Origin: Pseudomonas sp. WN033
GTDB lineage: Bacteria; Pseudomonadota; Gammaproteobacteria; Pseudomonadales; Pseudomonadaceae
Length of the DNA stretch: 64,000 nucleotides
Direction of reading: 5' to 3'
Assembly: GCA_002287035.1 (NCBI GenBank)
Contig: NSKG01000001.1
Coordinates: 248,001 to 312,000 of the forward strand
Part shown: piece by piece, positions 1 to 64,000 of the stretch
How positions within the stretch are numbered: the stretch's first letter is position 1
How the letters are laid out: each line of letters opens with the position of its first letter
Made by a program: the position numbers and the translations under genes
The notes under the pieces: model-generated
Database searches by the model: none
Told to the model about the DNA's origin: nothing
Seen by the model: the letters and a program-made list of their open reading frames with translations, nothing else

Positions 1-242
1 TCGCCCAGCCGACCGCCAGTAATCAGCAGTACACCAAACGCCAATTCGTAGCCGGCCACGATGAAACCGATCTGCGCGAAGCTGGCGCCAAGATCGGCCT
101 GCATGCTGGGAATGGCAACATTGACCACGAACAAGTCGAAGATCGTGACGAAACCGGCGAGAAGCAGCACGGACAACCCCAACCAGGGTGGACCATTGAA
201 AGCGTGTGTAGGCAACGTTGAAGGACAGGAATTTGAGTTCAT
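1..242 (-). CDS. MFS drug efflux transporter, DHA2 (EmrB/QacA) type, N-terminal part
   Basis: Only the first 80 codons are inside the window; the gene continues past the left edge. The reverse-strand translation begins MNSNSCPSTLPTHAFNG and then shows a hydrophobic helix followed by FDLFVVNVAIPSMQADLG, the classic first-helix/loop signature of 14-TM drug:proton antiporters (D-x-x-V-V-N-V-A-x-P). A second helix (FIVAGYELAFGVLLITGG) ends in the start of the MFS GGRLGD motif. It would pump a toxic compound out across the inner membrane. It is transcribed away from the MmyB-type regulator at 342, with an AT-rich shared promoter region of about 100 bp, so that regulator is its likely controller (inference). 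The substrate cannot be told. Confidence 0.85.
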   Translation of the reverse strand, partial: MNSNSCPSTLPTHAFNGPPWLGLSVLLLAGFVTIFDLFVVNVAIPSMQADLGASFAQIGFIVAGYELAFGVLLITGGRLG

Positions 243-341
243 CTTGCGTATCCAGAGTAGGAAGACGCGAGCATTCTCAAATCCTCTTTAAACAATTACA
301 ATTTAACCATTTATGCTATTACTAAAAGAAACCTGATAATC

Positions 342-1151
342 ATGCGAACCTTGGAAAGAACCCGCCATGATCTGGCCGCGTTCCTGCGAGCACGCCGTGA
401 ACGCTTGTCACCCGCAGATGTAGGTCTGCCCAGCGGCGGGCGGCGGCGCACGCCAGGACTGCGGCGCGAAGAAGTGGCCGCGCTAGCAGGGGTCGGCCTG
501 ACCTGGTACACCTGGCTTGAACAGGGGCGTGACATTGGCGTATCTGCAGCGTTTCTGGATAGCCTGGCCAGGGTATTGAAACTGGATGCCGCCGAACGCC
601 GCCACCTGTTCCTGCTGGCCCATGATCGCCCCCCTGCCGAACCGGGCAAGACCTGGTGCGTATTACCGCCACTGGTTCGACGCCTGATGCATGACCTGCC
701 GCACCCGGCTTATGTGCTTAATTTGCGCTGGGACATTCTGGGCTTCAACGCACCTGCCGATCAGCTTTTCGGTTTCGACGCACACCAGCCTGAGCGACGC
801 AACCTGCTTTGGCTACTGTTCAACGATCCACGATTGATTGAACGCTTTGCAGCCTGGGAAGAGCAGGCACCTCAGATGCTCTCAAGCTTCCGACGTGACT
901 TTGCCCGTGCCACCCAGGAAGCCGATATACATGCACTGGTGACCGAGCTGGAACGGATATCACCCGACTTCAAAACCTGGTGGCGCCAGCATGAAGTACA
1001 TGCGCCGTGCACTGGCGTACGCAGACTGGTGATCGACGGCCAGGTGCAAGACTTTGAGCACACCTCGCTAACCATCGACGAAGACCGGCACCTGAAACTG
1101 GTGGTCTATGCGCGGCAGCTTCCAGAAGCTGACACACAGCAGTCATCATGA
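342..1151 (+). CDS. XRE-family transcriptional regulator with MmyB-like ligand domain
   Basis: A 269-residue regulator. Residues about 8-85 form a helix-turn-helix with the family signature RTPGLRREEVAALAGV and TWYTWLEQGRDI. Residues about 100-265 match the MmyB-like ligand-binding (PAS-like) domain: PAYVLNLRWDILGFNAPADQLF, then NLLWLLF and a C-terminal FEHTSLTIDEDRHLKLVVYAR segment. Related proteins are usually local regulators of a neighbouring oxidoreductase or efflux gene; here the divergent neighbour is a DHA2 efflux pump, the probable target. The ATG at 342 follows a very AT-rich stretch without a strong ribosome-binding site. The gene is followed directly by a rho-independent terminator. 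Confidence 0.9.
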   Translation: MRTLERTRHDLAAFLRARRERLSPADVGLPSGGRRRTPGLRREEVAALAGVGLTWYTWLEQGRDIGVSAAFLDSLARVLKLDAAERRHLFLLAHDRPPAEPGKTWCVLPPLVRRLMHDLPHPAYVLNLRWDILGFNAPADQLFGFDAHQPERRNLLWLLFNDPRLIERFAAWEEQAPQMLSSFRRDFARATQEADIHALVTELERISPDFKTWWRQHEVHAPCTGVRRLVIDGQVQDFEHTSLTIDEDRHLKLVVYARQLPEADTQQSS

Positions 1152-1154
1152 ACA

Positions 1155-1189
1155 AAAAAGGCCCCATCGGCGTATGCCGTGGGGCCTTT
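1155..1189 (+). terminator. Rho-independent terminator after the MmyB-type regulator
   Basis: A run of A is followed by the stem AAAGGCCCCA-CGGC, a short GTAT loop, and the complementary GCCG-TGGGGCCTTT. It begins 4 bases after the stop codon at 1151. The T-rich flank on one side and A-rich flank on the other allow it to work in both directions, so it may also end the convergent csbD-like gene at 1209. Confidence 0.85.
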
Positions 1190-1208
1190 GGTTTGCTCTA
1201 CCCTGTGA

Positions 1209-1406
1209 TCAGAGCTTGTCGCTGAAGTCGCGCAGCTCCTGCTGGGCCTTCTCCTTGGTCCAGCCATAACGTTCTTGCAGCTTGCCGGCCAGATAATCGC
1301 TGTGGCCTTCGGTTACATCCAGATCGTCGCTGGTCAAGTTGCCCCAACGCTCCTGAATCCGGCCGCGCAACTGCTTCCACTTTCCCTTGATGATGTCGCT
1401 GTTCAT
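1209..1406 (-). CDS. CsbD family stress protein
   Basis: A 65-residue soluble protein, MNSDIIKGKWKQLRGRIQ..., with the full CsbD pattern: I-x-G-K-W-K-Q-L-x-G, WGNLTSDDLD, and a C-terminal YGWTKEKAQQELRDF helix. CsbD proteins are small, hydrophilic, general-stress proteins of unknown biochemical role (sigma-B regulated in Bacillus, YjbJ in E. coli). The start chosen has AGGAGG six bases upstream; a longer reading frame to 1460 lacks this support. It lies just downstream of the BON-domain gene on the same strand, so the two likely form a stress-response pair. Confidence 0.9.
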   Translation of the reverse strand: MNSDIIKGKWKQLRGRIQERWGNLTSDDLDVTEGHSDYLAGKLQERYGWTKEKAQQELRDFSDKL

Positions 1407-1463
1407 GCTGCCTCCTGGCCGATTGAACCGGGCCGGGAGTTTCCCGGCCCACGGTGTCATGAC

Positions 1464-1820
1464 TTATTCGGCTACTTGCAGAGCGTCAGCGGCAACGTCC
1501 TGGACGCCCTCGATGTTCCGGGCAGTGCTGATGGCCAGATCACGCTCGGCCTCGGTGGCCACCACACCCGACAGCGTCACCACGCCCTGCTTGGTCTCAA
1601 CCCCGATCTCCATCGCGCTCAAAGCCGATTCGGCAACGAAGCTGGATTTGACCTTACCGGTGATCCAGGTATCCGAAACACTCTGCTGAGCAGAGTCCAT
1701 GGCATCAGCAGCCCTGTCGCGGGTAGTGTATTCATCGGCATGTACGCTGGCGGACATGGCAAGACCCAGCGCAGCGGCAGTCAGGGTGGCAATGGCAAAA
1801 CCTTTGGTAGACGTTTTCAT
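1464..1820 (-). CDS. Periplasmic BON-domain protein (OsmY-like)
   Basis: A 118-residue exported protein. Residues 1-28 are a signal peptide (MKTSTKGFAIATLTAAALGL..., cleavage near SVHA-DE). Residues about 50-117 form one BON domain: DTWITGKVKSSFVAE, GVVTLSGVV, A-x-x-IEGVQDV. BON domains bind phospholipid or envelope surfaces; the single-domain form resembles half of OsmY. The ATG at 1820 is preceded by AGGAG; translation from 1880 would add residues ahead of the signal peptide and is rejected. Its pairing with the CsbD gene downstream suggests envelope or osmotic stress induction (inference). Confidence 0.88.
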   Translation of the reverse strand: MKTSTKGFAIATLTAAALGLAMSASVHADEYTTRDRAADAMDSAQQSVSDTWITGKVKSSFVAESALSAMEIGVETKQGVVTLSGVVATEAERDLAISTARNIEGVQDVAADALQVAE

Positions 1821-1880
1821 GGATTCAACTCCTGTTGCTTTCCAGTCAACTCTGCAACTCAAAACAAGCTGCAGGCTCAC

Positions 1881-2153
1881 AGGGACTGTCGCAAGCCCTG
1901 TGCCAACTCGACAAACAACATAAAATCAATATTTTTCAATAACTTAAAGAAAACACCAAACTATCTGAATCGTGCAATTCACCGAATCGGCTCGCCTCCG
2001 GCCGTGCAAATTGCATGACCCGTCCACGGACTCCAGCTAGCCGCAGCCGAACGACGGCGGTAAGCTACCCATCCCGAGAGTACACGGGCAGCTCCCCGGC
2101 GAGCAGCGCTTATCAACCGGCTCTCAACCTGTTTTCAGCCAAGGGAGAACACC
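1881..2153. other. Intergenic region, AT-rich promoter zone
   Basis: This gap separates the divergent BON gene and the 2154 gene. The stretch near 1915-1965 is AT-rich (ATAAAATCAATATTTTTCAA) and probably carries the promoter of the BON/CsbD pair. No ORF, repeat or RNA gene was recognised here. Confidence 0.5.
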
Positions 2154-2600
2154 GTGTCAGCCATCCTGCACATCGCCACCCTGTGCAATCGCCAGTTCCA
2201 ACTGCATCCGGCTTCACTGCGTCAGGTAATCGTGCACCTGGATGGCCTCGACACCCTGTGCAAGACCCTTGGCGTCACCCCGATCAGCCACTTCATCGAC
2301 CTCACGGCAGTGGAATTCGAAGAAGCGGCAGCTCTGGCTGGCGACACCAATACCTCCAGCAGCCCCGATCCAGAAACCGGGCTGGCCTATGGCATCGAAG
2401 ACATGGAATGGCTGCCGATCAGCACCGGCATGATCAGTTTTGAAGCCCTGATCAGCCATCTGCAGCGCAACCACCCGAAGGAACTGAACGGCGCACCGTT
2501 AATGCAACTGGTGGAAGAACTGCAACGCTGCGAAACAACCCTGGCACCGCTGGAGATCGAAGGCGGGCAATTCAATTTGAGCGCCTGCACCTCCGCGTAG
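2154..2600 (+). CDS. Conserved hypothetical protein
   Basis: A 148-residue soluble acidic protein, with GTG start preceded by AAGGGAGAA. I do not recognise its family. The N-terminal part has a motif-like LDGLDTLCKTLGVTPISHFID followed by an acidic segment (EFEEAAALAG), and a conserved-looking WLPISTGMISFEALISHLQ; the C-terminal half is helical with a VEELQRCETTL segment. No signal peptide, no membrane helix, no metal motif. It is a single-gene unit between the stress genes and the chemoreceptor gene. A structural reading suggests a small alpha/beta regulator-type protein, but no function can be assigned. Confidence 0.7.
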   Translation: MSAILHIATLCNRQFQLHPASLRQVIVHLDGLDTLCKTLGVTPISHFIDLTAVEFEEAAALAGDTNTSSSPDPETGLAYGIEDMEWLPISTGMISFEALISHLQRNHPKELNGAPLMQLVEELQRCETTLAPLEIEGGQFNLSACTSA

Positions 2601-2633
2601 AGTTTGATAACTGACGCCAATGAGTGCTGGCAG

Positions 2634-2667
2634 TTTGACGCCAATCAGATGATGAACTAGCGTCAAA
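2634..2667 (+). repeat. Inverted repeat upstream of the BdlA-like gene
   Basis: TTTGACGC (2634-2641) pairs perfectly with GCGTCAAA (2660-2667) across an 18-base loop; a third related half-site CTGACGCCAAT lies just upstream at about 2611. There is no U-run, so it is as likely an operator or mRNA structure as a terminator. Confidence 0.4.
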
Positions 2668-2728
2668 GAGAATAACTGACCCATCAGTCATAACAATAAT
2701 GAATGCGCTCATCGGAGGAGCCTCAGCC

Positions 2729-4027
2729 ATGCTCTTCGCACGCTCGCACCACCACCAGCAACAGTTGGCCGAACAACAGTCACAGATCGAGCAGTTGACG
2801 CTCGAACTGCGTGCCATCCGCAACAACGTCGCGGTCATCGAGTTCACTCCCGACGGCCAAATACTCAACGCCAACACTCTGTTTTTGCAGGCCAGCGGTT
2901 ATCCGCTGGAACAGATAATCGGCCAGCACCACCGCATGTTCTGTGAACCGGACACCATCAAAGACCCGGCCTACGCCAGTTTCTGGCAGCAACTGGCCAG
3001 CGGCCAGAGTCAGCACGGCACCTTTCTGCGGCGGCGCAAGGACGGCTCCACCCTGTGGCTTGAAGCCTCGTACTTTCCAGTGACTGACGATAGCGGCAAG
3101 GTAATCCGGGTGATGAAGATCGCCAAGGACGTTACTGCCAACCAGCAGGCACTACGCGCCAAAAATGCCCTGTTCACCGCCCTCGACCGCTCACTGGCGG
3201 TGATCGAGTTCACCCCGGACGGGCACATTCTGCACGCCAATGACAACTTTCTGGCCACCACCGGCTACAAACTGGAGCAAATCGTCGGTAAACACCACCG
3301 ACTGTTCTGTCACGACAGTTTCTACCGCGACAACCCCCGCTTCTGGGAGTCGCTGGCTGCCGGACAATTTTCGTCCGGACGCTTCGAACGACGCCACGCC
3401 GCAGGTCATACCATCTGGCTGGAAGCTACCTACAACCCAATCCTTGATGACAGCGGCAAGGTGCAAAAGGTAATCAAGTTCGCCGCCAACATCACCGAGC
3501 GCGTCAACCGCGCCTTGCGGGCCGGCGAAGTAGCTGCTTCAACCTCTGAAGAAGCCTCGCGCATTACCGTGCAGGCCAAGCAGGCACTGGAGCAGGCGGT
3601 AGCCGCCTCAGACCGTATCAGCCTGCAAGTTGAACAGGCCAATGCCATCAGCCAGCGCCTGCAGGCCCAATCCGACAACATCAACGAGATTGTCACCACC
3701 ATTCGCAGCATCGCCGACCAGACCAATCTGCTGGCCCTCAACGCCGCCATCGAAGCCGCCCGGGCCGGCGAATCCGGACGTGGTTTTGCCGTGGTCGCCG
3801 ATGAAGTCAGAACCCTGGCCGGACGCACCAGCAAGGCCACCAGCGAAATCGCCAGCGTGGTCAGCGCCAATGCCGAACTGATCGCTCAGGTCAGTCAACA
3901 GATGGGCCAGATCAGCGACTCATCGCACCAGGGTCATGAGCTGGTAGCCTCGGTGAACGCCGGCATCGCCGAGGTCGAACAAGGCGTGCAACACCTGGCC
4001 GAGACCATCCACCAGATCGTTTCCTGA
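2729..4027 (+). CDS. Soluble PAS-PAS methyl-accepting chemotaxis protein, BdlA-like
   Basis: A 432-residue cytoplasmic chemoreceptor. Two PAS domains lie in tandem (about residues 35-145 and 150-265; each has the VIEFTPDG-x-I-L-x-AN start and an [12 protein letters not shown]-type PAC end). They are followed by an MCP signalling domain (about 270-432) with the hairpin tip [19 protein letters not shown] and [10 protein letters not shown]. There is no transmembrane segment. PAS-PAS-MCP without a membrane anchor is the layout of Pseudomonas BdlA, which controls biofilm dispersion, and of related Aer-like sensors. The start at 2729 has GGAGGAG eight bases upstream; the earlier ATG at 2699 has none. 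The MCP part stops shortly after the hairpin, as in BdlA. The specific biofilm role is inferred. Confidence 0.85.
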
Positions 4028-4096
4028 CAGCATTGGCAGGTGCTGTCAGGCACCGATGCCCCACAGAGAACATAAGAAAACAGGAAATGAGCCTGT

Positions 4097-4474
4097 TTAG
4101 CGATAACAGAAGACTGCAATCAGGCTCGCGATAGCACCCACACCCAATGAGAACCAAGGTTCGCCGGGCGACAGCAGACTCATCCACCCCCACGACAAAA
4201 GTGCGCCCAGCACCATCGTCAGCGGCAGCACCTGATGCCAGTCCCAGCGCAGCCGCATCACCCCGTGCAAACACCCCGTTAACAGTGCCGGCACGCCCCC
4301 TAACACATACCCCGCCATCACCATAACCAGAAAGACCCGGTACTCATGCACTGCCAACTCGCCGAGAAGTTGCACCATAAATGGCCCAGTCACCAACAAA
4401 GTCCCGAACAAGGGTCCTATCAACGCAAAACACAACCCTGCACGCAGTACCGGCCAGACTGACTCTCGCAACAT
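4097..4474 (-). CDS. Small multi-pass membrane protein of unknown function
   Basis: A 125-residue protein with about four hydrophobic helices (AGLCFALIGPLFGTLLVTGPFMV, VFLVMVMAGYVLGGVPALLTG, LPLTMVLGALLSWGWMSLL and LGVGAIASLIAVFCY). The start at 4474 is favoured by GGGAG six bases upstream; the reading frame is open to 4573. I do not recognise the family with certainty. It lies convergent to the chemoreceptor gene and divergent from the TetR gene, with no operon partner. Confidence 0.65.
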   Translation of the reverse strand: MLRESVWPVLRAGLCFALIGPLFGTLLVTGPFMVQLLGELAVHEYRVFLVMVMAGYVLGGVPALLTGCLHGVMRLRWDWHQVLPLTMVLGALLSWGWMSLLSPGEPWFSLGVGAIASLIAVFCYR

Positions 4475-4624
4475 GCCGCGCTCCCTGGCAAAAAACGAAA
4501 GCGACACTTTACCGCCCGCAGCACAACCGACAAGCCCCGCCACCTGATCACTCAGCAATACCCACAATCTCACAGCCCAATATGCGCATTACCCCTCAAA
4601 AATGGCAGAAACAACACTTACCAC

Positions 4625-4640
4625 TAGACCGACCGGTCTA
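4625..4640. promoter_or_regulatory. Probable TetR operator, TAGACC-N4-GGTCTA
   Basis: The inverted repeat TAGACCGACCGGTCTA lies 12 bases before the ATG of the TetR-family gene at 4653. This is the usual size and place for an autoregulatory TetR/LmrA-type operator (TAGACC-containing sites are typical of the YxaF/LmrA branch), and it would cover the promoter or translation start. Confidence 0.65.
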
Positions 4641-4652
4641 CATACTAATCCC

Positions 4653-5267
4653 ATGAAAACCCATGACACCAAACAGCGGCTGATTCTTGCCATGGTCGAT
4701 GCGCTTCAGCGCAAGGGCCTGCACGGGGTTGGTCTGAATGAATTGCTTGAGCGCGCAGAGGCGCCCAAGGGTAGCCTTTATCACCACTTTCCCGGCGGCA
4801 AGACCGAGCTGGCGGTGGCGGCCATTGAGCATATCAGCCGCAAGATCGACGTTTTCTTTGTGCAGTTGTTCAACGAGCAGCCCGACCCGTTGCAAGCCAT
4901 GGAGCGCTGGCTGGAGAGCATGCTTGAACAACTGGAACACAGCCGCTTCGAGCGCGGCTGCCCGCTGGCGACCATTGCCCTGGAAAGCACCCCGGACGAT
5001 GTCGAGATTCGCGCCGCCCTGGCGCAGACCTTCGCCAGCCTGCGCACAGCCCTGGCCAAGCAGTTGCGCGGCCTGGGCTTTGCTGCCGAGCAGGCCGACA
5101 GTTTCGCCAGCCTGTACATCGCCCTGTACGAGGGCGGCCTGCTGCAGGCCCGTGTCGCCGGCAGCGGCGAACCGCTGAAACAGGCCAGTCAGGCCCTGTT
5201 CCGGCTCATCCATCATTACCCGCGAGATACCAGTCATGACCACAGAACTGCCGCAGATCAGGCGTGA
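4653..5267 (+). CDS. TetR/AcrR family regulator, LmrA/YxaF-like
   Basis: A 204-residue repressor. Residues 1-55 form the TetR helix-turn-helix (TKQRLILAMVDALQRKGLHGVGLNELLERAEAPKGSLYHHF; the SLYHHFPGGKTEL stretch is diagnostic of this branch). The rest is the helical ligand/dimer domain with RGCPLATIALE, typical of the LmrA/YxaF C-terminal domain. The start at 4653 sits just after the palindromic operator. The gene overlaps the alpha/beta hydrolase by 32 bases, so the two are co-transcribed; it probably autoregulates and controls the hydrolase and thioesterase in response to an unknown small molecule. Confidence 0.9.
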   Translation: MKTHDTKQRLILAMVDALQRKGLHGVGLNELLERAEAPKGSLYHHFPGGKTELAVAAIEHISRKIDVFFVQLFNEQPDPLQAMERWLESMLEQLEHSRFERGCPLATIALESTPDDVEIRAALAQTFASLRTALAKQLRGLGFAAEQADSFASLYIALYEGGLLQARVAGSGEPLKQASQALFRLIHHYPRDTSHDHRTAADQA

Positions 5268-6123
5268 AGACTTCCGCCTACTGGCTACCGACGGCTACCC
5301 GCTGGCCGCCAGCATCTACCATGCCGAGCAACCCAAGGCCCACCTGCTGGTTGGAGCAGCCACTGGCGCTCCGCGCGGTTTCTATCGACGCTTTGCCGAA
5401 TACGCCGCGCAGCAGGGCTTCTCTACGCTGACCCTGGACTATCGCGGCATAGGCGAATCCAAGCCCGACAACCTGCGCGGCTTCGACATGCACTATCTGG
5501 ACTGGGCGACCAAGGATCTGGCCGCCGCGCTGGACTACCTGCACCGGCCCGAACTGCCGCTGTTCATGGTCGGCCACTCGTTCGGTGGTCATGCCTTTGG
5601 CCTGTTGCCAGGCCATGAACGGGTCAGCGGCCTCTATACCTTCGGTACCGGTGCCGGCTGGCACGGCTGGATGCCAGGCGTCGAACGTTATCGGGTAGCG
5701 TTCATGTGGAAAGTCGTAGCCCCGCTGATCGTCGCCAGCAAGGGCTATCTGGCCTGGGCCCGGCTGGGCATGGGCGAGGACCTGCCCAAGGGCGTCTACA
5801 CCTGGTGGAAACGCTGGTGCAGTTTTCCGCACTACTTCTTCGAAGACCCCAGCATGGCCGGCATTGACGAGCAGTTCGCCCAGGTACGCACGCCAATCAT
5901 CGCCGCCAACAGCCTGGACGATCTCTGGGCCCAACCGGCCTCGCGTGAAGCCTTCATGGCCGGCTATCGCAACGCTCCTTATCAGGCCCGCGATATCGAC
6001 TCACAGGCCGAAGGCCTGGGCACTATTGGCCACATGGGCTACTTCCGCGGCAACGCCCAGCCACTCTGGGACGAAGCATTGAACTGGTTTCAACAACTAC
6101 AGGGTCAGGCCCAAACGGCCTAA
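5236..6123 (+). CDS. Alpha/beta hydrolase
   Basis: A 295-residue cytoplasmic serine hydrolase. Features in order: oxyanion region VGAATGAPRGFYRRFA, the strand/loop TLTLDYRGIGES, the nucleophile elbow GHSFGGH (Ser about residue 116), an Asp-bearing region ANSLDDLWAQP, and the late GHMGYFR that supplies the catalytic His. The fold family matches uncharacterised hydrolases that act on esters or lipids; the substrate is unknown. It overlaps the TetR gene and is followed after 11 bases by a thioesterase, suggesting a small detoxification or lipid-turnover operon under TetR control. Confidence 0.88.
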   Translation: MTTELPQIRREDFRLLATDGYPLAASIYHAEQPKAHLLVGAATGAPRGFYRRFAEYAAQQGFSTLTLDYRGIGESKPDNLRGFDMHYLDWATKDLAAALDYLHRPELPLFMVGHSFGGHAFGLLPGHERVSGLYTFGTGAGWHGWMPGVERYRVAFMWKVVAPLIVASKGYLAWARLGMGEDLPKGVYTWWKRWCSFPHYFFEDPSMAGIDEQFAQVRTPIIAANSLDDLWAQPASREAFMAGYRNAPYQARDIDSQAEGLGTIGHMGYFRGNAQPLWDEALNWFQQLQGQAQTA

Positions 6124-6134
6124 CAGGAGACACC

Positions 6135-6566
6135 ATGAATCCGAAGAACATGACCGGCCTGGAAATTATGCAGGCCTTCGCCCAGGGGCTGTTTCCCCGC
6201 CCAGGCATATCCAGCACCATGCCGATGGACATGCAGCATGTGGAAGCCAACCGCGTAGTTTTTGCCGTCACCGCTGACGAGCGACACACCAACCCGCTCG
6301 GCGGTGTCCATGGAGGCTTTGCCGCTACCGTGCTGGACTCGGTCACCGGTTGCGCCATCCATACCGCGCTGGCCGCAGGTGAAAGCTATGGCACCATCGA
6401 ACTGAACGTGAAGATGTGCAAACCTATCCCCTTCAACAAAACCCTGACCGCCGAAGGCAAGGTCATCAACATCACCTCACGCCTGGCCATCTCTGAAGGC
6501 AGCATCCGTGATGAAAACGGCACCCTCTACGCACATGCCACTGCCACCTGCATGATCCTGCGCTAA
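6135..6566 (+). CDS. PaaI-type hotdog thioesterase
   Basis: A 143-residue hotdog-fold acyl-CoA thioesterase. The core motif NPLGGVHGGFAATVLDSVTG carries the family's H-G-G and helix residues, and TIELNVKMCKPIPFNKTLTAEGKV is the central strand pair. The C-terminus YAHATATCMIL is typical of PaaI-like enzymes. AGGAGA precedes the ATG. It is the third gene of the TetR/hydrolase/thioesterase unit. It probably hydrolyses an aromatic or medium-chain acyl-CoA; the exact substrate cannot be seen. Confidence 0.88.
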   Translation: MNPKNMTGLEIMQAFAQGLFPRPGISSTMPMDMQHVEANRVVFAVTADERHTNPLGGVHGGFAATVLDSVTGCAIHTALAAGESYGTIELNVKMCKPIPFNKTLTAEGKVINITSRLAISEGSIRDENGTLYAHATATCMILR

Positions 6567-6608
6567 GACCAAGGGATACCCAGAACGCCTCAAGAGGCGC
6601 GCCGCGAC

Positions 6609-6647
6609 GTGGCAATCCAGCCTTTTACCAGACAACTGGATTGCCAC
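6609..6647. repeat. Perfect 12-bp inverted repeat sharing the GGATTGCCAC core
   Basis: GTGGCAATCCAG (6609-6620) and CTGGATTGCCAC (6636-6647) are perfectly complementary around a 15-base loop. The arm contains the same GGATTGCCAC/GTGGCAATCC core found in the repeats at 43.9, 45.1 and 51.6 kb. A TTG start for the downstream cupin at 6641 would lie inside the right arm and is therefore rejected. Confidence 0.75.
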
Positions 6648-6784
6648 AGGCCAGTATCACCTCGGTGTTGGCGCCACCTGCGAAAACACACCCGCCCGCA
6701 CCGCACTCGACCCTGCCACAATCCTCGGTCATCATGGGCAACGGCAGACTTGTTGCCGAACGCTATCGCAGGCTGGACCCGACC

Positions 6785-7429
6785 ATGACCCCTGAACGCC
6801 TCAATACCGAACTGGATCAACCCGCGATCATGCACGGCCAGGATCTGCCCTGGCTGGCCAGTCCGCTGGCGGGTGTTGAGCGTCGGCCCTTGTACCGCCT
6901 GGGCGGTGAACAGGCGCGCGCCACCAGCCTGGTGCGCTATGCACCTGGCAGCCATTTCAGCGCGCACCTGCATGACGCCGGGGAAGAGTTTCTGGTGCTC
7001 GAAGGTGTTTTTGAGGACCAACACGGCCAGTACCCGGCAGGCACCTATGTGCGCAACCCGCCTGGCAGCAGCCACACCCCCGGCTCAAGCACCGGTTGCA
7101 TGATCTTCGTCCGGCTACGGCAGTTTCACCCGCAGGACCGCGAGCAGTTGGTGCTGCCACTGCGCACCGACGCAACCCAGCCCCTGTTCGAGAACATCCA
7201 CGAACGGGTCTGGGTGGAAAAACTCATGCCCGGCGCAGCGTTAAAGCAGGCTAATTCTCGTGGTTTGGAGTTACTGGTGCTGGACGGCGCGGTCAACGGC
7301 AGCGACTTCGCCCTCAAGCCGCTGAGCTGGATGCGCCTACCCGTTGGTATGCCTCTGGAAGTGGTAGCCGGCGCTCAAGGTGCGCGCTTGTGGATCAAGG
7401 ACGCCACGCTTGACTTGGGGCAGCCCTGA
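6785..7429 (+). CDS. ChrR-like double cupin protein
   Basis: A 214-residue protein of two cupin repeats. The N-terminal repeat has LPWLASPLAGVERRPLYRLG, then RYAPGSHFSAHLHDAGEEFL (metal ligands H-x-H and E), GTYVRNPPGSSHTP; the second repeat is shorter and lacks the histidines. This matches the cupin half of ChrR anti-sigma factors and stand-alone ChrR-like cupins, often Zn-binding and linked to oxidative stress. There is no N-terminal zinc anti-sigma domain and no sigma factor next door, so it is not a true ChrR. Start choice is uncertain: ATG at 6734 would add 17 residues; the family homology begins close to 6785. Confidence 0.8.
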   Translation: MTPERLNTELDQPAIMHGQDLPWLASPLAGVERRPLYRLGGEQARATSLVRYAPGSHFSAHLHDAGEEFLVLEGVFEDQHGQYPAGTYVRNPPGSSHTPGSSTGCMIFVRLRQFHPQDREQLVLPLRTDATQPLFENIHERVWVEKLMPGAALKQANSRGLELLVLDGAVNGSDFALKPLSWMRLPVGMPLEVVAGAQGARLWIKDATLDLGQP

Positions 7430-7453
7430 CCTCAGGAGCCTAACGCCAACCCT

Positions 7454-7567
7454 GTGTCGCGCAGGCGCGCGACACTCCCAGGCGGCTGGCCGAAACGATG
7501 AAGTGAACCGCAGTTCGTACACAGTTTCTATGCCACTCCTGGGAAGCGTTGCGCGCCTGCGCAATGC
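7454..7567. repeat. Pair of inverted REP-like palindromes (REPIN-like)
   Basis: GTGTCGCGC-AGGC-GCGCGACAC (7454-7475) is a perfect 9-bp hairpin. A related hairpin GCGTTGCGCGCCTGCGCAATGC (7546-7567) lies in the opposite orientation. Read outward, both carry CGCAGGCGCGC followed by CT(T)CCCAGG, so the pair looks like two REP units facing each other in a convergent gap between genes, as in Pseudomonas REPINs. Confidence 0.6.
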
Positions 7568-7620
7568 TGAAACTCTCAGCCCACACAGCTCAGCAAGCAC
7601 CCCACAAACCGTCCTGCCCC

Positions 7621-8415
7621 TCAACCAAACCGCGGTGCGCGTTTGCCCTTGAACGCGGCAATGCCCTCGGCTGCCTCTGCCCCGCCCAGCGCCTGCGCCA
7701 TCAACTGCTTCTCGCGCTCCAACTGACGCTCAAACAACTCACGCCCCGGCCCGTCCAGCAGCTCCAGAATCGCCGCCTGCGACTCACGCGGCCCGGCGGC
7801 CAACTGCTGCGCCAACTCCAGCGCCACATCCAATGCCGTACCCTGCTCCACCACCCGGTTGACCACACCGGCTGCCGCAAAACGCTCCACCGGCAAGCGT
7901 CCACCGAACAGGGCAATCTCCGCCGCCAACTGATGCGGCAAGGTCAGAGCCAGAAAGGCCGAGCCACCGCCATCGGGCACCAGCCCGGCCTTCACATAGG
8001 CCATGGAAATGTAACTGCCCTGCGCCGCCACAATCAGATCGGCGGCAAACGCCAGTGACGCCCCGGCCCCGGCCGCGCCACCTTCGATCGCGGCAATCAC
8101 CGGCTTGGGGAAGAATTTCAGCTTGCGCACCAGGCTATGCAGCCGCTCGATCAGCGCGGCGCGCTCCTGCGTCGGCAGCGCCGCACGGGTCGCCAGTGAG
8201 TCCAGATCACCGCCGGAACAGAAGAAATTCCCGGCCCCAGTCAGCACCACATTGGCAATCGCCGGATCAGCCAGCGCCGCGTCCAGATACGATTCCATCT
8301 GCACATACATCGCGGTTTCCAGCGCATTGCGCTTGTCCAGGCGATTGAGGGTGAGCACGCAGGTCGGGCCATGGTTGTGGGCCAGCACGCTGGCGTTGGC
8401 GGCAGGTTGGGTCAT
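7621..8415 (-). CDS. Enoyl-CoA hydratase/isomerase family protein
   Basis: A 264-residue crotonase-fold enzyme. Signature segments: VLTLNRLDKRNAL, FCSGGDLDSL (oxyanion hole), PKPVIAAIEGGAAGAGASLAFAADLIVA (the second oxyanion glycine region), KAGLVPDGGGSAFL, and a C-terminal GIAAFKGKRAPRFG typical of the family. It acts on a CoA thioester in fatty-acid or aromatic degradation. The Glu pair of classic hydratases is only partly present (D in PDGGG), so isomerase or hydratase cannot be decided. The start at 8415 has TGAGGAA upstream; the longer frame to 8700 runs antisense over the next gene. It is a monocistronic unit. Confidence 0.88.
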   Translation of the reverse strand: MTQPAANASVLAHNHGPTCVLTLNRLDKRNALETAMYVQMESYLDAALADPAIANVVLTGAGNFFCSGGDLDSLATRAALPTQERAALIERLHSLVRKLKFFPKPVIAAIEGGAAGAGASLAFAADLIVAAQGSYISMAYVKAGLVPDGGGSAFLALTLPHQLAAEIALFGGRLPVERFAAAGVVNRVVEQGTALDVALELAQQLAAGPRESQAAILELLDGPGRELFERQLEREKQLMAQALGGAEAAEGIAAFKGKRAPRFG

Positions 8416-8583
8416 TGTCGATTCCTCAGCTATCGGTCTGCGCCAGTGTGTGCGCCGCTGACCCAGGTGTCCATGCACCGCACCGCGACAGAAAGCCCGT
8501 GAATGACCGGTCAAAAGCATTCCTTGGTAGTCATGCCCGGCGATCAGGCATACTGCCGCACTCATTCCCGCACCGAGACCGTC

Positions 8584-9282
8584 ATGAAACGCTTCGTTCT
8601 GCTCGATACCACGCCCATCCCCAACAACGGCGGCGCCCTGTCGCTGTTTGAGTACGGTGACGACTTCGTCATCAAGCTTGAAGGTGGCAAGGGCGGGCAA
8701 CTAATGAATACGCGCATGCACGGCTCCGAAGACGCCCTGGCTGAAATCCCCTGCAAGCAAGTCGCCGCCAGACCCGCCGCCCGGGTGCTGATTGGCGGGC
8801 TGGGCATGGGTTTTACCCTGGCCTCAGCGCTCAAACACCTGGGCCCGGATGCCGAGGTGCAGGTTGCAGAGCTGGTGCCTGGCGTCATCAAATGGAACCG
8901 TGGCCCGCTGGGCGCCAAAGCTGGCAACCCGCTGAACGATCCGCGCACCACCGTGCTGAATGCCGACGTGGCCCAGGTACTGCAAGCCGAGCCCAAGGGC
9001 TATGACGCCATCATGCTGGATATCGACAACGGCCCTGAAGGCCTGACCCATAGCGCCAACACCTGGCTCTACTCACTCGACGGCCTGCGCACCTGTGCCT
9101 GCGCCTTGCGCCCCAGGGGCCTGCTGGCCGTGTGGTCTGCCAGCGCCGACCGGCCATTCGCCCAACGCCTGAGCCAGGCCGGCTTCAAGGCCGAGGAAGT
9201 TCAGGTCTACGCCCACGGCAACCGCGGCCCACGTCACACCATCTGGATCTGCCAGCTGAAATCCGCCACAGGCAAAGCCTGA
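8584..9282 (+). CDS. Spermidine synthase-like SAM-binding protein
   Basis: A 232-residue Rossmann methyltransferase-fold protein. Visible landmarks: RVLIGGLGMGFTLASAL (nucleotide-binding glycine loop), VQVAELVPGVIKWNRGPLG (acidic end of strand 2), DPRTTVLNADVAQVL, and YDAIMLDIDNGPEGL (the D-x-D-N-G motif seen in spermidine-synthase homologues). The C-terminal part has the substrate-site strands GLLAVWSASADRPF. Proteins of this type in Pseudomonas are annotated as spermidine synthase-like, but their substrate is not proven. The start at 8584 is chosen over 8503 because homology starts at MKRFVLLD. Confidence 0.8.
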   Translation: MKRFVLLDTTPIPNNGGALSLFEYGDDFVIKLEGGKGGQLMNTRMHGSEDALAEIPCKQVAARPAARVLIGGLGMGFTLASALKHLGPDAEVQVAELVPGVIKWNRGPLGAKAGNPLNDPRTTVLNADVAQVLQAEPKGYDAIMLDIDNGPEGLTHSANTWLYSLDGLRTCACALRPRGLLAVWSASADRPFAQRLSQAGFKAEEVQVYAHGNRGPRHTIWICQLKSATGKA

Positions 9283-9322
9283 GCGCTAAACTGAATACAG
9301 AACCCATCACGCGAGAGCGACC

Positions 9323-9667
9323 ATGAGCAAGCACAGCAGCGCCGACAGCCGCGAACAGGGCTACCGGGAAAAAGCCCTGAAAATGTACCCTTGGGTCTGT
9401 GGCCGCTGTGCGCGTGAGTTCAGTGGCAAACGCGTCAGCGAACTCACCGTCCACCACCGCGACCACAATCACGACAACAACCCCGAAGACGGCTCCAACT
9501 GGGAGCTGCTTTGCCTGTACTGCCACGACAACGAACACGCCCGCTATACCGACCAGCAGTACTTCAGCGAATCCTCGACGGCCACACCCAAAACCCAGAA
9601 AGCCACGCACAAAGGGCTGGCGGGGTTGGGAGCGTTGCTGGGTAAGACGGAAGACAAAGAGGACTGA
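9323..9667 (+). CDS. yajD: YajD family HNH nuclease
   Basis: A 114-residue HNH protein. CGRCAREF and LCLYCHDNEH give the two CxxC zinc-knuckle pairs, and LTVHHRDHNHDNNPEDGSNW is the HNH core with catalytic histidines and asparagine. This order and spacing match the E. coli YajD family, a small stand-alone HNH protein widespread in gammaproteobacteria, whose biological role is unknown. The C-terminal 30 residues are a variable low-complexity tail. It lies 40 bases after the spermidine-synthase-like gene and could be co-transcribed. Confidence 0.85.
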   Translation: MSKHSSADSREQGYREKALKMYPWVCGRCAREFSGKRVSELTVHHRDHNHDNNPEDGSNWELLCLYCHDNEHARYTDQQYFSESSTATPKTQKATHKGLAGLGALLGKTEDKED

Positions 9668-9680
9668 AAAGCCCTTCCCG

Positions 9681-9833
9681 GTTATTGCGACGGCCGCCAG
9701 GTAGGTTGCTGCCCCGCCGTCATTGCACCGGCCTCAGGTAGGCTGCTCCCCCTGCCGTCATTGCGCCGGCTGCCAGGCAGGTTGCTCCCCCAACCGTCAT
9801 TGCGAAGACCGCCAGGTCTGAAGCAATCCATGC
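9681..9833. repeat. Four-unit tandem array of 38-39 bp repeats
   Basis: Units start at 9681, 9719, 9757 and 9796, each beginning GT(T/C)ATTGC and carrying a C/G-rich GCC(A)GGTAGG-TTGCT middle. The last unit ends in AAGCAATCCATGC, the terminus of the GCAATCCA repeat family seen elsewhere in this window. The array fills the gap between the HNH gene and the stop codon of the GDPD gene. Confidence 0.75.
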
Positions 9834-9835
9834 TG

Positions 9836-10642
9836 CTAGACCTTACTTAAACCAGAATCACCCCCGGCCGGCTGCAACGTCAGAATGTGATCGGTAAACA
9901 CCCAGTCCACCCCGCGACTTACCTCGCGGTTGAGCACAAACCTATTCTCAACCAACCCAGTGCCGATCTGCCGGCCCTGTTCACGCAACTGACGCAAACA
10001 CCCCGCGCCCATCAGCACGAACGAACCCGCCAACGCGCCATGCCCCAGCGCCAGGTTCTGCCTGAGAATCTCAGCCGTATTGGCCTCGGCCACATCGACA
10101 AAGGCCGAACGCGGGATATCCCTGAAGCCTTCAAGATGGTCAGGCACCAGGCTGAGCAGATGGTAGTCCTTACCGGGAGTCAGTGAAGCCAGCCAGGGGG
10201 TGATGCGCTGCGGCAGGCTGCTACGCTCACGCCAGGACTCCTTGATTTCCAGCATCAGGTGCATGCGCCCGGCGCTTAACTGCAGCACTTCATCCAGATG
10301 CGGAATCTGCGGCACCGCCGCACGCAGGTCGCGGAAGCGGGTCTGGGCAATGATGATATCCGGCCGGTTGAACAGCCGGCCGCAATCCGCATCATGATGC
10401 ACCACCGGCTCGCCATCGCGGGTCAGGTGGATATCCATTTCAGCACCCCAGACACCCATTTGCAGACACAACTCGAAGGCTTCCAGAGTGTTCTCCAGCA
10501 CCAGACCGCGAGGCCCCTCACCGTGCGCACCACGGTGGGCTACCAGCCCTACGTCCGCACAATTGACCGGCACTCTGCTCCGCGGCGCCCAAGCCCACAG
10601 GCGATTTGCCAGGGTGTTGAGTCTGTCAGCAATGGTGGCCAT
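9836..10642 (-). CDS. Glycerophosphodiester phosphodiesterase family protein
   Basis: A 268-residue GDPD-fold hydrolase. The catalytic signature is clear: VAHRGAHGEGPRGLVLENTLEAF (His-Arg and the Glu-Asn), GAEMDIHLTRDGEPVVHHDADCGR (metal-binding E-x-D and the second catalytic His), and MLEIKE (late metal-binding Glu). It cleaves glycerophosphodiesters to glycerol-3-phosphate and an alcohol. No signal peptide is visible, so it should be cytoplasmic (UgpQ-like rather than GlpQ-like). Its stop codon directly abuts the tandem repeat array. Confidence 0.88.
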   Translation of the reverse strand: MATIADRLNTLANRLWAWAPRSRVPVNCADVGLVAHRGAHGEGPRGLVLENTLEAFELCLQMGVWGAEMDIHLTRDGEPVVHHDADCGRLFNRPDIIIAQTRFRDLRAAVPQIPHLDEVLQLSAGRMHLMLEIKESWRERSSLPQRITPWLASLTPGKDYHLLSLVPDHLEGFRDIPRSAFVDVAEANTAEILRQNLALGHGALAGSFVLMGAGCLRQLREQGRQIGTGLVENRFVLNREVSRGVDWVFTDHILTLQPAGGDSGLSKV

Positions 10643-10697
10643 GACCTTTATCTGAGTTGTTGCCTGTGCTCAGGATATGCCTATGGCGGGGGAAGTG

Positions 10698-11930
10698 CTA
10701 TGTCCCCTTATTTTGAAGCCCAGCCATAGCCACCGCCATTGCATGCCGGGTGGTCAAGGCCAAGGTACAGACCAGCAGCATCGCCACAGACAGGCTCGCC
10801 AGCATACCCAGATAACCGCCACGGTCGAGCAGCATCCCGGCGGCAATTGGCACCAGCAAGCGCGTGATGACAAACAGGCTGGCCTGCAAACCGTAGTCAG
10901 CGGCCTGCTGATGGCTGCGGGAGAAAAACATCATCAGGGCGAAGACCAGCGCTGATACCGACCCCATGGCCGTGGCCAGTAGAACGGCAGCGCCCAACAG
11001 CCAGGCCATCCCGGCCTGCAAGCCAACCGCCGCAGTCATTGCCAACAGCGCTAACAGAGCCCAGAACATGAATAGCGGAATCGCTCGCCCCGGCCCCAAC
11101 CAACGCACCACACGCCCGCCGAGCAAGCTGGCCAAAGCGCCTACCACGCCACCACCAATACCGGCAATAAGGGCTACTTGGGGCGCAGCCATGCCCTGAT
11201 CAAGAAGCAAGGGTTTGAGATACAACCAGGCGGCGCCTACGAATGGAAAACTACTCAACAAAACCCAGGTCCAAAGCCGCGCCCCCGGCTGGCGAAAGTA
11301 CCCTGCCCAGTCAGCCAGAGAGGGGCCAGCCGGTTCCGCGATAGCCGCGCTGGAATGACCTTCACGTAACCAGGCCAAGGGTAACAACGCCAACAGCAAG
11401 CCAGCAGTCATCAACAGAAACGGCGCCTGCCAACCCCAACGGTTTTGCACCAGCAACAGCACGCCCGCACCGACAATACCGCCGAGAAACAGGGCCGCCG
11501 AGCGAATGCCCCCAGCACGAATCTGCTGCGAGCGCGGCAACAGTTTGATCGCCAGTGCATTCACCGGAATGTCTGCCCAAGTGGCTAGAACACCGGCGGT
11601 GAAAGCCAGACCGAACAGGTACCAGCGATTCGCGTTGATCCCTTGCTGCCCCACCAACACCAGCAGCAGAGCCAGCAGCAGACATAGCGCCATAGCCCAG
11701 AACCGGTAGTGGCCGTGTGTCCAGCGGTAACGCTGCACGGGCAAAGCCAACACAAACTTGAACACGGCCGGCAACCCGGCCAACTGGAACAAGCCAATCT
11801 CGGTGCCGGACCAACCGTGCTCGCGCATCACCAGCGGCAAGCCCAACAGCAGGTAGATGCTCGGCACCGCCAGCACGAAGTTCAGCCAGCCAAACAACAA
11901 CTGCAGCCGCCAGGCCTCACCTTTAGCCAT
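10698..11930 (-). CDS. MFS permease, RhtX/FptX-like siderophore transporter
   Basis: A 410-residue, roughly 12-helix major facilitator with LGLPLVMREHGWSGTEIGLFQLAGLPAVFKFVLALPVQR near the N-terminus, a pattern of the RhtX/FptX group, and a length close to FptX. RhtX and FptX are single-component inner-membrane importers of ferric siderophores (rhizobactin 1021, pyochelin). Here the gene follows a TonB-dependent receptor and a methyltransferase gene in one operon beside a PchR-like activator and a Fur box, so siderophore uptake is well supported. The ATG at 11930 shares its A with the preceding TGA stop (translational coupling); the upstream extension of the frame to 12233 is not used. Confidence 0.82.
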   Translation of the reverse strand: MAKGEAWRLQLLFGWLNFVLAVPSIYLLLGLPLVMREHGWSGTEIGLFQLAGLPAVFKFVLALPVQRYRWTHGHYRFWAMALCLLLALLLVLVGQQGINANRWYLFGLAFTAGVLATWADIPVNALAIKLLPRSQQIRAGGIRSAALFLGGIVGAGVLLLVQNRWGWQAPFLLMTAGLLLALLPLAWLREGHSSAAIAEPAGPSLADWAGYFRQPGARLWTWVLLSSFPFVGAAWLYLKPLLLDQGMAAPQVALIAGIGGGVVGALASLLGGRVVRWLGPGRAIPLFMFWALLALLAMTAAVGLQAGMAWLLGAAVLLATAMGSVSALVFALMMFFSRSHQQAADYGLQASLFVITRLLVPIAAGMLLDRGGYLGMLASLSVAMLLVCTLALTTRHAMAVAMAGLQNKGT

Positions 11931-12970
11931 CACCGGCCACTCCTTCGCGCAACCAGAACCGACACCGGGGCCACGGCAAAAGCCACGTCCGGGTAACTGT
12001 CGATGTCGACAAAACCAGCCTGGTGCAAGGCAGCCTGCATACCGCCGACGCTGGTTACCTGGCGCCCTTGCATCTGCATCGACAGGTAGTAAGGCATCAC
12101 CCGCCCGGCGCGCTCCGGGTCGGAAGGGATCTCCGCATGCGCGCTGACCAGCACCCCGCCCGGGTTCAACGCGGCATGGATCTTGGCCAGGGTTGCCGCC
12201 ATATCCGGCACAAAATGCAATACCGAGGAGCACCAGATCAGATCGTACCCTTCACCAATCGAGTCGCAGGCCAGGTCACCGCCACGCACAACCAGGCGCT
12301 GCTCCAGGCCAGCCTGTCGAATGTTGCCTGCCGCCACGTCCACCGTCTGGGCAAAGTCAAAAACCTCACCGCGCAGCAACGGATTATTCTGGGCCAAGGC
12401 AATCGCCACCAGCCCTGGCCCACCGCCCAGATCGAGCATCCGCCGCGCCGCCTGGAACTCCGGCAGCAGATTCATTAAACGTAACGCCACATCAACGGTG
12501 ACCACCCGCTGCTCCTGGGCGATTTGTAGGCGCGCTGCAGCGGTCCAGTTGTCGATCATGGTCGCAGCGCCCACTGCCTGACCGGAGGGTTGGCCGGTGC
12601 GCACCTGATCACCCAGTTGGCAGCCAAAATGGCGCAAGCTGTGCAGGCGAAAACCCCAGGCATCCCCACAGTAGTCCGCGGCATCGGCACACAAGTACTG
12701 GTTGGCAACCGCTGTATTGCAGTACCGGGGCGGCTGACAATCATCGCGCGTCAACAGCGCCATGCTCCACAAGGTGTCCAGCCAGTGCCCGGTGTTGATC
12801 GGGTCCAGTTGCAGTTGCCGGGCAACCGTCAGGGCGCTGCCCGGTACTCGCAGCAGATTGAACAGCTTCCAGTCCAGGGCGATACGCAGGGCATCGGCGC
12901 GCACCGCAGCCAGGGCAAGATCCCAGTATGGCTGCAAAGCATGAGGCATTGTCAGATTGTTTGGAGTCAT
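11930..12970 (-). CDS. O-methyltransferase-like SAM-dependent methyltransferase
   Basis: A 346-residue protein with the two-part layout of the acetylserotonin/hydroxyneurosporene O-methyltransferase group. Residues about 10-110 form a winged-helix dimerisation domain; residues about 160-330 form a Rossmann domain with DLGGGPGLVAIALAQ (SAM motif I), GEVFDF, GGDLACD, YDLIWCSSVLHFV and LNPGGVLVSAHAE. It sits between the TonB receptor and the FptX-like permease, overlapping the permease by one base, so it belongs to the iron-uptake operon. It may modify or recycle the imported siderophore, but no biosynthetic genes are nearby. A GTG start at 13000 overlapping the receptor stop is an alternative. 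Confidence 0.8.
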   Translation of the reverse strand: MTPNNLTMPHALQPYWDLALAAVRADALRIALDWKLFNLLRVPGSALTVARQLQLDPINTGHWLDTLWSMALLTRDDCQPPRYCNTAVANQYLCADAADYCGDAWGFRLHSLRHFGCQLGDQVRTGQPSGQAVGAATMIDNWTAAARLQIAQEQRVVTVDVALRLMNLLPEFQAARRMLDLGGGPGLVAIALAQNNPLLRGEVFDFAQTVDVAAGNIRQAGLEQRLVVRGGDLACDSIGEGYDLIWCSSVLHFVPDMAATLAKIHAALNPGGVLVSAHAEIPSDPERAGRVMPYYLSMQMQGRQVTSVGGMQAALHQAGFVDIDSYPDVAFAVAPVSVLVARRSGR

Positions 12971-12996
12971 GCTACACCACTCATGTTTGTTATCAC

Positions 12997-15000
12997 TCAC
13001 AGTTCGTAACTGACCCGCAGGCCAAGTTCGCGCGGCGGGCTGTAGACCCTGGCGGTGCCATTCAGGTAGCCGACTGCGTCGTAGCGCTTGTCGGCAGCGT
13101 TTTTCACATAGGCGGCAATACCGTAGTTAGCGAATTCGTAGCCGGCATTCAGGTCGATCAGGCCGTAACCACCTCGGCTGTAGCGGTTGGCCGAATCCAG
13201 GTAGGTCTTGCCCACGGCACTGATAGCGCTCTGGACGTACCAGCCGGCAGAAACGTCATAACGCAGCCCCAAGTGCCCGGTAAGGTCTGGCGCATAAGGA
13301 TTGCGATTACCCCGGTAGCTGGTACCGGCCTCACGGAAGCCCTTAAAGCGAGTGCGGTTCAGGCCCACGGCAGTGACCAACCGCCAGTTGCCCGCGAGCA
13401 GATAGTCGACTTCCAGTTCAAGCCCGGTCGAGCGGGCTGAAGCCGCATTGGTGATATACACCACGCCCGGCTGGACGATCTGCTGCACCTGCATGTCATG
13501 CACATCCATCCTGTAAAGCACAGCCGAGTAACGCAGGCGTTTGCCATCGAGCCAACCCTTGGCCCCAACTTCGTAAGCTTTGACTTTTTCCGGATCGTAA
13601 CCAGGGTAATTGGCAACACTGGAGAACGCGTTGAAGCCACCAGCGCGGAAGCCCTCGGCATAACTGGCATAGAGGTAAGCATCGGGCTGCCACTGGTACT
13701 GCAACGTCGCCTTGGGGCTGAAGCGGTGCCACCTATCACTCTGGCGGCTGCCAATGGCCGGATCGATATGCACCTTATTACGCTCGGCACGGGCACCTAG
13801 GGTCAGGGTCCAGTGCTCGGATAGCGGCATCAGCCATTGGCCAAACAAAGCCGAGCTGTTGCCACCCAGCTCAACATCAGTCTGAACCAGGCCTACAGGC
13901 AGCTTTTGCCTGAACGCCAGATCATGCTCGTCACGGTCAGCGTAGGCGCCCAGCAACCACTGGTTGTCACGCCACTGCCCCTCCAGGCGAAACTCCTGCG
14001 ACAGGGTATTCATGTGATAATCGCGCTTGAGATGAAACAGGTCTGCCGGCATGAAATCCGTGTCCTGCTGAACCCGGTCGTAGAAGTCATTGCGCGCCGT
14101 AATAGAGCGCAACTTCAGCCCGGAATCGAACTCATGCAGCACATCCAGAGACAGGCTCCGACCGCTGGAGCGGTTCCAGCTTGAGGTTCCAGAGCGCACC
14201 TCTCGGCGCTCAGCACTCGCCGGCCCCCACAAGGATCCACCATCACGATAGTCCTGGCGGCTGTAGCGCAGGTTAACCTCAGTGGCCAGCCCCGGCGTCC
14301 AGCGCAGCACCATCCGCGCGCTCTGTCGTTCGCGGTCATCGGCCTGACCGCCGCGATAGGTATTGTCGATATAACCGTCCTGCTCCCGCCACTGCCCGGC
14401 CACCCCAACATACAAGGTGTCTGCCAGCAGAGCATTGCTCGCATCAACGCTCAGAAGACGCAGGTCGCGGCTGCCAGCACCAGCTTCGATTCGGGCATAA
14501 GGTGCGGCGCCTGGTTGGCGGGTATGGATATTCAAAACCCCGGCCTCGGCGTTGCGGCCGTACAGACTCGACTGCGGGCCACGCAGGATCTCTACCCGCT
14601 CAACCCCCAACAGATTATGGTCAAACCCCTGCCCCATCAGCGTAGGCACACCGTCCACCAGCATCAGCATGGAGGAAGAAAACGCCGTTGGATTGGAAGT
14701 CAACCCACGCACTACCGGCAAATTGGTGCCGGACTGGCCAAAGGGTTGAAAGGTAAAGCCCGGAGTCAGACGAGCCAGTTGCTCCAGATCATCAACAGCA
14801 CCTTTACGCAGATCTTCCTCATGCAGCACCGACAAGCTGGCCGGAACGGCCTCCTGGATCTGCTCGATCTTGTTCGCCGTAACCACCACCGACGGCAGTG
14901 CTGTCTGCGCACTCAACGTCGACACACCACCCAGCCAGCAACCGATAAACAACAAAGGGCTCCTGACGCCCAACACCGACTTGATCATCGTCTTCCCCAT
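12997..15000 (-). CDS. TonB-dependent siderophore receptor
   Basis: A 667-residue outer-membrane receptor. A signal peptide spans about 1-32 (ending STLSAQTA), then a TonB box LPSVVVTA, a plug domain (VPASLSVL...LARLTPGF, VVRGL, MLMLVDGVP, VERVEILRGPQSSLYGRNAEAGVLNI), and a 22-strand barrel ending in the terminal aromatic-type strand LGLRVSYEL. It imports a ferric siderophore using TonB energy. It is the first gene of the operon receptor-methyltransferase-permease and is divergent from an AraC/PchR-like activator with a Fur box between them. ATG at 14988 is an alternative start. The plug-barrel layout recalls the FyuA/FptA/PupB class; the ligand is unknown. Confidence 0.9.
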   Translation of the reverse strand: MGKTMIKSVLGVRSPLLFIGCWLGGVSTLSAQTALPSVVVTANKIEQIQEAVPASLSVLHEEDLRKGAVDDLEQLARLTPGFTFQPFGQSGTNLPVVRGLTSNPTAFSSSMLMLVDGVPTLMGQGFDHNLLGVERVEILRGPQSSLYGRNAEAGVLNIHTRQPGAAPYARIEAGAGSRDLRLLSVDASNALLADTLYVGVAGQWREQDGYIDNTYRGGQADDRERQSARMVLRWTPGLATEVNLRYSRQDYRDGGSLWGPASAERREVRSGTSSWNRSSGRSLSLDVLHEFDSGLKLRSITARNDFYDRVQQDTDFMPADLFHLKRDYHMNTLSQEFRLEGQWRDNQWLLGAYADRDEHDLAFRQKLPVGLVQTDVELGGNSSALFGQWLMPLSEHWTLTLGARAERNKVHIDPAIGSRQSDRWHRFSPKATLQYQWQPDAYLYASYAEGFRAGGFNAFSSVANYPGYDPEKVKAYEVGAKGWLDGKRLRYSAVLYRMDVHDMQVQQIVQPGVVYITNAASARSTGLELEVDYLLAGNWRLVTAVGLNRTRFKGFREAGTSYRGNRNPYAPDLTGHLGLRYDVSAGWYVQSAISAVGKTYLDSANRYSRGGYGLIDLNAGYEFANYGIAAYVKNAADKRYDAVGYLNGTARVYSPPRELGLRVSYEL

Positions 15001-15064
15001 GAATGAATAGGCTCGCTGGCGCTTTTGCCAATGACAGCCAGCGTGGAAACATGCTATTCATTAA

Positions 15065-15079
15065 TGCGAATGCTTATCA
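15065..15079. promoter_or_regulatory. Candidate Fur box in the receptor/activator promoter region
   Basis: TGCGAATGCTTATCA fits the 7-1-7 Fur consensus TGATAATnATTATCA at 11 of 14 defined positions. It lies 65 bases upstream of the receptor start and ahead of the divergent AraC-type gene, the right place to repress both under iron sufficiency. Confidence 0.65.
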
Positions 15080-15147
15080 TCCATTTCTGTATGCACTCTG
15101 GATCAAATCGTATGCGATTCGGAGTCAAATCATGCGAGGACGCCAAA

Positions 15148-16113
15148 GTGGCGATCGTGCAAAAGGTTTCCCAGTCCTACCGGGTTGCGTCACAGCAAGC
15201 ACAGCAGGTCGCCGGCAACGCGGGCAACTGGCTGCGCCAGCAGTTACCGGACGACCTGGGCAAGTGCTATTCAGAGCGCCTGGCGCTGGATGACGACCTG
15301 GCGATAGTGCGCTCGCGCTACTGCCCCACGCACAACCTGATTGAAGAAACGGCCAACCCTCATGATCGCCAGATGCTGGTGATAACTTTCGGCATGCAGG
15401 GCGACTCAGGCTATAAGGGCGCGGATGGTTCAGCCGTGCCCTTTCGCGCCGGCTACACCACCGCCACCTCGTTCCAGGTGAGCCAGGGTGATCGCTGTTA
15501 CGAAGCAGGCAAGACGGTATCCCAATTGCGCCTGCTGATCGGCGAAAGCCTGCTCAGCAAATACATCGGTGCAGAGCGCGCCCGCCAATTACTAGGTAAC
15601 GGCAGCCTTCGCCAACTGGCATTCCAAAAGACCTCCGCCGCCGCCAGCAGCCACGCCAATGCACTGACTCACTACCTCAACCAGGGCGTAACCAGCACGC
15701 TGGACATGCACATCCACACCCTGAGCCTGCTGTCCGAACAGCTCAACACGCTTGCCCCTGCCGATAACCCACAAGACCTGAAATTCAGCGCGGCAGACAT
15801 CGAAAAGCTCGACCGCGTGCGCGACATCATGATTGAACAAATGGACCAGCCTCTGACCCTCCCCTACCTGTGCGCTGCGGTAGGGCTCAATGAATTCAAA
15901 CTCAAGGCAGGCATGCATTACCGCTTCAACTCCAGCCCACACCGCATGCTGCAGGAAATACGCATGCGCAAGGCCTACACCCTGCTAGAAAGCGGCTGTC
16001 AGGTGGCCCAGGCGGCCTATCAGGTGGGTTACAAATTCCCCAACAACTTCAGTGCCGCCTTTACCCGGTTTTTTGGGAAAACGCCGAAGTCGGTGTTTGG
16101 TAGGCGGCGTTGA
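15148..16113 (+). CDS. AraC-family activator, PchR-like
   Basis: A 321-residue regulator. The C-terminal ~100 residues are an AraC double helix-turn-helix (LTLPYLCAAVGLNEFKLKAG..., RMRKAYTLLESG..VAQAAYQVGYKFPNNFSAAFTRFFGKTP). The N-terminal domain has FGMQGDSGYKGADGSAVPFRAGYTTATSF...GDRCYEAG, the PchR-type siderophore-sensing layout. PchR activates the ferripyochelin receptor gene when its siderophore is bound; here the divergent target would be the receptor operon. The GTG at 15148 has GAGG eight bases upstream and leaves the Fur box non-coding; starts at 15025 or 15112 are possible but would place the box or promoter inside the gene. The 3' end of this gene is duplicated at 18.1 kb. Confidence 0.85.
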   Translation: MAIVQKVSQSYRVASQQAQQVAGNAGNWLRQQLPDDLGKCYSERLALDDDLAIVRSRYCPTHNLIEETANPHDRQMLVITFGMQGDSGYKGADGSAVPFRAGYTTATSFQVSQGDRCYEAGKTVSQLRLLIGESLLSKYIGAERARQLLGNGSLRQLAFQKTSAAASSHANALTHYLNQGVTSTLDMHIHTLSLLSEQLNTLAPADNPQDLKFSAADIEKLDRVRDIMIEQMDQPLTLPYLCAAVGLNEFKLKAGMHYRFNSSPHRMLQEIRMRKAYTLLESGCQVAQAAYQVGYKFPNNFSAAFTRFFGKTPKSVFGRRR

Positions 16114-16301
16114 GTGGCTCTGGATATGTGCATGCTGCCGGATTACGTTTCTGCCTAGCCCAAACCTGAACATCACCCCTTTGCATCCCTTTCAAACTGG
16201 GCTGGAAGCCCCGCAATGCAAGGGCTTGGCAACCTGAACAACCTCGACGCAAGCCCTTGCTACCATGACAAACCGTTCAGTAATCAAGGGAACTCACCAG
16301 C

Positions 16302-17423
16302 ATGACTAGCCAGAAACCATCCGCATCAATGACTAACAGACGCCTGCTCACCCGCAAGAATCGCCTGCATGAAAGCCGACTTGAGGACTGTCAGATCGAG
16401 GCAGAGCTTAAAGAGGGTGAGGCTATTATCCGGCTGGAGCGTTTTGGCCTGACAACCAACAACATCACCTATGCGGCGTTTGGCGATGCTATGGGGTATT
16501 GGCAGTTTTTCCCTACGGGTCAGGATGAGTGGGGCCATATGCCAGTGTGGGGTATTGGCCGCGTGATTGCGTCCGCAGCCGAAGGCATTCAGGTGGGCGA
16601 TCAGTACTTTGGCTATTACCCCATGGCTACTCACCTCAAGGTGATTGCGGACAAAATCAGCGCAGGTGGTTTTGTTGAGGTCTCAGAGCACCGTAAAGCG
16701 TTGCCCGCTGCCTACAACTACTACACCAATTACGCGGGTAAGGATGCCACCTCTCCTGAAAGCGATTACCGGATGCTGCTGCGCCCACTGTTTCTGACCT
16801 CCTACATGCTGGCCGATTATCTGATCGACAATACCTTTTTCGCTGCCCAGCAGATCGTCATTTCCAGTGCTTCGAGCAAGACCGCATTCGGCTCGGCGTT
16901 CTGCCTTGCGGGCCCGACCGACGCGCGAATCATTGGTCTGACTTCTGATAGAAATCGGGCTTTTGTGCAGCGCCTGGGCTGCTATCAGTCCGTGGCTACC
17001 TATGAAGAGCTGGCGTCTATCAATGCCGGTATCCCAACGTTGTATATCGATTTCTCCGGTGACGATGCATTGCGCGAACACATTCATCAGCACTTTGGTG
17101 ACAACCTGGTGCACGACTGTTATGCGGGGTCAGCATCCAACCTGGAGTTCAATACCGACAGCGTTGGTGATGCTGATCGCAAGACGCATTTCTTCTTCGC
17201 TGCGCCGCATTATCGCAAGCGCGTGCAGGAGTTGGGCGGGCCCGCGGTGCTGGGTGCTATGGATGCCAGGCAGGCTGACTTTATTCAAGCGCTGAGCAAT
17301 CCACAGGCGCCTTGGATACGGCTGTGCCACAGCGAGGGTTTTGAGCAGGCCGCCCAGGTGGTAGAGCAACTGTGTGACAACAAGGTTGCTCCGGATGAGG
17401 GTCATATCGTGGTCTTGCCCTGA
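16302..17423 (+). CDS. DUF2855 family protein
   Basis: A 373-residue protein resembling a degenerate medium-chain dehydrogenase. Visible landmarks: NNITYAAFGDAMGYWQFFP and WGIGRVIAS...VGDQYFGYYPMA are hallmark segments of the DUF2855 family, with a Rossmann-like core at VISSASSKTAFGSAFCL and IIGLTSDRN. The zinc ligands of true MDR enzymes are missing. Some members are assigned to the quinone-oxidoreductase-like group, but no reaction is known. GGGA lies ten bases before the ATG. Its 3' end overlaps the convergent TetR gene by 22 bases, and that regulator may control it (inference). Confidence 0.85.
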   Translation: MTSQKPSASMTNRRLLTRKNRLHESRLEDCQIEAELKEGEAIIRLERFGLTTNNITYAAFGDAMGYWQFFPTGQDEWGHMPVWGIGRVIASAAEGIQVGDQYFGYYPMATHLKVIADKISAGGFVEVSEHRKALPAAYNYYTNYAGKDATSPESDYRMLLRPLFLTSYMLADYLIDNTFFAAQQIVISSASSKTAFGSAFCLAGPTDARIIGLTSDRNRAFVQRLGCYQSVATYEELASINAGIPTLYIDFSGDDALREHIHQHFGDNLVHDCYAGSASNLEFNTDSVGDADRKTHFFFAAPHYRKRVQELGGPAVLGAMDARQADFIQALSNPQAPWIRLCHSEGFEQAAQVVEQLCDNKVAPDEGHIVVLP

Positions 17424-18046
17424 TCGGTAGAGGCGCCAATCAGACCCAGGCACACGGCATAGGTTGATTCGAGCCAGTCGCCAAGTTCCTGGGTCTCTAT
17501 CTGGGCCAGCAAGCGATAGCGTCGGGCACCCCATACCAGGGTGAACAGGTTGCGGATGGTGTCAGGAGAAGGCGGACTGGTGAGATCTGACCAGCCGCAG
17601 ATGATCTCGATCCAGGTGTTTGAGAGTTTTTCAAATGCGCGGCGGTGGTGGGTATCCAGGGCTATCTGGCCTTCCTGTAGCAGCATGTTGCGATCCAGAT
17701 AGGGTGCCGCGGGATCGGCACCCGCTGTTATCTTCACCAGCTCAAACAAGCGCTCAGCCCAAGGCGCCTGCGATAGTAGCTGATCTCTGGCCCTGAGCCG
17801 CTCCATCTCCCATTCGATACAATGTCGCACATAACCCGAGAGCAGCGCAGTGGCATTGGGAAAGTACTCATAGATGGTGCCCACAGAGAAGCCGGTCTCC
17901 TCGGCGATTGCTCGGGTAGTCACCGCTTTGGGCCCCTGCCGACACCAGATCCGCACAAAACCGTCATAGATAACCTGCACCGTGAACTTGGCTCGATCCT
18001 GGCTGGCGCGTTTTCTAGGCAGGTGTACCAAGGGTGTTTTTTTCAC
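17402..18046 (-). CDS. TetR/AcrR family regulator
   Basis: A 214-residue repressor. The N-terminal helix-turn-helix is standard: VIYDGFVRIWCRQGPKAVTTRAIAEETGFSVGTIYEYFPNATALLSGYV. The rest is a helical ligand-binding domain with no recognisable subfamily. A lysine/arginine-rich N-terminal tail (KKTPLVHLPRKRASQDRAK) precedes the HTH. It converges on the DUF2855 gene with a 22-base overlap, an arrangement in which the regulator may affect its neighbour also by antisense transcription. The ligand is unknown. Confidence 0.88.
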   Translation of the reverse strand: MKKTPLVHLPRKRASQDRAKFTVQVIYDGFVRIWCRQGPKAVTTRAIAEETGFSVGTIYEYFPNATALLSGYVRHCIEWEMERLRARDQLLSQAPWAERLFELVKITAGADPAAPYLDRNMLLQEGQIALDTHHRRAFEKLSNTWIEIICGWSDLTSPPSPDTIRNLFTLVWGARRYRLLAQIETQELGDWLESTYAVCLGLIGASTDQGKTTI

Positions 18047-18140
18047 GGTGCTTGCCTCTTGTTGCCAATATCGTTACTCAGGCTTTCCTAAGGTGCAGTC
18101 CATTATATCCCGTTATGTTTGCCTTTGGCTGCGCCGCACA

Positions 18141-18340
18141 TCCCCTGTCTGTGCGCTGCGGTAGGGCTCAAGGCTCAAGGCTCAAGGCAGGCATGCATCA
18201 GCCCTACACTCTGCTAGACAGCTGCTGCCAGGTGGCCCAGGCGGCCTATCAGGTGGGCTGCAAACTCCCCGATCTTCAGTGCCGCCTTTAACCGGTTTTT
18301 TGGGGAAACGCCGAAGTCGGTGTTTGGTGGGCGGCGTTGA
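18141..18340 (+). pseudogene. Decayed partial duplicate of the AraC/PchR-like gene 3' end
   Basis: This stretch repeats the last part of the 15148-16113 activator gene. Shared runs include GTGCGCTGCGGTAGGGCTCA, GGCAGGCATGCAT, AGGTGGCCCAGGCGGCCTA and CGCCGAAGTCGGTGTTTGGT, ending in the same GGCGGCGTTGA stop. An internal segment after GGCATGCAT is missing, the frame is broken (an in-frame stop at CGCCTTTAACC), and the 7-base unit CTCAAGG has expanded to three tandem copies near 18167-18187. It is a recombination scar flanking the DUF2855/TetR pair. Confidence 0.85.
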
Positions 18341-18673
18341 GTGTTTAGCCGCGGGCTATGACGAAGGCGGGCATTCAGGATAAATATGCCCCGCTTTCCC
18401 ATAGCGCTTTAAGTAGCTGTGAAGGACAGGTTTCGGCCAAAAGCAGTCATCCAGGTTTCCAAGCAGTGGCACCGAAGGCAACCAGCCCCACCACGTGGAG
18501 GGTTCTACCGGCCAGTGATGAATACCCGGAGGACTCTGGATTTCCCAGTTTGGTTTGCAGCCATGCTAGCAGCATGGAACCAACCCTCAACTATTTCGTC
18601 TTGCCAGTCCATGCTGTATCAAAAGGCCTTCAGGCTATAAGCTAAGGCCTCAGTCAGCCTGACGCCCCCTAAA
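18341..18673. other. Intergenic region before the nuclease-STAND gene
   Basis: No credible gene. It contains a short hairpin-like segment (AAAGGCCTTCAGGC...TAAGGCCTCAG, around 18618-18655) just upstream of the large gene, which could be its leader. Base composition begins to fall here toward the lower-G+C gene that follows, consistent with an acquired-DNA boundary. Confidence 0.4.
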
Positions 18674-21600
18674 ATGCACACACTATTTCACGTAGATACA
18701 GAGGACATAAAATCCCTGAACGACGAGCAAGCGCGCGCACTGATCGCAAGATTGTGTCGGGCTGAGATTCGCAAGCACGGTGGCTTCGAGTCGGCCGTCA
18801 CCTGGGGTGGCGATCAAAGAGCAAAAGATGGAGGGGTGGACGTCAGGGTAGAGATAAATCCGCCACTGGGGATATCTGGCTATCTACCCAATGACAACAC
18901 AGCCTTTCAGGTAAAGGCCGAGGTGTTCCCACCCGGCAAGATACATGGGGAAATGTCGCCCAAGGGAGTGCTAAGGCAAGCAATACGCGACCTCGCTACG
19001 ACCAAAGGAAGTTACATCATCGCCGCGACGCGAGACGACACCTCCGAATCCGCTCTCGATCTTCGACTCAATGCGATGAGAGATTGCTTGTCGGCCAACG
19101 GCCTCGGCTCCTCGCCGCATATTGCCTTCTATGACGCGAGAAAGATTGCAGACTGGGTCGAGCAACATCCAGCGATCATCGCCTGGGTAAAACACCAGCT
19201 AGGCAAGCCACTTGTGGGTTGGCGCCCATACTCGGGATGGGCCTACCAAGAGACGACCGTCGACTCCGAATATCTGATCGATGATCGAGTCAATGTGTTC
19301 ACGCCTGACGCAGAGAAGGGCATTAATGTTTCGGCCGCCATTGATCGCCTGCGTATCGACCTGTCGAAGGGGGCAAGCGTACGCATTGTCGGCTTATCTG
19401 GCGTCGGCAAAACGAGACTGGTACAGGCGCTCTTCGATCCGCGCGTGAGGGCACATCAGGCTGCGCTGAGTGCTGACGACGTGCTGTACACGGACCTTTC
19501 AGATGGACCTTCACCTCAACCTTCAGCGATGCTCGAAGCGCTGATTGAAGACGGAAGTCAGTGTGTTCTAGTCGTGGACAACTGCGGGCCTGACACTCAT
19601 CAGAGGCTCACCGAGCTGCTGAAAAAGTCTGGCAGCAAGATAGGCTTGGTTACTGTTGAGTACGACGTTCGAGACGACTTACCAGACGCCACGACGTGCT
19701 ACCGTCTCGAAGGCTCCTCCGATGACGTAATCAAGCAGCTTCTTCAGCGGCGTTATCCAGTCCTATCGTTCAGTGATGTCGATACCATCACCGCATTCTC
19801 CGACGGTAACGCTCGCGTCGCGTTTGCGTTGGCAGCGACGGTTACGACGACTGGTGAGCTGGCGCGGTTGCGAGACTCCGACTTGTTCAAGCGCCTGTTT
19901 CATCAGAAGAACGCCGAGAATGAAGATCTCCTCAGCTGCGCGGAAGCGGCCAGTATCTTGTACTCGTTCGACGGCGAGGACGATGGCCCTGGCTCAGAGC
20001 TCAACAAAATTGCCGCTGTTGCTGACGTTTCATTGATCACCCTACAGCGAAAAGTGGTTGATTTACAGCGAAGAGGTCTCGTACAGGTGCGTGGCAAATG
20101 GCGTGCTGTTTTGCCACACGCGATTGCTAATCGACTCGCAGCCCAGGCGCTAGAAGCGATACCCAAATCGCAGATCGTGAATATCTTTGTCGATAACGCG
20201 ACCGACCGTGTTGCCCGGTCGTTCTCGCGGCGACTTGGTTACCTACATGAAAGCGCAAAAGCCGCCGAGCTTGTACGGGACTGGCTCTCGCCATCCGGCC
20301 GCTTGGGCGATCTAACGGCTCTCAATGACATTGGCCATGAGATCTTTCACAACATTGCGCCTGTATCTCCAAAGGTCGCCCTAGCGGCAATTGGACGGGC
20401 TGCCAACATCCCTAGCTTTCTTTCGGGCGAAAACAGACAACGTACCCAGTATGCGTACACGTTGAAAGCCATCGCGTTCGAAGAAGAAGACTTTGAGATG
20501 GCCGCCGATATTCTTGTCAGATTCGCCTTGGCAGATCCCCAGGAAAAGGGGCGGCACGAATCTACTGTAGAAATTCTGAAGTCTCTGTTTTTCTGCGTGC
20601 TATCCGGGACGAATGCCCCTCCCAATCACAGGTCAGAGTTCGTCAGAAAATTGCTTGAATCCGGCGATCCCAAGCGAGAGCAGTTGGGGTTGTTGCTGCT
20701 CGATGCGGCGCTTGAGGCAGTGCACTTTACCTCTGTGAACAGATTCGATTTCGGAGCTCGAAAGCGGAGCGAGGGATGGGCTCCGAAATCCCGATCAGAC
20801 GTTCAGGCGTGGTTTATGCCGTTCCTCCGCATGGTACTCGACATTGGTAAGCAGAAGTCCGACCTTGCTGAAAGTTGCAGAACTATTTTTGGTCGCCGCT
20901 TAAGAGGGCTTTGGCTTGGCACGAGTCTGAGACCAGAAGTGTGTGCAGCCGTAAAAGAACTGGCTTCAGTCGTGAGCTGGCCTCAAGGTTGGTTTGGAGT
21001 CAAAAGCATCCTTCGCTATGACTCGGGCAAATGCGATGAGGCGATTCAGAACGAGCTGCGCGAGTTGGAGGAGCTTCTCAAACCGAAGGCTATAACAGAC
21101 ATGATTCGAGCTCGACTTCTAGACTCGAACAATTTCGACCTGGATCTTGATGACGATGATGCAGATCAGAGCGCTGAAACGACTGGTGAGCGCATCCGCA
21201 GATCAAGCCAGGCCCTGGAGGAGCTTGGGGAGGCTGCTGCCACCATTGAGGGCCTTCTCTTGGAGTTACTCCCGCAATTGATCTCAACCAATTCAGGATC
21301 CAGTGCATTTCATTTGGGGGTTGGGGTTGGAAAACAGATTGCGGACCCGAGCTGGATTTTGGATGCGGCAAAAGAACATATCGCCACTGCCATGCCCGGA
21401 ACCGTCGGTGTCTCGTTCCTCCGCGGCTTGCTTAACGGCTGGCATCACGCATCTCCCGCTTCTGCCGAGGAGTTTCTCGACAGCGCGGTGAGTGATGCAA
21501 TTTGGGTCAAATGGATCATGGACCTGCATTGCAGCATACCGATGAACCAAGCGGCTTACGCTCGAATCCACCAATCAATCAAGGCTGGAAATACTCCTGC

Positions 21601-22555
21601 CTGGCAATACTCCTATCTCGGGATGGGCAGACAAACTGACTCATTCTCTGTTGCAGAGATTGGCGAGCTGCTTTCTGCGATAGCACTGCTGCCAGATGGT
21701 GGTGTCGTGTTTCTCGACGTCCTTGCCATGGTCGTCTACTGCGCATCAGATCACGATGATGCGTATAAGGAGTCACTGGCGGCAACCTGCCTCAATCTTC
21801 TGGGCTCAGCCGAATGGGGAAAGGTTCTTGGAGATCGTGCCAATAGTGGTTACCGCCTTGAGAGCATATTGGAGTTTTCGTTGAAGCGATTAGCTTCTTC
21901 CGAAGCAGCGCTGGAGGTATTGAACGGTCTAGTTGCCTTTGCGCGCACGAAGGAATGTAGTTATTTCAATAGGGACGTCATCAAAAACGCTATCTCGCCG
22001 TTCCTCAGGCACATGCCGCGACGAGCGCTCGACGCGATCTATGTTCCCGGTGAAGAAGCTTACTACCGTCAGGTGTCGCCGGTGATTGGGCGCGCTTACA
22101 GTGATCGGAAAGAGACAGCACTCAGCGTAGTCCCAGTGGACATGTTGATCGATTGGTGTAATGCCTCGCCGTCTGATCGTTACGTGTTCGCGGCGCGGAG
22201 CTGCAAGCTATTCGACACCCGAAGTCAAGCAAGTGAAGAGCATACCAATATCGACTCTGTGGACGATTCTGAGTTGGTTATTTCGGATGCCGCGCTGGCT
22301 GTGCTCGCTAATGCTCCTGATAAGAAGGCTGTAATCGAAGCCTATTTGAAGCGATTTACGCCTTCAGGCTGGTCCGGGTCTTTGGCCGAAATCCTGAAGA
22401 AACGGATTCCGCTTCTCGATGCTCTGAGTCTCGGTAACGAAGAACAGCTGAAGCCAGTATTGGCGACAGCTAGAGCGAGCCTCGAACGAAGAATCGCAGC
22501 GGAAGAGCTTCGAGAGGACGAAGAGGAGCGCGAGCGTACTGGGAGCTTCGAATAG
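18674..22555 (+). CDS. PD-(D/E)xK nuclease-STAND NTPase protein, Avs-like candidate defence gene
   Basis: A 1293-residue protein. Residues about 20-170 form a restriction-endonuclease-like domain: an acidic DGGVDVRVEI (D52, D56) and, 23 residues on, FQVKAE (Q79-V80-K81), the D...QxK pattern of Mrr/Cap4-like nucleases. Residues about 215-500 are a STAND-type P-loop NTPase with GLSGVGKT (240-247; K246) and Walker B CVLVVDN (D302), followed by a winged-helix-like ADVSLITLQRKVVDLQRRGLV. The remaining ~750 residues are helical, repeat-like and end in a charged tail. Nuclease-STAND-repeat is the Avs architecture, in which the C-terminal part senses a phage protein and the NTPase activates the nuclease. 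The gene stands alone, its codon use is visibly less G+C-rich than neighbours, and no Shine-Dalgarno precedes the ATG. Homology to a named Avs type is not shown. Confidence 0.8.
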   Translation: MHTLFHVDTEDIKSLNDEQARALIARLCRAEIRKHGGFESAVTWGGDQRAKDGGVDVRVEINPPLGISGYLPNDNTAFQVKAEVFPPGKIHGEMSPKGVLRQAIRDLATTKGSYIIAATRDDTSESALDLRLNAMRDCLSANGLGSSPHIAFYDARKIADWVEQHPAIIAWVKHQLGKPLVGWRPYSGWAYQETTVDSEYLIDDRVNVFTPDAEKGINVSAAIDRLRIDLSKGASVRIVGLSGVGKTRLVQALFDPRVRAHQAALSADDVLYTDLSDGPSPQPSAMLEALIEDGSQCVLVVDNCGPDTHQRLTELLKKSGSKIGLVTVEYDVRDDLPDATTCYRLEGSSDDVIKQLLQRRYPVLSFSDVDTITAFSDGNARVAFALAATVTTTGELARLRDSDLFKRLFHQKNAENEDLLSCAEAASILYSFDGEDDGPGSELNKIAAVADVSLITLQRKVVDLQRRGLVQVRGKWRAVLPHAIANRLAAQALEAIPKSQIVNIFVDNATDRVARSFSRRLGYLHESAKAAELVRDWLSPSGRLGDLTALNDIGHEIFHNIAPVSPKVALAAIGRAANIPSFLSGENRQRTQYAYTLKAIAFEEEDFEMAADILVRFALADPQEKGRHESTVEILKSLFFCVLSGTNAPPNHRSEFVRKLLESGDPKREQLGLLLLDAALEAVHFTSVNRFDFGARKRSEGWAPKSRSDVQAWFMPFLRMVLDIGKQKSDLAESCRTIFGRRLRGLWLGTSLRPEVCAAVKELASVVSWPQGWFGVKSILRYDSGKCDEAIQNELRELEELLKPKAITDMIRARLLDSNNFDLDLDDDDADQSAETTGERIRRSSQALEELGEAAATIEGLLLELLPQLISTNSGSSAFHLGVGVGKQIADPSWILDAAKEHIATAMPGTVGVSFLRGLLNGWHHASPASAEEFLDSAVSDAIWVKWIMDLHCSIPMNQAAYARIHQSIKAGNTPAWQYSYLGMGRQTDSFSVAEIGELLSAIALLPDGGVVFLDVLAMVVYCASDHDDAYKESLAATCLNLLGSAEWGKVLGDRANSGYRLESILEFSLKRLASSEAALEVLNGLVAFARTKECSYFNRDVIKNAISPFLRHMPRRALDAIYVPGEEAYYRQVSPVIGRAYSDRKETALSVVPVDMLIDWCNASPSDRYVFAARSCKLFDTRSQASEEHTNIDSVDDSELVISDAALAVLANAPDKKAVIEAYLKRFTPSGWSGSLAEILKKRIPLLDALSLGNEEQLKPVLATARASLERRIAAEELREDEEERERTGSFE

Positions 22556-22612
22556 GCTAGCCCGACGCCCCCATTGGCCGGTAACTGCCCGTCCTAACCG
22601 GCAGCTATTGGC

Positions 22613-22653
22613 CGATTTCTGCCAGTAGCCAGCCCAGCTATCAGCAGAAATCG
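22613..22653. repeat. Stem-loop between convergent genes
   Basis: CGATTTCTGC (22613-22622) pairs perfectly with GCAGAAATCG (22644-22653). Just upstream, GCCGGT and ACCGGC form a second small inverted pair (22577-22601), and TTGGCCG(G/A)T occurs twice. It separates the convergent STAND gene and large membrane-protein gene and may act as a terminator-like structure, although a U-run is absent. Confidence 0.5.
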
Positions 22654-22677
22654 CCCCAACACAGCCAACCTCCTCCC

Positions 22678-25161
22678 CTACGCCGCCATATCCTCACAAG
22701 CCAGGAAAATATCATTCCCCTCATACTGCAACGCCGGGCGTTGCTTGACCACGCTGACCACCACCGGTTTGAGGATGAAGTTGGCCATGGCCCGTTGTTC
22801 GGACTTGGCGGCGTGGATGATTTCCAGGGTTTTGGGCTGGAGGATCTGGTCCAGGTTGCTGTTCAGGTTTTGTAGTTCGTCCTTGGTCAGCATGAAGCTT
22901 ACGGCCAGGTATTCGAGCTGGTGCTGTACCAGTTTGAGCATGCGCACGCGGTCTTCTTCCATGAGTTTGCCGGCGATCTTGTTGGTGATGACCGAGGAGA
23001 TCACCCCGCCGATGATGCCGCCTGCGGCGCGGCCGAGCATGGCGGAGACCGGGCCGAACGGGCTGAATACGATGCCGCCGGCAATCGAGCCGATGGTGCC
23101 GCCGGCAATACCGGAAGACACCACGGCGAGGTTTTTGACGAACTGGGCCTTGGAGATGCGGCCACGGACCATCTTGACCATATCCGGGCCGGTGGTGACG
23201 GCAATCAGCACGATGGAGGTGATCAGGGTGCCGCGCAGGGCTTTGTTGAGGCTGTTCTTGGAGCTGACCCCAAAGCCTTTTTGCAGCAGGCTGCGTTTGC
23301 TGTGCGACAGCGCGGAGACGTCGATCTTGCTCAGCACTTTCTGCACCACGGCGACCCGGTTCAGCTGTTGCGCGCCAACATACACGGTCAGGCTTTTGCC
23401 GAAGGTTTTGCCGCCCTGGATGGCGGCGACCTTGAGTGCCTGCTTCTTGTCGCCGGTGGAGGCGTAGTAGACGCAGGCGCTCAGGGCAAAGCTGATGCCG
23501 CCGGCCACCGCGCCAACAATCGCCCCTTCGGCAATGTCATAGGTGACCGATTCAAGGGTGCCGAACTTGGTGATGTTCTTGGCCTGGTCGTAGGTCAGGT
23601 GCCCTTTGACCACCAGGTTTTTGGCCTGCTCAGGGTCACTGACGCCGCGCACCTTGCCTTCCTTGATCTTATTTTTCATGGTTTCCACGGCCAACTCGTA
23701 CTGGTCCTTGGGCACCTCGATCTGCATAGGTTTGTCCTGAGCGTCCCAGTACTTGTAGTTACCGCTCTGCCCATCAAAACCGGCGCCTACACTGCGGGCG
23801 GCGGTCTTGCAGTATTTGGTCTGCAGGCTGGCGCCGTCGACCAGGCGGTCTGCGCCGTTCTTGGCATTGTCGCCGCCGACGATTTCCGCCTTTTTCATCA
23901 TCAGCTTGTCGATCCGATGGTTGGCGTTTTCAGCGGCGAAGCCATGGCCCTGGCCACCGGTGGCGAACAGTTTGTGATTGGCGTCCAGCGCTGCGCCACC
24001 GGCCATCAGCACAAAACCACTGGTGGCGGCGCTGTCGAGAAATTCCTTGTAGGGTTTGTCTTTGATTTCCAGGCACAGTTTTTCGGTTTCACGGCAGGTG
24101 CTGGAACAAAACCATTCCCCCTGCTCGGGCACGTGACCCTCTTCGGCGTGCCCGCAGGAGGTGCATACCCGGATGTTGTCGATCTGTTTGAGCGGTACGA
24201 AAAACGCATCCCCGCCTATGCCGTAGATCACTCCCAGCCCAGCGCTGAACTCCAGGAAATCTCTGGCCTGCTCTTCATTCAGACGGTAGGTCTGGCTGAT
24301 CAGTTGTACGACTGCATCGAGATCCAGGCGGGCCGAGGGGTTGATCATATGTTCGATGCAGCGGCGGTTGTGCACGTCCCACTCGGCCTTGAAAACCCAG
24401 GGGTCAGACAGAATCTCGTACTCGTGCAGCACGCCCCGCTCGACCAGCAGGACGACGCAGCCCTGATACAGCGCTTCGGCATCGTCCTGATCCAGATGAT
24501 GCTCGTCTGCCAGTGTTTCACAGTGTTCCCGTGCGTTGAGTTGCTCGGTCTCAGATAGTGCGGCAAACGCCTGGGTGCAGAAGGTCCGGCGCTCGTGGCT
24601 GTCCATCAGGGCGTACAGCTGCACCAGCAGCGCAGCCACCCAGTAAGCGCCGCCCAGCCAGGCTTGCAGGCCGTTCAGCGGCTCGATCGCGGCGGCGATC
24701 CAGGGTGAGATGATGGCGCACAGGGTCAGCAACAGGGCGGCATGGAACAGGGTCCAGCCTTGCCGCTCTTTCTTGAGCAGCAGGGTGTGATTGGCGTTGA
24801 TTGCATTGAGCCCGCGGGTCTTGAACACGGCGCCGATGACCGCCAGCGCCAGCAGCAGCGTAATCAGGTTGCGGTAGTAGCCAAAGCCGGAGTCCTGCAG
24901 CCCGTAGTAGAGCCCTTCCAGATAGACCCAGCCAACCAGCAGACTGAAACCCGTCAGCATCAGGTAAGGCATGACCAGTTTGAGTCGCAGGGCGTTAGCG
25001 GCTTTCTCCAACAGAATCGCCAACACGGCGGCAGGCCCCATGAACACCGCAGCGACCATGCCCAGCACGCCGCCGGCCACTACCACAAAGAATTTGAACA
25101 GTTTTTTCAGCAAGACAATGCCGACAACCAGCCCGACCAACCCCAACAAGAGATACAGCAT
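22678..25161 (-). CDS. Large multi-pass membrane protein with Cys cluster, unknown function
   Basis: An 827-residue protein. The N-terminus has at least five hydrophobic helices (about 1-60, 80-115, 135-190). A soluble middle follows with a possible zinc site, CTSCGH...WFCSSTCRETEKLC (about 333-365), then a conserved-looking GHGFAAENANHRIDKLM and GGDNAKNGADRLVDG (about 400-440). Next come a charged segment and a Gly/Ala-rich C-terminal membrane region with two or three helices (about 530-690). I recall the GHGFAAE/NGADRLVDG segment from a widespread uncharacterised family but cannot name a function. The start at 25161 has GGAGGGAG directly upstream. It is divergent from the WYL regulator, with operator-like repeats between them. 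Confidence 0.7.
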   Translation of the reverse strand: MLYLLLGLVGLVVGIVLLKKLFKFFVVVAGGVLGMVAAVFMGPAAVLAILLEKAANALRLKLVMPYLMLTGFSLLVGWVYLEGLYYGLQDSGFGYYRNLITLLLALAVIGAVFKTRGLNAINANHTLLLKKERQGWTLFHAALLLTLCAIISPWIAAAIEPLNGLQAWLGGAYWVAALLVQLYALMDSHERRTFCTQAFAALSETEQLNAREHCETLADEHHLDQDDAEALYQGCVVLLVERGVLHEYEILSDPWVFKAEWDVHNRRCIEHMINPSARLDLDAVVQLISQTYRLNEEQARDFLEFSAGLGVIYGIGGDAFFVPLKQIDNIRVCTSCGHAEEGHVPEQGEWFCSSTCRETEKLCLEIKDKPYKEFLDSAATSGFVLMAGGAALDANHKLFATGGQGHGFAAENANHRIDKLMMKKAEIVGGDNAKNGADRLVDGASLQTKYCKTAARSVGAGFDGQSGNYKYWDAQDKPMQIEVPKDQYELAVETMKNKIKEGKVRGVSDPEQAKNLVVKGHLTYDQAKNITKFGTLESVTYDIAEGAIVGAVAGGISFALSACVYYASTGDKKQALKVAAIQGGKTFGKSLTVYVGAQQLNRVAVVQKVLSKIDVSALSHSKRSLLQKGFGVSSKNSLNKALRGTLITSIVLIAVTTGPDMVKMVRGRISKAQFVKNLAVVSSGIAGGTIGSIAGGIVFSPFGPVSAMLGRAAGGIIGGVISSVITNKIAGKLMEEDRVRMLKLVQHQLEYLAVSFMLTKDELQNLNSNLDQILQPKTLEIIHAAKSEQRAMANFILKPVVVSVVKQRPALQYEGNDIFLACEDMAA

Positions 25162-25341
25162 GCTCCCTCCGAGCGTTAACGTCTTGTTCAATCAAACCTG
25201 CTGCCATGCCCTTGCGAAGCCAATGAGCGAAATAGCAAGGCGCCATCATGCCATGCGTAATCGGCGCAGATTGCACCGATTCACGCAACAAACTGTGCCG
25301 GCGTTTCACCCACCAGCCCGACAACAAGCGTGGCATGATCA

Positions 25342-25372
25342 TGCGACCATTTATGTCGCAGCAACTGTCGCA
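25342..25372. promoter_or_regulatory. Operator-like repeats at the WYL regulator promoter
   Basis: TGCGACCATTTATGTCGCA (25342-25360; 7+5+7 inverted repeat with one mismatch) is followed by a third half-site TGTCGCA at 25366-25372. It lies 24-54 bases before the WYL gene and between it and the divergent membrane-protein gene. The same arrangement recurs at 26398-26416 ahead of the small membrane-protein gene, implying one DNA-binding protein for both, most simply the WYL regulator itself. Confidence 0.65.
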
Positions 25373-25395
25373 GCACACCCGACCAAGGACTGACC

Positions 25396-26397
25396 ATGAG
25401 CCAGCGCGATACCCTGTTCCGCCACCTCGCCATTCTGCAGATGCTGCCGCGCGCTCCGCACAGCCTGAGCACCACCACCATTGGCCTACGGCTGGAAGAC
25501 CAGGGCTACAGCCTGACGCCGCGCTCAATCCAGCGGGATCTGGAAAAACTCGCCGAGCACTTTCCGCTGGAGTGCCACAAAGAGTCCAAGCCCTATCGCT
25601 GGAACTATGTGGCCAACTACAACAGTGATCTGCCGGCACTGGATACCGTCACCGCGCTGACCCTGGTGCTGGCTGAGGAGACCGTACGCGGGCTGTTGCC
25701 GAAGGTGGCGATGGACAAGATCAGCTACAAGTTCCAGAGTGCCCGCAAGCATCTGGAAGGTCTGCAGGGCAATGGTTTTTCGCAGTGGAGCCAGCGGGTG
25801 CGGGCGATTCCCAACGGCAAGTCGCTGATTTCCGCCGAGATCAAGCCAGCCATCTGGGAAGGGCTGACCGATGCCCTGCTCAACCACTACGCGGTGGACG
25901 TCAAGTATCTGAGCCGTTTCAAGGGTGAGCTCAAGCAGTACACCCTGCACCCGCTGGGGCTGGTCACCCGCGACAGCAGCTCCTATCTGCTGGCCACGGT
26001 GAACGAGCATGAAGACGTGCGCCAGTTCGCCCTGCACCGCTTTCGCAAGGTCAAACCCAGCGCCAGCCTGTACCGCGCCCAGCCGGGCTTCAGCGTGCAG
26101 CAGTACATTGAACAGGGGGCGTTTGGTTTCCCGCTGGCACAGGAACCGGCCAGGCTGGTAGCGCGTATCAGCAGTTCAGTCGCCTGGTTGCTGGCGGAAA
26201 CACCCCTGAGCCGCGACCAGTCTCTGTCCGAGCCGGACGCCGAAGGCTGGGTGCAACTGGAAGCCACGGTGCCCAACGATCAGCAGACCCAATGGTGGAT
26301 CATGAGTTTTGGCGCCAGTATCGAGGTGCTCGAACCACGCGCCTGGCGCGAACAGATTTTGCAGCAGGCGCGTGAAATCGTGGCGCGCGGAGCCTGA
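25396..26397 (+). CDS. WYL-domain transcriptional regulator
   Basis: A 333-residue regulator. Residues about 5-75 form a winged helix (DTLFRHLAILQMLPRAP...LTPRSIQRDLEKLAEHFPL). Residues about 145-225 are the WYL ligand-binding domain (AVDVKYLSRFKGELKQYTLHPLGLVTRDSSSYLLATV, FALHRFRKVKPS), and a WCX-like C-terminal extension follows (RISSSVAWLLAETPLS...). WYL proteins such as BrxR and CapW repress or activate phage-defence operons and sense nucleic acid or nucleotide ligands. AAGGA precedes the ATG. The gene is flanked by matching inverted repeats, so autoregulation and control of the flanking membrane-protein genes are likely. Confidence 0.9.
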   Translation: MSQRDTLFRHLAILQMLPRAPHSLSTTTIGLRLEDQGYSLTPRSIQRDLEKLAEHFPLECHKESKPYRWNYVANYNSDLPALDTVTALTLVLAEETVRGLLPKVAMDKISYKFQSARKHLEGLQGNGFSQWSQRVRAIPNGKSLISAEIKPAIWEGLTDALLNHYAVDVKYLSRFKGELKQYTLHPLGLVTRDSSSYLLATVNEHEDVRQFALHRFRKVKPSASLYRAQPGFSVQQYIEQGAFGFPLAQEPARLVARISSSVAWLLAETPLSRDQSLSEPDAEGWVQLEATVPNDQQTQWWIMSFGASIEVLEPRAWREQILQQAREIVARGA

Positions 26398-26416
26398 TGC
26401 GACACAACTTGTCGTA
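26398..26416. promoter_or_regulatory. Second operator-like inverted repeat
   Basis: TGCGACA-CAACT-TGTCGTA (7+5+7) starts one base after the WYL stop and lies 43 bases before the next ATG. Spacing and half-site match the repeat at 25342-25360. A nearby inverted pair TCCTCGT/ACGAGGA (26431-26452) overlaps the ribosome-binding site AGGA of the downstream gene and could form a hairpin hiding it. Confidence 0.6.
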
Positions 26417-26458
26417 GCGGGACGGCATCATCCTCGTATCGCGTCACGAGGATACGAA

Positions 26459-26683
26459 ATGGCCTTTGTTCCCCTGCATGATCTGCTGTTGATGACCGCC
26501 CTGCTCTGCGGGCTGAACCTGTTGTTGTGGCTCAAGCTGGCATTGGCCGCACAGGTAGGCCGTTGGCTGTCGCAGGGCTGGGTAGCCAAACTCGACACCC
26601 TGCGGGGCTGGCTGGGCTGGAGCGCGGCGGCACTGGCGTTTGCCAGCGTGTTGCTGGCGTATGTGGCGGTGTTGGTTTGGTGA
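26459..26683 (+). CDS. Small two-helix membrane protein
   Basis: A 74-residue protein, MAFVPLHDLLLMTALLCGLNLLLWLKLAL..., with two hydrophobic helices (about 8-30 and 50-73) joined by a short basic loop (GRWLSQGWVAKLDTLRG). The frame is open from 26309, but ACGAGGA upstream and the operator placement favour ATG 26459. I do not recognise a family. It is 61 bases after the WYL gene behind its own operator copy. Small membrane proteins beside WYL regulators may be effectors, but nothing in the sequence proves it. Confidence 0.65.
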   Translation: MAFVPLHDLLLMTALLCGLNLLLWLKLALAAQVGRWLSQGWVAKLDTLRGWLGWSAAALAFASVLLAYVAVLVW

Positions 26684-26709
26684 GGGGACGACCCTGCTAC
26701 GTCGCTACA

Positions 26710-29271
26710 TCATTGTCCCAGCCTGCGCAGGTTCTCCTGAGCAGCCGTATTACCCGCGGCTGCGGCCTGACGGTAGAGGCTGATTGCTCGACTGAGGTTG
26801 CGATCACCGCCTTCGCCATTTTCATGCATCATGCCGAGCAGGTTCATAGCGGGCACATAACCTGCTTCAATAGCGTCACCAAGATACTTCCTGGCCATGC
26901 CGTAATCCTGCCGCACACCCGGTTCGTTTCTATACATTTGCCCAAGCGAGTACATGGCCTCGGCAACTCCCATGTTTGCGGCAATGCCATAGAGTCTCAA
27001 CGCTTCATCAAGGTTTTGCTCAACCCCGGCACCTTCACGAAAATAAAGCGCAAGGTTACTGATCGAGATTGGGCTGCCTTCCTTCGCAGCCAAGATCATC
27101 AAGGCAGCGGCCTCTTCCTTGTTCTGCTTAACCACCGAACTGCCTGCGTTCAGTAATATCGCCAGGTTATTCATGGCCGCAGGACTGCCTGCCTGGGCCG
27201 CTCTCTCGTAGTAAGCGAGAGTCCTGAGCGGGCTAGCGTTGCCGCTTAAGCCTTTCTCACTGAACCAGCCCAGCAAGTAAAGTGCGTGGGGGCTACCCCT
27301 GGCGGCCTCTTCCTCTATCAGTGGCATAACTTCAGCAACCAGTTGCTGGGCCCTGGCCTGATCCTTTTCAACACCCGATCCCAGCCATTGCAGCTTGGCC
27401 ATTTCGGCTTTTGCCAGGGGATGACCCTGGGCTGCGGCCTTGGCATAAAAGGCATAGGCTTTATTTTCGTCATCGCCATACCAATACCAGATCTTCACTG
27501 CCTGCTCAAAATCACCACTTCCCGGATAGCGATGAATTTCGGCAGTGACCCACGATGGCTGGGTGTGGGGTACTTCTATCGGCACGCTGTCACGCACTGC
27601 CCAGGAGCTGCTCCATGGCTTCGACACAAACTGGCCAATAAATATTGCAGCCACTACCACCCCAACGGCCAGTGCAGCGGTAGAAACAACAACCAGCAGT
27701 TGTACCAGCCTGGCCCAAATGGCCCGTCCCTGATAGCGTTTCGCCGCGCGCCAGAGGCCTATCAGCAGCAACACGCTGTAGATGATCTGCACTGTCAGGA
27801 CCAGCCCGAAAGCCGCAACCTGGACATCCGTGCCCTCAATCACCTGATCTATCACGGCATACACAGGATTGAACAAGAGCCCGACCAATACGCCATAAAC
27901 CCAGTACGTGCGGGCTAGTCCATAGTCGCCATCGATCAGCTTGCGCAGAAAACCCTTGCCGGATAACCCAGGGGCTTGCTGCTCGGCAGATTCATCCTCA
28001 AGCAGTATCACCTTCAGCAACAGATCACCCGGCTCACCACCATTGCGGCTTGGACAACCCTGCCCCTTCAGCCGCAGAGTGTCGCCATGGCGGGTTCCGC
28101 TCGGCACTGTCACCTTGAAGGTGCGTTTTTCCTCACCCACAAGGCGCCCCGCGTATCCAGCTTCCCCGTACACGCTCGAAGGCTCATCGTACTCATACTG
28201 TGGAATGGAGAGCGTGACCTGAGTGGCACCTCCCTTGAGGGCGAGGCTCTGGTTCAGTTGCAGGTCACCACGTAACGAATCACCCTGGCGTGGACCGTCG
28301 TGGATGGTGAAAAAGGGTGTCGACTTGGTTGCTGCTTCTTCCTTTACCTGGGATTGCGGAGCCTCATCGAGCTGTTCAATCATCTCAAGCAACTGCGAGA
28401 CTGACTGAGGGCGCTGCTGTTCGTTCAGTGCCATACAGCACTTGACCAGCTCGATAAAAGCTGGCGAATAGCCTGGCGGAAGCTGTTCCGGCGTCACCGC
28501 CGCCGGATCCGGCAACTGCCGGTACGAGGCCATCATGCGGTTTTCGACCTTGGGCGGTTCACAACCCATCATTACTCGCCACATGACCGCGCCTATGGCG
28601 TAGATATCGGTCCAGGGCCCCAGCGCCCCATCGTCTTCAACCTGCTCCAATGCGGCATACCCAGGCGTATGCGCACTCCTGGACTTGCTGTGACGGGAGA
28701 AATCCTGTTTGGCCGCACCAAAGTCCAGCAATACCGGTTGCTCGTCAGCGCGCCGGATGAAGATATTGCCCGGCTTGATGTCACGGTGCAGCACGTCATG
28801 TTCATGCACATAGGCCAGCCCGCTGAGCAGTGGCCGCAAGAGCGTCAGCAGCTCTTCCTGAGTCATCGGCCGGCCCTGCTGCTCCCGGCCCCTGATCAAC
28901 TCCGACAGCGGCATGCCATCCTCAAAATGCATAACCAGATAGGCGGTACCATTGGCCTCGAAGAAGTTCTGGCAGCGTACGATGTTGTTATGCTCGCTGA
29001 AACGCACAAGCTGTTTGGCTTCACGCATGAAGCGCTCGAGTCCAGCTTGATAGTCGTCGGCGTCACGACTGCTTTGCGGATGTACCGTCAAGGCCTCGCG
29101 GACTGCGATTTCATTGGGAAGGTACTCCTTGATCGCCACTTCAGTGTCGAGATGGCGATGCCTGGCACGGTAAACAATACCGAACCCCCCGGTGCCGAGC
29201 ACGCCGCCAATGACGTACTTGCCATCCAGCTCGGTTCCCTTGGGCAGGGCTCTTTTGTTATCCGTGTCCAT
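26710..29271 (-). CDS. Membrane Ser/Thr protein kinase with DnaJ-C-like segment and Sel1 repeats
   Basis: An 853-residue protein. Kinase domain about 18-310: GTGGFG (26-31), VAIKEYLP (K48), LHRDIKPGN (HRD 162-164) and LLDFGAAKQ (DFG 183-185), so it looks active. Residues about 390-440 resemble the C-terminal substrate-binding part of DnaJ (VTVPSGTRHGDTLRLKGQG, GDLLLKVIL). Three hydrophobic helices follow (about 465-560), then seven or so Sel1-type repeats (about 610-853; A-x-G-x-x-x-A-x-x-x-L patterns such as AAQGHPLAKAEMAKLQWLGSG). The kinase is thus cytoplasmic and the Sel1 part depends on topology. AAGGAA precedes the ATG. It is the last gene of the leftward arm of the kinase/FHA locus, 72 bases after the second kinase gene. 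Confidence 0.9.
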   Translation of the reverse strand: MDTDNKRALPKGTELDGKYVIGGVLGTGGFGIVYRARHRHLDTEVAIKEYLPNEIAVREALTVHPQSSRDADDYQAGLERFMREAKQLVRFSEHNNIVRCQNFFEANGTAYLVMHFEDGMPLSELIRGREQQGRPMTQEELLTLLRPLLSGLAYVHEHDVLHRDIKPGNIFIRRADEQPVLLDFGAAKQDFSRHSKSRSAHTPGYAALEQVEDDGALGPWTDIYAIGAVMWRVMMGCEPPKVENRMMASYRQLPDPAAVTPEQLPPGYSPAFIELVKCCMALNEQQRPQSVSQLLEMIEQLDEAPQSQVKEEAATKSTPFFTIHDGPRQGDSLRGDLQLNQSLALKGGATQVTLSIPQYEYDEPSSVYGEAGYAGRLVGEEKRTFKVTVPSGTRHGDTLRLKGQGCPSRNGGEPGDLLLKVILLEDESAEQQAPGLSGKGFLRKLIDGDYGLARTYWVYGVLVGLLFNPVYAVIDQVIEGTDVQVAAFGLVLTVQIIYSVLLLIGLWRAAKRYQGRAIWARLVQLLVVVSTAALAVGVVVAAIFIGQFVSKPWSSSWAVRDSVPIEVPHTQPSWVTAEIHRYPGSGDFEQAVKIWYWYGDDENKAYAFYAKAAAQGHPLAKAEMAKLQWLGSGVEKDQARAQQLVAEVMPLIEEEAARGSPHALYLLGWFSEKGLSGNASPLRTLAYYERAAQAGSPAAMNNLAILLNAGSSVVKQNKEEAAALMILAAKEGSPISISNLALYFREGAGVEQNLDEALRLYGIAANMGVAEAMYSLGQMYRNEPGVRQDYGMARKYLGDAIEAGYVPAMNLLGMMHENGEGGDRNLSRAISLYRQAAAAGNTAAQENLRRLGQ

Positions 29272-29343
29272 GACAATGTTCCTTCGCTTGTGTGCAGCCA
29301 GCTGATAGCCAGTGCCTGTCGATTGTTATGCAACCCGCTGCCA

Positions 29344-30747
29344 CTAGCGGCAACCCATGGCTCTTTCGCGAGCGAGAAGATTCAATACCTGACTGCGTTC
29401 AGCGTCGCTGAAGAGAGTGTTGAAAACCAGTTCAGAGTCAGACTGGGTACAACCCTCGTTGCCCAGCAGGGTGATCAGTTGATCGGTCCTGAAGCAATAG
29501 CCGTGCTGTTTGTACAGCCGGTTGCGCTCAAGGCTGAGTTCCTGGCAACTAGCCTGGTCATCGGAGCTGGCTTCGTCGGTTGCAGACCCTGAATTGCCGC
29601 CAGGCCGTTGCTCGGCACGTAACTCCGTGCGAGGGCCACCTGCATCAGGCGACTGCAGCCAAAACGCCATGAGCGTACCTACAGCAGCCAGTAGCACGGC
29701 AGCTATACCGATACGCCGATACCAATGCCCGGCGGCTATAGGTGCAGGACTCTCGGGCTGAGCGTCCGGTTCAGGGTGCTGCGCTGGAGTATCCTGGTGT
29801 TGCGGCTCTGGATTTTCTGCAGGCATGTCCGGCACGGGCGACAGGCGCAGGCTCTGAACCACCTTGAGCAATACTTGAACGGACTGCGGCCGGCGTGCTT
29901 CATCCAGTGCCATGCAGTCGTGCATCAACGTCAGCAGTGCGTCACACGCGTCAGCAGCAACCGGACTAGGCGGCACTGCAATGGGGTCAGGCTGCCCGCG
30001 CAGTGTTGCAGACAGACGCATTTCGGTCCTGGGGGGATGTGCTCGGTAAAGTATTCGCCAGATGACCGCGCCGATGGCGTAAATATCGGTCCATGGCCCC
30101 AGGTTACCTTGGTCCATCAGTTGCTCCGGAGCGGCATATCCCGGAGTGAAGGCGGCGACGGAAATACTGTTGTTTGAAAAAACCTGTTTGGCTGCGCCGA
30201 AATCGAGCAGCACTGGCTGACTGTCAGCCCGGCGAATGAAGATGTTTGCTGGTTTGAGGTCGCGATGCCAGACATTGCGCTGATGTACATACAGCAAACC
30301 GCTCAACACACTTTCGAGCAGTTCCAGAAGCTGCTCCCGTGACAGCGCACTGCCGCGTTCTTCATGCATGGCAAGCAACTCGGAGAGCGGCACGCCCTCT
30401 TCGTAACTCATCACCAGATAGGCCGTGCCGTTGGCCTCGAAAAAGTCAATGCAACTGACAATGTTCGGATGCCCGGCCAGCCGCACCAACTGCCTTGCTT
30501 CCTGAACAAAGCGTTGCAGGCCAAGCTCGTAATCCTCGCTAACTCGACTGCTGGCTGCACAGATGGACTGCCCGTCACGCACAGCCAGCTCCAGAGGCAG
30601 GTACTCCTTGATGGCAACAATGGTTTCCAGCACCCGGTGCCGGGCCTTGTACACAATCCCGAAGCCGCCGACACCAAGCACCTCGGACAACAGATATTTG
30701 CCATCGAGCTCAGTCCCGACCGGTAAAGCGTTCTTGATTTCAGTCAT
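29344..30747 (-). CDS. Ser/Thr protein kinase with C-terminal YARHG domain
   Basis: A 467-residue protein. Kinase domain about 18-300 with GVGGFG, VAIKEYLP (K47), WHRDLKPAN (HRD 161-163) and LLDFGAAKQ (DFG 182-184). A Pro/Glu-rich linker (305-340) leads to one transmembrane helix (about 347-364), and the C-terminal ~65 residues are a YARHG-type domain (LSLERNRLYKQHGYCFR... LFSDAERSQVLNLLARERA), an extracytoplasmic module. The kinase would be cytoplasmic and YARHG periplasmic. It starts nine bases after the stop of the PP2C-peptidase-FHA gene, so the two are co-transcribed. Its kinase domain is closely similar to that of the neighbouring 853-residue kinase, suggesting duplication. Confidence 0.92.
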   Translation of the reverse strand: MTEIKNALPVGTELDGKYLLSEVLGVGGFGIVYKARHRVLETIVAIKEYLPLELAVRDGQSICAASSRVSEDYELGLQRFVQEARQLVRLAGHPNIVSCIDFFEANGTAYLVMSYEEGVPLSELLAMHEERGSALSREQLLELLESVLSGLLYVHQRNVWHRDLKPANIFIRRADSQPVLLDFGAAKQVFSNNSISVAAFTPGYAAPEQLMDQGNLGPWTDIYAIGAVIWRILYRAHPPRTEMRLSATLRGQPDPIAVPPSPVAADACDALLTLMHDCMALDEARRPQSVQVLLKVVQSLRLSPVPDMPAENPEPQHQDTPAQHPEPDAQPESPAPIAAGHWYRRIGIAAVLLAAVGTLMAFWLQSPDAGGPRTELRAEQRPGGNSGSATDEASSDDQASCQELSLERNRLYKQHGYCFRTDQLITLLGNEGCTQSDSELVFNTLFSDAERSQVLNLLARERAMGCR

Positions 30748-30756
30748 GGGATTCCA

Positions 30757-33700
30757 TCAGCACGGGCATTTCTCTTGCTTGAGTTGGTAGGCGAATCCGG
30801 CAATCGTCAGTATCTGCCCTTGCCGTAGAGGCATGATTACAAACGGCTTGATCGCACGGCCGTCGATAGCGCTGCCGTTCGAGCTGTTCAAATCCTCGCA
30901 ATGCAATTGGCCGTCGAGCCGCCGCAGGCGCACATGTCGCCGTGAGACCTGACGACTTTCCATGATCACGTGACAAAGCGCATGGGCACGGCCTATGACT
31001 TGCCCTTCCGGGTTGGTCAGCAGGCTTTCGTGCAAAGTGATGTTTTCCGAGCCGTCGAGAGCTTTGAGCAGCCATTGCTCACTGGACGCCACAGGGCTGC
31101 GGACCAGATTCGGTGCCGCTGTTGGCTCAGGGGTGATTGCTGACGGCCGCTGAGGCCCGAAGTACCTAGGATTGAACAGTTTTGGTTTGGGTCGGCCAAG
31201 GTACAACAGCAACAGCCCACCGAGCAGCAAGGCGCCCAATACCGCGTACCAGACAGCCAGCGGTAGCTGGAGCACACTCAGCGGCTCACTGCGGGAAACT
31301 GCCGGTTCGCCCGGGATATCGGCCTGTGGCGGGGGCGGCACAGACGTCGGGGCTGGTGCGGGTACTGGAGTGGGTGCCGGGATACCAGGCGCTGGCTCCG
31401 GCACAGGAGGCGCAGCTGGCGGCACGGCAATCGGTGGCCGCTGCGGCACCGGCAACCAGCGACCCGGCACGCCAATGGCATCGAAGGCCTGATGTACGCT
31501 TTGCCATTGGGGTGAGCCTTCACCGAACAATACGGTGGCGGCGTAGGCCATGCCGATTCTGGCCATTTCGTAATCGCTGCTGGGCGTCAGCGTATAGGCA
31601 GCAGCATAGGCTGCAATGCGTGCCGTATCCTTGATGCCCAAGGGATGTTCAACCCTGACGCCCCTGCCGAGCCGGCGGTGCTGGCCACCTTCGGCCATCA
31701 GGTAAAACCCATGCCCCATGACATTGGCACCGTCATGCACGCCCATGTTGCTACGGTAATCAGCATAATGATCTGGAATGCTGGGATGTACACGTTTGGG
31801 CTGCTGCATGTCGCGGATTATGCCGCTGGTGTGGCGTAGCTGCCAAAATGCCGAGCTGTACTGCCAACTGGAAACTTCCGGAGTATCCAGCGAACCACCC
31901 GACTCCCGCCAGGCACGATAGGCAACGCCGACCATGTCGGCCAGCGCCTCGTTCAATGCGCCCGAAGCCCCGCTACCCTTGAGTCCGCTACCGTTGGATA
32001 CGATGCCGTGGGCAAACTCATGCCCGAACACCTCAAGCAAAGGCATGACATTGTCGGGAACGGCGAGAAAATTCAGGCTGGGGTACCAGGATGCGTTGAA
32101 AGCGTCACCGTCACATTGAATTCCAGGCCTCGCATCATTGTAGCGAACACCTACCGCTCCCTCGAGCGTCAGACCGTCATTGTCAATGCTGTTCATATCG
32201 AACACGCGAGACAGGAAGGTATAGCTTGCGCCCAATTCATCGAACATGCGGTCAACACGGGCAGATCCGCCGGAGGGGCGGCCTTCGCTTCGTCCCAGGC
32301 CATTATCCAGGGCGAATCTGCGAACTCTTTGGACTTCAGGCCAGTCGATCAGATGACCAATGCCTTGGTGCTGACAGGCGCTGGACATATCCCATACTGT
32401 GCGTCGCATCACGCTATTGTTCAACGGTATGTGCTCAAGGCTGTTGCCGTTGAGCGCATCCACAAAGACTTCGAACAACTGAAATCCGGCCTGCGTGGCA
32501 TATCCGGTCAACTGCCATGCCAGCCTGATCTCGGTGCCACGCGCCCAGTACACCAAAGCAGCAGGAACATCCGGATCAGGCCTCAGTGCCGCGCTGGCAT
32601 AGGCCTGCTCAGCCGTCACCAGAGGATCGACAGGTAACTCTTCAAGGGCCAGATGCTTGCCATGCACCAGCGCCGGATAGCCCTGAGGGTTGAGTAGCAC
32701 CACGCTGTCCAGACCGATCACCGGCAGGCCTTGATACTGCTGCTGCAGACGAATGACGGTTATGCCACCGGGCGCTGAACTGGGCGACTCAACACGCAAG
32801 GTATTCTCACCCTCTAGCCCGAGTCCGGGCGCCAGCGTGCCGGTCAGCCAGGCGTCAAGTTCCTTGGGGTCAGTAAGCGGTTTGTCCGACCAGGGCCGGT
32901 CGGAGGCAAAACCGCCATCATCACTGCGGTGCGCAAGCGGAAATTGTTCCTGGGCGCTGAGCGTGGGGGCATACAGCAACACGGCAAGCACACCCAAAAT
33001 CAACGCCAGCAACAGCAAGGGAATCGTCAGCCTGAGGGATCCAGAGCCTGCCGCCCGACCTGACTCTGCAATAGCAGTGACCGCACTGTGCGCCAAACCT
33101 TCGCTCCGTCGCAGCAATACTGCGGTGCAGTTGTCATGCCGGTCGCTGGCCTGTTCGAGGGCCGCGGTCAAACAACCCTGCAGGGCTGTCTGCAGGTCTC
33201 CATCGCTCATCATCAATGCATGCTGCGCCTGAGAGTCAAGGATCTCCCAAAAGCCGTCAGTACAGACGATAAAACCTGCCCCCGCCGCCAGATCCCACTC
33301 TGTGAATTCCGGTTCGGGCAATTGCTCGCCGCCAATGGAAGTTATCAGGCTGGACTGGCCAGAGTCAGTGGCCATCTGAGCTTCGGTAATCTTTCCGGAA
33401 AGAACCCTGAGCTGGGCAACAGAGTGGTCAACAGTGCGTTTTATCAGACCCGCCGGACCGTACTGCATGACCCTGCTGTCGCCAACGTGCACCGACAGCG
33501 CTCGGGTATCATCCAGCCACAGGGCCACTAGCGTACTGCGAGCATCAAGCTCTGCCACGGCACTCATGGCATTGACCCGTGAATGCGACTCGCTGACCAG
33601 TGTCTGCAGCAGTTGTTCGGGAGTACGTTGAAGCCGTTGAGTCCAAAGCTCTTGCGCCGTGTCACATATGACTCGGGCAGCCTCACTGCCGCCACTGTGC

Positions 33701-33831
33701 CCCCCCATGCCATCAGCTACCACAATCAGGATTTGACGGCTCTGGGAGTCCTGGAAAGTGGCTTGCGCATCCTGATTTTCATCGCGACCGCCAATATGGG
33801 AGATTGAGGCAAGCTGCCATTTTTCTGCCAT
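30757..33831 (-). CDS. PP2C phosphatase-M4 metallopeptidase-FHA fusion membrane protein
   Basis: A 1024-residue fusion. Residues 1-245 are a PP2C phosphatase (GGRDENQD with N19-Q20-D21; VVADGMGGH 38-45; HVGDSR; VCTDGFWE), cytoplasmic. A transmembrane helix (about 268-288) follows. Residues about 300-790 form a propeptide-like region and a thermolysin-type M4 peptidase: HEFAH (H604, E605, H608), GALNEALAD (E628) and GVHDGANVMGHGFYLMAEGG. A Pro/Ala-rich linker (795-845), a second helix (about 857-877) and a cytoplasmic FHA domain (about 925-1020; IGRAH, SRRHV, SSNGS) complete it. Both ends are cytoplasmic and the peptidase is periplasmic. The start at 33831 has GGGGAG upstream. It heads the leftward arm, divergent from the FHA/TolQ arm. 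Confidence 0.93.
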   Translation of the reverse strand: MAEKWQLASISHIGGRDENQDAQATFQDSQSRQILIVVADGMGGHSGGSEAARVICDTAQELWTQRLQRTPEQLLQTLVSESHSRVNAMSAVAELDARSTLVALWLDDTRALSVHVGDSRVMQYGPAGLIKRTVDHSVAQLRVLSGKITEAQMATDSGQSSLITSIGGEQLPEPEFTEWDLAAGAGFIVCTDGFWEILDSQAQHALMMSDGDLQTALQGCLTAALEQASDRHDNCTAVLLRRSEGLAHSAVTAIAESGRAAGSGSLRLTIPLLLLALILGVLAVLLYAPTLSAQEQFPLAHRSDDGGFASDRPWSDKPLTDPKELDAWLTGTLAPGLGLEGENTLRVESPSSAPGGITVIRLQQQYQGLPVIGLDSVVLLNPQGYPALVHGKHLALEELPVDPLVTAEQAYASAALRPDPDVPAALVYWARGTEIRLAWQLTGYATQAGFQLFEVFVDALNGNSLEHIPLNNSVMRRTVWDMSSACQHQGIGHLIDWPEVQRVRRFALDNGLGRSEGRPSGGSARVDRMFDELGASYTFLSRVFDMNSIDNDGLTLEGAVGVRYNDARPGIQCDGDAFNASWYPSLNFLAVPDNVMPLLEVFGHEFAHGIVSNGSGLKGSGASGALNEALADMVGVAYRAWRESGGSLDTPEVSSWQYSSAFWQLRHTSGIIRDMQQPKRVHPSIPDHYADYRSNMGVHDGANVMGHGFYLMAEGGQHRRLGRGVRVEHPLGIKDTARIAAYAAAYTLTPSSDYEMARIGMAYAATVLFGEGSPQWQSVHQAFDAIGVPGRWLPVPQRPPIAVPPAAPPVPEPAPGIPAPTPVPAPAPTSVPPPPQADIPGEPAVSRSEPLSVLQLPLAVWYAVLGALLLGGLLLLYLGRPKPKLFNPRYFGPQRPSAITPEPTAAPNLVRSPVASSEQWLLKALDGSENITLHESLLTNPEGQVIGRAHALCHVIMESRQVSRRHVRLRRLDGQLHCEDLNSSNGSAIDGRAIKPFVIMPLRQGQILTIAGFAYQLKQEKCPC

Positions 33832-33977
33832 CACTCTCCCCATTACCTTCCTGAACGAAAGATTGTTTTACAATTGACCGGCTAGTGGTTGCAATAATGC
33901 GTCGGATTGTCGCATTCTGCAATGCAGATTGCTGGCTCGCAAAAGGACGCCCCTCACGGCTAGCGGGCAGTACAGCC
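33832..33977. promoter_or_regulatory. Shared divergent promoter region of the kinase/FHA locus
   Basis: AT-rich DNA (TTGTTTTACAATTG) next to nested inverted repeats: AATGCG (33896-33901) with CGCATT (33911-33916), then the near-palindrome CTGCAATGCAG (33917-33927). A TGTCGCA half-site at 33908-33914 equals that in the WYL operators, though the second half is spaced differently. Both arms of the locus probably start here. Confidence 0.45.
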
Positions 33978-34379
33978 ATGTACTCAATTGTTACAACTGG
34001 AACAACAACAATGGCGCCATTCGTTACATTTCGGGTTGGGCGGTCGCTCGAATCGGATCTTGTGCTGGATGATCCCGGTATCTCGCGTAAGCATATGGAA
34101 ATCACTCTGACATCGGATCAGCGCTATTTTGTTGTCGACTGCGGAACCACAGGCGGTACCCGCGTGCAGCGAAATGGCGAGTGGAAAGATCTGTCTCAGG
34201 ATTTCATCGCCCCAGCGGAACTGCTTGAGCTGGGCGATAGGCAATACCGGTTTGCGGAACTGATTGCACGCTTACCGGCTCGCTCGACTACCCTCACGAA
34301 GCAACCTGAACCCCTGTCGGTCCGGCCGCGCCGAAAGAGCAGTACCGGTGAAGTCGAATTCACTCCTTCGCAGAGATAA
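33978..34379 (+). CDS. FHA domain protein
   Basis: A 133-residue cytoplasmic protein that is essentially one FHA domain: FVTFRVGRS (G21-R22), DDPGISRKHMEI (S36, H39), GGTRVQRNGEW, followed by a basic tail (RPRRKSS). FHA domains bind phosphothreonine, so it can read the products of the nearby kinases. The frame is open back to 33885 (GTG) with an ATG at 33897; 33978 is preferred because it leaves the divergent promoter non-coding, but the start is not certain. It is the first gene of the rightward arm and lies four bases before the TolQ-like gene. Confidence 0.75.
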   Translation: MYSIVTTGTTTMAPFVTFRVGRSLESDLVLDDPGISRKHMEITLTSDQRYFVVDCGTTGGTRVQRNGEWKDLSQDFIAPAELLELGDRQYRFAELIARLPARSTTLTKQPEPLSVRPRRKSSTGEVEFTPSQR

Positions 34380-34382
34380 CAG

Positions 34383-35186
34383 ATGCGACTTCTGGCCAAG
34401 CATGACCACCAATATCGAATCAATGTAGCGTTGATTTCACTGATTCTCGGCGCTATTACCCTCACACTGCTGAGCCTGCTCCTGCCTGCCGCGCAAACTC
34501 CCGGTGAGATCAATATTTCCGCCGTGCTGCTCGACCGAGCCAGCAGCCTCTACCCCTTTACCCTGCAGAACCTCATGTGGCTGATTTTCTTTGTCGGACT
34601 TGGGGAGTTGTGGGTGCGTTTTCTGCGCGCCAGCGCCGAGCAGCGTCAACAGCAGATCGGCCTGTTGCCCGAAGATGAAACGACCATGCTCAGGGCCAAG
34701 GACCTGGCACCGATTTACCTCAGCATCCAGCAGCATGCCGATGCCCGCTATTTTGCACTGCCAAGGCTTTTGCAGCGGGTCATCCTGCAGTTTCAGGCCT
34801 GCCGTTCGGTCGGTCAGGCCAATGCTCTGATGAACTCCAGCCTGGAGCTGATGCAGCACGAAATCGATCTGCGCTACAACATGCTGCGCTACATCATGTG
34901 GCTGATCCCCACGCTGGGATTCATCGGCACTGTGATCGGTATCGCACTGGCATTGTCGGATGCCGCCAACATGCCTGACCTGCAGGATAGTGCCGCTGTG
35001 GCCGCCTGGGTGATTACCCTTACCGGCAGCCTGGGTCTGGCATTCAACACAACGTTGATGGCTTTGCTGATGTCCGCCGTGCTGGTGTTCAGCATGCACA
35101 TCTGCCAGGGCCGTGAAGAAATGGTACTTAACAATGCGGGTCAGTACTGTCTGGACAATCTGATCAATCGCCTCTACGAAGACTGA
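34383..35186 (+). CDS. MotA/TolQ/ExbB family proton-channel-like protein
   Basis: A 267-residue inner-membrane protein. Four hydrophobic helices: about 13-34, 60-80, 169-191 and 212-240. The last two carry the family signature: WLIPTLGFIGTVIGIALAL and ITLTGSLGLAFNTTLMALLMS, the channel-lining helices of ExbB/TolQ/MotA. In TolQR, ExbBD and MotAB such subunits form a pentamer around a dimer of a one-helix partner bearing a conserved Asp, turning proton flow into motion. The partner here may be the VWA protein at 38139, whose N-terminal helix has SALDLFASALGAF. It is four bases after the FHA gene and 18 before the next FHA gene, in one operon. Confidence 0.88.
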   Translation: MRLLAKHDHQYRINVALISLILGAITLTLLSLLLPAAQTPGEINISAVLLDRASSLYPFTLQNLMWLIFFVGLGELWVRFLRASAEQRQQQIGLLPEDETTMLRAKDLAPIYLSIQQHADARYFALPRLLQRVILQFQACRSVGQANALMNSSLELMQHEIDLRYNMLRYIMWLIPTLGFIGTVIGIALALSDAANMPDLQDSAAVAAWVITLTGSLGLAFNTTLMALLMSAVLVFSMHICQGREEMVLNNAGQYCLDNLINRLYED

Positions 35187-35204
35187 TTTCACAAGGAGTC
35201 GCAC

Positions 35205-35867
35205 ATGCCGATCAAACGCGGGCCCGATGGCACCCCTGTCGATATTCCCACCCAGCCCCCTCGCCGAGACGCTAGCGATGAAGCCGGTACCTGGACCCCA
35301 AACAGACGAGCCGGATCCTTGTTCCCTGACGAACCAGCCACCGAGCCGCCAGCCAGAAAGCAGAATATCGACGCTGATCGCGCTTCTCCCCCTCCCGCTG
35401 CAGCCAGTAATGCTGAACCTCGCACCGTGATCCACGGCGGTTACCGCAGATCTGGCAGCTCAGCCGAGCAAGCCACTCCATCACCGACCAGCGCCGCCAG
35501 CACAGGCGCCGACCCTATGGAGAACCCTCCAGCCGGTTGGCTGGTGGTGGTCGACGGGCCAGGCAAAGGCAGTGTGCTGACCATAGGGCATGGCCAGAAC
35601 AGCATGGGACGCTCCAGCAATGAGCGAATCTGCCTGGACTTCGGCGATGCCGAGATATCGCGCAGCAACCATGCTGTCATTACCTATGATCCCCGCGGTC
35701 GGCGTTTCTATGTCCAACAGGGCAGCGGCACCAATCTGGTTTACATCGGGGACATGCCGGTACTGGCGCCCATGCCGCTGGAAAACCATGCCGAGCTGCA
35801 AATTGGCAATACACGGCTGCGTTTCATTGCCCTGTGCGGAGCCGAGTTTTCATGGCAGGACACTTGA
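35205..35867 (+). CDS. FHA domain protein with disordered N-terminus
   Basis: A 220-residue protein. Residues 1-105 are Pro/Ser/Arg-rich and probably disordered (MPIKRGPDGTPVDIP, RRDASDEAG), a likely kinase substrate region. Residues about 108-215 are an FHA domain with NSMGRSSNE (G-R), EISRSNHAVI (S, H), YIGDMPV and LQIGNTRLRF. AAGGAG is well placed before the ATG. It overlaps the PP2C gene by 16 bases. Phosphorylation of the tail by either kinase, and reading of phosphothreonine by the FHA, would make it a phospho-relay adaptor (inference). Confidence 0.9.
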   Translation: MPIKRGPDGTPVDIPTQPPRRDASDEAGTWTPNRRAGSLFPDEPATEPPARKQNIDADRASPPPAAASNAEPRTVIHGGYRRSGSSAEQATPSPTSAASTGADPMENPPAGWLVVVDGPGKGSVLTIGHGQNSMGRSSNERICLDFGDAEISRSNHAVITYDPRGRRFYVQQGSGTNLVYIGDMPVLAPMPLENHAELQIGNTRLRFIALCGAEFSWQDT

Positions 35868-36670
35868 GCGAACTGGCCGAAGACTCCGGCATCCAACTGG
35901 ATGCCGCCTGGGCTCAGATCCTTGGCACGCGCGAAACTCAGCAGGATTCAGCCTGCATTACTCGCTGGGACAACGGCTTTCATCTGCTGTTGCTGGCCGA
36001 TGGCATGGGCGGGCACCGTGGTGGAGCTGAAGCCAGCCAACTGGTACTCACTGCCATGCGCGAAGCTTTCGTCGAAAGCCAGCAGACCGACTTGCCAGAA
36101 CGCCTGCTGGCATCGCTGCAAGCTGCCAACAATCAGCTCGACCAATACCTGGCGCAGCATCCAGATATGGAAGGCATGGGCACTACCCTGTTGGCAGCCT
36201 GCGTTGACCAGGACCACCTGTACTGGATCAGTGTAGGCGACAGCCCGATGTGGCTGGTAAGGCAAGGCCGTATGCGCCGGCTGAATGCCAATCATTCAAT
36301 GGCAGCGGTACTCGACGAGCAATTGGCTGCTGGCAAGGTCAGCGCCGAACAAGCGGCCGATCCGAAGGCCCGCGCGCAATTGCTGGAGGCGGTAATGGGT
36401 GACTCAATCGAGTTGATTGACCTGCCACGCTCACCACTGCAACTGCAGGCCGATGACCGTCTGCTGTTGGCCAGTGACGGCATCGAAAGCCTGCCGCCAG
36501 AAACAATGGAAGAGCTGCTCAAGCGCCTGGCGCTGGTCGATGCGACAACCCAGGTTGACCACTTGCTCAACGCGGTCAGTGCTTTGGAGCGGCCCTATCA
36601 GGACAATACCAGCCTGATTCTGCTCAGAGTACTCACTGAACACAACACTACCGGCCAACAACCATCCTGA
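35852..36670 (+). CDS. PP2C-type protein phosphatase
   Basis: A 272-residue stand-alone phosphatase. PP2C motifs in order: GTRETQQDSA (acid-pair region), LLLADGMGGHRGGAEAS, GMGTTLLAACV, ISVGDSPMWL, LLASDGIES and YQDNTSLILL (late metal Asp). It would remove phosphate from targets of the two kinases. The ATG at 35852 overlaps the FHA gene; GGAG lies about ten bases upstream. A GTG at 35834 is a less likely start. It is cytoplasmic with no membrane helix, in contrast to the fused PP2C at 33.8 kb. Confidence 0.9.
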   Translation: MAGHLSELAEDSGIQLDAAWAQILGTRETQQDSACITRWDNGFHLLLLADGMGGHRGGAEASQLVLTAMREAFVESQQTDLPERLLASLQAANNQLDQYLAQHPDMEGMGTTLLAACVDQDHLYWISVGDSPMWLVRQGRMRRLNANHSMAAVLDEQLAAGKVSAEQAADPKARAQLLEAVMGDSIELIDLPRSPLQLQADDRLLLASDGIESLPPETMEELLKRLALVDATTQVDHLLNAVSALERPYQDNTSLILLRVLTEHNTTGQQPS

Positions 36671-36684
36671 CTGTGGAGATTCAT

Positions 36685-38142
36685 ATGCAAGCCATTCGGC
36701 GATGGGGCATCTCAAGCCTGTTGTTGTTCAGTTCCGCAGTGCTAGCCGATCCGGTGATGCACCTGGAGGTCAAACGTGGCAGTACTCTTGCTGCTTCCGG
36801 CGTGGCAACACTGGTAGCCGATGGATACTTGCTGACCAGCCTGACGCTGACATCACTTGGCAAGGAGTTGCTGGTCAGCCCACCCGGCTCCCCAGAGTCA
36901 TCTGCCGCACGCCTGGTAGCGCAGTCTGAAACAGACGATCTGGCCTTGTTACAAGTATCCGGACTGGCCGGCACACCGGTCCGACTGGCCCGGGAAATGC
37001 CTGAACGTGGCCGAACCCTGGACGTGGTCGGACGCGACAATCGCAAACAGCGTGGCGTGCTCCTCAGCGAGCCGACCGCTCAACAGGTTGCCCATAGCGC
37101 CATGTATGGCCAGAATGCCTTCGGTTCACCATTATTGAACAATTGTGGCGACCTGGTCGGCATCAATCGGGCTCAGGCCAGAGGACTGCTGAACCGCCGT
37201 CTTGACGCTCCGAGCCTGCCACTGCGTGCAGCACCGCTGAGCGCGATCACCGAGTTGCTGGCCAGCGCCGACGTCAAGCTGGAACAGGCCAGCGAGCGCT
37301 GCCTGTCTCAGGAAGAAATGCTCGATCAGGCTGGCACCGAGGCGCGTGAAAGCGCCGAAGAGCAACAACGTCTTATAGAGCTTCAGGAACAAATCAACCA
37401 ACGCAATGCCGAACTCGAACGCGCTCGTCTTGAGATCGAAGCGGCACTGACCGAGCAACAAAGGCAACTGGAACAGCAGCGCACCACGCTGGATGAAGCT
37501 GAACGCAGCAAGGAAGAACTGGAACAGGAAAAACAGCGCCTGCTCGAAGCAGCCGAAGCCATTCGTGAAGACAAGGAACAGCTGGAGTCGAAGCAGAGCG
37601 AGCTGGAAGCTCAACGTGAAACCCTGGAACAACAGCTGCAGTCGACCCAAGCCAATCTCCAGCATGTCATCTATGCCGGTCTTGGGCTGCTGGGATTGCT
37701 TATCATCGCCTTTGCAGTACTGCGCAAACGCCGTAAACAACTGCAGCAGGAACAACACCTGAACGCTCAGGCACGCGAGGCTCTGGATGCTGCCAGCCTA
37801 ACCTGGCAGGACATCCTGCTCAGCGGGGAAGATCCGGATGGCAAGACCCTGCGCATCAAGATCAATGGTACCGCGCTGATCCGCAGCAACGATGGACAGA
37901 TCATCGGTCGACACCCGGCCTCTGCCGACTACGTGATCAATATTCCCGAAGTTTCCCGCGAGCACCTGCACCTGGTCATTCGAGATAATCGATTGATGGT
38001 TGTTGATCTCGCCAGCCGCAACGGCACACGTATTAACGGCACGCGACTGGAAGGTAACCAACCGGCAGAACTGCATGATGGTGACACGCTCAGCCTGGGT
38101 ACGATTGAGTTAAAAGTGGCCTTCATGGATTCAGCCCAATGA
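36685..38142 (+). CDS. Inactive trypsin-like domain-coiled coil-TM-FHA protein
   Basis: A 485-residue exported protein. Signal peptide about 1-21 (MQAIRRWGISSLLLFSSAVLA). Residues about 25-195 look like a trypsin/DegP-type fold: VATLVADGYLLTSLTLTS at the His position (no His), TDDLALLQV (Asp85 kept), and GQNAFGSPLLNNCGDLVGIN at the Ser position, where Phe146 stands for the Ser of GNSGG. Two of three catalytic residues are therefore missing. Residues about 200-325 are a long coiled coil rich in Glu/Gln, 328-347 a membrane helix, and 395-480 an FHA domain (IIGRHP, EVSREHLHLV, SRNGT). The dead protease is periplasmic and the FHA cytoplasmic. The ATG has GGAG upstream. It overlaps the VWA gene by four bases. 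Confidence 0.9.
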   Translation: MQAIRRWGISSLLLFSSAVLADPVMHLEVKRGSTLAASGVATLVADGYLLTSLTLTSLGKELLVSPPGSPESSAARLVAQSETDDLALLQVSGLAGTPVRLAREMPERGRTLDVVGRDNRKQRGVLLSEPTAQQVAHSAMYGQNAFGSPLLNNCGDLVGINRAQARGLLNRRLDAPSLPLRAAPLSAITELLASADVKLEQASERCLSQEEMLDQAGTEARESAEEQQRLIELQEQINQRNAELERARLEIEAALTEQQRQLEQQRTTLDEAERSKEELEQEKQRLLEAAEAIREDKEQLESKQSELEAQRETLEQQLQSTQANLQHVIYAGLGLLGLLIIAFAVLRKRRKQLQQEQHLNAQAREALDAASLTWQDILLSGEDPDGKTLRIKINGTALIRSNDGQIIGRHPASADYVINIPEVSREHLHLVIRDNRLMVVDLASRNGTRINGTRLEGNQPAELHDGDTLSLGTIELKVAFMDSAQ

Positions 38143-39023
38143 AGATCCGCAACCGTGAACTCAATATTTTCAGTATGTCTGCGCTGGATCTATTCGCCTC
38201 CGCCCTGGGCGCTTTCATCATTCTCGCGGTTGTTGCCCTGCCCTTCTTCCCCAACACCAGCCTGTTCAGTGATGCCGAACTGCAAGCCCGCCTGGAAGAA
38301 GCCGAAACAACCATTGGCAAGTTGGAAAGCAGCCTGGAACAAACCCGTTCGCAACGTGATAAAGCCGAAGAACAGGCCGCAGACCTTGAGCAGCGCAATC
38401 AGGAGTTGTCTGAAGAACTCTCACAAATCCGTGTTGAAGACATGGATCTGGTCATTCTAATCGATGTCACCGGCAGCATGGGCGAGTCCGTCGAAGGACT
38501 GAAAAAAGAGATTCAAAACCTGATCAAGGTACTCGACAAAATTACTCCCTCGCTTGCAGTAGGCATCGTCGCTTACGGTGACCGAAAATACGAAAGACCG
38601 GTTACCGTGCAACGGTTGATGAGAACAGATAACGCGGCTGAACTGGCTGCGCTGGAGCAGTTTGTCAATGATTTGCGACTGCAACTTGGCATAGGTAGCG
38701 GCAGCAACAACGAAACACCTGAAGCCCTGCACCTGGCCATGGCGCGTCTGCCAACCCTGAACTGGCGCAGCGAAGCCCCTGAGCGACATGTGGTGATTTT
38801 TACCGATGCCCCCCCTTATCCGGAGGAGCTGAACAATACGGTCTCCATGGCCCGTGACTTTGCCAGCGCACCGCACTATCGTGTTTCTGCCGTACTGGAA
38901 GGCAAAAGCAATATTGCCGCCGAAGCGCTCAAGGCCATTGCCGACGCCGGCAATGGCCGATTCGTCGACAGCAACCATGGTGAGACTTTTATGACCTCAC
39001 TGTTGCTCGCGGTTTTGCGCTGA
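38139..39023 (+). CDS. Membrane-anchored VWA domain protein with TolR/MotB-like N-terminal helix
   Basis: A 294-residue protein. The N-terminus is one membrane helix, SALDLFASALGAFIILAVV (about 14-36), with Asp17 near its start. The Asp position and helix character recall the proton-binding helix of TolR/MotB/ExbD. A coiled coil (about 45-98) follows, then a von Willebrand A domain (about 100-290) with MIDAS DVTGSMG (D109, T111, S113), VGIVAYGDR and VVIFTDAPP (late Asp). Where the MotB family has an OmpA peptidoglycan domain, this protein has VWA. Start and stop are coupled (ATGA) with the preceding gene. It is the probable partner of the TolQ-like subunit. Confidence 0.88.
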   Translation: MKIRNRELNIFSMSALDLFASALGAFIILAVVALPFFPNTSLFSDAELQARLEEAETTIGKLESSLEQTRSQRDKAEEQAADLEQRNQELSEELSQIRVEDMDLVILIDVTGSMGESVEGLKKEIQNLIKVLDKITPSLAVGIVAYGDRKYERPVTVQRLMRTDNAAELAALEQFVNDLRLQLGIGSGSNNETPEALHLAMARLPTLNWRSEAPERHVVIFTDAPPYPEELNNTVSMARDFASAPHYRVSAVLEGKSNIAAEALKAIADAGNGRFVDSNHGETFMTSLLLAVLR

Positions 39024-39039
39024 TCAGCGTACCTCTGCC

Positions 39040-39483
39040 ATGCGCCTTTACCAACTGATGGCTCGACTGGACTGGAAGCAACTTGAACAGAGTCTTGTAC
39101 GGCTTTACCCCGACAGTGCCAGGCATTTGCCTGACTTTGCAGTCGCCTACCGGCAACTGCAACTGATTGAGCCGCTATCCAGTGACATGATCCTGCAAGT
39201 CATCCCCATGCCTGGCAGCGCTCTGCATGTTTATGGCTGCAATGGTAGTCGTGTTGACGTAGCCGGCGCGGATAACAGCGAAGAAGCACCAATGGCCCGT
39301 TTCAACCTGAGTGCAACAGACTGGGCCGAGTGGCTTGGCATGCGGATATCCCCTGCATTTCTGGCAGTCTGCCCGGCGGACGAACTGGTCACTCATTGCC
39401 TGTGGGAAATGACCTATTACGGTTTCAGCCCCGAGGCCATCCGCCAGCGCATTCGTCATTCAACCTCGGGAGCCACTCCATGA
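39040..39483 (+). CDS. Conserved hypothetical protein in the kinase/FHA locus
   Basis: A 147-residue soluble protein. Landmarks are WKQLEQSLVRLYP, NLSATDWAEWLGMRISP and a C-terminal HCLWEMTYYGFSPEAIRQRI. No signal peptide or membrane segment and no catalytic motif are visible. I do not recognise it with certainty; the WEMTYYGFSPE tail suggests a conserved uncharacterised family. It lies 16 bases after the VWA gene and its stop overlaps the next start (ATGA), so it belongs to the same operon. Confidence 0.75.
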   Translation: MRLYQLMARLDWKQLEQSLVRLYPDSARHLPDFAVAYRQLQLIEPLSSDMILQVIPMPGSALHVYGCNGSRVDVAGADNSEEAPMARFNLSATDWAEWLGMRISPAFLAVCPADELVTHCLWEMTYYGFSPEAIRQRIRHSTSGATP

Positions 39484-40907
39484 CGACAATGGTCACCCAT
39501 CTGCGCACCGCTCTGCTGCTGGCACTGACCAGCATTGCCCCAGGCAGCCTGGCCAACACCGATTTCGTCCCGCACCCGGCTTGCCTTGATCTTGACCTGT
39601 ATCCGCTCAGCCAGCAGAAACATCTGCCTGCGACCCTGCCATTGAGCAACTGCGCCGCGGCTAAAACTGCCGGCCCGGTTGAAGATCAGCTGGGATTCAT
39701 TACCTACCAACGGCCACGTGACAACGCCGGCAACCCGCTTGGCTCGGTAGGTTATCAACGCATGGCCGGGCGCCATGCAGAGGTCGCCTACCTGTTGCAG
39801 ACAAACAGCGGCGGCAATGCAGTATTTCTTGAGCTGCTGACGGGGCGAGAACAACCTGGCGCTGCTGGTCTCGAGCTCCTCGACGCCCGGCGTTATGGTC
39901 TGGGTGATCATTGCAACAACGAGTTGGTCGCGCTGTGGAACGAACCCGATGACAGCCTGCGCATGACGCTGCGGGCGTCCGGCCTGACACTGTTGCAGGC
40001 ACTGGTTGCGCCACGCGGCCTGCCACCAGAGGTGCGGCGAGATATGCCGACCGTCCGTGCACTGTTTGACTCAGGCGCTCTGACCCGCCTGGAGTCGCAG
40101 GAACGCCTGTGCCCAGGTGTCATCGAATATCAACTGCAGCCCCCACATACTGAATGGGAGCTGCAGAGGCTGAGTATTGATGTATCTGAGCCAGATGATG
40201 AGATTGTTCTTGAACAACTGGTCGAACTGGTTCCCGCGCTGTCGAATGACGGTGCCGCCATGCTGCTTGAAGAACACCTGCCGGCACTGCGAGCCAAACT
40301 ATTGAGCGCACTGCAGCCGCCACGCATGCCACCGCCGGCCGGTGACCAATCAGACCCGGACTACCTCACTTTCGTGCAATCACTGCGCGACAGCGTACAG
40401 TCACGCGATGCCGGTGCCCTGCAGGCACTGACCGCAGCGGACGTCATGCTCGGTTTTGGTGGCAGTGGTGGCCATGCGGATCTGCAACAATGGCTGAGCA
40501 CGCCACAAATTGCCGTACCGTTCTGGCAGGAGCTGGAACAACTACTGCAACTCGACAGTCTGCGCATGGGTGCCAACACTGTCTGTTTGCCCTATACCAG
40601 CTGCGCCCCGGAGCGCATACCGGAGAACTACACGCCGTTTGCCACGCTAGTAGTAACGCAGAACGACGCCAGGCTGCTTGAACGCCCGCAAGCCGACGCG
40701 CGCGTACTGCGCATACTTGACTACGATGTACTGCAGGTAGCCGATCCGCTGGAGGAGCCTGAGGCCGACTTTGTGCAGGTGCGCCTGTATGATGGCGAAA
40801 CAGGCTATCTGCCACTCAGCGCTGTGCGTTCACCACTGGCACTGCGCATGGAAGTTCAGCGCCGTGCCAGTGACTGGCAAATCATCTCACTGCTGGCTGG
40901 TGACTAA
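39480..40907 (+). CDS. Secreted or periplasmic protein with C-terminal SH3-like region
   Basis: A 475-residue exported protein. The signal peptide is MTTMVTHLRTALLLALTSIAPGSLA. The middle is alpha-helical and acidic with Cys pairs (CLDLDLY...SNCAAAK, DHCNNELVALWNE, LCPGVIEYQ). The C-terminal ~90 residues look like a bacterial SH3-type domain (ATLVVTQNDARLLERPQADARVLRIL...FVQVRLYDGETGYLPLSAVRSP), often peptidoglycan- or peptide-binding. The ATG at 39480 overlaps the previous stop by four bases, which fixes the start. I do not recognise a named family. Confidence 0.78.
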   Translation: MTTMVTHLRTALLLALTSIAPGSLANTDFVPHPACLDLDLYPLSQQKHLPATLPLSNCAAAKTAGPVEDQLGFITYQRPRDNAGNPLGSVGYQRMAGRHAEVAYLLQTNSGGNAVFLELLTGREQPGAAGLELLDARRYGLGDHCNNELVALWNEPDDSLRMTLRASGLTLLQALVAPRGLPPEVRRDMPTVRALFDSGALTRLESQERLCPGVIEYQLQPPHTEWELQRLSIDVSEPDDEIVLEQLVELVPALSNDGAAMLLEEHLPALRAKLLSALQPPRMPPPAGDQSDPDYLTFVQSLRDSVQSRDAGALQALTAADVMLGFGGSGGHADLQQWLSTPQIAVPFWQELEQLLQLDSLRMGANTVCLPYTSCAPERIPENYTPFATLVVTQNDARLLERPQADARVLRILDYDVLQVADPLEEPEADFVQVRLYDGETGYLPLSAVRSPLALRMEVQRRASDWQIISLLAGD

Positions 40908-40949
40908 GCAGCCTCTACCGCCGATGTTGATGCCTATTAGGAGACGCGA

Positions 40950-41249
40950 ATGCTTCCTTTGTTAGCCGCCCTGGTGTTTTCCGGCAGTCTCCAGGCTGCC
41001 CCCGCCCACCCCTGTGATCAGGTGTTCAGCCAGGCCGCCATCAGCCCTTCGCCAGAGCTGGCGCTAGAGCGCCTGGGGGGCTGCCTGGCTGCTCCGGCTG
41101 AGCCACATGTGCATGCACGCGTTGCCGTGGAAATGGCTCAATTGTCACTTGATAATGGGCGCCATGAGGACGTCTCGCGCTATCTGGAAATCCTCAGATT
41201 GATGCTGCAGACTTGGCCGCCGGCTGACAGTTCAACACACGCAAACTGA
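40950..41249 (+). CDS. Small secreted protein
   Basis: A 99-residue protein with signal peptide MLPLLAALVFSGSLQAAPA and a short mature domain (CDQVFSQAAISPSPELALERLGGCLAAP, VEMAQLSLDNGRHEDVSRYLEILRLML), containing two Cys that could form a disulphide and a TPR-like helical pair. AGGAGA lies just before the ATG. Last gene of the rightward arm; its 3' end overlaps the convergent gene at 41194 by 56 bases. No recognised family. Confidence 0.6.
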   Translation: MLPLLAALVFSGSLQAAPAHPCDQVFSQAAISPSPELALERLGGCLAAPAEPHVHARVAVEMAQLSLDNGRHEDVSRYLEILRLMLQTWPPADSSTHAN

Positions 41250-41502
41250 ACGCCTCGAACTCCACATCCACTGGTTTCTGTAGTCGTTGACTCGCAACCA
41301 GACATGGCAGCACATTGGGAGTGGCCAGTAGCAGCGCCGCCTTCTCCCTGACACTCACTCGGTAACCCTCCTCCGCCGCCACGAAGTGGATGGCCTGGAC
41401 CGTCAAGCGCTCGTTCAACAGCGGCTCGCTCGGGGCAGCCTGGGCCAGGGCGCTGAACGCAAGCAACAAAGCACAGGCGCTGCAGCGCATCCAACTGTCC
41501 AT
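41194..41502 (-). CDS. Small secreted protein, unknown
   Basis: A 102-residue exported protein, with signal peptide MDSWMRCSACALLLAFSALAQA. The mature part (LTVQAIHFVAAEEGYRVSVREKAALLLA, VDVEFEAFSLRVLNCQ) looks beta-rich with two Cys. The start overlaps the stop of the upstream secreted protein gene by one base, so the two are translationally coupled. It overlaps the convergent 40950 gene by 56 bases, which suggests one of the two has a wrongly placed end or that both are real and mutually antisense. Confidence 0.6.
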   Translation of the reverse strand: MDSWMRCSACALLLAFSALAQAAPSEPLLNERLTVQAIHFVAAEEGYRVSVREKAALLLATPNVLPCLVASQRLQKPVDVEFEAFSLRVLNCQPAAKSAASI

Positions 41503-41978
41503 CAGTTGGCGTCCGCCCCCATGGATTCCATCAGGGCTTCGAAAGCGCCTACTGATCCCAGACTACGAGCCCGGGCCAACAAACCGGCACACCCCTCTTC
41601 AATTGAACGGTATTGCTGATTAGCCTGTTGCCGCAGCTCTGGTGTCCCTGCACGCAAAGCCTCTACATGATTATGGCCAATGGCAGCGGCATACAGGCGA
41701 TCCTGCTCAAAGTCGCTGGCGAAATCACGCTGATGCAAGCGCTGCAACTGACTAGCCATCCGATTGTAGGTTTCGCCACGCTCACGCACCTCACGCGCAC
41801 GAAGCAAATGCACGGAGCCGGCATATTCCGGGGCCGGTTGACTGGCGATTGTCTCCGCTTCATAGCTGCTCAAAATCGGCATGTAACCCAAACACAGCCC
41901 AGGCGTAAACTGCGCGCTGGCAACTCCAGGCGCACTCAGCCCCAACAACAGTAGCAGACGCGGTACATAGGACGGCAT
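41502..41978 (-). CDS. Secreted helical protein, unknown
   Basis: A 158-residue exported protein with signal peptide MPSYVPRLLLLLGLSAPGVASA. The mature part is helical and charged (AGSVHLLRAREVRERGETYNRMASQLQRLHQRDFASDFEQDRLYAAAIGHN) with two Cys (CLGYM, EEGCAGLL). I do not recognise a family. It is coupled to the 41194 gene, and both converge on the kinase/FHA locus; whether they belong to it is unclear. Confidence 0.65.
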   Translation of the reverse strand: MPSYVPRLLLLLGLSAPGVASAQFTPGLCLGYMPILSSYEAETIASQPAPEYAGSVHLLRAREVRERGETYNRMASQLQRLHQRDFASDFEQDRLYAAAIGHNHVEALRAGTPELRQQANQQYRSIEEGCAGLLARARSLGSVGAFEALMESMGADAN

Positions 41979-42127
41979 ATTCAGCTCTCCGCAAATAATT
42001 GCACTATAGCATCAAGCTTTGGCTGATCAGGTTTGAGCGTAACGGTGTTTCTGGTTGGTGTCGTCAGGGGCCTGAGGAATGCCCCAAGCGCGAGCAGATG
42101 CTCGCGCTTCCTGGGCGGACGTTGGGG

Positions 42128-42496
42128 TTAGTGACTGATCATCCAGGGCCGGGCGGAGGGGAACATCTTTTCGCCGTTGGCGGTCCAGAACAGTTTCGAT
42201 TTGCCGAGTTTCTGATGGGCGCAGCCGCAGCCCTTGCCGTGTTTGTGCTCGTGCCGGGCCTGTTCTTCGGCGCGGTACTCGGGCGTGGACAGGATCGGGC
42301 TGTGCATGGCCTTTTCGTTGCGGCCCCTGGCCTTGCGCTCGCTGTCGTCGACCTTGAACAGGTGGCTCGGCAGCAGGATCACTTTGGCTGACATCACGCC
42401 GCACTGCGGGCAGGGCTGCGGTTTGTCGAACTCGTCCATGGTCGCCAGGGCATGGAAAATCCCATGCTCCTGGCACTTGTAGTCATACAAGGGCAT
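42128..42496 (-). CDS. fmdB: FmdB-family zinc ribbon protein
   Basis: A 122-residue protein. The N-terminal zinc ribbon is MPLYDYKCQEHGIF...CPQCG, the FmdB/regulatory zinc-ribbon signature (C-x2-H and C-x2-C). The rest is charged, with a His/Cys-rich EHKHGKGCGCAHQK segment. In Methylophilus, fmdB lies next to formamidase and is needed for full amidase expression; the biochemical role is unknown. It follows fmdA after six bases, so it is co-transcribed. Confidence 0.85.
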   Translation of the reverse strand: MPLYDYKCQEHGIFHALATMDEFDKPQPCPQCGVMSAKVILLPSHLFKVDDSERKARGRNEKAMHSPILSTPEYRAEEQARHEHKHGKGCGCAHQKLGKSKLFWTANGEKMFPSARPWMISH

Positions 42497-42502
42497 GGCG
42501 GC

Positions 42503-43735
42503 TTACTCCTTGTCTTTCGACAGCGGTACGTCCATGCCGCCGGAGACTTTGGTTTGCGGGCCGCTGGCGCTGGGGTTGATGTCGAAATCGAAGATGCCGG
42601 TCGGCAGCCACAGGGTGGCGCAGGCGTTGGGTACATCTACCACGCCGCTGATATGCCCTTCGACCGGGGCGCAACCCAGCAACGCATAGGCCTGGGCCTT
42701 GCTGTAGCCAAACTTGGTCAGGTATTCGATGGCATTGAGGCAGGCCTGGCGGTAGGCGATATGCACGTCCAGGTAGTGCTGCTTGCCCTGCTCGTCGACC
42801 GAGATGCCTTCGAAGATCACGTAATCGTCGTAGCGCGGCTTGATCGGGCTGGGCTTGAAGATCGGGTTCTTGATGCCGTACTTGGCCATGCCGTCCTTGA
42901 TCAGGTTGACCCGCAGGTGAATCCAGCCAGCCATTTCAATGGCGCCGCAGAAGGTGATTTCGCCGTCACCCTGGCTGAAGTGCAGATCGCCCACCGACAG
43001 CCCGCCGCCCTTGACGTAGACCGGGAAGTAGACCTTGGAGCCGCGCGACAGGTCCTTGATGTCGCAGTTGCCGCCATGCTCACGCGGCGGCACGGTGCGC
43101 GCGCCTTCGGCAGCGGCCTTGGCTTTGGCCTCGCCGCTCAGGCGGCCCATGTGCGCGGTTTCGGCATAGGGCAAGTTGGCCAGGCCGGGGACGCGTTCGG
43201 GGTCGGTTTCAAACAGTTCGGTTTCGCGCTTGTTCCACTCTTCGAGCATTTCCTTGGATGGCAGACAGCCGATCAGGCCGGGGTGGATCAGGCCGGCGAA
43301 TTCGACATTCGGGATGTGCCGGGACTTGGTGAACATGCCGTTGAAGTCCCAGATGGATTTTTGCGCTTCGGGGAAGTGTTCGGTCAGGAAGCCGCCGCCG
43401 TTCTGCTTGGAGAAGAAGCCGTTGAAGCCCCACTGGCTTTCGTCGAAGGTGCCGATGTCGAGGATGTCGACTTCCAGCAGGTCGCCGGGCTCGCAACCTT
43501 CCACGCCAATCGGGCCGGACAGAAAATGCACCTGGGTCAGATCGACGTCGCGCACGTCGTCGGCGCTGTCGTTGTTGGCGATCTGGCCGCCGGTCCAGTC
43601 GTAGCATTCGAGGATGAAATCGTCACCGGGTTTGACCGTGGCGACCATGGGAATGTCCGGGTGCCAGCGGTTGTGGACCATGTCGTTTTCGTAGGGCGAC
43701 TTTTTCAGATCGATCTTGATGATGGTGTCAGCCAT
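42503..43735 (-). CDS. fmdA: Formamidase
   Basis: A 410-residue enzyme of the acetamidase/formamidase family (PF03069). Landmarks are VHNRWHPDIPMVATVKPGDDFILECYDWTGGQ, HFLSGPIGVEGCEPGDLLEVDI, GLIHPGLIGCLPS, GGNCDIKDLSRGSKVYFPV and GDLHFSQGDGEITFCGAIE. Length and sequence fit formamidase FmdA, which hydrolyses formamide to formate and ammonia. It is cytoplasmic. A strong palindrome lies about 100 bases upstream, shared with the urtA promoter, so both are probably controlled by the adjacent two-component system. Confidence 0.92.
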   Translation of the reverse strand: MADTIIKIDLKKSPYENDMVHNRWHPDIPMVATVKPGDDFILECYDWTGGQIANNDSADDVRDVDLTQVHFLSGPIGVEGCEPGDLLEVDILDIGTFDESQWGFNGFFSKQNGGGFLTEHFPEAQKSIWDFNGMFTKSRHIPNVEFAGLIHPGLIGCLPSKEMLEEWNKRETELFETDPERVPGLANLPYAETAHMGRLSGEAKAKAAAEGARTVPPREHGGNCDIKDLSRGSKVYFPVYVKGGGLSVGDLHFSQGDGEITFCGAIEMAGWIHLRVNLIKDGMAKYGIKNPIFKPSPIKPRYDDYVIFEGISVDEQGKQHYLDVHIAYRQACLNAIEYLTKFGYSKAQAYALLGCAPVEGHISGVVDVPNACATLWLPTGIFDFDINPSASGPQTKVSGGMDVPLSKDKE

Positions 43736-43831
43736 TGTCAGCTCCTGAGGGCAGATGGGGGTCGAAATGAACTACCGGGTCACTATCGCCAAGCGCTGGC
43801 CTGGCGACCATTCGTGAAATGACACCCCTGT

Positions 43832-43849
43832 CTACGTCATTTGACGTAG
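43832..43849. promoter_or_regulatory. Palindrome upstream of fmdA, shared with urtA
   Basis: CTACGTCATTTGACGTAG is an 8-bp perfect inverted repeat with a TT centre. The same sequence in slightly degenerate form, CTACGTCATTTGACGCA, occurs at 51484-51500 upstream of urtA. The sites lie about 97 and 132 bases before their start codons, consistent with activator sites, plausibly for the LuxR-type response regulator at 55352. Confidence 0.7.
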
Positions 43850-43891
43850 GTGGTGTGGGGAGGCTGATTCAGGGGTGGGGATGTCTTTGTG

Positions 43892-44058
43892 GATTGCCAC
43901 GGCGCTGCGCGCCTCGCAATGACGAGGTTGGGGGCGGTGGATTGCTGTGGCGGCGGATGGTCGCCCCTGCGCTTTGCAATAAAGGGGTTGGGGACGGTAC
44001 ACCGATGCCTGGCCCCTTCCCCGTCATCGCGAAGGCCGCAGGCCTGTGGCGATCCAGG
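43892..44058. repeat. GGATTGCCAC/GCAATGACG repeat cluster
   Basis: GGATTGCCACGGCGCTGCGC-GCCTCGCAATGACG, then a diverged copy (GGATTGCTGTGGCGGCGG...CTTTGCAATAAAGG) and an inverted copy (CGTCATCGCGAAGGCCGCAGGCCTGTGGCGATCCA). Members of the same family lie at 45.1-45.4 and 51.55-51.8 kb. The unit is a long imperfect hairpin, a MITE/REP-like element without coding capacity. Confidence 0.75.
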
Positions 44059-44059
44059 G

Positions 44060-45097
44060 TTAGTCGGTGGGGAAGACTTGTAGTTGTCCGTTCTGGTAGT
44101 CGGCGATGAACAGGCTGGCGCTGGGGGTTTGCAATAGGGCGTGGGCGAGTCTTGGGGTGAGTATTTGGCGTACCTGGCGCGTCAGATCGCGGGCGCCGTA
44201 GCGGCGGTCATAGCCCTGGCACAGGAAATGGCGGGCACTGGCGGTGATGCGCAGTTCGGCCTGCTGTTTGGCCAGACGGCGGTTCAGGCGTTGCAGTTCA
44301 AGCTCCAGCAAAGGTTCGCTAAGGTCATCGCTCAGGCGCTGGTATTGGACGATATGGTCGATGCGGTTGATGAACTCGGGGTCAAAGCGCTGGCCCAGGG
44401 CCTGGTCTAGGATCTGCCGTTCCTGCGCCGCCTGCGGTCTGAGCCAGCGCCGCCAGCCGTAGCGGAAACGGCCGTGGTAGCGCGCCAGTTCAGCGGCACC
44501 GAGATTGCTGGTGAGAAAGATCAGGCTATTTCGAAAATCCAGCGTGCGGTTACCGGCCGGCAGGGTCAGTTGGCCGGCGTCGAGGACGTTGAGCAGGGTG
44601 CGGATGACCTCACTGCTGGCCTTTTCCAGCTCGTCGAACAGGACGATGCCGGGCTTGCTGTAGCTGCCGCGGATCTTGTCGGCATCGAACAGGGTGTGGC
44701 CTTCCTTGCTGCCGACGTAGCCGGGTGGTGCGCCAGTCAGTGCCGAGGCGTAGTGTTCCTGGCTGAGGGTGTTCATGTCGATGCGGCACAGGGCGTCCGG
44801 GCTGCCGTGCAGCGCTTCGGCCAGTACCCGCACGGTTTCGGTCTTGCCGACCCCGGTCGGGCCCATCAGCAGGCAGACGCCGAGCGGTCGATGTTCCGGG
44901 GCCAGGTCGGCGCGGATGACCTGCAACAGCTCAGTTAGGGTATCGAGCGCGGCGTTCTGGCCGATGATACGCTGGTGCAGGAGTTGGCTGACCTGTTGCG
45001 GGTCGAAAGTAAAGCGGGTCTGGCGCAGGCCGGTTTTGCTCGGGCGCTGGGCCAGCAGGTCGCGGTTGGCGGCAAGGCGTTCGTTGGCGAAGGGCAT
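44060..45097 (-). CDS. AAA+ ATPase resembling the ClpB/ClpA second module
   Basis: A 345-residue protein. Residues about 40-230 form an AAA+ module: LLMGPTGVGKTE (Walker A 78-87), pore loop GAPPGYVG (123-130), IVLFDELEKA (Walker B), and NSLIFLTSNLGAAEL (sensor 1). The C-terminal part is a ClpB D2-small domain (GYDRRYGARDLTRQVRQILTPRLA). It lacks the ClpB N-domain, D1 and coiled coil, and shows no protease-docking loop. It is embedded between amiE and fmdA, so it may assist assembly or activation of an amidase or transporter component, but that is a guess. AGGACAGG is upstream of the ATG at 45097; the frame's extension to 45283 is translated repeat DNA. Confidence 0.8.
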   Translation of the reverse strand: MPFANERLAANRDLLAQRPSKTGLRQTRFTFDPQQVSQLLHQRIIGQNAALDTLTELLQVIRADLAPEHRPLGVCLLMGPTGVGKTETVRVLAEALHGSPDALCRIDMNTLSQEHYASALTGAPPGYVGSKEGHTLFDADKIRGSYSKPGIVLFDELEKASSEVIRTLLNVLDAGQLTLPAGNRTLDFRNSLIFLTSNLGAAELARYHGRFRYGWRRWLRPQAAQERQILDQALGQRFDPEFINRIDHIVQYQRLSDDLSEPLLELELQRLNRRLAKQQAELRITASARHFLCQGYDRRYGARDLTRQVRQILTPRLAHALLQTPSASLFIADYQNGQLQVFPTD

Positions 45098-45119
45098 GGA
45101 CCTGTCCTTGTGTGTGGTA

Positions 45120-45380
45120 GTGAATGGATTGCCACGGCACTGCGTGCCTCGCAATGACGGGGGTGGGTCCGTATTGCCACGGCGGCGGATGGCCGCCCCC
45201 TGCGCCTCGCAATGACGGGGGTGGGGCGGTGGATTGCCGCGTCGCTGGCGCTCCTCGCAATGACGAGATTGGGGGGGGGCCACGCCACCCTGCTCCCCGC
45301 AATGACGGGAGAGTGAGTGCGTTACGCCGGTATTTGGCTCCCCTCCCCGTCATCGCGAGGCCGTAGGCCGTGGCGATCCA
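45120..45380. repeat. GGATTGCCAC/GCAATGACG repeat cluster
   Basis: Several copies: TGGATTGCCACGGCACTGCG-CCTCGCAATGACG, a second with CGGCGG-GGCCGCC centre, a third with GCGTCGCTGGCGCTCCTCGCAATGACG, and an inverted end copy CGTCATCGCGAGGCCGTAGGCCGTGGCGATCCA. They fill the gap between the AAA+ gene and amiE and interrupt the operon spacing. The same cores appear at 43.9, 51.6 and 6.6 kb. Confidence 0.75.
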
Positions 45381-45390
45381 TGCCGGCAAC

Positions 45391-46437
45391 TCAGCCCCAG
45401 GCGCCCTTCTCCTTGCCGGCCACTGGCAGTTCACCTACTGGGCAGTCAGCAACGCCTACCGTGCTGCGGGTCATGGCTTCGACCTGGTCGCGGGCTTTTT
45501 CTGCGTCCATGACCCAGGTGCGGTAGAAGTCGAACGGGCAGTCGGCCACGCCACGGTCCCCATCGCCGGAGTTGAACACGCCGGTATAGCCACGGTGCAG
45601 CAGTTTGAACAGGTGGTTCTGCGACTGGTCATTGGCGCGCGCGTCGCGGATTTGGCTGACCGACAGCTGGGCATACTGCACGCCCATGTCTTCCTCGCCG
45701 CATTCGCCCAAGGTACGACCGTCGAAGCCGATGATCGCCGAGTGGCCGAAGTAGGAATACACGCCGTCAAAACCGGTGGCGTTGGCCACCGCGACGTAAC
45801 AGTTGTTAGCCCAGGCCATGCTCTTGGCCATCATGATCTGCTGTTCCTTGGCCGGGTACATGTAACCCTGGCAACGAACGATCAGTTCGGCGCCCTTCAT
45901 CGCGCAGTCGCGCCAGATCTCCGGGTAGTTGCCGTCGTCGCAGATGATCAGGCTGATTTTCAGGCCCTTGGGGCCTTCACTGACGTAGGTGGTGTCCCCC
46001 GGATACCAGCCTTCGATCGGACACCAGGGGATGCACTTGCGGTACTTCTGCACGATCTCGCCGTCGCTGTTGATCAGCACCAGGGTGTTGTACGGCGCCT
46101 TGTGCGGGTGTTGTTCGTGGCGTTCGCCGGTCAGCGAAAACACGCCCCAGGTGTTGGCGTCACGGCAGGCCTGGCTGAAGATCGCGGTTTCATCGCCGGG
46201 GATGCTGGCGGCAGTGGCCATCATCTCGTCGTTGTCGTACATGATCCCCATGGTGCTGTATTCGGGGAAGATCACCAGGTCCATGCCAGGCAGGCCCTGC
46301 TTCATGCCGCGAATCATGTCGGCGATCTTGTGCGCATTCTCAAGCACCTGCTCGCGGGTATGCAGGCGCGGCATCTTGTAGTTCACCACGGCAACGCCGA
46401 CGGTGTCCTTGCTGCTGGAAATGTCACCATGACGCAT
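45391..46437 (-). CDS. amiE: Aliphatic amidase
   Basis: A 348-residue nitrilase-superfamily amidase of almost the same length as P. aeruginosa AmiE. The catalytic triad is in the canonical positions: E59 (FPEYSTMG), K134 (YRKCIPW) and C166 ([14 protein letters not shown]). It hydrolyses short-chain amides (acetamide, propionamide) to the acid and ammonia. Upstream, 27 bases separate it from urtE, so it is co-transcribed with the transporter. No AmiC/AmiR regulators are nearby; control is probably by the transporter-fused sensor kinase. Confidence 0.95.
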
Positions 46438-46464
46438 GGCGGACTCCTTATCTGTGATGGCTGG

Positions 46465-47154
46465 TCAGACGGCCAGGTAGGAAGCGATCTTGGCTTCGTC
46501 GACGCTGGCTCTGAGTTCTTCGTGGACGATCTCGCCCTTTTCGATCACCAGGATGCGGTCGGCGATATCGAGGGCGAACTTGAGTACCTGTTCGGAAACA
46601 ATTATCGACAGGCCACGCTGGTCGCGAATCATCTTCAGGGTGCGGGCCATGTCGCTGATGATCGACGGCTGGATGCCCTCGGTCGGCTCGTCGAGCAACA
46701 GCAGTTTGGGGTCGCTGGCCAGGGCGCGAGCAATCGCCAACTGTTGCTGCTGGCCGCCAGACAGGTTGCCGCCACGCCGTGAGCGCATTTCCAGCAGTAC
46801 CGGGAACAGGTCGTAGAGGTCGGTCGGTACGTTGCGCCGGCCTGTGACGGTCAGGCCGGTTTCGATGTTTTCCTTGACCGTCATGGTCGAGAAGATCATC
46901 CGCCCCTGGGGGACATAGGCCAGCCCGGCCTTGACCCGCTGGTGGCTTTTCAAACCGGCGACTTCGCGCTCATCCAGGGTCACGCTGCCACCCTGGCTGG
47001 GGATCACGCCCATCAGCGACTTCATCAGGGTGGTCTTGCCCATGCCGTTGCGACCCATGATGGCGACGATTTCGTTCTTGCCGACGCTGAAGTTGAGATT
47101 GCGCAGAATCTGGCTCTGCCCGTAGGCCACGCTGTAATCGGATACGTTCAACAT
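46465..47154 (-). CDS. urtE: Urea/short-chain amide ABC transporter ATPase
   Basis: A 229-residue ABC ATPase. Walker A MGRNGMGKTT, Q-loop LAYVPQGR, signature NLSGGQQQQLAIARAL, Walker B LLLLDEPTEGIQPS. This is the LivF-like subunit, UrtE subtype (PTEGIQPSII and the C-terminal EAKIASYLAV). It pairs with UrtD to energise uptake. The ATG at 47154 has AGAGGG upstream; the in-frame TTG at 47169 would overlap the preceding gene. The start lies 11 bases after urtD's stop. Confidence 0.93.
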   Translation of the reverse strand: MLNVSDYSVAYGQSQILRNLNFSVGKNEIVAIMGRNGMGKTTLMKSLMGVIPSQGGSVTLDEREVAGLKSHQRVKAGLAYVPQGRMIFSTMTVKENIETGLTVTGRRNVPTDLYDLFPVLLEMRSRRGGNLSGGQQQQLAIARALASDPKLLLLDEPTEGIQPSIISDMARTLKMIRDQRGLSIIVSEQVLKFALDIADRILVIEKGEIVHEELRASVDEAKIASYLAV

Positions 47155-47165
47155 GCTCTGCCCTC

Positions 47166-47914
<749 letters not shown>

Positions 47915-47918
<4 letters not shown>

Positions 47919-49072
47919 GAGCTGGCTCCCTGGCTGCTGGGTTGAAGAACGTCAATGCGCGGCTCGCCCGGCTTGCCGAACAGGCGATCAAGCAGCCGGT
48001 CGACATGCGGCGCCACCCAGTTGGCATACAGGCCGGCAATGCCGTTGGGCAGCGCCAGCACCACGCCGATGAAGATCAGGCCCATGGCGAACAGCCACAG
48101 ATCCGGGAAGCTCTCGCCGAACAGGGTCTTGGCTACGCTGACCAGCAGCACGCCGTAGACCGCACCAATGATCGACAACCGGCCACCGACAGCGCAGAAG
48201 ATCACCATCTCGATCGATGGCACTACCCCGACGAAGCTCGGCGACATGAAACCTTCCTGCAGGGTGAACATGGCCCCGCCGATGCCGGCAAAGGCGGCGC
48301 CGACGCAGAACACGAAGACCTTGAAGTTGGCGATGTCGTAGCCGGAAAACCGCACCCGGTCCTCCTGCCCGCGCATCGCCACCAGAATCCGCCCGGTCTT
48401 GCTGCGGCGGATGTACTGGGCGACCAGCAGGCAGACGAACAGCAGCGCCACGCAGACGAAGTAGAGGATGTAGCTGGCCTCGTCGGTGTGGATGTTCCAG
48501 CCCTTGAGCGTGCGCAGGTCGGTGATGCCATTGACCCCGCCGGTCAGGCCCTGCTGACCGATAATCAGGATGGTCAGAATCGCGGCAATCGACTGGGTGA
48601 TGATGGCGAAATACACCCCGCCGACCCGACGCTTGAACATCGCCACGCCGATCAGGTAGGCGACGATGCTCGGCACCACCACCACGGCGACAATGGCGAA
48701 GGTCAGGCTGTAGAAGGGTTCCCAGAACCATGGCAGTTCGGTGATGCGATTCCAGTCCATAAAGTCGGGAATACCCGGAGTGGTCTGGATCGCGGTATTT
48801 TCCGGGGTCGAGGCCTCAAGCTTGAGGTACATGGCCAGAGCGTAGCCGCCCAGACCGTAGAACACCCCCTGCCCCAGGCTGAGGATGCCGCCATAGCCCC
48901 AACACAGCACCAGGCCGACGGCGACGAAGGCAAAGCTGAGGAACTTGCCGACCTGATTCAGACGCATCACGTCCAGCGCCAGCGGCAGCGCCACCAGCAA
49001 CACCAGCGCCAGCACCAGGAACGACAGCAGATCCTGGCGCGGCATGAACTCCTTGAAGGATGAGAATGGCAT
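47915..49072 (-). CDS. urtC: Urea/short-chain amide ABC transporter permease
   Basis: A 385-residue LivM-type permease with about nine helices. Landmarks are ALCW-like LVLCWGYGGILSLGQGVFYGLGGYALAMYL, PEFMDW-like IPDFMDWN...PWFWEPF (UrtC-specific insertion), and GVYFAIITQSIAAILTILI, GGVNGITDL, RFSGYDIANFKVFVF. It forms the membrane channel with UrtB. It starts 12 bases after urtB's stop. Confidence 0.93.
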
Positions 49073-49084
49073 GACGGGCTCCTC

Positions 49085-50011
49085 CTAGCGGCGCACTTTG
49101 AGACTGAACAACCCCTGGGGGCGGAACATCAGGATGATCACCACCACCAGCAGGGTCAGTACCTTGGCCATCGAACCGCCCATGAAGAATTCCATGATCG
49201 ATTGCGACTGCGAGATGCTGAATGCCGAGGCGACCGTGCCGAACAGGCTGCCGGCGCCGCCAAACACCACCACCAGGAAGGTGTCGACGATGTACAGCTG
49301 GCCGGAGCTGGGGCCGGTGGAACCGATCATGGTGAAGGCGCTGCCGGCGACCCCGGCAATGCCACAGCCCAGGGCGAAGGTCAGGCGATCTACCCGGGCC
49401 GTGTTGATGCCCACGGCGCCAGCCATGTCGCGGTTCTGCACCACGGCGCGCACCTGCTTGCCCCAGCGCGAGCGGTACATCAGCACCGCCACGGTGACTG
49501 TGGCCAGCACCGCCAGGGCCATGACGAACAGACCGTTGATCGGCACCTCGATCATGTCGGTGAGCTGGTAGGAACCCATCAGCCAGTCGGGGATCACCAC
49601 CCCGACCTCACGGGCGCCGAAGATCGAGCGATAGGCCTGCTGCAGAATCAGGCTCAGGCCCCAGGTGGCCAGCAGAGTGTCCAGCGGGCGATGGTAAAGA
49701 AAGCGTATCAGCCCCCATTCGACGATCACCCCGAGCAACGCCGCAGCGAAGAAGGCGAAGACGATGGCGAACAGGAAGTAGGAACCGAACAGTTCGGGAA
49801 AGTGGTTGGCGAACAGGTTTGAGGTCATGTAGGTGACATAGGCACCGAGGATCATGAACTCACCATGCGCCATATTGATGACCCCCATCTGGCCGAAAAT
49901 GATGGCCAGGCCCAGGGCCATAAGAACGAACACCGCGAACAGGATCAGACCGGCAAAACCCTGCATGGCAAAGATCGCGGTCAGCTCGGCGGCAGAGAAG
50001 TCAGAGAACAT
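49085..50011 (-). CDS. urtB: Urea/short-chain amide ABC transporter permease
   Basis: A 308-residue LivH-type permease with about eight helices: ALGLAIIFGQMGVINMAHGEFMILGAYVTYM near the N-terminus (family signature), RPLDTLLATWGLSLILQQAYRSIFG, QVRAVVQNRDMAGAVGINT and VVVFGGAGSLFGTVASAF. It pairs with UrtC. Its length fits the compact UrtB form without a large periplasmic N-terminal domain. Confidence 0.93.
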   Translation of the reverse strand: MFSDFSAAELTAIFAMQGFAGLILFAVFVLMALGLAIIFGQMGVINMAHGEFMILGAYVTYMTSNLFANHFPELFGSYFLFAIVFAFFAAALLGVIVEWGLIRFLYHRPLDTLLATWGLSLILQQAYRSIFGAREVGVVIPDWLMGSYQLTDMIEVPINGLFVMALAVLATVTVAVLMYRSRWGKQVRAVVQNRDMAGAVGINTARVDRLTFALGCGIAGVAGSAFTMIGSTGPSSGQLYIVDTFLVVVFGGAGSLFGTVASAFSISQSQSIMEFFMGGSMAKVLTLLVVVIILMFRPQGLFSLKVRR

Positions 50012-50089
50012 GGTCCTTCCTCCGGCAGATGGACAGGCAAACCAGGCAAAACGGTCCCGCCGGCCGACTGGCCGGCGGGGTCTACAGGC

Positions 50090-51352
50090 TTACTGGTAAC
50101 CGGCTGGGAACGGATCGGGTTCCATCAGCTCGTCGGTCTCGTAGACCACCTTGAACTGGCCGTCACGCTGGGCGTGACCGATGCGGGTCTTGGACCACAG
50201 GTGGTGGTTTTCGTGGATGCGCACGTAACCTTCCGGTGCGGTGGTCAGCTCGATGCCCGGCGAGGCTTCGCGCACGCGGTCAACATCGAACGAGCCGGCC
50301 TTCTCCACAGCGGCCTTCCACAGCCAGGGCCCGAGGTAGGCGGCCTGGGTGACGTCGCCGATCACCGCATCAGCACCCCAGCGGGCCTTGAAGGCTTCGA
50401 CGAAAGCCTGGTTGTTTTCATTCGGCAGACTCTGGAAGTACTTCATCGAGGCATAGGCACCCTCGATGTTGTCACCACCGATGCCGAGGATTTCATCCTC
50501 GGTGACCGAGATGGTCAGCAGAGTGAAGTCTTCCTTGGTCATGTCCAGACCTGCGGCCTTGAGCTGGCGGTAGAAGGCCACGTTGGAGCCGCCCACCACC
50601 GAGGCGAAGATCACGTCCGGCTTGCGCAGGCGAATGCGGTTGATCACCGAGTTGAAGCTGGTGTGGCCGAGCGGGAAGTAGTCCTCACCGACCACCTGGC
50701 CACCCAGGTGCTGCTCGATGTGGGTACGGGCGATCTTGTTCGAGGTGCGTGGCCAGATGTAGTCCGAGCCGATCAGGTAAAAGGTCTTGGCACCCTTGTC
50801 TTCAGACACCCAGTCAAGCCCGGCAAGAATCTGCTGAGTGGCTTCCTGGCCGGTGTAGATCACATTGGGCGACTGCTCCAGCCCCTCGTAGAAGGTCGGG
50901 TAGTAGAGCATGCCATTGTTGCGCTCGAAGATCGGCAGTACCGCCTTGCGCGAGGCCGAGGTCCAGCAACCGAATACCGCCGCCACCTTGTCCTGGCGCA
51001 GCAGTTTATTGGCACGGTCGGCGAAGGTCGGCCAGTCACTGGCGCCGTCTTCCTGAACGTATTCGATCTGCCGTCCGAGTACCCCGCCCATGGCGTTGAT
51101 CTGCTCGATGGCGAGAATCTCGGCCTGCACCGAGCCCTCTTCACTGATCGCCATGGTGCCGGTGATCGAGTGCAGGATGCCGACCTTGACGGTGTCGTCG
51201 GTTACCGCCAGGCCAGTGGTGTTGACCTCGGCGGTGCTCGGGTTGGCCGTGGCGGTCAGGCTGATGCCTGACAGCAGCACGGCGGCGGACATGGCCGCGA
51301 TCGAACGCGCCAGAAAACTGCGGCGGGACAGCTTGGGTTTGGAGTGCTCCAT
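50090..51352 (-). CDS. urtA: Urea/short-chain amide ABC transporter substrate-binding protein
   Basis: A 420-residue periplasmic binding protein. The N-terminus carries a twin-arginine signal, SRRSFLARSIAAMSAAVLLSG. The mature part has VKVGILHSITGTMAISE, GGVLGRQIEYVQEDGASDWPTFADRANKLL, FGCWTSASRKAVLPIFE (UrtA hallmark) and YYPTFYEGLEQSPNVIYTGQ. UrtA binds urea; the close FmdD homologue binds short-chain amides. Because the cluster has amidases but no urease inside the window, amides are the more likely substrate. A palindrome about 130 bases upstream matches that of fmdA. Confidence 0.92.
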   Translation of the reverse strand: MEHSKPKLSRRSFLARSIAAMSAAVLLSGISLTATANPSTAEVNTTGLAVTDDTVKVGILHSITGTMAISEEGSVQAEILAIEQINAMGGVLGRQIEYVQEDGASDWPTFADRANKLLRQDKVAAVFGCWTSASRKAVLPIFERNNGMLYYPTFYEGLEQSPNVIYTGQEATQQILAGLDWVSEDKGAKTFYLIGSDYIWPRTSNKIARTHIEQHLGGQVVGEDYFPLGHTSFNSVINRIRLRKPDVIFASVVGGSNVAFYRQLKAAGLDMTKEDFTLLTISVTEDEILGIGGDNIEGAYASMKYFQSLPNENNQAFVEAFKARWGADAVIGDVTQAAYLGPWLWKAAVEKAGSFDVDRVREASPGIELTTAPEGYVRIHENHHLWSKTRIGHAQRDGQFKVVYETDELMEPDPFPAGYQ

Positions 51353-51483
51353 GGTGATTCCTCGTGTCGGTGAAACTGGGAAAAAACGGCACCACCGGGG
51401 CAGATCCGGTGATGCCTTAAGCGCACGACTCGCATTCTGCTAAGCACCCATCAAGCTGCCCATTCGACAAATACCCCAGCCGC

Positions 51484-51500
51484 CTACGTCATTTGACGCA
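51484..51500. promoter_or_regulatory. Palindrome copy upstream of urtA
   Basis: CTACGTCATTTGACGCA, a one-mismatch form of the fmdA-upstream palindrome at 43832-43849, lies 132 bases before the urtA start. It may be bound by the LuxR-type response regulator encoded at 55352. Confidence 0.65.
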
Positions 51501-51553
51501 TGGCCGGCAGGTTCGCTGCGGTATAGAAATGAGCGCGGTTATATGTATTCAGA

Positions 51554-51811
51554 ACGGCCTGCCCGATGCGAACCACGCATGGATTGCCACGGGCCTGCGG
51601 CCCTCGCAATGACGGTGAGTGAAGGCGATGGTGGGAGGGGGTGTTACGACGCCAGCACCAAGGTTCCACACCCTGTCATTGCGAGGAGCAAGGGGGCGGC
51701 CATCCGCCGACGTGGCAATCCAAACGCCCTGCCCGGCACGAACCACGCATGGATTGCCACGGGCCTACGGCCCTCGCAGTGACGGTGAGTGAAGGCGATG
51801 GTGGGAGGGGG
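51554..51811. repeat. Duplicated repeat block in the urtA/sensor-kinase intergenic region
   Basis: A block of about 88 bases occurs twice in the same orientation (51554-51641 and 51724-51811), each containing ACCACGCATGGATTGCCACG, a GGCC(T/C)ACGGCCCTCGCA(A/G)TGACG half and GTGAGTGAAGGCGATGGTGG. Between them is an inverted copy of the same family (CATTGCGAGGAGCAAGG...GTGGCAATCC). The family also occurs at 43.9 and 45.1 kb. Confidence 0.8.
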
Positions 51812-51990
51812 GCTGACGGGAAAGGAGCAGATGGAAGGCTCGCTTAAATAGACAAGCTGGCATGTATATTGAGAGAGCCTGCCAGGGGGCGGCCAGTGCA
51901 GCGTTACAGCGAACTGGCCATCCGGATATCGCACCATGCCGGTGCAGATCGAGCCGCCAGTGTCACCAGAACTGGCACCAAGGGGAGCCC

Positions 51991-54900
51991 ATGACTGCCA
52001 GGCAACACATCTTCCGCGTGCGCCGCAACTACAACCAGTGGGTCGCCAACGAGACGCTGGAGGACTACGCCCTGCGCTTCACCGCCAAAAGCGCCCGACG
52101 CTGGCCGGCGTCACGGGTGGCCGGTACTGCGCTGGGGGCGATTTCGTTTCTGGCCATGGAGGCGATTGGCGGCGCCATTACCCTGCATTACGGTTTTACC
52201 AATGCGGTGGCGGCAATTCTGGCGGTCAGTCTGGTGATTCTGCTGACCGCCATCCCGATCAGCTATTACGCTGCCCGCTACGGAGTCGACAGCGATCTGC
52301 TGACCCGCGGTGCCGGCTTTGGTTACATTGGCTCGACCATCACCTCGCTGATCTACGCCAGCTTCACTTTCATCTTCTTTGCCCTGGAAGCAGTGATCAT
52401 GGCCATGGCGCTGGAGTTGCTGTTCGGCGTGCCGCTGGCGCTGGGCTACATCATTTGCGCGCTGGTGATCATTCCGCTGGTGACCCATGGCATCACCCTG
52501 ATCAGCCGCTTCCAGCTATGGAGCCAGCCCTTCTGGATCATCCTGCAACTGGTTCCGTTCGTCTTCATCATCTATGCCGACGCCAGCGCAGTGCAGGACT
52601 GGACCCAGTTCGCCGGCCGCGAGCCGGGCAGCGATCCGGCCAGCGGGCTGAACCTGCTGATGTTCGGCGCCGCCGCCGCGGTGATGTTCTCGCTGATCGC
52701 CCAGATTGGCGAGCAGGTCGACTTTCTGCGTTTTGTGCCCAAGGCCGAGCCCGGTAAAAGTCTGCGCTGGTGGGCGGCGGTGATGGCCGGCGGGCCGGGC
52801 TGGATCATTATCGGCGCACTGAAAATTCTGGCCGGCTCGTTTCTGGCCGTGCTGGCGTTGAACCACGGAGTGCCCTACGAGGAGGCCGCCGACCCGACCC
52901 GCATGTACATGATCGCCTTCGGCTACCTGACCAACTCGCCACAGGTGGCGCTGGCGGCTGCCGGCATTTTCGTGATCCTGTGCCAGGTCAAGATCAACGT
53001 CACCAACGCCTATGCCGGCTCGATTGCCTGGTCCAACTTCTTTTCCCGGCTGACCCACAGCCACCCCGGCCGGGTGGTCTGGCTGGTGTTCAACGTCAGC
53101 ATCGCGCTGCTGGTGATGGAGCTGGGGGTATACCGGGCGCTGGAAGAAACCCTGGGCTATTACGGCATCATCGCCACCGCCTGGGCCGGCGCATTGGTGG
53201 CCGATCTGGTGATCAACAAACCGCTCGGACTATCGCCCAAGCATATCGAGTTCAAGCGTGCGCATCTGTATGACATCAATCCGGTGGGGGTCGGCGCCAT
53301 GCTGCTGGCCACCCTGGTCGGTATGCTGGGCTTTGCCGGGTTACTCGGTGAGGTGGCGCAGGCTCTGGCACACTTCATTGCCCTGGGCACTGCCCTGCTC
53401 TGCGCCCCGCTGATCGCCTGGATGACCGGCGGACGTTATTACCTGGCGCGCGAGGTGATCCGCCTGCAACCCGAGGCTGACGAACGGCTGGCCTGCTGCG
53501 TGTGCGAGAACCGTTTCGAGCCCGAAGACATCACCCATTGCCCGGCCTATGGCGGGCAGATCTGCTCGCTGTGCTGCTCGCTGGATGCCCGCTGCGGCGA
53601 CTACTGCAAGCCCGGCGCCGGCTATGCCGAACAAATGCGCGGTTTGCTACGGCTGCTGCTGCCCGAGCGGCTGATGCCACGGGTCGGCTCACGGATCGGG
53701 CATTTTCTTGGTCTGCTGGTGTTAATCAATGGCGTTACCGGACTGCTGCTGGCACTGATTTACTACCAGACACCATTCAGCGACAGCGCCACCCAGGCCC
53801 TGCTGGCCAGCACCCTGTGGAAGGTGTTTTTCATTCTTCTGATCATTACCGGAGTGATCAGTTGGCTGTTTGTACTGGCCAATGACAGCCGCCGGGTCGC
53901 CCAGGAGGAATCCAACCGGCAGAACCGCCTGCTGCTGGAAGAGATCGAAGCCCACGAGCTGACCGACCGCGCGCTGCAACAGGCCAAGGAGCAGGCTGAA
54001 GCCGCCAACCAGGCCAAGAGTCGTTACCTGACTGGCATCAGCCATGAGCTGCGCTCACCGCTCAATGCGGTACTCGGTTACGCCCAACTACTGGAACAGG
54101 ACCCGCAGATTCCGGAAATCCGCCGCCCGGCGCTGGGGGTAATTCGCCGCAGCGGCGAGTACCTGGCCGATCTGATCGAAGGGCTGCTGGATATTTCCAA
54201 GATTGAGGCCGGACGCCTGGAGCTACACCTGAGCGAAGTGCGCATCGACCTGCTGCTCGATCAACTGGTCCACATGTTCCGCCTGCAGGCCGAGGCCAAG
54301 GGCCTGGCGTTCGAGTTCCACTGCCAGGATCGCCTGCCGCGCTGGGTACGTACCGACGAAAAGCGCCTGCGCCAGATTCTGATCAACCTACTGTCCAACG
54401 CGATCAAATACACCGAGTCCGGGCATGTGCGCCTGACCCTGCGCTACCGCAGCGAGGTCGCCGAGTTCAAGGTCGAAGACAGTGGCGAGGGTATTCGTCG
54501 CGAGGATCTCGAACGCATCTTCCAGCCCTTCGAGCGGGTGCGCAATCCCGGCTCGACCGCCTTCGGCACCGGGCTGGGACTGACCATTACCAAGCTGCTG
54601 TGCGAAATCATGGGCGGCGACATCAGCGTGCAGAGCCACCCGGGCCAGGGCAGCACTTTCAAGGTCGCACTGCTGCTGGCCAGCGCCCGACGCGACAGGC
54701 CAGACGATCCGCCCCCGGCACTGCGGCCACCGCACGGCTATGCCGGCCCGACCCGGCGCATTGTGGTGATCGACGACGAAGACTCGCACCGCCAGTTGAT
54801 GACCAACCTGCTAACACCTTTGGGCTTTGAGGTACAGACCCTGGCCAACCCATTGCTGGCGGTGGAGCTGCTGCGCCAGCAACCAGCCGACCTGCTGCTG

Positions 54901-55365
54901 CTCGATCTGAATATGCCCGGTCAGGACGGCTGGAGCCTGCTGACCGAACTGCGCGCCAGCGGCTGCACCACACCGGTTATCGTGCTGTCCGCCGATGCCG
55001 CCGACGGCGGCCAGTCTCAGGTACCGGCACTGCATCAGGGCTACTTTATCAAGCCGGTGCAACTGGCCCAGTTGCTCGAACAGATCGGCCTGCTGCTGCA
55101 ATTGCAATGGCGCCATGAACCGGCGATGCCGGCAGCTCACACACAACCTGCGCCAACCCCGGCCACGCCCCTGCCCGGCCTGCCGACCTTGCAGGCACTG
55201 GCGTCCATCGGCCATCGCAAGGGCCTGCTCGAAGCGCTGTACCAGCTGCGCGAGCAAGACAGCGCCCGCCATGACTACTACAACCAACTGATCGGCCTTG
55301 CTGAGGCCTTCCAATTCGAAGCCCTGCAGCAACGGCTTCAGGTAACCGACCATGAATGCTCTTGA
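51991..55365 (+). CDS. Hybrid histidine kinase fused to an NCS1/CodB-like transporter
   Basis: A 1124-residue protein. Residues about 1-480 form a multi-pass module resembling NCS1 purine/cytosine permeases (WPASRVAGTALGAISFLAMEAIGGAITL, GLNLLMFGAAAAVMFSLIAQIGEQ, KINVTNAYAGSIAWSNFFSR). A Cys cluster follows (CCVCENRFEP...CSLCCSLDARCGDYC, about 503-540), two more helices, HisKA (ISHELRSPLN; H685), HATPase (LINLLSNAIKYT, GTGLGL) and a REC domain (VVIDDED; D972). The C-terminal part lacks an obvious HPt. As in CbrA, a transporter module is fused to a kinase, so it may sense an amide or nucleobase-like substrate. GGGGAG precedes the ATG at 51991. It overlaps the response regulator by 14 bases. 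Confidence 0.9.
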   Translation: MTARQHIFRVRRNYNQWVANETLEDYALRFTAKSARRWPASRVAGTALGAISFLAMEAIGGAITLHYGFTNAVAAILAVSLVILLTAIPISYYAARYGVDSDLLTRGAGFGYIGSTITSLIYASFTFIFFALEAVIMAMALELLFGVPLALGYIICALVIIPLVTHGITLISRFQLWSQPFWIILQLVPFVFIIYADASAVQDWTQFAGREPGSDPASGLNLLMFGAAAAVMFSLIAQIGEQVDFLRFVPKAEPGKSLRWWAAVMAGGPGWIIIGALKILAGSFLAVLALNHGVPYEEAADPTRMYMIAFGYLTNSPQVALAAAGIFVILCQVKINVTNAYAGSIAWSNFFSRLTHSHPGRVVWLVFNVSIALLVMELGVYRALEETLGYYGIIATAWAGALVADLVINKPLGLSPKHIEFKRAHLYDINPVGVGAMLLATLVGMLGFAGLLGEVAQALAHFIALGTALLCAPLIAWMTGGRYYLAREVIRLQPEADERLACCVCENRFEPEDITHCPAYGGQICSLCCSLDARCGDYCKPGAGYAEQMRGLLRLLLPERLMPRVGSRIGHFLGLLVLINGVTGLLLALIYYQTPFSDSATQALLASTLWKVFFILLIITGVISWLFVLANDSRRVAQEESNRQNRLLLEEIEAHELTDRALQQAKEQAEAANQAKSRYLTGISHELRSPLNAVLGYAQLLEQDPQIPEIRRPALGVIRRSGEYLADLIEGLLDISKIEAGRLELHLSEVRIDLLLDQLVHMFRLQAEAKGLAFEFHCQDRLPRWVRTDEKRLRQILINLLSNAIKYTESGHVRLTLRYRSEVAEFKVEDSGEGIRREDLERIFQPFERVRNPGSTAFGTGLGLTITKLLCEIMGGDISVQSHPGQGSTFKVALLLASARRDRPDDPPPALRPPHGYAGPTRRIVVIDDEDSHRQLMTNLLTPLGFEVQTLANPLLAVELLRQQPADLLLLDLNMPGQDGWSLLTELRASGCTTPVIVLSADAADGGQSQVPALHQGYFIKPVQLAQLLEQIGLLLQLQWRHEPAMPAAHTQPAPTPATPLPGLPTLQALASIGHRKGLLEALYQLREQDSARHDYYNQLIGLAEAFQFEALQQRLQVTDHECS

Positions 55366-56269
55366 ACGCCCACGCGACACCATCCTGATAGTCGATGACG
55401 CTCTGGACAGTGTCCGCATGCTCAACGACGTACTGGAAAATGCCGGCATGACCGTACTGGTCGCCCTAGAAGGTGCCCAGGCTCTGAACATCACCCGCAA
55501 CATCACTCCTGACCTGATCCTGCTCGATGCGCTGATGCCGAACATGGACGGCTTTGAAACCTGCCGCCAGCTCAAGACCAACCCGGCGCTGACCGATGTG
55601 CCAATTATTTTCATGACCGGCCTGAGCGACACAGAACATGTGGTCATGGGCCTGAACAGCGGTGGCGTGGACTACGTCAACAAACCGATCAAGGCAGACG
55701 AACTGCTGGCCCGCATGCAGGTCCATCTGGCCAACGCCCGCATGGCCCAAAGCGCCCGCATGGCACTGGATCACACCGGCCATTACCTGTTCGCCGTGGA
55801 TGCCAGAGGCGAACAACTCTGGGCCACCCCGCAGGTCAGCCAGCGCTTGCACCAGTGCGGCTATGCGCATACCGACGACCTCCAGCAACTGGCCGGCGAA
55901 CTGGCCACCTGGCTCAGCCACTCCCCCCAACCTGGCCACCACCTGACCCCGGCGCGGGCCAGCAAAGACGGTCCGGTAATCGAATTTCTCGCCAGCGTAT
56001 CAGCCCAGGAACACCTGCTGCGGCTGGTCGACAACCCGCGCAGCGACGACGCCTGCGAACGCCTGCGCGACCACTTCGGCCTGACCGGGCGCGAAGCCGA
56101 CGTGATGCTGTGGATCGCCAACGGCAAGACCAACCGCGAAATCGGCCAGATCCTCGACATGAGCCCACGCACGGTGAACAAGCACCTGGAACAGGTGTTC
56201 CGCAAACTGGGGGTGGAGAATCGCACGGCCGCGGCTGCGGCAGCGATTCGGTGTTTGGCGCGGTTTTGA
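55352..56269 (+). CDS. LuxR-type response regulator
   Basis: A 305-residue regulator. REC domain about 9-125: DTILIVDDALD (D15, D16), LILLDALMPNMDGFE (phospho-acceptor D59), VDYVNKPIKADELLAR (K in the late position). The C-terminal HTH (about 240-300) is LuxR-like: FGLTGREADVMLWIANGKTNREIGQILDMSPRTVNKHLEQVFRKLGV. The middle 110 residues are a variable linker. It overlaps the hybrid kinase gene by 14 bases. It is the natural candidate to bind the CTACGTCA palindromes upstream of fmdA and urtA. Confidence 0.92.
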   Translation: MNALERPRDTILIVDDALDSVRMLNDVLENAGMTVLVALEGAQALNITRNITPDLILLDALMPNMDGFETCRQLKTNPALTDVPIIFMTGLSDTEHVVMGLNSGGVDYVNKPIKADELLARMQVHLANARMAQSARMALDHTGHYLFAVDARGEQLWATPQVSQRLHQCGYAHTDDLQQLAGELATWLSHSPQPGHHLTPARASKDGPVIEFLASVSAQEHLLRLVDNPRSDDACERLRDHFGLTGREADVMLWIANGKTNREIGQILDMSPRTVNKHLEQVFRKLGVENRTAAAAAAIRCLARF

Positions 56270-56302
56270 GGCGACTCAGCCTGTGATTCGCCTGGCCAGG
56301 GC

Positions 56303-56851
56303 TCAGCGCTTCAACCACGCAAGCACTTGCTCAACCAACTGCTCCGGCGTCTGCCGGGTCGAGTCCAGACGCAGTAGCGGGCAATGCAGGTTCTTTTCGA
56401 TCCAGGTTTCGTGCATCAGCAAGCTGCGAGTATGCAGGTCGCCCTGTTCATAACCAGAGGCCCACTCGAGAAAAGCCTGACTTTGCGCGTGCATGTCGCC
56501 GCCGGGCTGGATGCGATTGCCATAGCGTTGCAACTCACGCCGACGCAGACGTCGCATGCGCGCTTCATCGTCCAGGCGCAGAAACAACGCGTGGCTGAAT
56601 GACGGAATCAGCGCCTCACCCCAACTGCACAGCGAACCGCTCAGCACCCAACTTGACGCCTGAGCCGACTGCTCGCTGATCATTGCCACCCGCTCCTGCG
56701 GTGGCCGCTTGTGCAGGTAAGGCGGCTCGCTGGGCAACCAGTAGAAATCATCGGTGTCCAGGTGGAGCCAGCCGCAGCGCTCGGCCAGTGCGCGCGCCAG
56801 AGTGGTGGCACCCGAACCAGACGCACCGAAAATGTGTAACCTAACCGCCAT
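56303..56851 (-). CDS. P-loop kinase-like protein with atypical Walker A
   Basis: A 182-residue adenylate-kinase/shikimate-kinase-like P-loop protein: HIFGASGSGATTLARALAERCGWLHLDTDDFYWLPS. The usual GxxGxGK(S/T) lysine is replaced by Ala (GASGSGATT). This is common in a subgroup of topology-modulation/uridine-kinase-like proteins, so it may still bind NTP. The rest has a late Arg-rich lid (MRRLRRRELQRYGNRIQPGG). Substrate is unknown. It stands alone, convergent to the response regulator gene. Confidence 0.75.
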   Translation of the reverse strand: MAVRLHIFGASGSGATTLARALAERCGWLHLDTDDFYWLPSEPPYLHKRPPQERVAMISEQSAQASSWVLSGSLCSWGEALIPSFSHALFLRLDDEARMRRLRRRELQRYGNRIQPGGDMHAQSQAFLEWASGYEQGDLHTRSLLMHETWIEKNLHCPLLRLDSTRQTPEQLVEQVLAWLKR

Positions 56852-56900
56852 CGACTCACAGACCTCTCAAATGCGCAGCACTGCTTCTAACCTGACCTGA

Positions 56901-57635
56901 TCACTCATACCGACGCTGGATGCGCTCCAGTCCACCCGATTGGCGCAGTTGCTCCAAGGCCTTGGCCCAGGAGGCTACCAGTTCGTCCTCACAGTCGCGA
57001 CTGAAGGCGATATACAGCGATGAACGAAAGATCTCAATGGGAATTTGCCGCAGAGCCCCAGAGGCAATGTTCAATTGGCGTCTGTGGTAAGCCACCCCCG
57101 CAGCAGTGTCGCCTACGATGATGTTGGTGCGCCCGGCCAGCAGCATCAGATAGAGCTGCTGGCTCGTGGTCGCACTTTTGTCCAGGTTGCCAAAACCCAG
57201 CGACTGCAACGTCTCGGGCACCAGGCCGGCATGTCGTGTGGTGATCTGCGGGGCACGCAGCAGTTGCTCCAGAGAGTTCACAGGCTGAGACGTGTTGGCC
57301 AACTGATAGGGGTAAATGGACTCTTCCACGATCGGCCCAACCCATTTGTATAACGGCTCGCGCTCTGCTGTGCGGAACAGGGAATACATGATGGTCTTCG
57401 GCCGGCTGGTCAATACGCGGGCGGCTCGCATACTGGGCAGCATCACCACCTCAAAGTCATCCCCGGTCAACGCCATGATTGCCCGAACGATCTCCGTGGT
57501 CATGCCGGTTAACTGGTTGTTCTCCTTATAGTTGTACGGTGCCCACTCTTCGGTAACGACCTGATACTGCTCGGCCCTGGCAAGGGTGCCGAGCAAGAGA
57601 CCGAGCAGGGCTGCAATGAATGTCCGATATTTCAC
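56901..57635 (-). CDS. Periplasmic solute-binding protein, family 3-like
   Basis: A 244-residue exported protein. The signal peptide is KYRTFIAALLGLLLGTLARA; the GTG at 57635 gives a clean export signal, the GTG at 57716 does not. The mature part fits a bacterial family-3 binding fold: YQVVTEEWAPYNYKENNQLTGMTTEIVRAIMALTG, PSMRAARVL, LAGRTNIIVGDTAAGVAYHRR and a C-terminal SWAKALEQLRQSGGLERIQRRYE. Such stand-alone proteins without ABC partners often serve as soluble sensors or transporters for amino acids or quorum-like compounds. No partner genes are next to it. Confidence 0.82.
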   Translation of the reverse strand: MKYRTFIAALLGLLLGTLARAEQYQVVTEEWAPYNYKENNQLTGMTTEIVRAIMALTGDDFEVVMLPSMRAARVLTSRPKTIMYSLFRTAEREPLYKWVGPIVEESIYPYQLANTSQPVNSLEQLLRAPQITTRHAGLVPETLQSLGFGNLDKSATTSQQLYLMLLAGRTNIIVGDTAAGVAYHRRQLNIASGALRQIPIEIFRSSLYIAFSRDCEDELVASWAKALEQLRQSGGLERIQRRYE

Positions 57636-57997
57636 GTGTTCTGCCTGGGGGTCTGGGCAATACTCAAGAGTAGCTCTGACTAAAAGGGCACTACAAGCGT
57701 AGACCCTGACACGCACCTGACGCTTGGTCTAGTACCAAGGAGGAGGCAGCGTTATAGGTGGCGGAGAGTGGGATTATCCGGCGCCTTTGGCACAGACTCG
57801 GTCGAACCGCGAGGGTTCTCACTCAGCTTTGTCTGGCGGAGAGAGTCCGTCTAACTGATATACGCCACAACCCATCATTTACCACTCGACCTCGCTAAAA
57901 GCGGGGCTTTCAGCTAATATCTTTCCGCTAAGTGCCGCTGAGTTGCAACACAATCCGGCACCATAGGTATGGGCTAGGGTATGGTCTGAAGAGTGAG
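57636..57997. other. Intergenic mosaic with tRNA-3'-end-like pieces
   Basis: TGGCGGAGAGTGGGATTA (57759-57776) and TGGCGGAGAGAGTC (57834-57847), read on the minus strand, resemble the acceptor end of a serine tRNA (…CTCTCCGCCA). Between them GGTCGAACCGCGAGGGTTC recalls a T-arm. No complete tRNA can be drawn. It fits a decayed attachment site beside a truncated integrase. No ORF is supported here. Confidence 0.45.
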
Positions 57998-58209
57998 CAG
58001 TGAGCATCTGCCACGCAGGGCTGACCAACGACGGGAACGGGCTGTACTTTAAAGTTACCAAGACCGGAAGCACAAGCTGGATCTTTCGATACAAAATCAA
58101 CTACAAATCCCGAGACATGGGGCAGGGTCCTTACCCCGCGGTCGGGCTGGCGGATGCACGGGAGCAAGCCGCCCGCTCTTCCAGCTTTCTCGCGGCCATC
58201 CGCGGGTAG
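57998..58209 (+). pseudogene. Truncated P4-type tyrosine integrase (arm-binding domain)
   Basis: The frame reads HAGLTNDGNGLYFKVTKTGS, then WIFRYKINYKSRDMGQGPYPAVGLADAREQA, the DUF4102 arm-type DNA-binding domain found at the N-terminus of P4-like integrases (pattern DGxGLY-x-V-x-x-x-GSKxWxFRY-x-x-x-G-x-YP-x-x-x-LA-x-AR). The catalytic domain (R-H-R-Y) is absent and the reading stops after about 70 residues. It is a remnant marking the left end of the type I restriction island. Confidence 0.75.
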
Positions 58210-58239
58210 GCGGACGTCCCCCTCGCAAAGCTGAAATAC

Positions 58240-59800
<1,561 letters not shown>

Positions 59801-59811
<11 letters not shown>

Positions 59812-61120
59812 TTTCTTTGAAACAACGATCGGCCATCAGGTTACGCTTCAGAGAGGCTACGACATAACGAAGAAGGACCAAAAACATGGTGACTTCCCAG
59901 TCGTATCTTCCGGCGGAATATCCAGCTTCCACAACGAAGCTAAAGTATCAGCTCCGGGGGTGGTCCTGGGTAGAAAAGGTAGTTTAGGAACTGTGTTTTA
60001 CATAGATTCCGATTTTTGGCCCCATGACACGACACTCTGGGTTAAAGATTTCAAGAAAAACTATCCGAGATTTGTCTACTACTTCTTCCGGAACATGGCA
60101 CCCGAGCTTAAAAAGATGGACGTAGGCGCTGCGAATCCGGCGCTCAATCGAAATCATGTTCATCCACTTCCTGTTATCTGGCCGAGCGCCGGAAGTCAAA
60201 GAAAAATAGCCGACTTCCTTGGCACCCTCGACGACAAAATCGAACTTAACCGCCAGATGAACACCACGCTAGAAGCCATGGCCCAGGCGTTGTTCAAAAG
60301 CTGGTTTGTGGATTTCGATCCGGTGATCGACAACGCCCTAGCCGCCGGCAATGAGATTCCGGAAGAACTCGTCGCCCGCGCCGAACGCCGCGCCAAGGCC
60401 GCACAACAGCCATCGCCCGAACACCCCCACACCCTGCCCGCCGCCATCCGCCAGCAGTTTCCGGATCGCTTTGTGTTTACCGAAGCCATGGGCTGGGTGC
60501 CGGAGGGGTGGGAAGCGGTTTCGCTGGAAAATATTGTGGAGCTGATTGGTGGCGGCACACCGAAAACATCCATCGAAGAATACTGGGGCGGCGATATTCC
60601 GTGGTTTTCAGTCGTTGATGCACCAGCGAAGTCGGACGTTTTTGTACTCAGAACTGAAAAAAACATAACAAAACTTGGTTTAGAAAATTCTTCGACCAAA
60701 TTATTGCCCGAAGGAACGACCATCATTAGCGCACGGGGCACCGTAGGCAAATGTGCGTTAGTCGGACAAGCGATGGCCATGAACCAGTCGTGCTACGGCG
60801 TTCGAGGAAAATCCGGCATTGCCGATTACTTCGTTTACTACACCATACTGCTTCGGGTATCTGACTTGCAGCAACGGGGACATGGCTCCGTGTTCAATAC
60901 AATAACCAGAGACACCTTCAAGTCGATACCGACACCTCGCTGTCCAGTAAGCCTGACTATTGCTTTTCATAATCAAGTCGTCGAGTCGTTTTCAAGGATA
61001 CGTGCGAACAACCAGCAGATTGATTGTCTTGCGCAGCTCCGCGACACCCTCCTCCCCAAGCTCCTCTCTGGCCAACTGCGCATCCCCGAAGCCGAAAAAA
61101 TGCTCGCTGAAGCGCTCTGA
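59801..61120 (+). CDS. hsdS: Type I restriction-modification specificity subunit
   Basis: A 439-residue HsdS with two target-recognition domains separated by a conserved helix. TRD1 is about 1-150 (IGHQVTLQRGYDITKKDQ, VVLGRKGSLGTVFY), helix IADFLGTLDDKIELNRQMNTTLEAMAQALFKSWF, TRD2 about 240-400 (LENIVELIGGGTPKT, TTIISARGTVGKCALV), and a C-terminal helix LAQLRDTLLPKLLSGQLRI. Each TRD reads half of a bipartite site; the sequence cannot give the target. The lower G+C of the TRDs versus the flanks fits recombined specificity domains. Confidence 0.95.
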
Positions 61121-61133
61121 GACAATCAAAGCA

Positions 61134-61281
61134 TGGTGTAAATTCACCCACCTGATGGTGTATTTTACACCATGATTACTGCGCAAAATTTGCATTTGCG
61201 GAAGCATTTCCAGCCGGAGAATTGGATTCCCCGCCAGATTCATGGTGTAATTTCACCCACTTGATGGAGGATTTTACACCA
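61134..61281. repeat. Two imperfect 39-bp repeats before the DUF4143 ATPase gene
   Basis: TGGTGTAAATTCACCC... (61134-61172) and TGGTGTAATTTCACCC... (61243-61281) both end in ATTTTACACCA, so each is also an inverted repeat with TGGTGTAAA arms. The second copy ends just before the ATPase start. A CCCCGCCAGATTC sequence after each copy suggests that the ATPase's 5' end was partly duplicated: the intervening ATG at 61172 opens a short frame ending NWIPRQI, resembling the MLPRQI start of the ATPase. Confidence 0.7.
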
Positions 61282-62502
61282 ATGCTGCCCCGCCAGATTC
61301 GTGATTTTGCTCTGGATGCCTTGAGCGACTCCCCGGTTGTGCTTATCAATGGTGCCCGCCAGACCGGGAAGAGCACCCTTGCCCAAAGCTTGCGACCGGA
61401 TATCCGCTACCTGACACTGGATGACCCTGCTGTGCTGGCCGCAGCCCGCTCCGATCCTTTCGGTTTTATCGGCGGGCTTGAAGGCGCCGTATGCCTGGAT
61501 GAGGTACAACGTGCGCCAGAGATCTTCCTGGCAATCAAGGCCGAGGTAGACAAGCAACGGACAGCCGGGCGATTTTTACTGACTGGCTCGGCCAACGTGC
61601 TTCTGCTACCCAAAATGGCTGACTCGTTAGCTGGGCGCATGGAAATTCTTGAGCTTTGGCCCCTGGCCCAATGCGAGATCGGCCAGCAACCCTCCAGCTT
61701 GATCGATAACCTGTTTGCTGGAAATTTCGCAGATCACTACCCGCTTGAGCGCAACGACTTCATTGCTCGCCTGGTGGCAGGCGGCTACCCCGAAGCCTTG
61801 TCACGTAGCAGTGAACGCCGCCGTGAAGCCTGGTTTGACAGCTATATGGCTACTATTTTGCAGCGGGACGTGCGCGACCTGGCCCAGATTGATGGGTTGA
61901 CCGAGTTACCAAAGCTGATTCAGCTGCTGGCGGCACGCAGCGGTGGATTGCTCAATGCTGCCGAGCTATCACGCACGGCTGGCATACCGCAGACTACACT
62001 CAGACGATACCTCACCCTGCTGGAAACCCTGTTCCTGATTCGCCTTGTGCCAGCCTGGTCATCGAATCTCGGCAAGCGGCTACAAAAATCGCCCAAGCTG
62101 TTTCTGTCAGATTATGGCTTGATGGCCCATCTGCAGGGGCTGAGCGAGTCCAGCGTACAGGCAGGGCATGGCTTACCAGGCGATCTGGTTGAAGCCTTTG
62201 TGCATGCTGAACTGGCCAAACATCAAACCTGGGCCGAGCAGCGCACCGCCCTGATGCACTACCGCACCACCACAGGAATAGAAGTGGATTTTGTTCTGGA
62301 AAATCGCCGTGGCGAGCTACTGGGCATCGAAGTGAAGGCTGCCACTACCGTTACGCCCAAAGACTTCAACGGCCTGCGTCACCTGCGAGAGACTACCCCC
62401 AAACAGTTCAAGCGGGGCATCCTGCTCTACACCGGGGAACAGGTCGTCCATTTCGATGAGCAACTGGTTGCTGTACCTATTGCAATGATATGGGCAGGCT
62501 GA
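61282..62502 (+). CDS. AAA-family ATPase with DUF4143 domain
   Basis: A 406-residue protein of the AAA_14/DUF4143 family. Walker A is INGARQTGKST, Walker B VCLDEVQRAP, then LLTGSANVLLLPKMADSLAGRM, a winged-helix region (AAELSRTAGIPQTTLRRYLTLLETLFLI), and the C-terminal DUF4143 nuclease-like fold with VDFVLENRRGELLGIEVKAAT (D-x13-ExK). Members are abundant accessory proteins of unknown role. It lies between hsdS and hsdR and is not a normal part of type I systems. The start at 61282 directly follows the repeat arm; 61264 or 61222 are less likely. Confidence 0.85.
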   Translation: MLPRQIRDFALDALSDSPVVLINGARQTGKSTLAQSLRPDIRYLTLDDPAVLAAARSDPFGFIGGLEGAVCLDEVQRAPEIFLAIKAEVDKQRTAGRFLLTGSANVLLLPKMADSLAGRMEILELWPLAQCEIGQQPSSLIDNLFAGNFADHYPLERNDFIARLVAGGYPEALSRSSERRREAWFDSYMATILQRDVRDLAQIDGLTELPKLIQLLAARSGGLLNAAELSRTAGIPQTTLRRYLTLLETLFLIRLVPAWSSNLGKRLQKSPKLFLSDYGLMAHLQGLSESSVQAGHGLPGDLVEAFVHAELAKHQTWAEQRTALMHYRTTTGIEVDFVLENRRGELLGIEVKAATTVTPKDFNGLRHLRETTPKQFKRGILLYTGEQVVHFDEQLVAVPIAMIWAG

Positions 62503-62695
62503 GTTGACCAGATGCAGTGAAGGCAGCTACCGGGGAATCCTCGGCAGTGCGTCGTGGTGCGCAGCTCCCCGCCTGCTTGCGAGCTTATGTGACGGGAAAA
62601 ATTAACACTTTAAGTATGACTATCTGGCGAAAAGTAAACTCGATACGATTATTACCCGCAGGATTTGTTAATCCTGACGCTGAGACGGAACACTG
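62503..62695. other. Intergenic region, AT-rich promoter-like
   Basis: About 190 bases with an AT-rich middle (AAAAATTAACACTTTAAGTA), likely a promoter for the next gene. No ORF, repeat or RNA recognised. Confidence 0.4.
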
Positions 62696-63256
62696 ATGAT
62701 TCACCTGCATTGCACCCACAAGCTGTTCGCCAAACTGCCGGTCGATGCTAACGGCCGGCTGCCGAACACCAGAGCCCACCCGCTTGCAGCCAATGATGCA
62801 GGCGATAGCCCGTTAAGCGGCTGGCACGCCAACCTGATCACACTGAATCGCCGCAATTGCGTGCTATTCGTCCACAACGCTACGCGCTTCCCTGTGCTGC
62901 TCACCTGCCTGACCAAACCGGACTTTGCCGAGCTGGATTACTTCTTTCAGGATGGGTTGATGAACACCCTGCTCAAAGGCGGCGCCAGCCAGGCACAGCT
63001 GGATACGGCAGCCAGTGCGCTGACGCCACTGCAATGCGATACGACGTGCGACCGCTCGGTGCAGGGTACGCTTAACCGCATGAAACAGGATGTGGAGCAT
63101 ATGCTCTGGTACGACGGCGCTTCAATCACCGACCTCAGCGCTTACCGGACCAGCGTCTGGCTTGCTGACCGCCCTTGCAATATGAAGGGCAACAAGGACT
63201 TTGTTTGGCCGCTGAAGGCAATGCTGGCACTATTGGATCAACTGAACGCTCGTTGA
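62696..63256 (+). CDS. Conserved small protein in the hsd island (DUF6933-like)
   Basis: A 186-residue soluble protein, MIHLHCTHKLFAKLPVD..., with WHANLITLNRRNCVLFVHNATRFPVLL and a C-terminal helical tail. The opening (LHCTHKLF) and the N-C-V-L-F-V-x-x-x-T segment resemble a DUF6933-type family that I recall only loosely. No catalytic motif is visible. It is placed between the DUF4143 ATPase and hsdR; whether it affects restriction is unknown. Confidence 0.65.
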   Translation: MIHLHCTHKLFAKLPVDANGRLPNTRAHPLAANDAGDSPLSGWHANLITLNRRNCVLFVHNATRFPVLLTCLTKPDFAELDYFFQDGLMNTLLKGGASQAQLDTAASALTPLQCDTTCDRSVQGTLNRMKQDVEHMLWYDGASITDLSAYRTSVWLADRPCNMKGNKDFVWPLKAMLALLDQLNAR

Positions 63257-63384
63257 TGAGCGAGCAGATGTAGACTCCAGCTGAGCTGTCCGAAAATTCC
63301 GGATAGTTGCTGAACAAATATGCACGTTTTGCATAGTGCTTTCTGCGCCGCAGAAACTGTTGTCATTGAGGAAGGGAGTACCCG

Positions 63385-64000
63385 ATGAGTTTCAACGAAG
63401 CCAAACTGGAACAGGCGATTATCGAGCTGCTGGGGCAGCAAGGTTACCCGCATTTTACTGGGGATAGCCTGACGCGCAGCAGCCACAGCGAGGTACTACT
63501 CAAGGATGACCTGCGCCAGTTTCTGGCTGCGCAGTATGCCGGCGATAACATCACCGCCAGCGAAATCGAATCAGTCATTCAGCAGCTGGATAGCCTGCCG
63601 GCGCTTGATCTGTACGACTCGAACAAAACTATCCACAAGCGCGTCGCGGACGGCTTTCTGCTCAAGCGCGCGCACTCGCAGCACAACCAGAAAGACCTTT
63701 ACATTCAGCTGATCGACTACAGCGGCCTGCCCGAGCAGCGCGTGCCGGTAGAAGGTGAAGTGGAAACGCTGGTCGCTAACGCGTCCGCGGGCTACCACAC
63801 CGGCAATATCTACCGGCTGGTCAATCAGCTCGTCATCGAGGGCAGCGAAAAACGCATCCCCGATGCCATCCTGTATATCAACGGCCTGCCGCTAGTGGTG
63901 TTTGAATTCAAGAGCGCGGTACGTGAAGATGCGACCATCCATGATGCCTGGGTACAACTCACCCGGCGCTACGCGCGCGCCATCCCCGAGCTGATGAAGT
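63385..64000 (+). CDS. hsdR: Type I restriction endonuclease subunit, N-terminal part
   Basis: The first 205 codons of HsdR; the gene runs off the right edge. The N-terminal PD-(D/E)xK nuclease domain is visible: EKRIPDAILYINGLPLVVFEFKSA (D-x13-ExK) after a Q-rich helical segment, preceded by NEAKLEQAIIELLGQQGY. The helicase motor would lie beyond the window. The start has AAGGGAG upstream (63371-63377). It would cleave unmethylated DNA distant from the HsdS site. Confidence 0.95.
   Translation, partial: MSFNEAKLEQAIIELLGQQGYPHFTGDSLTRSSHSEVLLKDDLRQFLAAQYAGDNITASEIESVIQQLDSLPALDLYDSNKTIHKRVADGFLLKRAHSQHNQKDLYIQLIDYSGLPEQRVPVEGEVETLVANASAGYHTGNIYRLVNQLVIEGSEKRIPDAILYINGLPLVVFEFKSAVREDATIHDAWVQLTRRYARAIPELMK

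Follow-up and report, generated by a model that had tools for sequence, protein, structure and literature searches.

The block of about nine genes at 26710-41249 in the 64,000-nucleotide stretch of Pseudomonas sp. WN033 DNA analyzed here (the window) is a single inherited unit present in very different bacteria. We predict that it encodes an ion motor that senses the envelope and is gated by Ser/Thr kinases together with an FHA switch of the GarA/OdhI type, and we give a probability of about 0.45 to this best reading, in which the cassette for a phosphorylation-gated, ion-driven envelope machine moves horizontally and has a core that is co-inherited across phyla. The core to which the compared loci point consists of a TolQ-like channel, a partner with an Asp-bearing pore helix and a variable periplasmic head, two proteins referred to as FHA1 and FHA2, a membrane FHA protein (HtrA-like, VWA or coiled-coil on the outside), a PP2C phosphatase and one or more membrane kinases. 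A preliminary description of the window had listed two kinases, two PP2C activities, four FHA domains, a subunit like TolQ, ExbB or MotA, a VWA protein with a TolR/MotB-like helix, a dead protease and a periplasmic metallopeptidase (here identified as an M4 peptidase); all of them are present, as judged by Pfam, motifs and relatives, and its interpretation as a whole is partly supported.

The evidence for co-inheritance comes from 16 relatives that were fetched with the TolQ protein alone, three of which (L006, L007 and L059) are cut at a sequence end. FHA genes lie near the TolQ-like gene in all 16 and PP2C, kinase and VWA-anchor helix genes in 13 each, while none of 15 control stretches, hand-chosen at round coordinates in eight of the same genomes, has those genes. 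Chance clustering was rejected on these controls, and the conserved cassette suspected earlier is borne out. Left out of these counts are L016, L015 (which nearly duplicates L013), L057 and L058 (both short) and, as loci that are short or duplicates, L001-L004, L017-L045 and L076-L084. For 21 gene pairs, the correlation of divergences was 0.67-0.96, values inflated by related acidobacterial rows, and 0/999 permutations reach any of them. The genes flanking the block are largely unshared between loci. Locus L008, on a 919-kb contig, has the motor, FHA1 and the HtrA-FHA protein, and no PP2C, FHA2 or kinase within the 20 kb read; therefore, phosphorylation control either is not universal or acts in trans.

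Relative to congener G028, the inserted segment runs from about 26688 to 42081, and its GC content is 0.58 versus 0.60-0.63 in three flanking stretches. Of 37 genomes from the genus, only the window's own has the cassette, the 36 congeners giving no TolQ match at E<=0.001, and in the nearest congener a HipBA-like pair occupies the site. A sample of the class gave 6/369 genomes at E<=1.7e-97, the window's own included, and the only positive among 398 genomes in a sample of the phylum was again the window's own. A conjugative plasmid of Rhizobium bears one copy, with the Gabija genes GajA and GajB about 3 kb away. Gene A of PD-Lambda-4 is 4 kb from the window's cassette; it was rejected as a cassette part, being outside the inserted segment and having no B gene among the neighboring ORFs scanned. 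Phage cargo was also rejected, with no match in phage records and 0/4 candidate IMG/VR stretches confirmed. The two arms of the block diverge from a 167-bp gap (33844..34010) that presumably holds the promoters of both; this length follows from the choice of ATG 34011 as the FHA1 start. That start and those of the PP2C (35852) and HtrA-FHA (36685) genes are the likely ones taken from homologues, the ORFs being listed from GTG at 33885, 35834 and 36673, respectively.

The TolQ-like protein and its VWA partner appear to form an ion-driven inner-membrane motor. The former (34383..35186, plus strand) is a putative TolQ/MotA/ExbB-like stator subunit of 267 aa that matches PF01618 at E 1.9e-9 (37.8 bits, cut-off 22.9). 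Its Thr183 (in GFIGTV), Thr223 and Thr224, located in the last two TM helices, are invariant among 11 aligned proteins. The likeness of the family to solved stators is weak by sequence, e.g., E 0.3 for the alignment of the G.IGT stretch to PomA. The motor partner (38139..39023, plus strand) has the pore helix IFSMSALDLFASALGAF, a coiled coil and a predicted periplasmic VWA domain (E 6e-10; 40.1 bits, Pfam cut-off 23.8), with Asp17 in the N-terminal helix and DVTGS at 109-113; the helix residues, including Asp17, are invariant in nine aligned proteins. An ORF with this helix occurs once per locus in 13/16 loci, and the three loci with none are cut. The head of the partner varies; it is VWA in 7 of the 13 helix-bearing loci when the window protein is the only query, and the heads of the L008 and L092 partners matched no Pfam family. 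We conclude from these comparisons that the pore helix is fixed and that the head is interchangeable. By sequence, the VWA protein had no PDB match at 0.01, and no ExbD/TolR family member was present among the cassette proteins scanned.

Both kinases, which are encoded on the minus strand, have intact VAIK/HRD/DFG motifs. One (26710..29271) combines a Ser/Thr kinase domain (Pkinase E 3e-40; K45/HRD162/DFG183) with a DnaJ_C-like stretch, TM helices and predicted periplasmic Sel1 repeats (E 4e-32), and the other (29344..30747) combines a Ser/Thr kinase domain (Pkinase E 2e-41; K44/HRD161/DFG182) with a TM segment and a predicted periplasmic YARHG domain (E 1e-8). PEGA, FGE or PG_binding_1 domains are present in the ectodomains of five of the seven relatives' kinases scanned; neither L007 kinase matched a known ectodomain family. 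Both of the window's kinases match generic kinase models, for example mad6 at E 3e-60, the kinase score being 149.6 bits versus an NCBIfam MAD6 cut-off of 460.

The four FHA domains of the locus are all over the Pfam cut-off. FHA1 (34011..34379, plus strand; E 7e-12) is a small soluble protein with a C-tail motif, ..STGEV.., that is present in 14/18 FHA1 proteins. FHA2 (35205..35867, plus strand) has a long N-tail with a conserved Thr (EPRTVI) followed by the FHA domain, and its best PDB matches are GarA and OdhI (E 1e-4). GarA and OdhI are FHA switches that have an N-terminal Thr tail with an ETTS motif. FHA2 resembles them in having an FHA domain with an N-terminal Thr tail and differs in the tail motif, [DE]..T.[ILVM], which occurs in 14/15 tails (shuffled mean 5.5, maximum 10); the tail Thr is invariant in 16/16 aligned proteins. 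In L057, the motif match differs from the aligned Thr. We infer that FHA2 is a candidate GarA/OdhI-like switch. The separate PP2C phosphatase (35852..36670, plus strand; PP2C_2 E 7e-15) has the motifs ADGMGGH, GDSP, SDGIE and QDNTS.

The preliminary description placed the sensor of every FHA membrane protein outside and its phospho-reader inside. FHA1 and FHA2 are soluble, and therefore "every" refers to two proteins, for which hydropathy and two invariant cysteines in the protease domain point to that predicted topology. The first (30757..33843, minus strand) reads, from Pfam matches, PP2C (in), TM, M4 thermolysin-type peptidase with an FTP propeptide (out), TM and FHA (in), with the TM helices at about 265 and 855. 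Its M4 active site is complete when aligned to bacillolysin 4b52 (HEFAH at 608, the Glu in GALNEA and GVH at 701). In L005, the parts of this protein are split over two adjacent genes. The second (36685..38142, plus strand) has a dead HtrA/DegS-like domain (out), a coiled coil, a TM helix and FHA (in; E 1e-16). Its Trypsin_2 match (E 2e-5, 25.6 bits) falls slightly short of the Pfam cut-off (27.6), and a protease-domain profile of 10 relatives matches MucD at E 3e-32 and DegS at E 7e-27; the trypsin-fold identity is assigned because of both. The window copy has lost the His (YLLTSLTLT) and the Ser (NAFGSPLL). By eye, the His-Asp-Ser triad is kept in L085, L086, L008, L059, L060, L012 and L013 and in the second copies of L056 and L006. 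The window, where the triad is lost, also has the M4 peptidase-FHA protein. DegS and HtrA are envelope-stress proteases, and the resemblance is a trypsin-fold domain tied to the membrane on the predicted periplasmic side; unlike them, this protein has an added cytoplasmic FHA domain, no PDZ domain was seen in it, and the window copy is inactive. L009 and L010 have a coiled-coil TM-FHA protein only, with no protease match, and so the protease is not obligatory. Comparison of the loci suggests a motor-plus-FHA core to which protease and VWA modules are attached interchangeably in the periplasm.

Three more plus-strand genes complete the block, and a profile search found no relative of them in the 16 other loci. 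A 147-aa protein of no known family (39040..39483; no PADLOC or NCBIfam match at 0.01) overlaps by 4 bp the gene for a secreted-looking 475-aa protein (39480..40907), which matches no Pfam family at 0.01 and has a very weak SH3-like C-terminus (SH3_3 E 0.07 with the longer ORF). The third is a secreted-looking 99-aa protein (40950..41249) with a signal-like N-terminus by eye.

We picture the machine as follows. Two pore helices would sit inside a ring of five TolQ-like subunits, and ions passing through the Asp/Thr ring would turn or pull the head in the periplasm. The kinase ectodomains would sense the state of the envelope, and the kinases would phosphorylate the tail Thr of FHA2 and might also act on the tail of FHA1 or on the TolQ loop. 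FHA docking would then start or stop the motor and link it to the membrane protease, and PP2C would reset the system. The machine would most likely act by doing mechanical or proteolytic work on the periplasmic side (envelope repair or a response to attack), because the loci compared yielded no conserved gene for a cytoplasmic effector. A more ambitious version, which we regard as doubtful, is a class of kinase-gated motors in which Ser/Thr phosphorylation, together with the docking of FHA proteins, acts as the direct switch of a 5:2 ion motor; its moving head would bear a periplasmic tool that can be swapped (VWA or a domain of unknown fold) and that is coupled to a membrane protease, the whole being a cross-phylum envelope weapon against phage or competitors. 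If our main reading is right, kinases of the eukaryotic type would control a motor of the Tol/Exb/Mot kind, and the genetic unit is compact enough to ask whether phosphorylation can turn such a motor on and off. A stator, an HtrA-type protease and a PEGA/peptidoglycan-binding kinase would be joined in one horizontally moving cassette.

A defense role for the cassette is possible, and its patchy distribution (1/37 in the genus) invites a Zorya-like anti-phage explanation, with the motor as sensor of envelope damage by phage and cell death or arrest as the result of its activity. The GajA and GajB genes beside the Rhizobium copy, the nearby PD-Lambda-4 gene A and the HipBA-like pair that the nearest congener has where the cassette is inserted agree with this explanation. 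However, we consider it unlikely: the loci compared share no cytoplasmic effector that was found, several adjoin housekeeping-looking genes (by eye), and PD-Lambda-4 is not on the inserted segment. With a threshold of E<=1e-25, a set of 93 flanking proteins of at least 200 aa, hand-picked from 139 listed and including no window protein, matched GajA, GajB, mad3, SspH/mad8, one HEC-02-type protein and one type II methyltransferase, and 93 control proteins (230 aa or more, drawn at random from 175) gave mad3, HEAT-ARM_XIII and PDC-M26A; these are family tallies only, with 10 proteins traced one by one. The SspH/mad8 match traced in L011 is FtsK-like by eye.

Less probable again is a force transducer of the Tol or gliding type that serves envelope upkeep or contact with surfaces, with the kinases and FHA proteins only tuning it and the proteases as quality-control appendages. 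The fixed helix with its interchangeable head would suit such a device, as would the force transduction proposed for transpore-helix (TPH)-vWA proteins in the portion of PMC12204202 considered here, but the cassette is accessory, given the lack of a TolQ match in the 36 congeners, and the partner helix (13 of 16) is hardly more or less regular than the kinase (13), PP2C (13) and FHA (16) genes. Least probable is a regulator of the genome's T6SS, or of another resident secretion machine, through a threonine phosphorylation pathway acting in trans. The classes of parts are the same, the genome has a T6SS (VipB), and FHA-pThr control of TssL is shown in Agrobacterium in the relevant part of PMC3953482. 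However, the cassette brings its own motor, the genome's T6SS cluster has its own FHA, PP2C and kinase genes, and a search of 11 cassette genomes for VipB gave a match in 6 and none in the other 5, some of which are drafts.

As the preliminary description held, no known annotated system accounts for the set: no PADLOC or NCBIfam model fits it, and a known defense system was rejected on the PADLOC result. The parts shared with T6SS modules and TerY triads were correctly noted, as was, for the proteins scanned, the lack of Tss, Ter (here TerD) and OmpA-like ZorB genes. With the T6SS PpkA-PppA-Fha threonine phosphorylation pathway the cassette shares a Ser/Thr kinase, a PP2C and an FHA reader; unlike that pathway it has its own motor, and no Tss genes are present among its proteins. 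The rejection of a T6SS phospho-module stands, with the correction that the genome does have a T6SS on another contig, with its own FHA, PP2C and kinase genes. TerY-P triads bring together vWA, kinase and PP2C genes along with TerD-family genes, and their vWA is cytosolic. The cassette vWA differs in being membrane-anchored by a TM helix and predicted periplasmic, and two Pfam scans of 10 window proteins each gave no TerD match; a TerY triad was rejected on these grounds. Neighborhoods of vWA, kinase and PP2C genes, as in the cassette, are described in eLife 2020 52696 (PMC7159879), whose main text has no TolQ, ExbB or MotA, whereas the cassette has a channel of this type. The full combination of parts was not found in the open-access texts covered, PMC7159879 being without the channel and PMC2754498, in the part covered, having the terms apart.

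In the portion of PMC11890865 considered, ZorAB of Zorya has MotAB-type core residues and an accessory distribution like those of the cassette, which has a kinase/FHA layer instead of ZorC/D/E. The ZorA2 model matches the TolQ-like protein at E 1.9e-5 over residues 160-245 only, and NCBIfam ZorA scores 17.7 bits against a cut-off of 500; with this partial match, and no OmpA-like ZorB or ZorC/D/E among the cassette proteins, Zorya was rejected.

Also among the closest known systems are the TolQ plus TPH-vWA motors predicted in Mol Biol Evol 2025 msaf138 (PMC12204202), the available part of which, with that of PMC11890865 for ZorAB, already gives the residue logic of the invariant Thr and Asp. 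As in these motors, a TolQ-like gene adjoins a TM-vWA gene with a pore Asp, there is no TolR/ExbD, and a Thr ring is present. In that part of PMC12204202 the vWA genes are predominantly in heterologous pairs, whereas the cassette has one head protein; a second family with paired TM proteins (L062, L064, L067 and L073) fits those motors better. As a correction to the preliminary description, an ion-driven VWA complex had already been predicted there; section 8 of the paper names no kinase, FHA or protease, and the cassette adds kinases, PP2C, four FHA domains and HtrA/M4 proteins. On this comparison, we conclude that the cassette is a variant of the predicted TolQ/TPH-vWA motors with a phosphorylation layer and proteases.

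The components that the preliminary description named at 26710-41249 are all present, domain by domain: two kinases, two PP2C phosphatases, four FHA domains, a TolQ-like subunit, a transmembrane (TM) VWA protein, an M4 peptidase and a protease that is indeed dead, its trypsin-fold domain having neither His nor Ser. The genome is 4.16 Mb in 23 contigs, and the window lies on contig 1, at 248001-312000. The minus arm has three genes: one for a PP2C-TM-M4 peptidase-TM-FHA fusion (30757-33843) and two for kinases, of which the one at 29344-30747 bears a YARHG domain and the one at 26710-29271 Sel1 repeats. Taking the ATG at 34011 as the start of FHA1, a small soluble FHA protein, a divergent gap of 167 bp (33844-34010) separates this arm from the plus arm, where the order is FHA1, the TolQ-like gene, FHA2 (also soluble), PP2C, an HtrA-like-TM-FHA gene and the TM-VWA gene. 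The kinase, phosphatase and FHA motifs appear intact, and no catalytic residue is missing from the M4 active site. Five genes without a known family occupy 39040-41978 of the inserted segment, three following the VWA gene on the plus arm and two on the opposite strand; by eye, several of their products appear to be secreted.

The cassette is one unit. Genome contigs searched with the TolQ protein alone as the query yielded 12 relatives, and the records of the TolQ relatives are labeled Gammaproteobacteria, Proteobacteria, Alphaproteobacteria, Candidatus Marithrix, Acidobacteria, Vicinamibacterales, Vicinamibacteraceae, Holophagales, Thermoanaerobaculia and Desulfococcaceae. A TolQ match (E<=1.7e-97) is present in six of the 369 whole genomes of the class sample, the window's own included. 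Matches are present in three of 247 genomes in the phylum of locus L012 and two of 198 in that of L011, each count including that locus's own genome, and in one of 398 in the window's phylum sample, the window's own. With window proteins as the only queries, FHA was found in all 16 relative loci (297 kb), and PP2C, kinase and the partner helix in 13 each; the three loci without the helix (L006, L007 and L059) are all incomplete at an end. None of the four was found in 15 control stretches of 20 kb each, hand-placed in eight cassette genomes including the window's. Locus L008 has a reduced form (TolQ, FHA1, HtrA-FHA and the head protein), with kinase, FHA2 and PP2C absent from its 20 kb. Pairwise divergences of seven cassette genes correlate at 0.67-0.96 across 21 pairs, values inflated by related acidobacterial rows, and none of 999 permutations reaches any of them. 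Co-occurrence and correlated divergence thus bear out the supposition that these genes are conserved together. Neighbouring genes beyond the cassette mostly differ between loci. The same queries found FHA in three, PP2C in one and kinase in two of 25 loci of a second, more distant TolQ family, and because of this scarcity the full gene set belongs to the window's branch.

The cassette moves between genomes. A conjugative plasmid of Rhizobium leguminosarum carries one copy, and the TolQ protein has no match in 36 congeners (E<=0.001). The window matches G028, chosen as the nearest congener by DNA match (90-93% near the cassette site), as far as 26687, and the match resumes at 42082; the inserted segment is 15.4 kb, with a GC of 0.58 versus 0.60-0.63 in three flanking stretches. 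At this site G028 has HipA-like and HTH genes (named by eye; 8315-10107 of its stretch L093), flanked by a WYL-regulator gene and a zinc-ribbon/formamidase pair. The site is perhaps an integration hotspot. At 43889-45380, a ClpX/ClpB-like AAA protein (44060-45283) sits amid short repeated DNA that differs from the nearest congener.

The TolQ-like subunit and the partner helix would act as a motor. Thr183, Thr223 and Thr224 are kept in TolQ alignment A1, and R6, I10, F11, A15, D17-L-F-A, A22, G24 and F26 of the partner helix are invariant in nine aligned proteins. The periplasmic head of the partner varies: it is VWA in seven of 13 helix-bearing loci (window-only query), and the heads in L008 and L092 have no Pfam family. 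The same motor arrangement, with AF3 models, is proposed for TolQ/transpore-helix (TPH)-vWA genes in section 8 of PMC12204202.

Seven kinases from relatives were scanned for ectodomains. PEGA plus FGE-sulfatase occurs in L005, L011 and L085, PEGA in L056, and PG_binding_1 plus a beta-helix in L006; the two L007 kinases have no known ectodomain family. On the strength of these domains, we suggest that the ectodomains may sense the envelope. GarA and OdhI are switched by a phosphorylated Thr in the N-terminal tail. Among solved structures FHA2 is nearest to GarA/OdhI (E 1e-4), and one Thr of its tail is shared by all 16 aligned proteins. Counted without an alignment, 14 of 15 FHA2 tails contain [DE].{1,3}T.[ILVM], versus 5.5 when shuffled (maximum 10 in 500), with L092 unscored and L013 and L015 omitted as near copies; the L007 tail lacks the motif, and the L057 match is a different Thr from the aligned one. 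The FHA1 C-tail has [RK]...[TS]G.[ILV] in 14 of 18 proteins. Both the FHA2 tail Thr and the FHA1 tail are candidate phosphosites. FHA1 C-tails and FHA2 N-termini also bear short motifs that resemble each other, RDPxTGE[IV] and R[GT]PDG.[IVP], and these may be a common docking peptide.

Judging from the varied outer parts of the membrane FHA proteins, a periplasmic protease would be an exchangeable tool of one machine: these parts are HtrA-like, VWA (L007 and L086, by eye) or coiled coil alone (L009 and L010). The window trypsin-fold domain by itself scores slightly under the Pfam cut-off; a profile of ten HtrA-like relatives matches HtrA/MucD/DegS structures (best E 3e-32). By eye, the catalytic triad is kept in L085, L086, L008, L059, L060, L012 and L013 and in the second copies in L056 and L006, and Ser or more is lost in L005 and in the first copies in L056 and L006. 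The L014 protein has Arg where Ser is expected. Both the window and L005 have an M4 peptidase-FHA protein alongside a dead HtrA domain. Two adjacent L005 genes (5575-9407) are the counterpart of the window PP2C-M4-FHA fusion, a split that could be natural or an assembly frame error.

The cassette had been set apart from T6SS modules, Zorya and TerY triads, and this is upheld. It is not the T6SS phospho-module: no Tss gene is found among the cassette proteins, the genome's T6SS lies on another contig together with its own set of FHA, PP2C and kinase genes, and VipB was found in just six of 11 cassette genomes. The similarity to ZorA is weak and covers 86 residues, and ZorB-E are absent from the cassette proteins; TerY triad identity was also rejected. 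A role in anti-phage defence is possible, as Gabija adjoins the Rhizobium plasmid copy (L092), with GajA and GajB about 3 kb from its first gene, and PD-Lambda-4 A, near full length, is encoded near the window copy (18674-22555, plus strand; PADLOC E 3e-263). However, flanking proteins are just modestly richer than controls in strong PADLOC matches. The PD-Lambda-4 B partner is absent among the neighbouring ORFs scanned. The stretch at 10.7-22.7 kb has no counterpart at that position in the nearest congener, and the Rhizobium plasmid cassette encodes a 1610-aa protein without a Pfam family (L092 14027-18859).

The reading of the cassette as a putative motor with a phosphorylation layer can be compared with the second TolQ branch, which is commoner (27 of the 369 genomes sampled in the class, with E from 1.8e-29 to 6e-21). 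Its gene lists cover four loci (L062, L064, L067 and L073), in which a pair of TM-anchored proteins, bearing a helix that resembles SFLDxxxCGFGA, comes after TolQ. A 428-463-aa protein has an FHA match in L062, L067 and L073; Pfam VWA is found in the member of the L067 pair that was scanned and, of two L064 members scanned, in one, PEGA/FGE proteins in L064 and L067, and a kinase in L067 and L073. These four loci resemble the published paired TPH-vWA family and probably are that family. In contrast to the paired TM proteins, the window's branch has a single head protein, and relative to the TPH-vWA family it adds kinases, PP2C, a GarA-like FHA protein and proteases. The literature searched yielded no description of a motor combined with these additions. 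The claim of an undescribed system stands for the combination and not for the motor, since a TolQ/TPH-vWA motor is already predicted in PMC12204202. In conclusion, the window's branch is a variant of the known, although predicted, TolQ/TPH-vWA kind, in which the phosphorylation layer and the proteases are additions.
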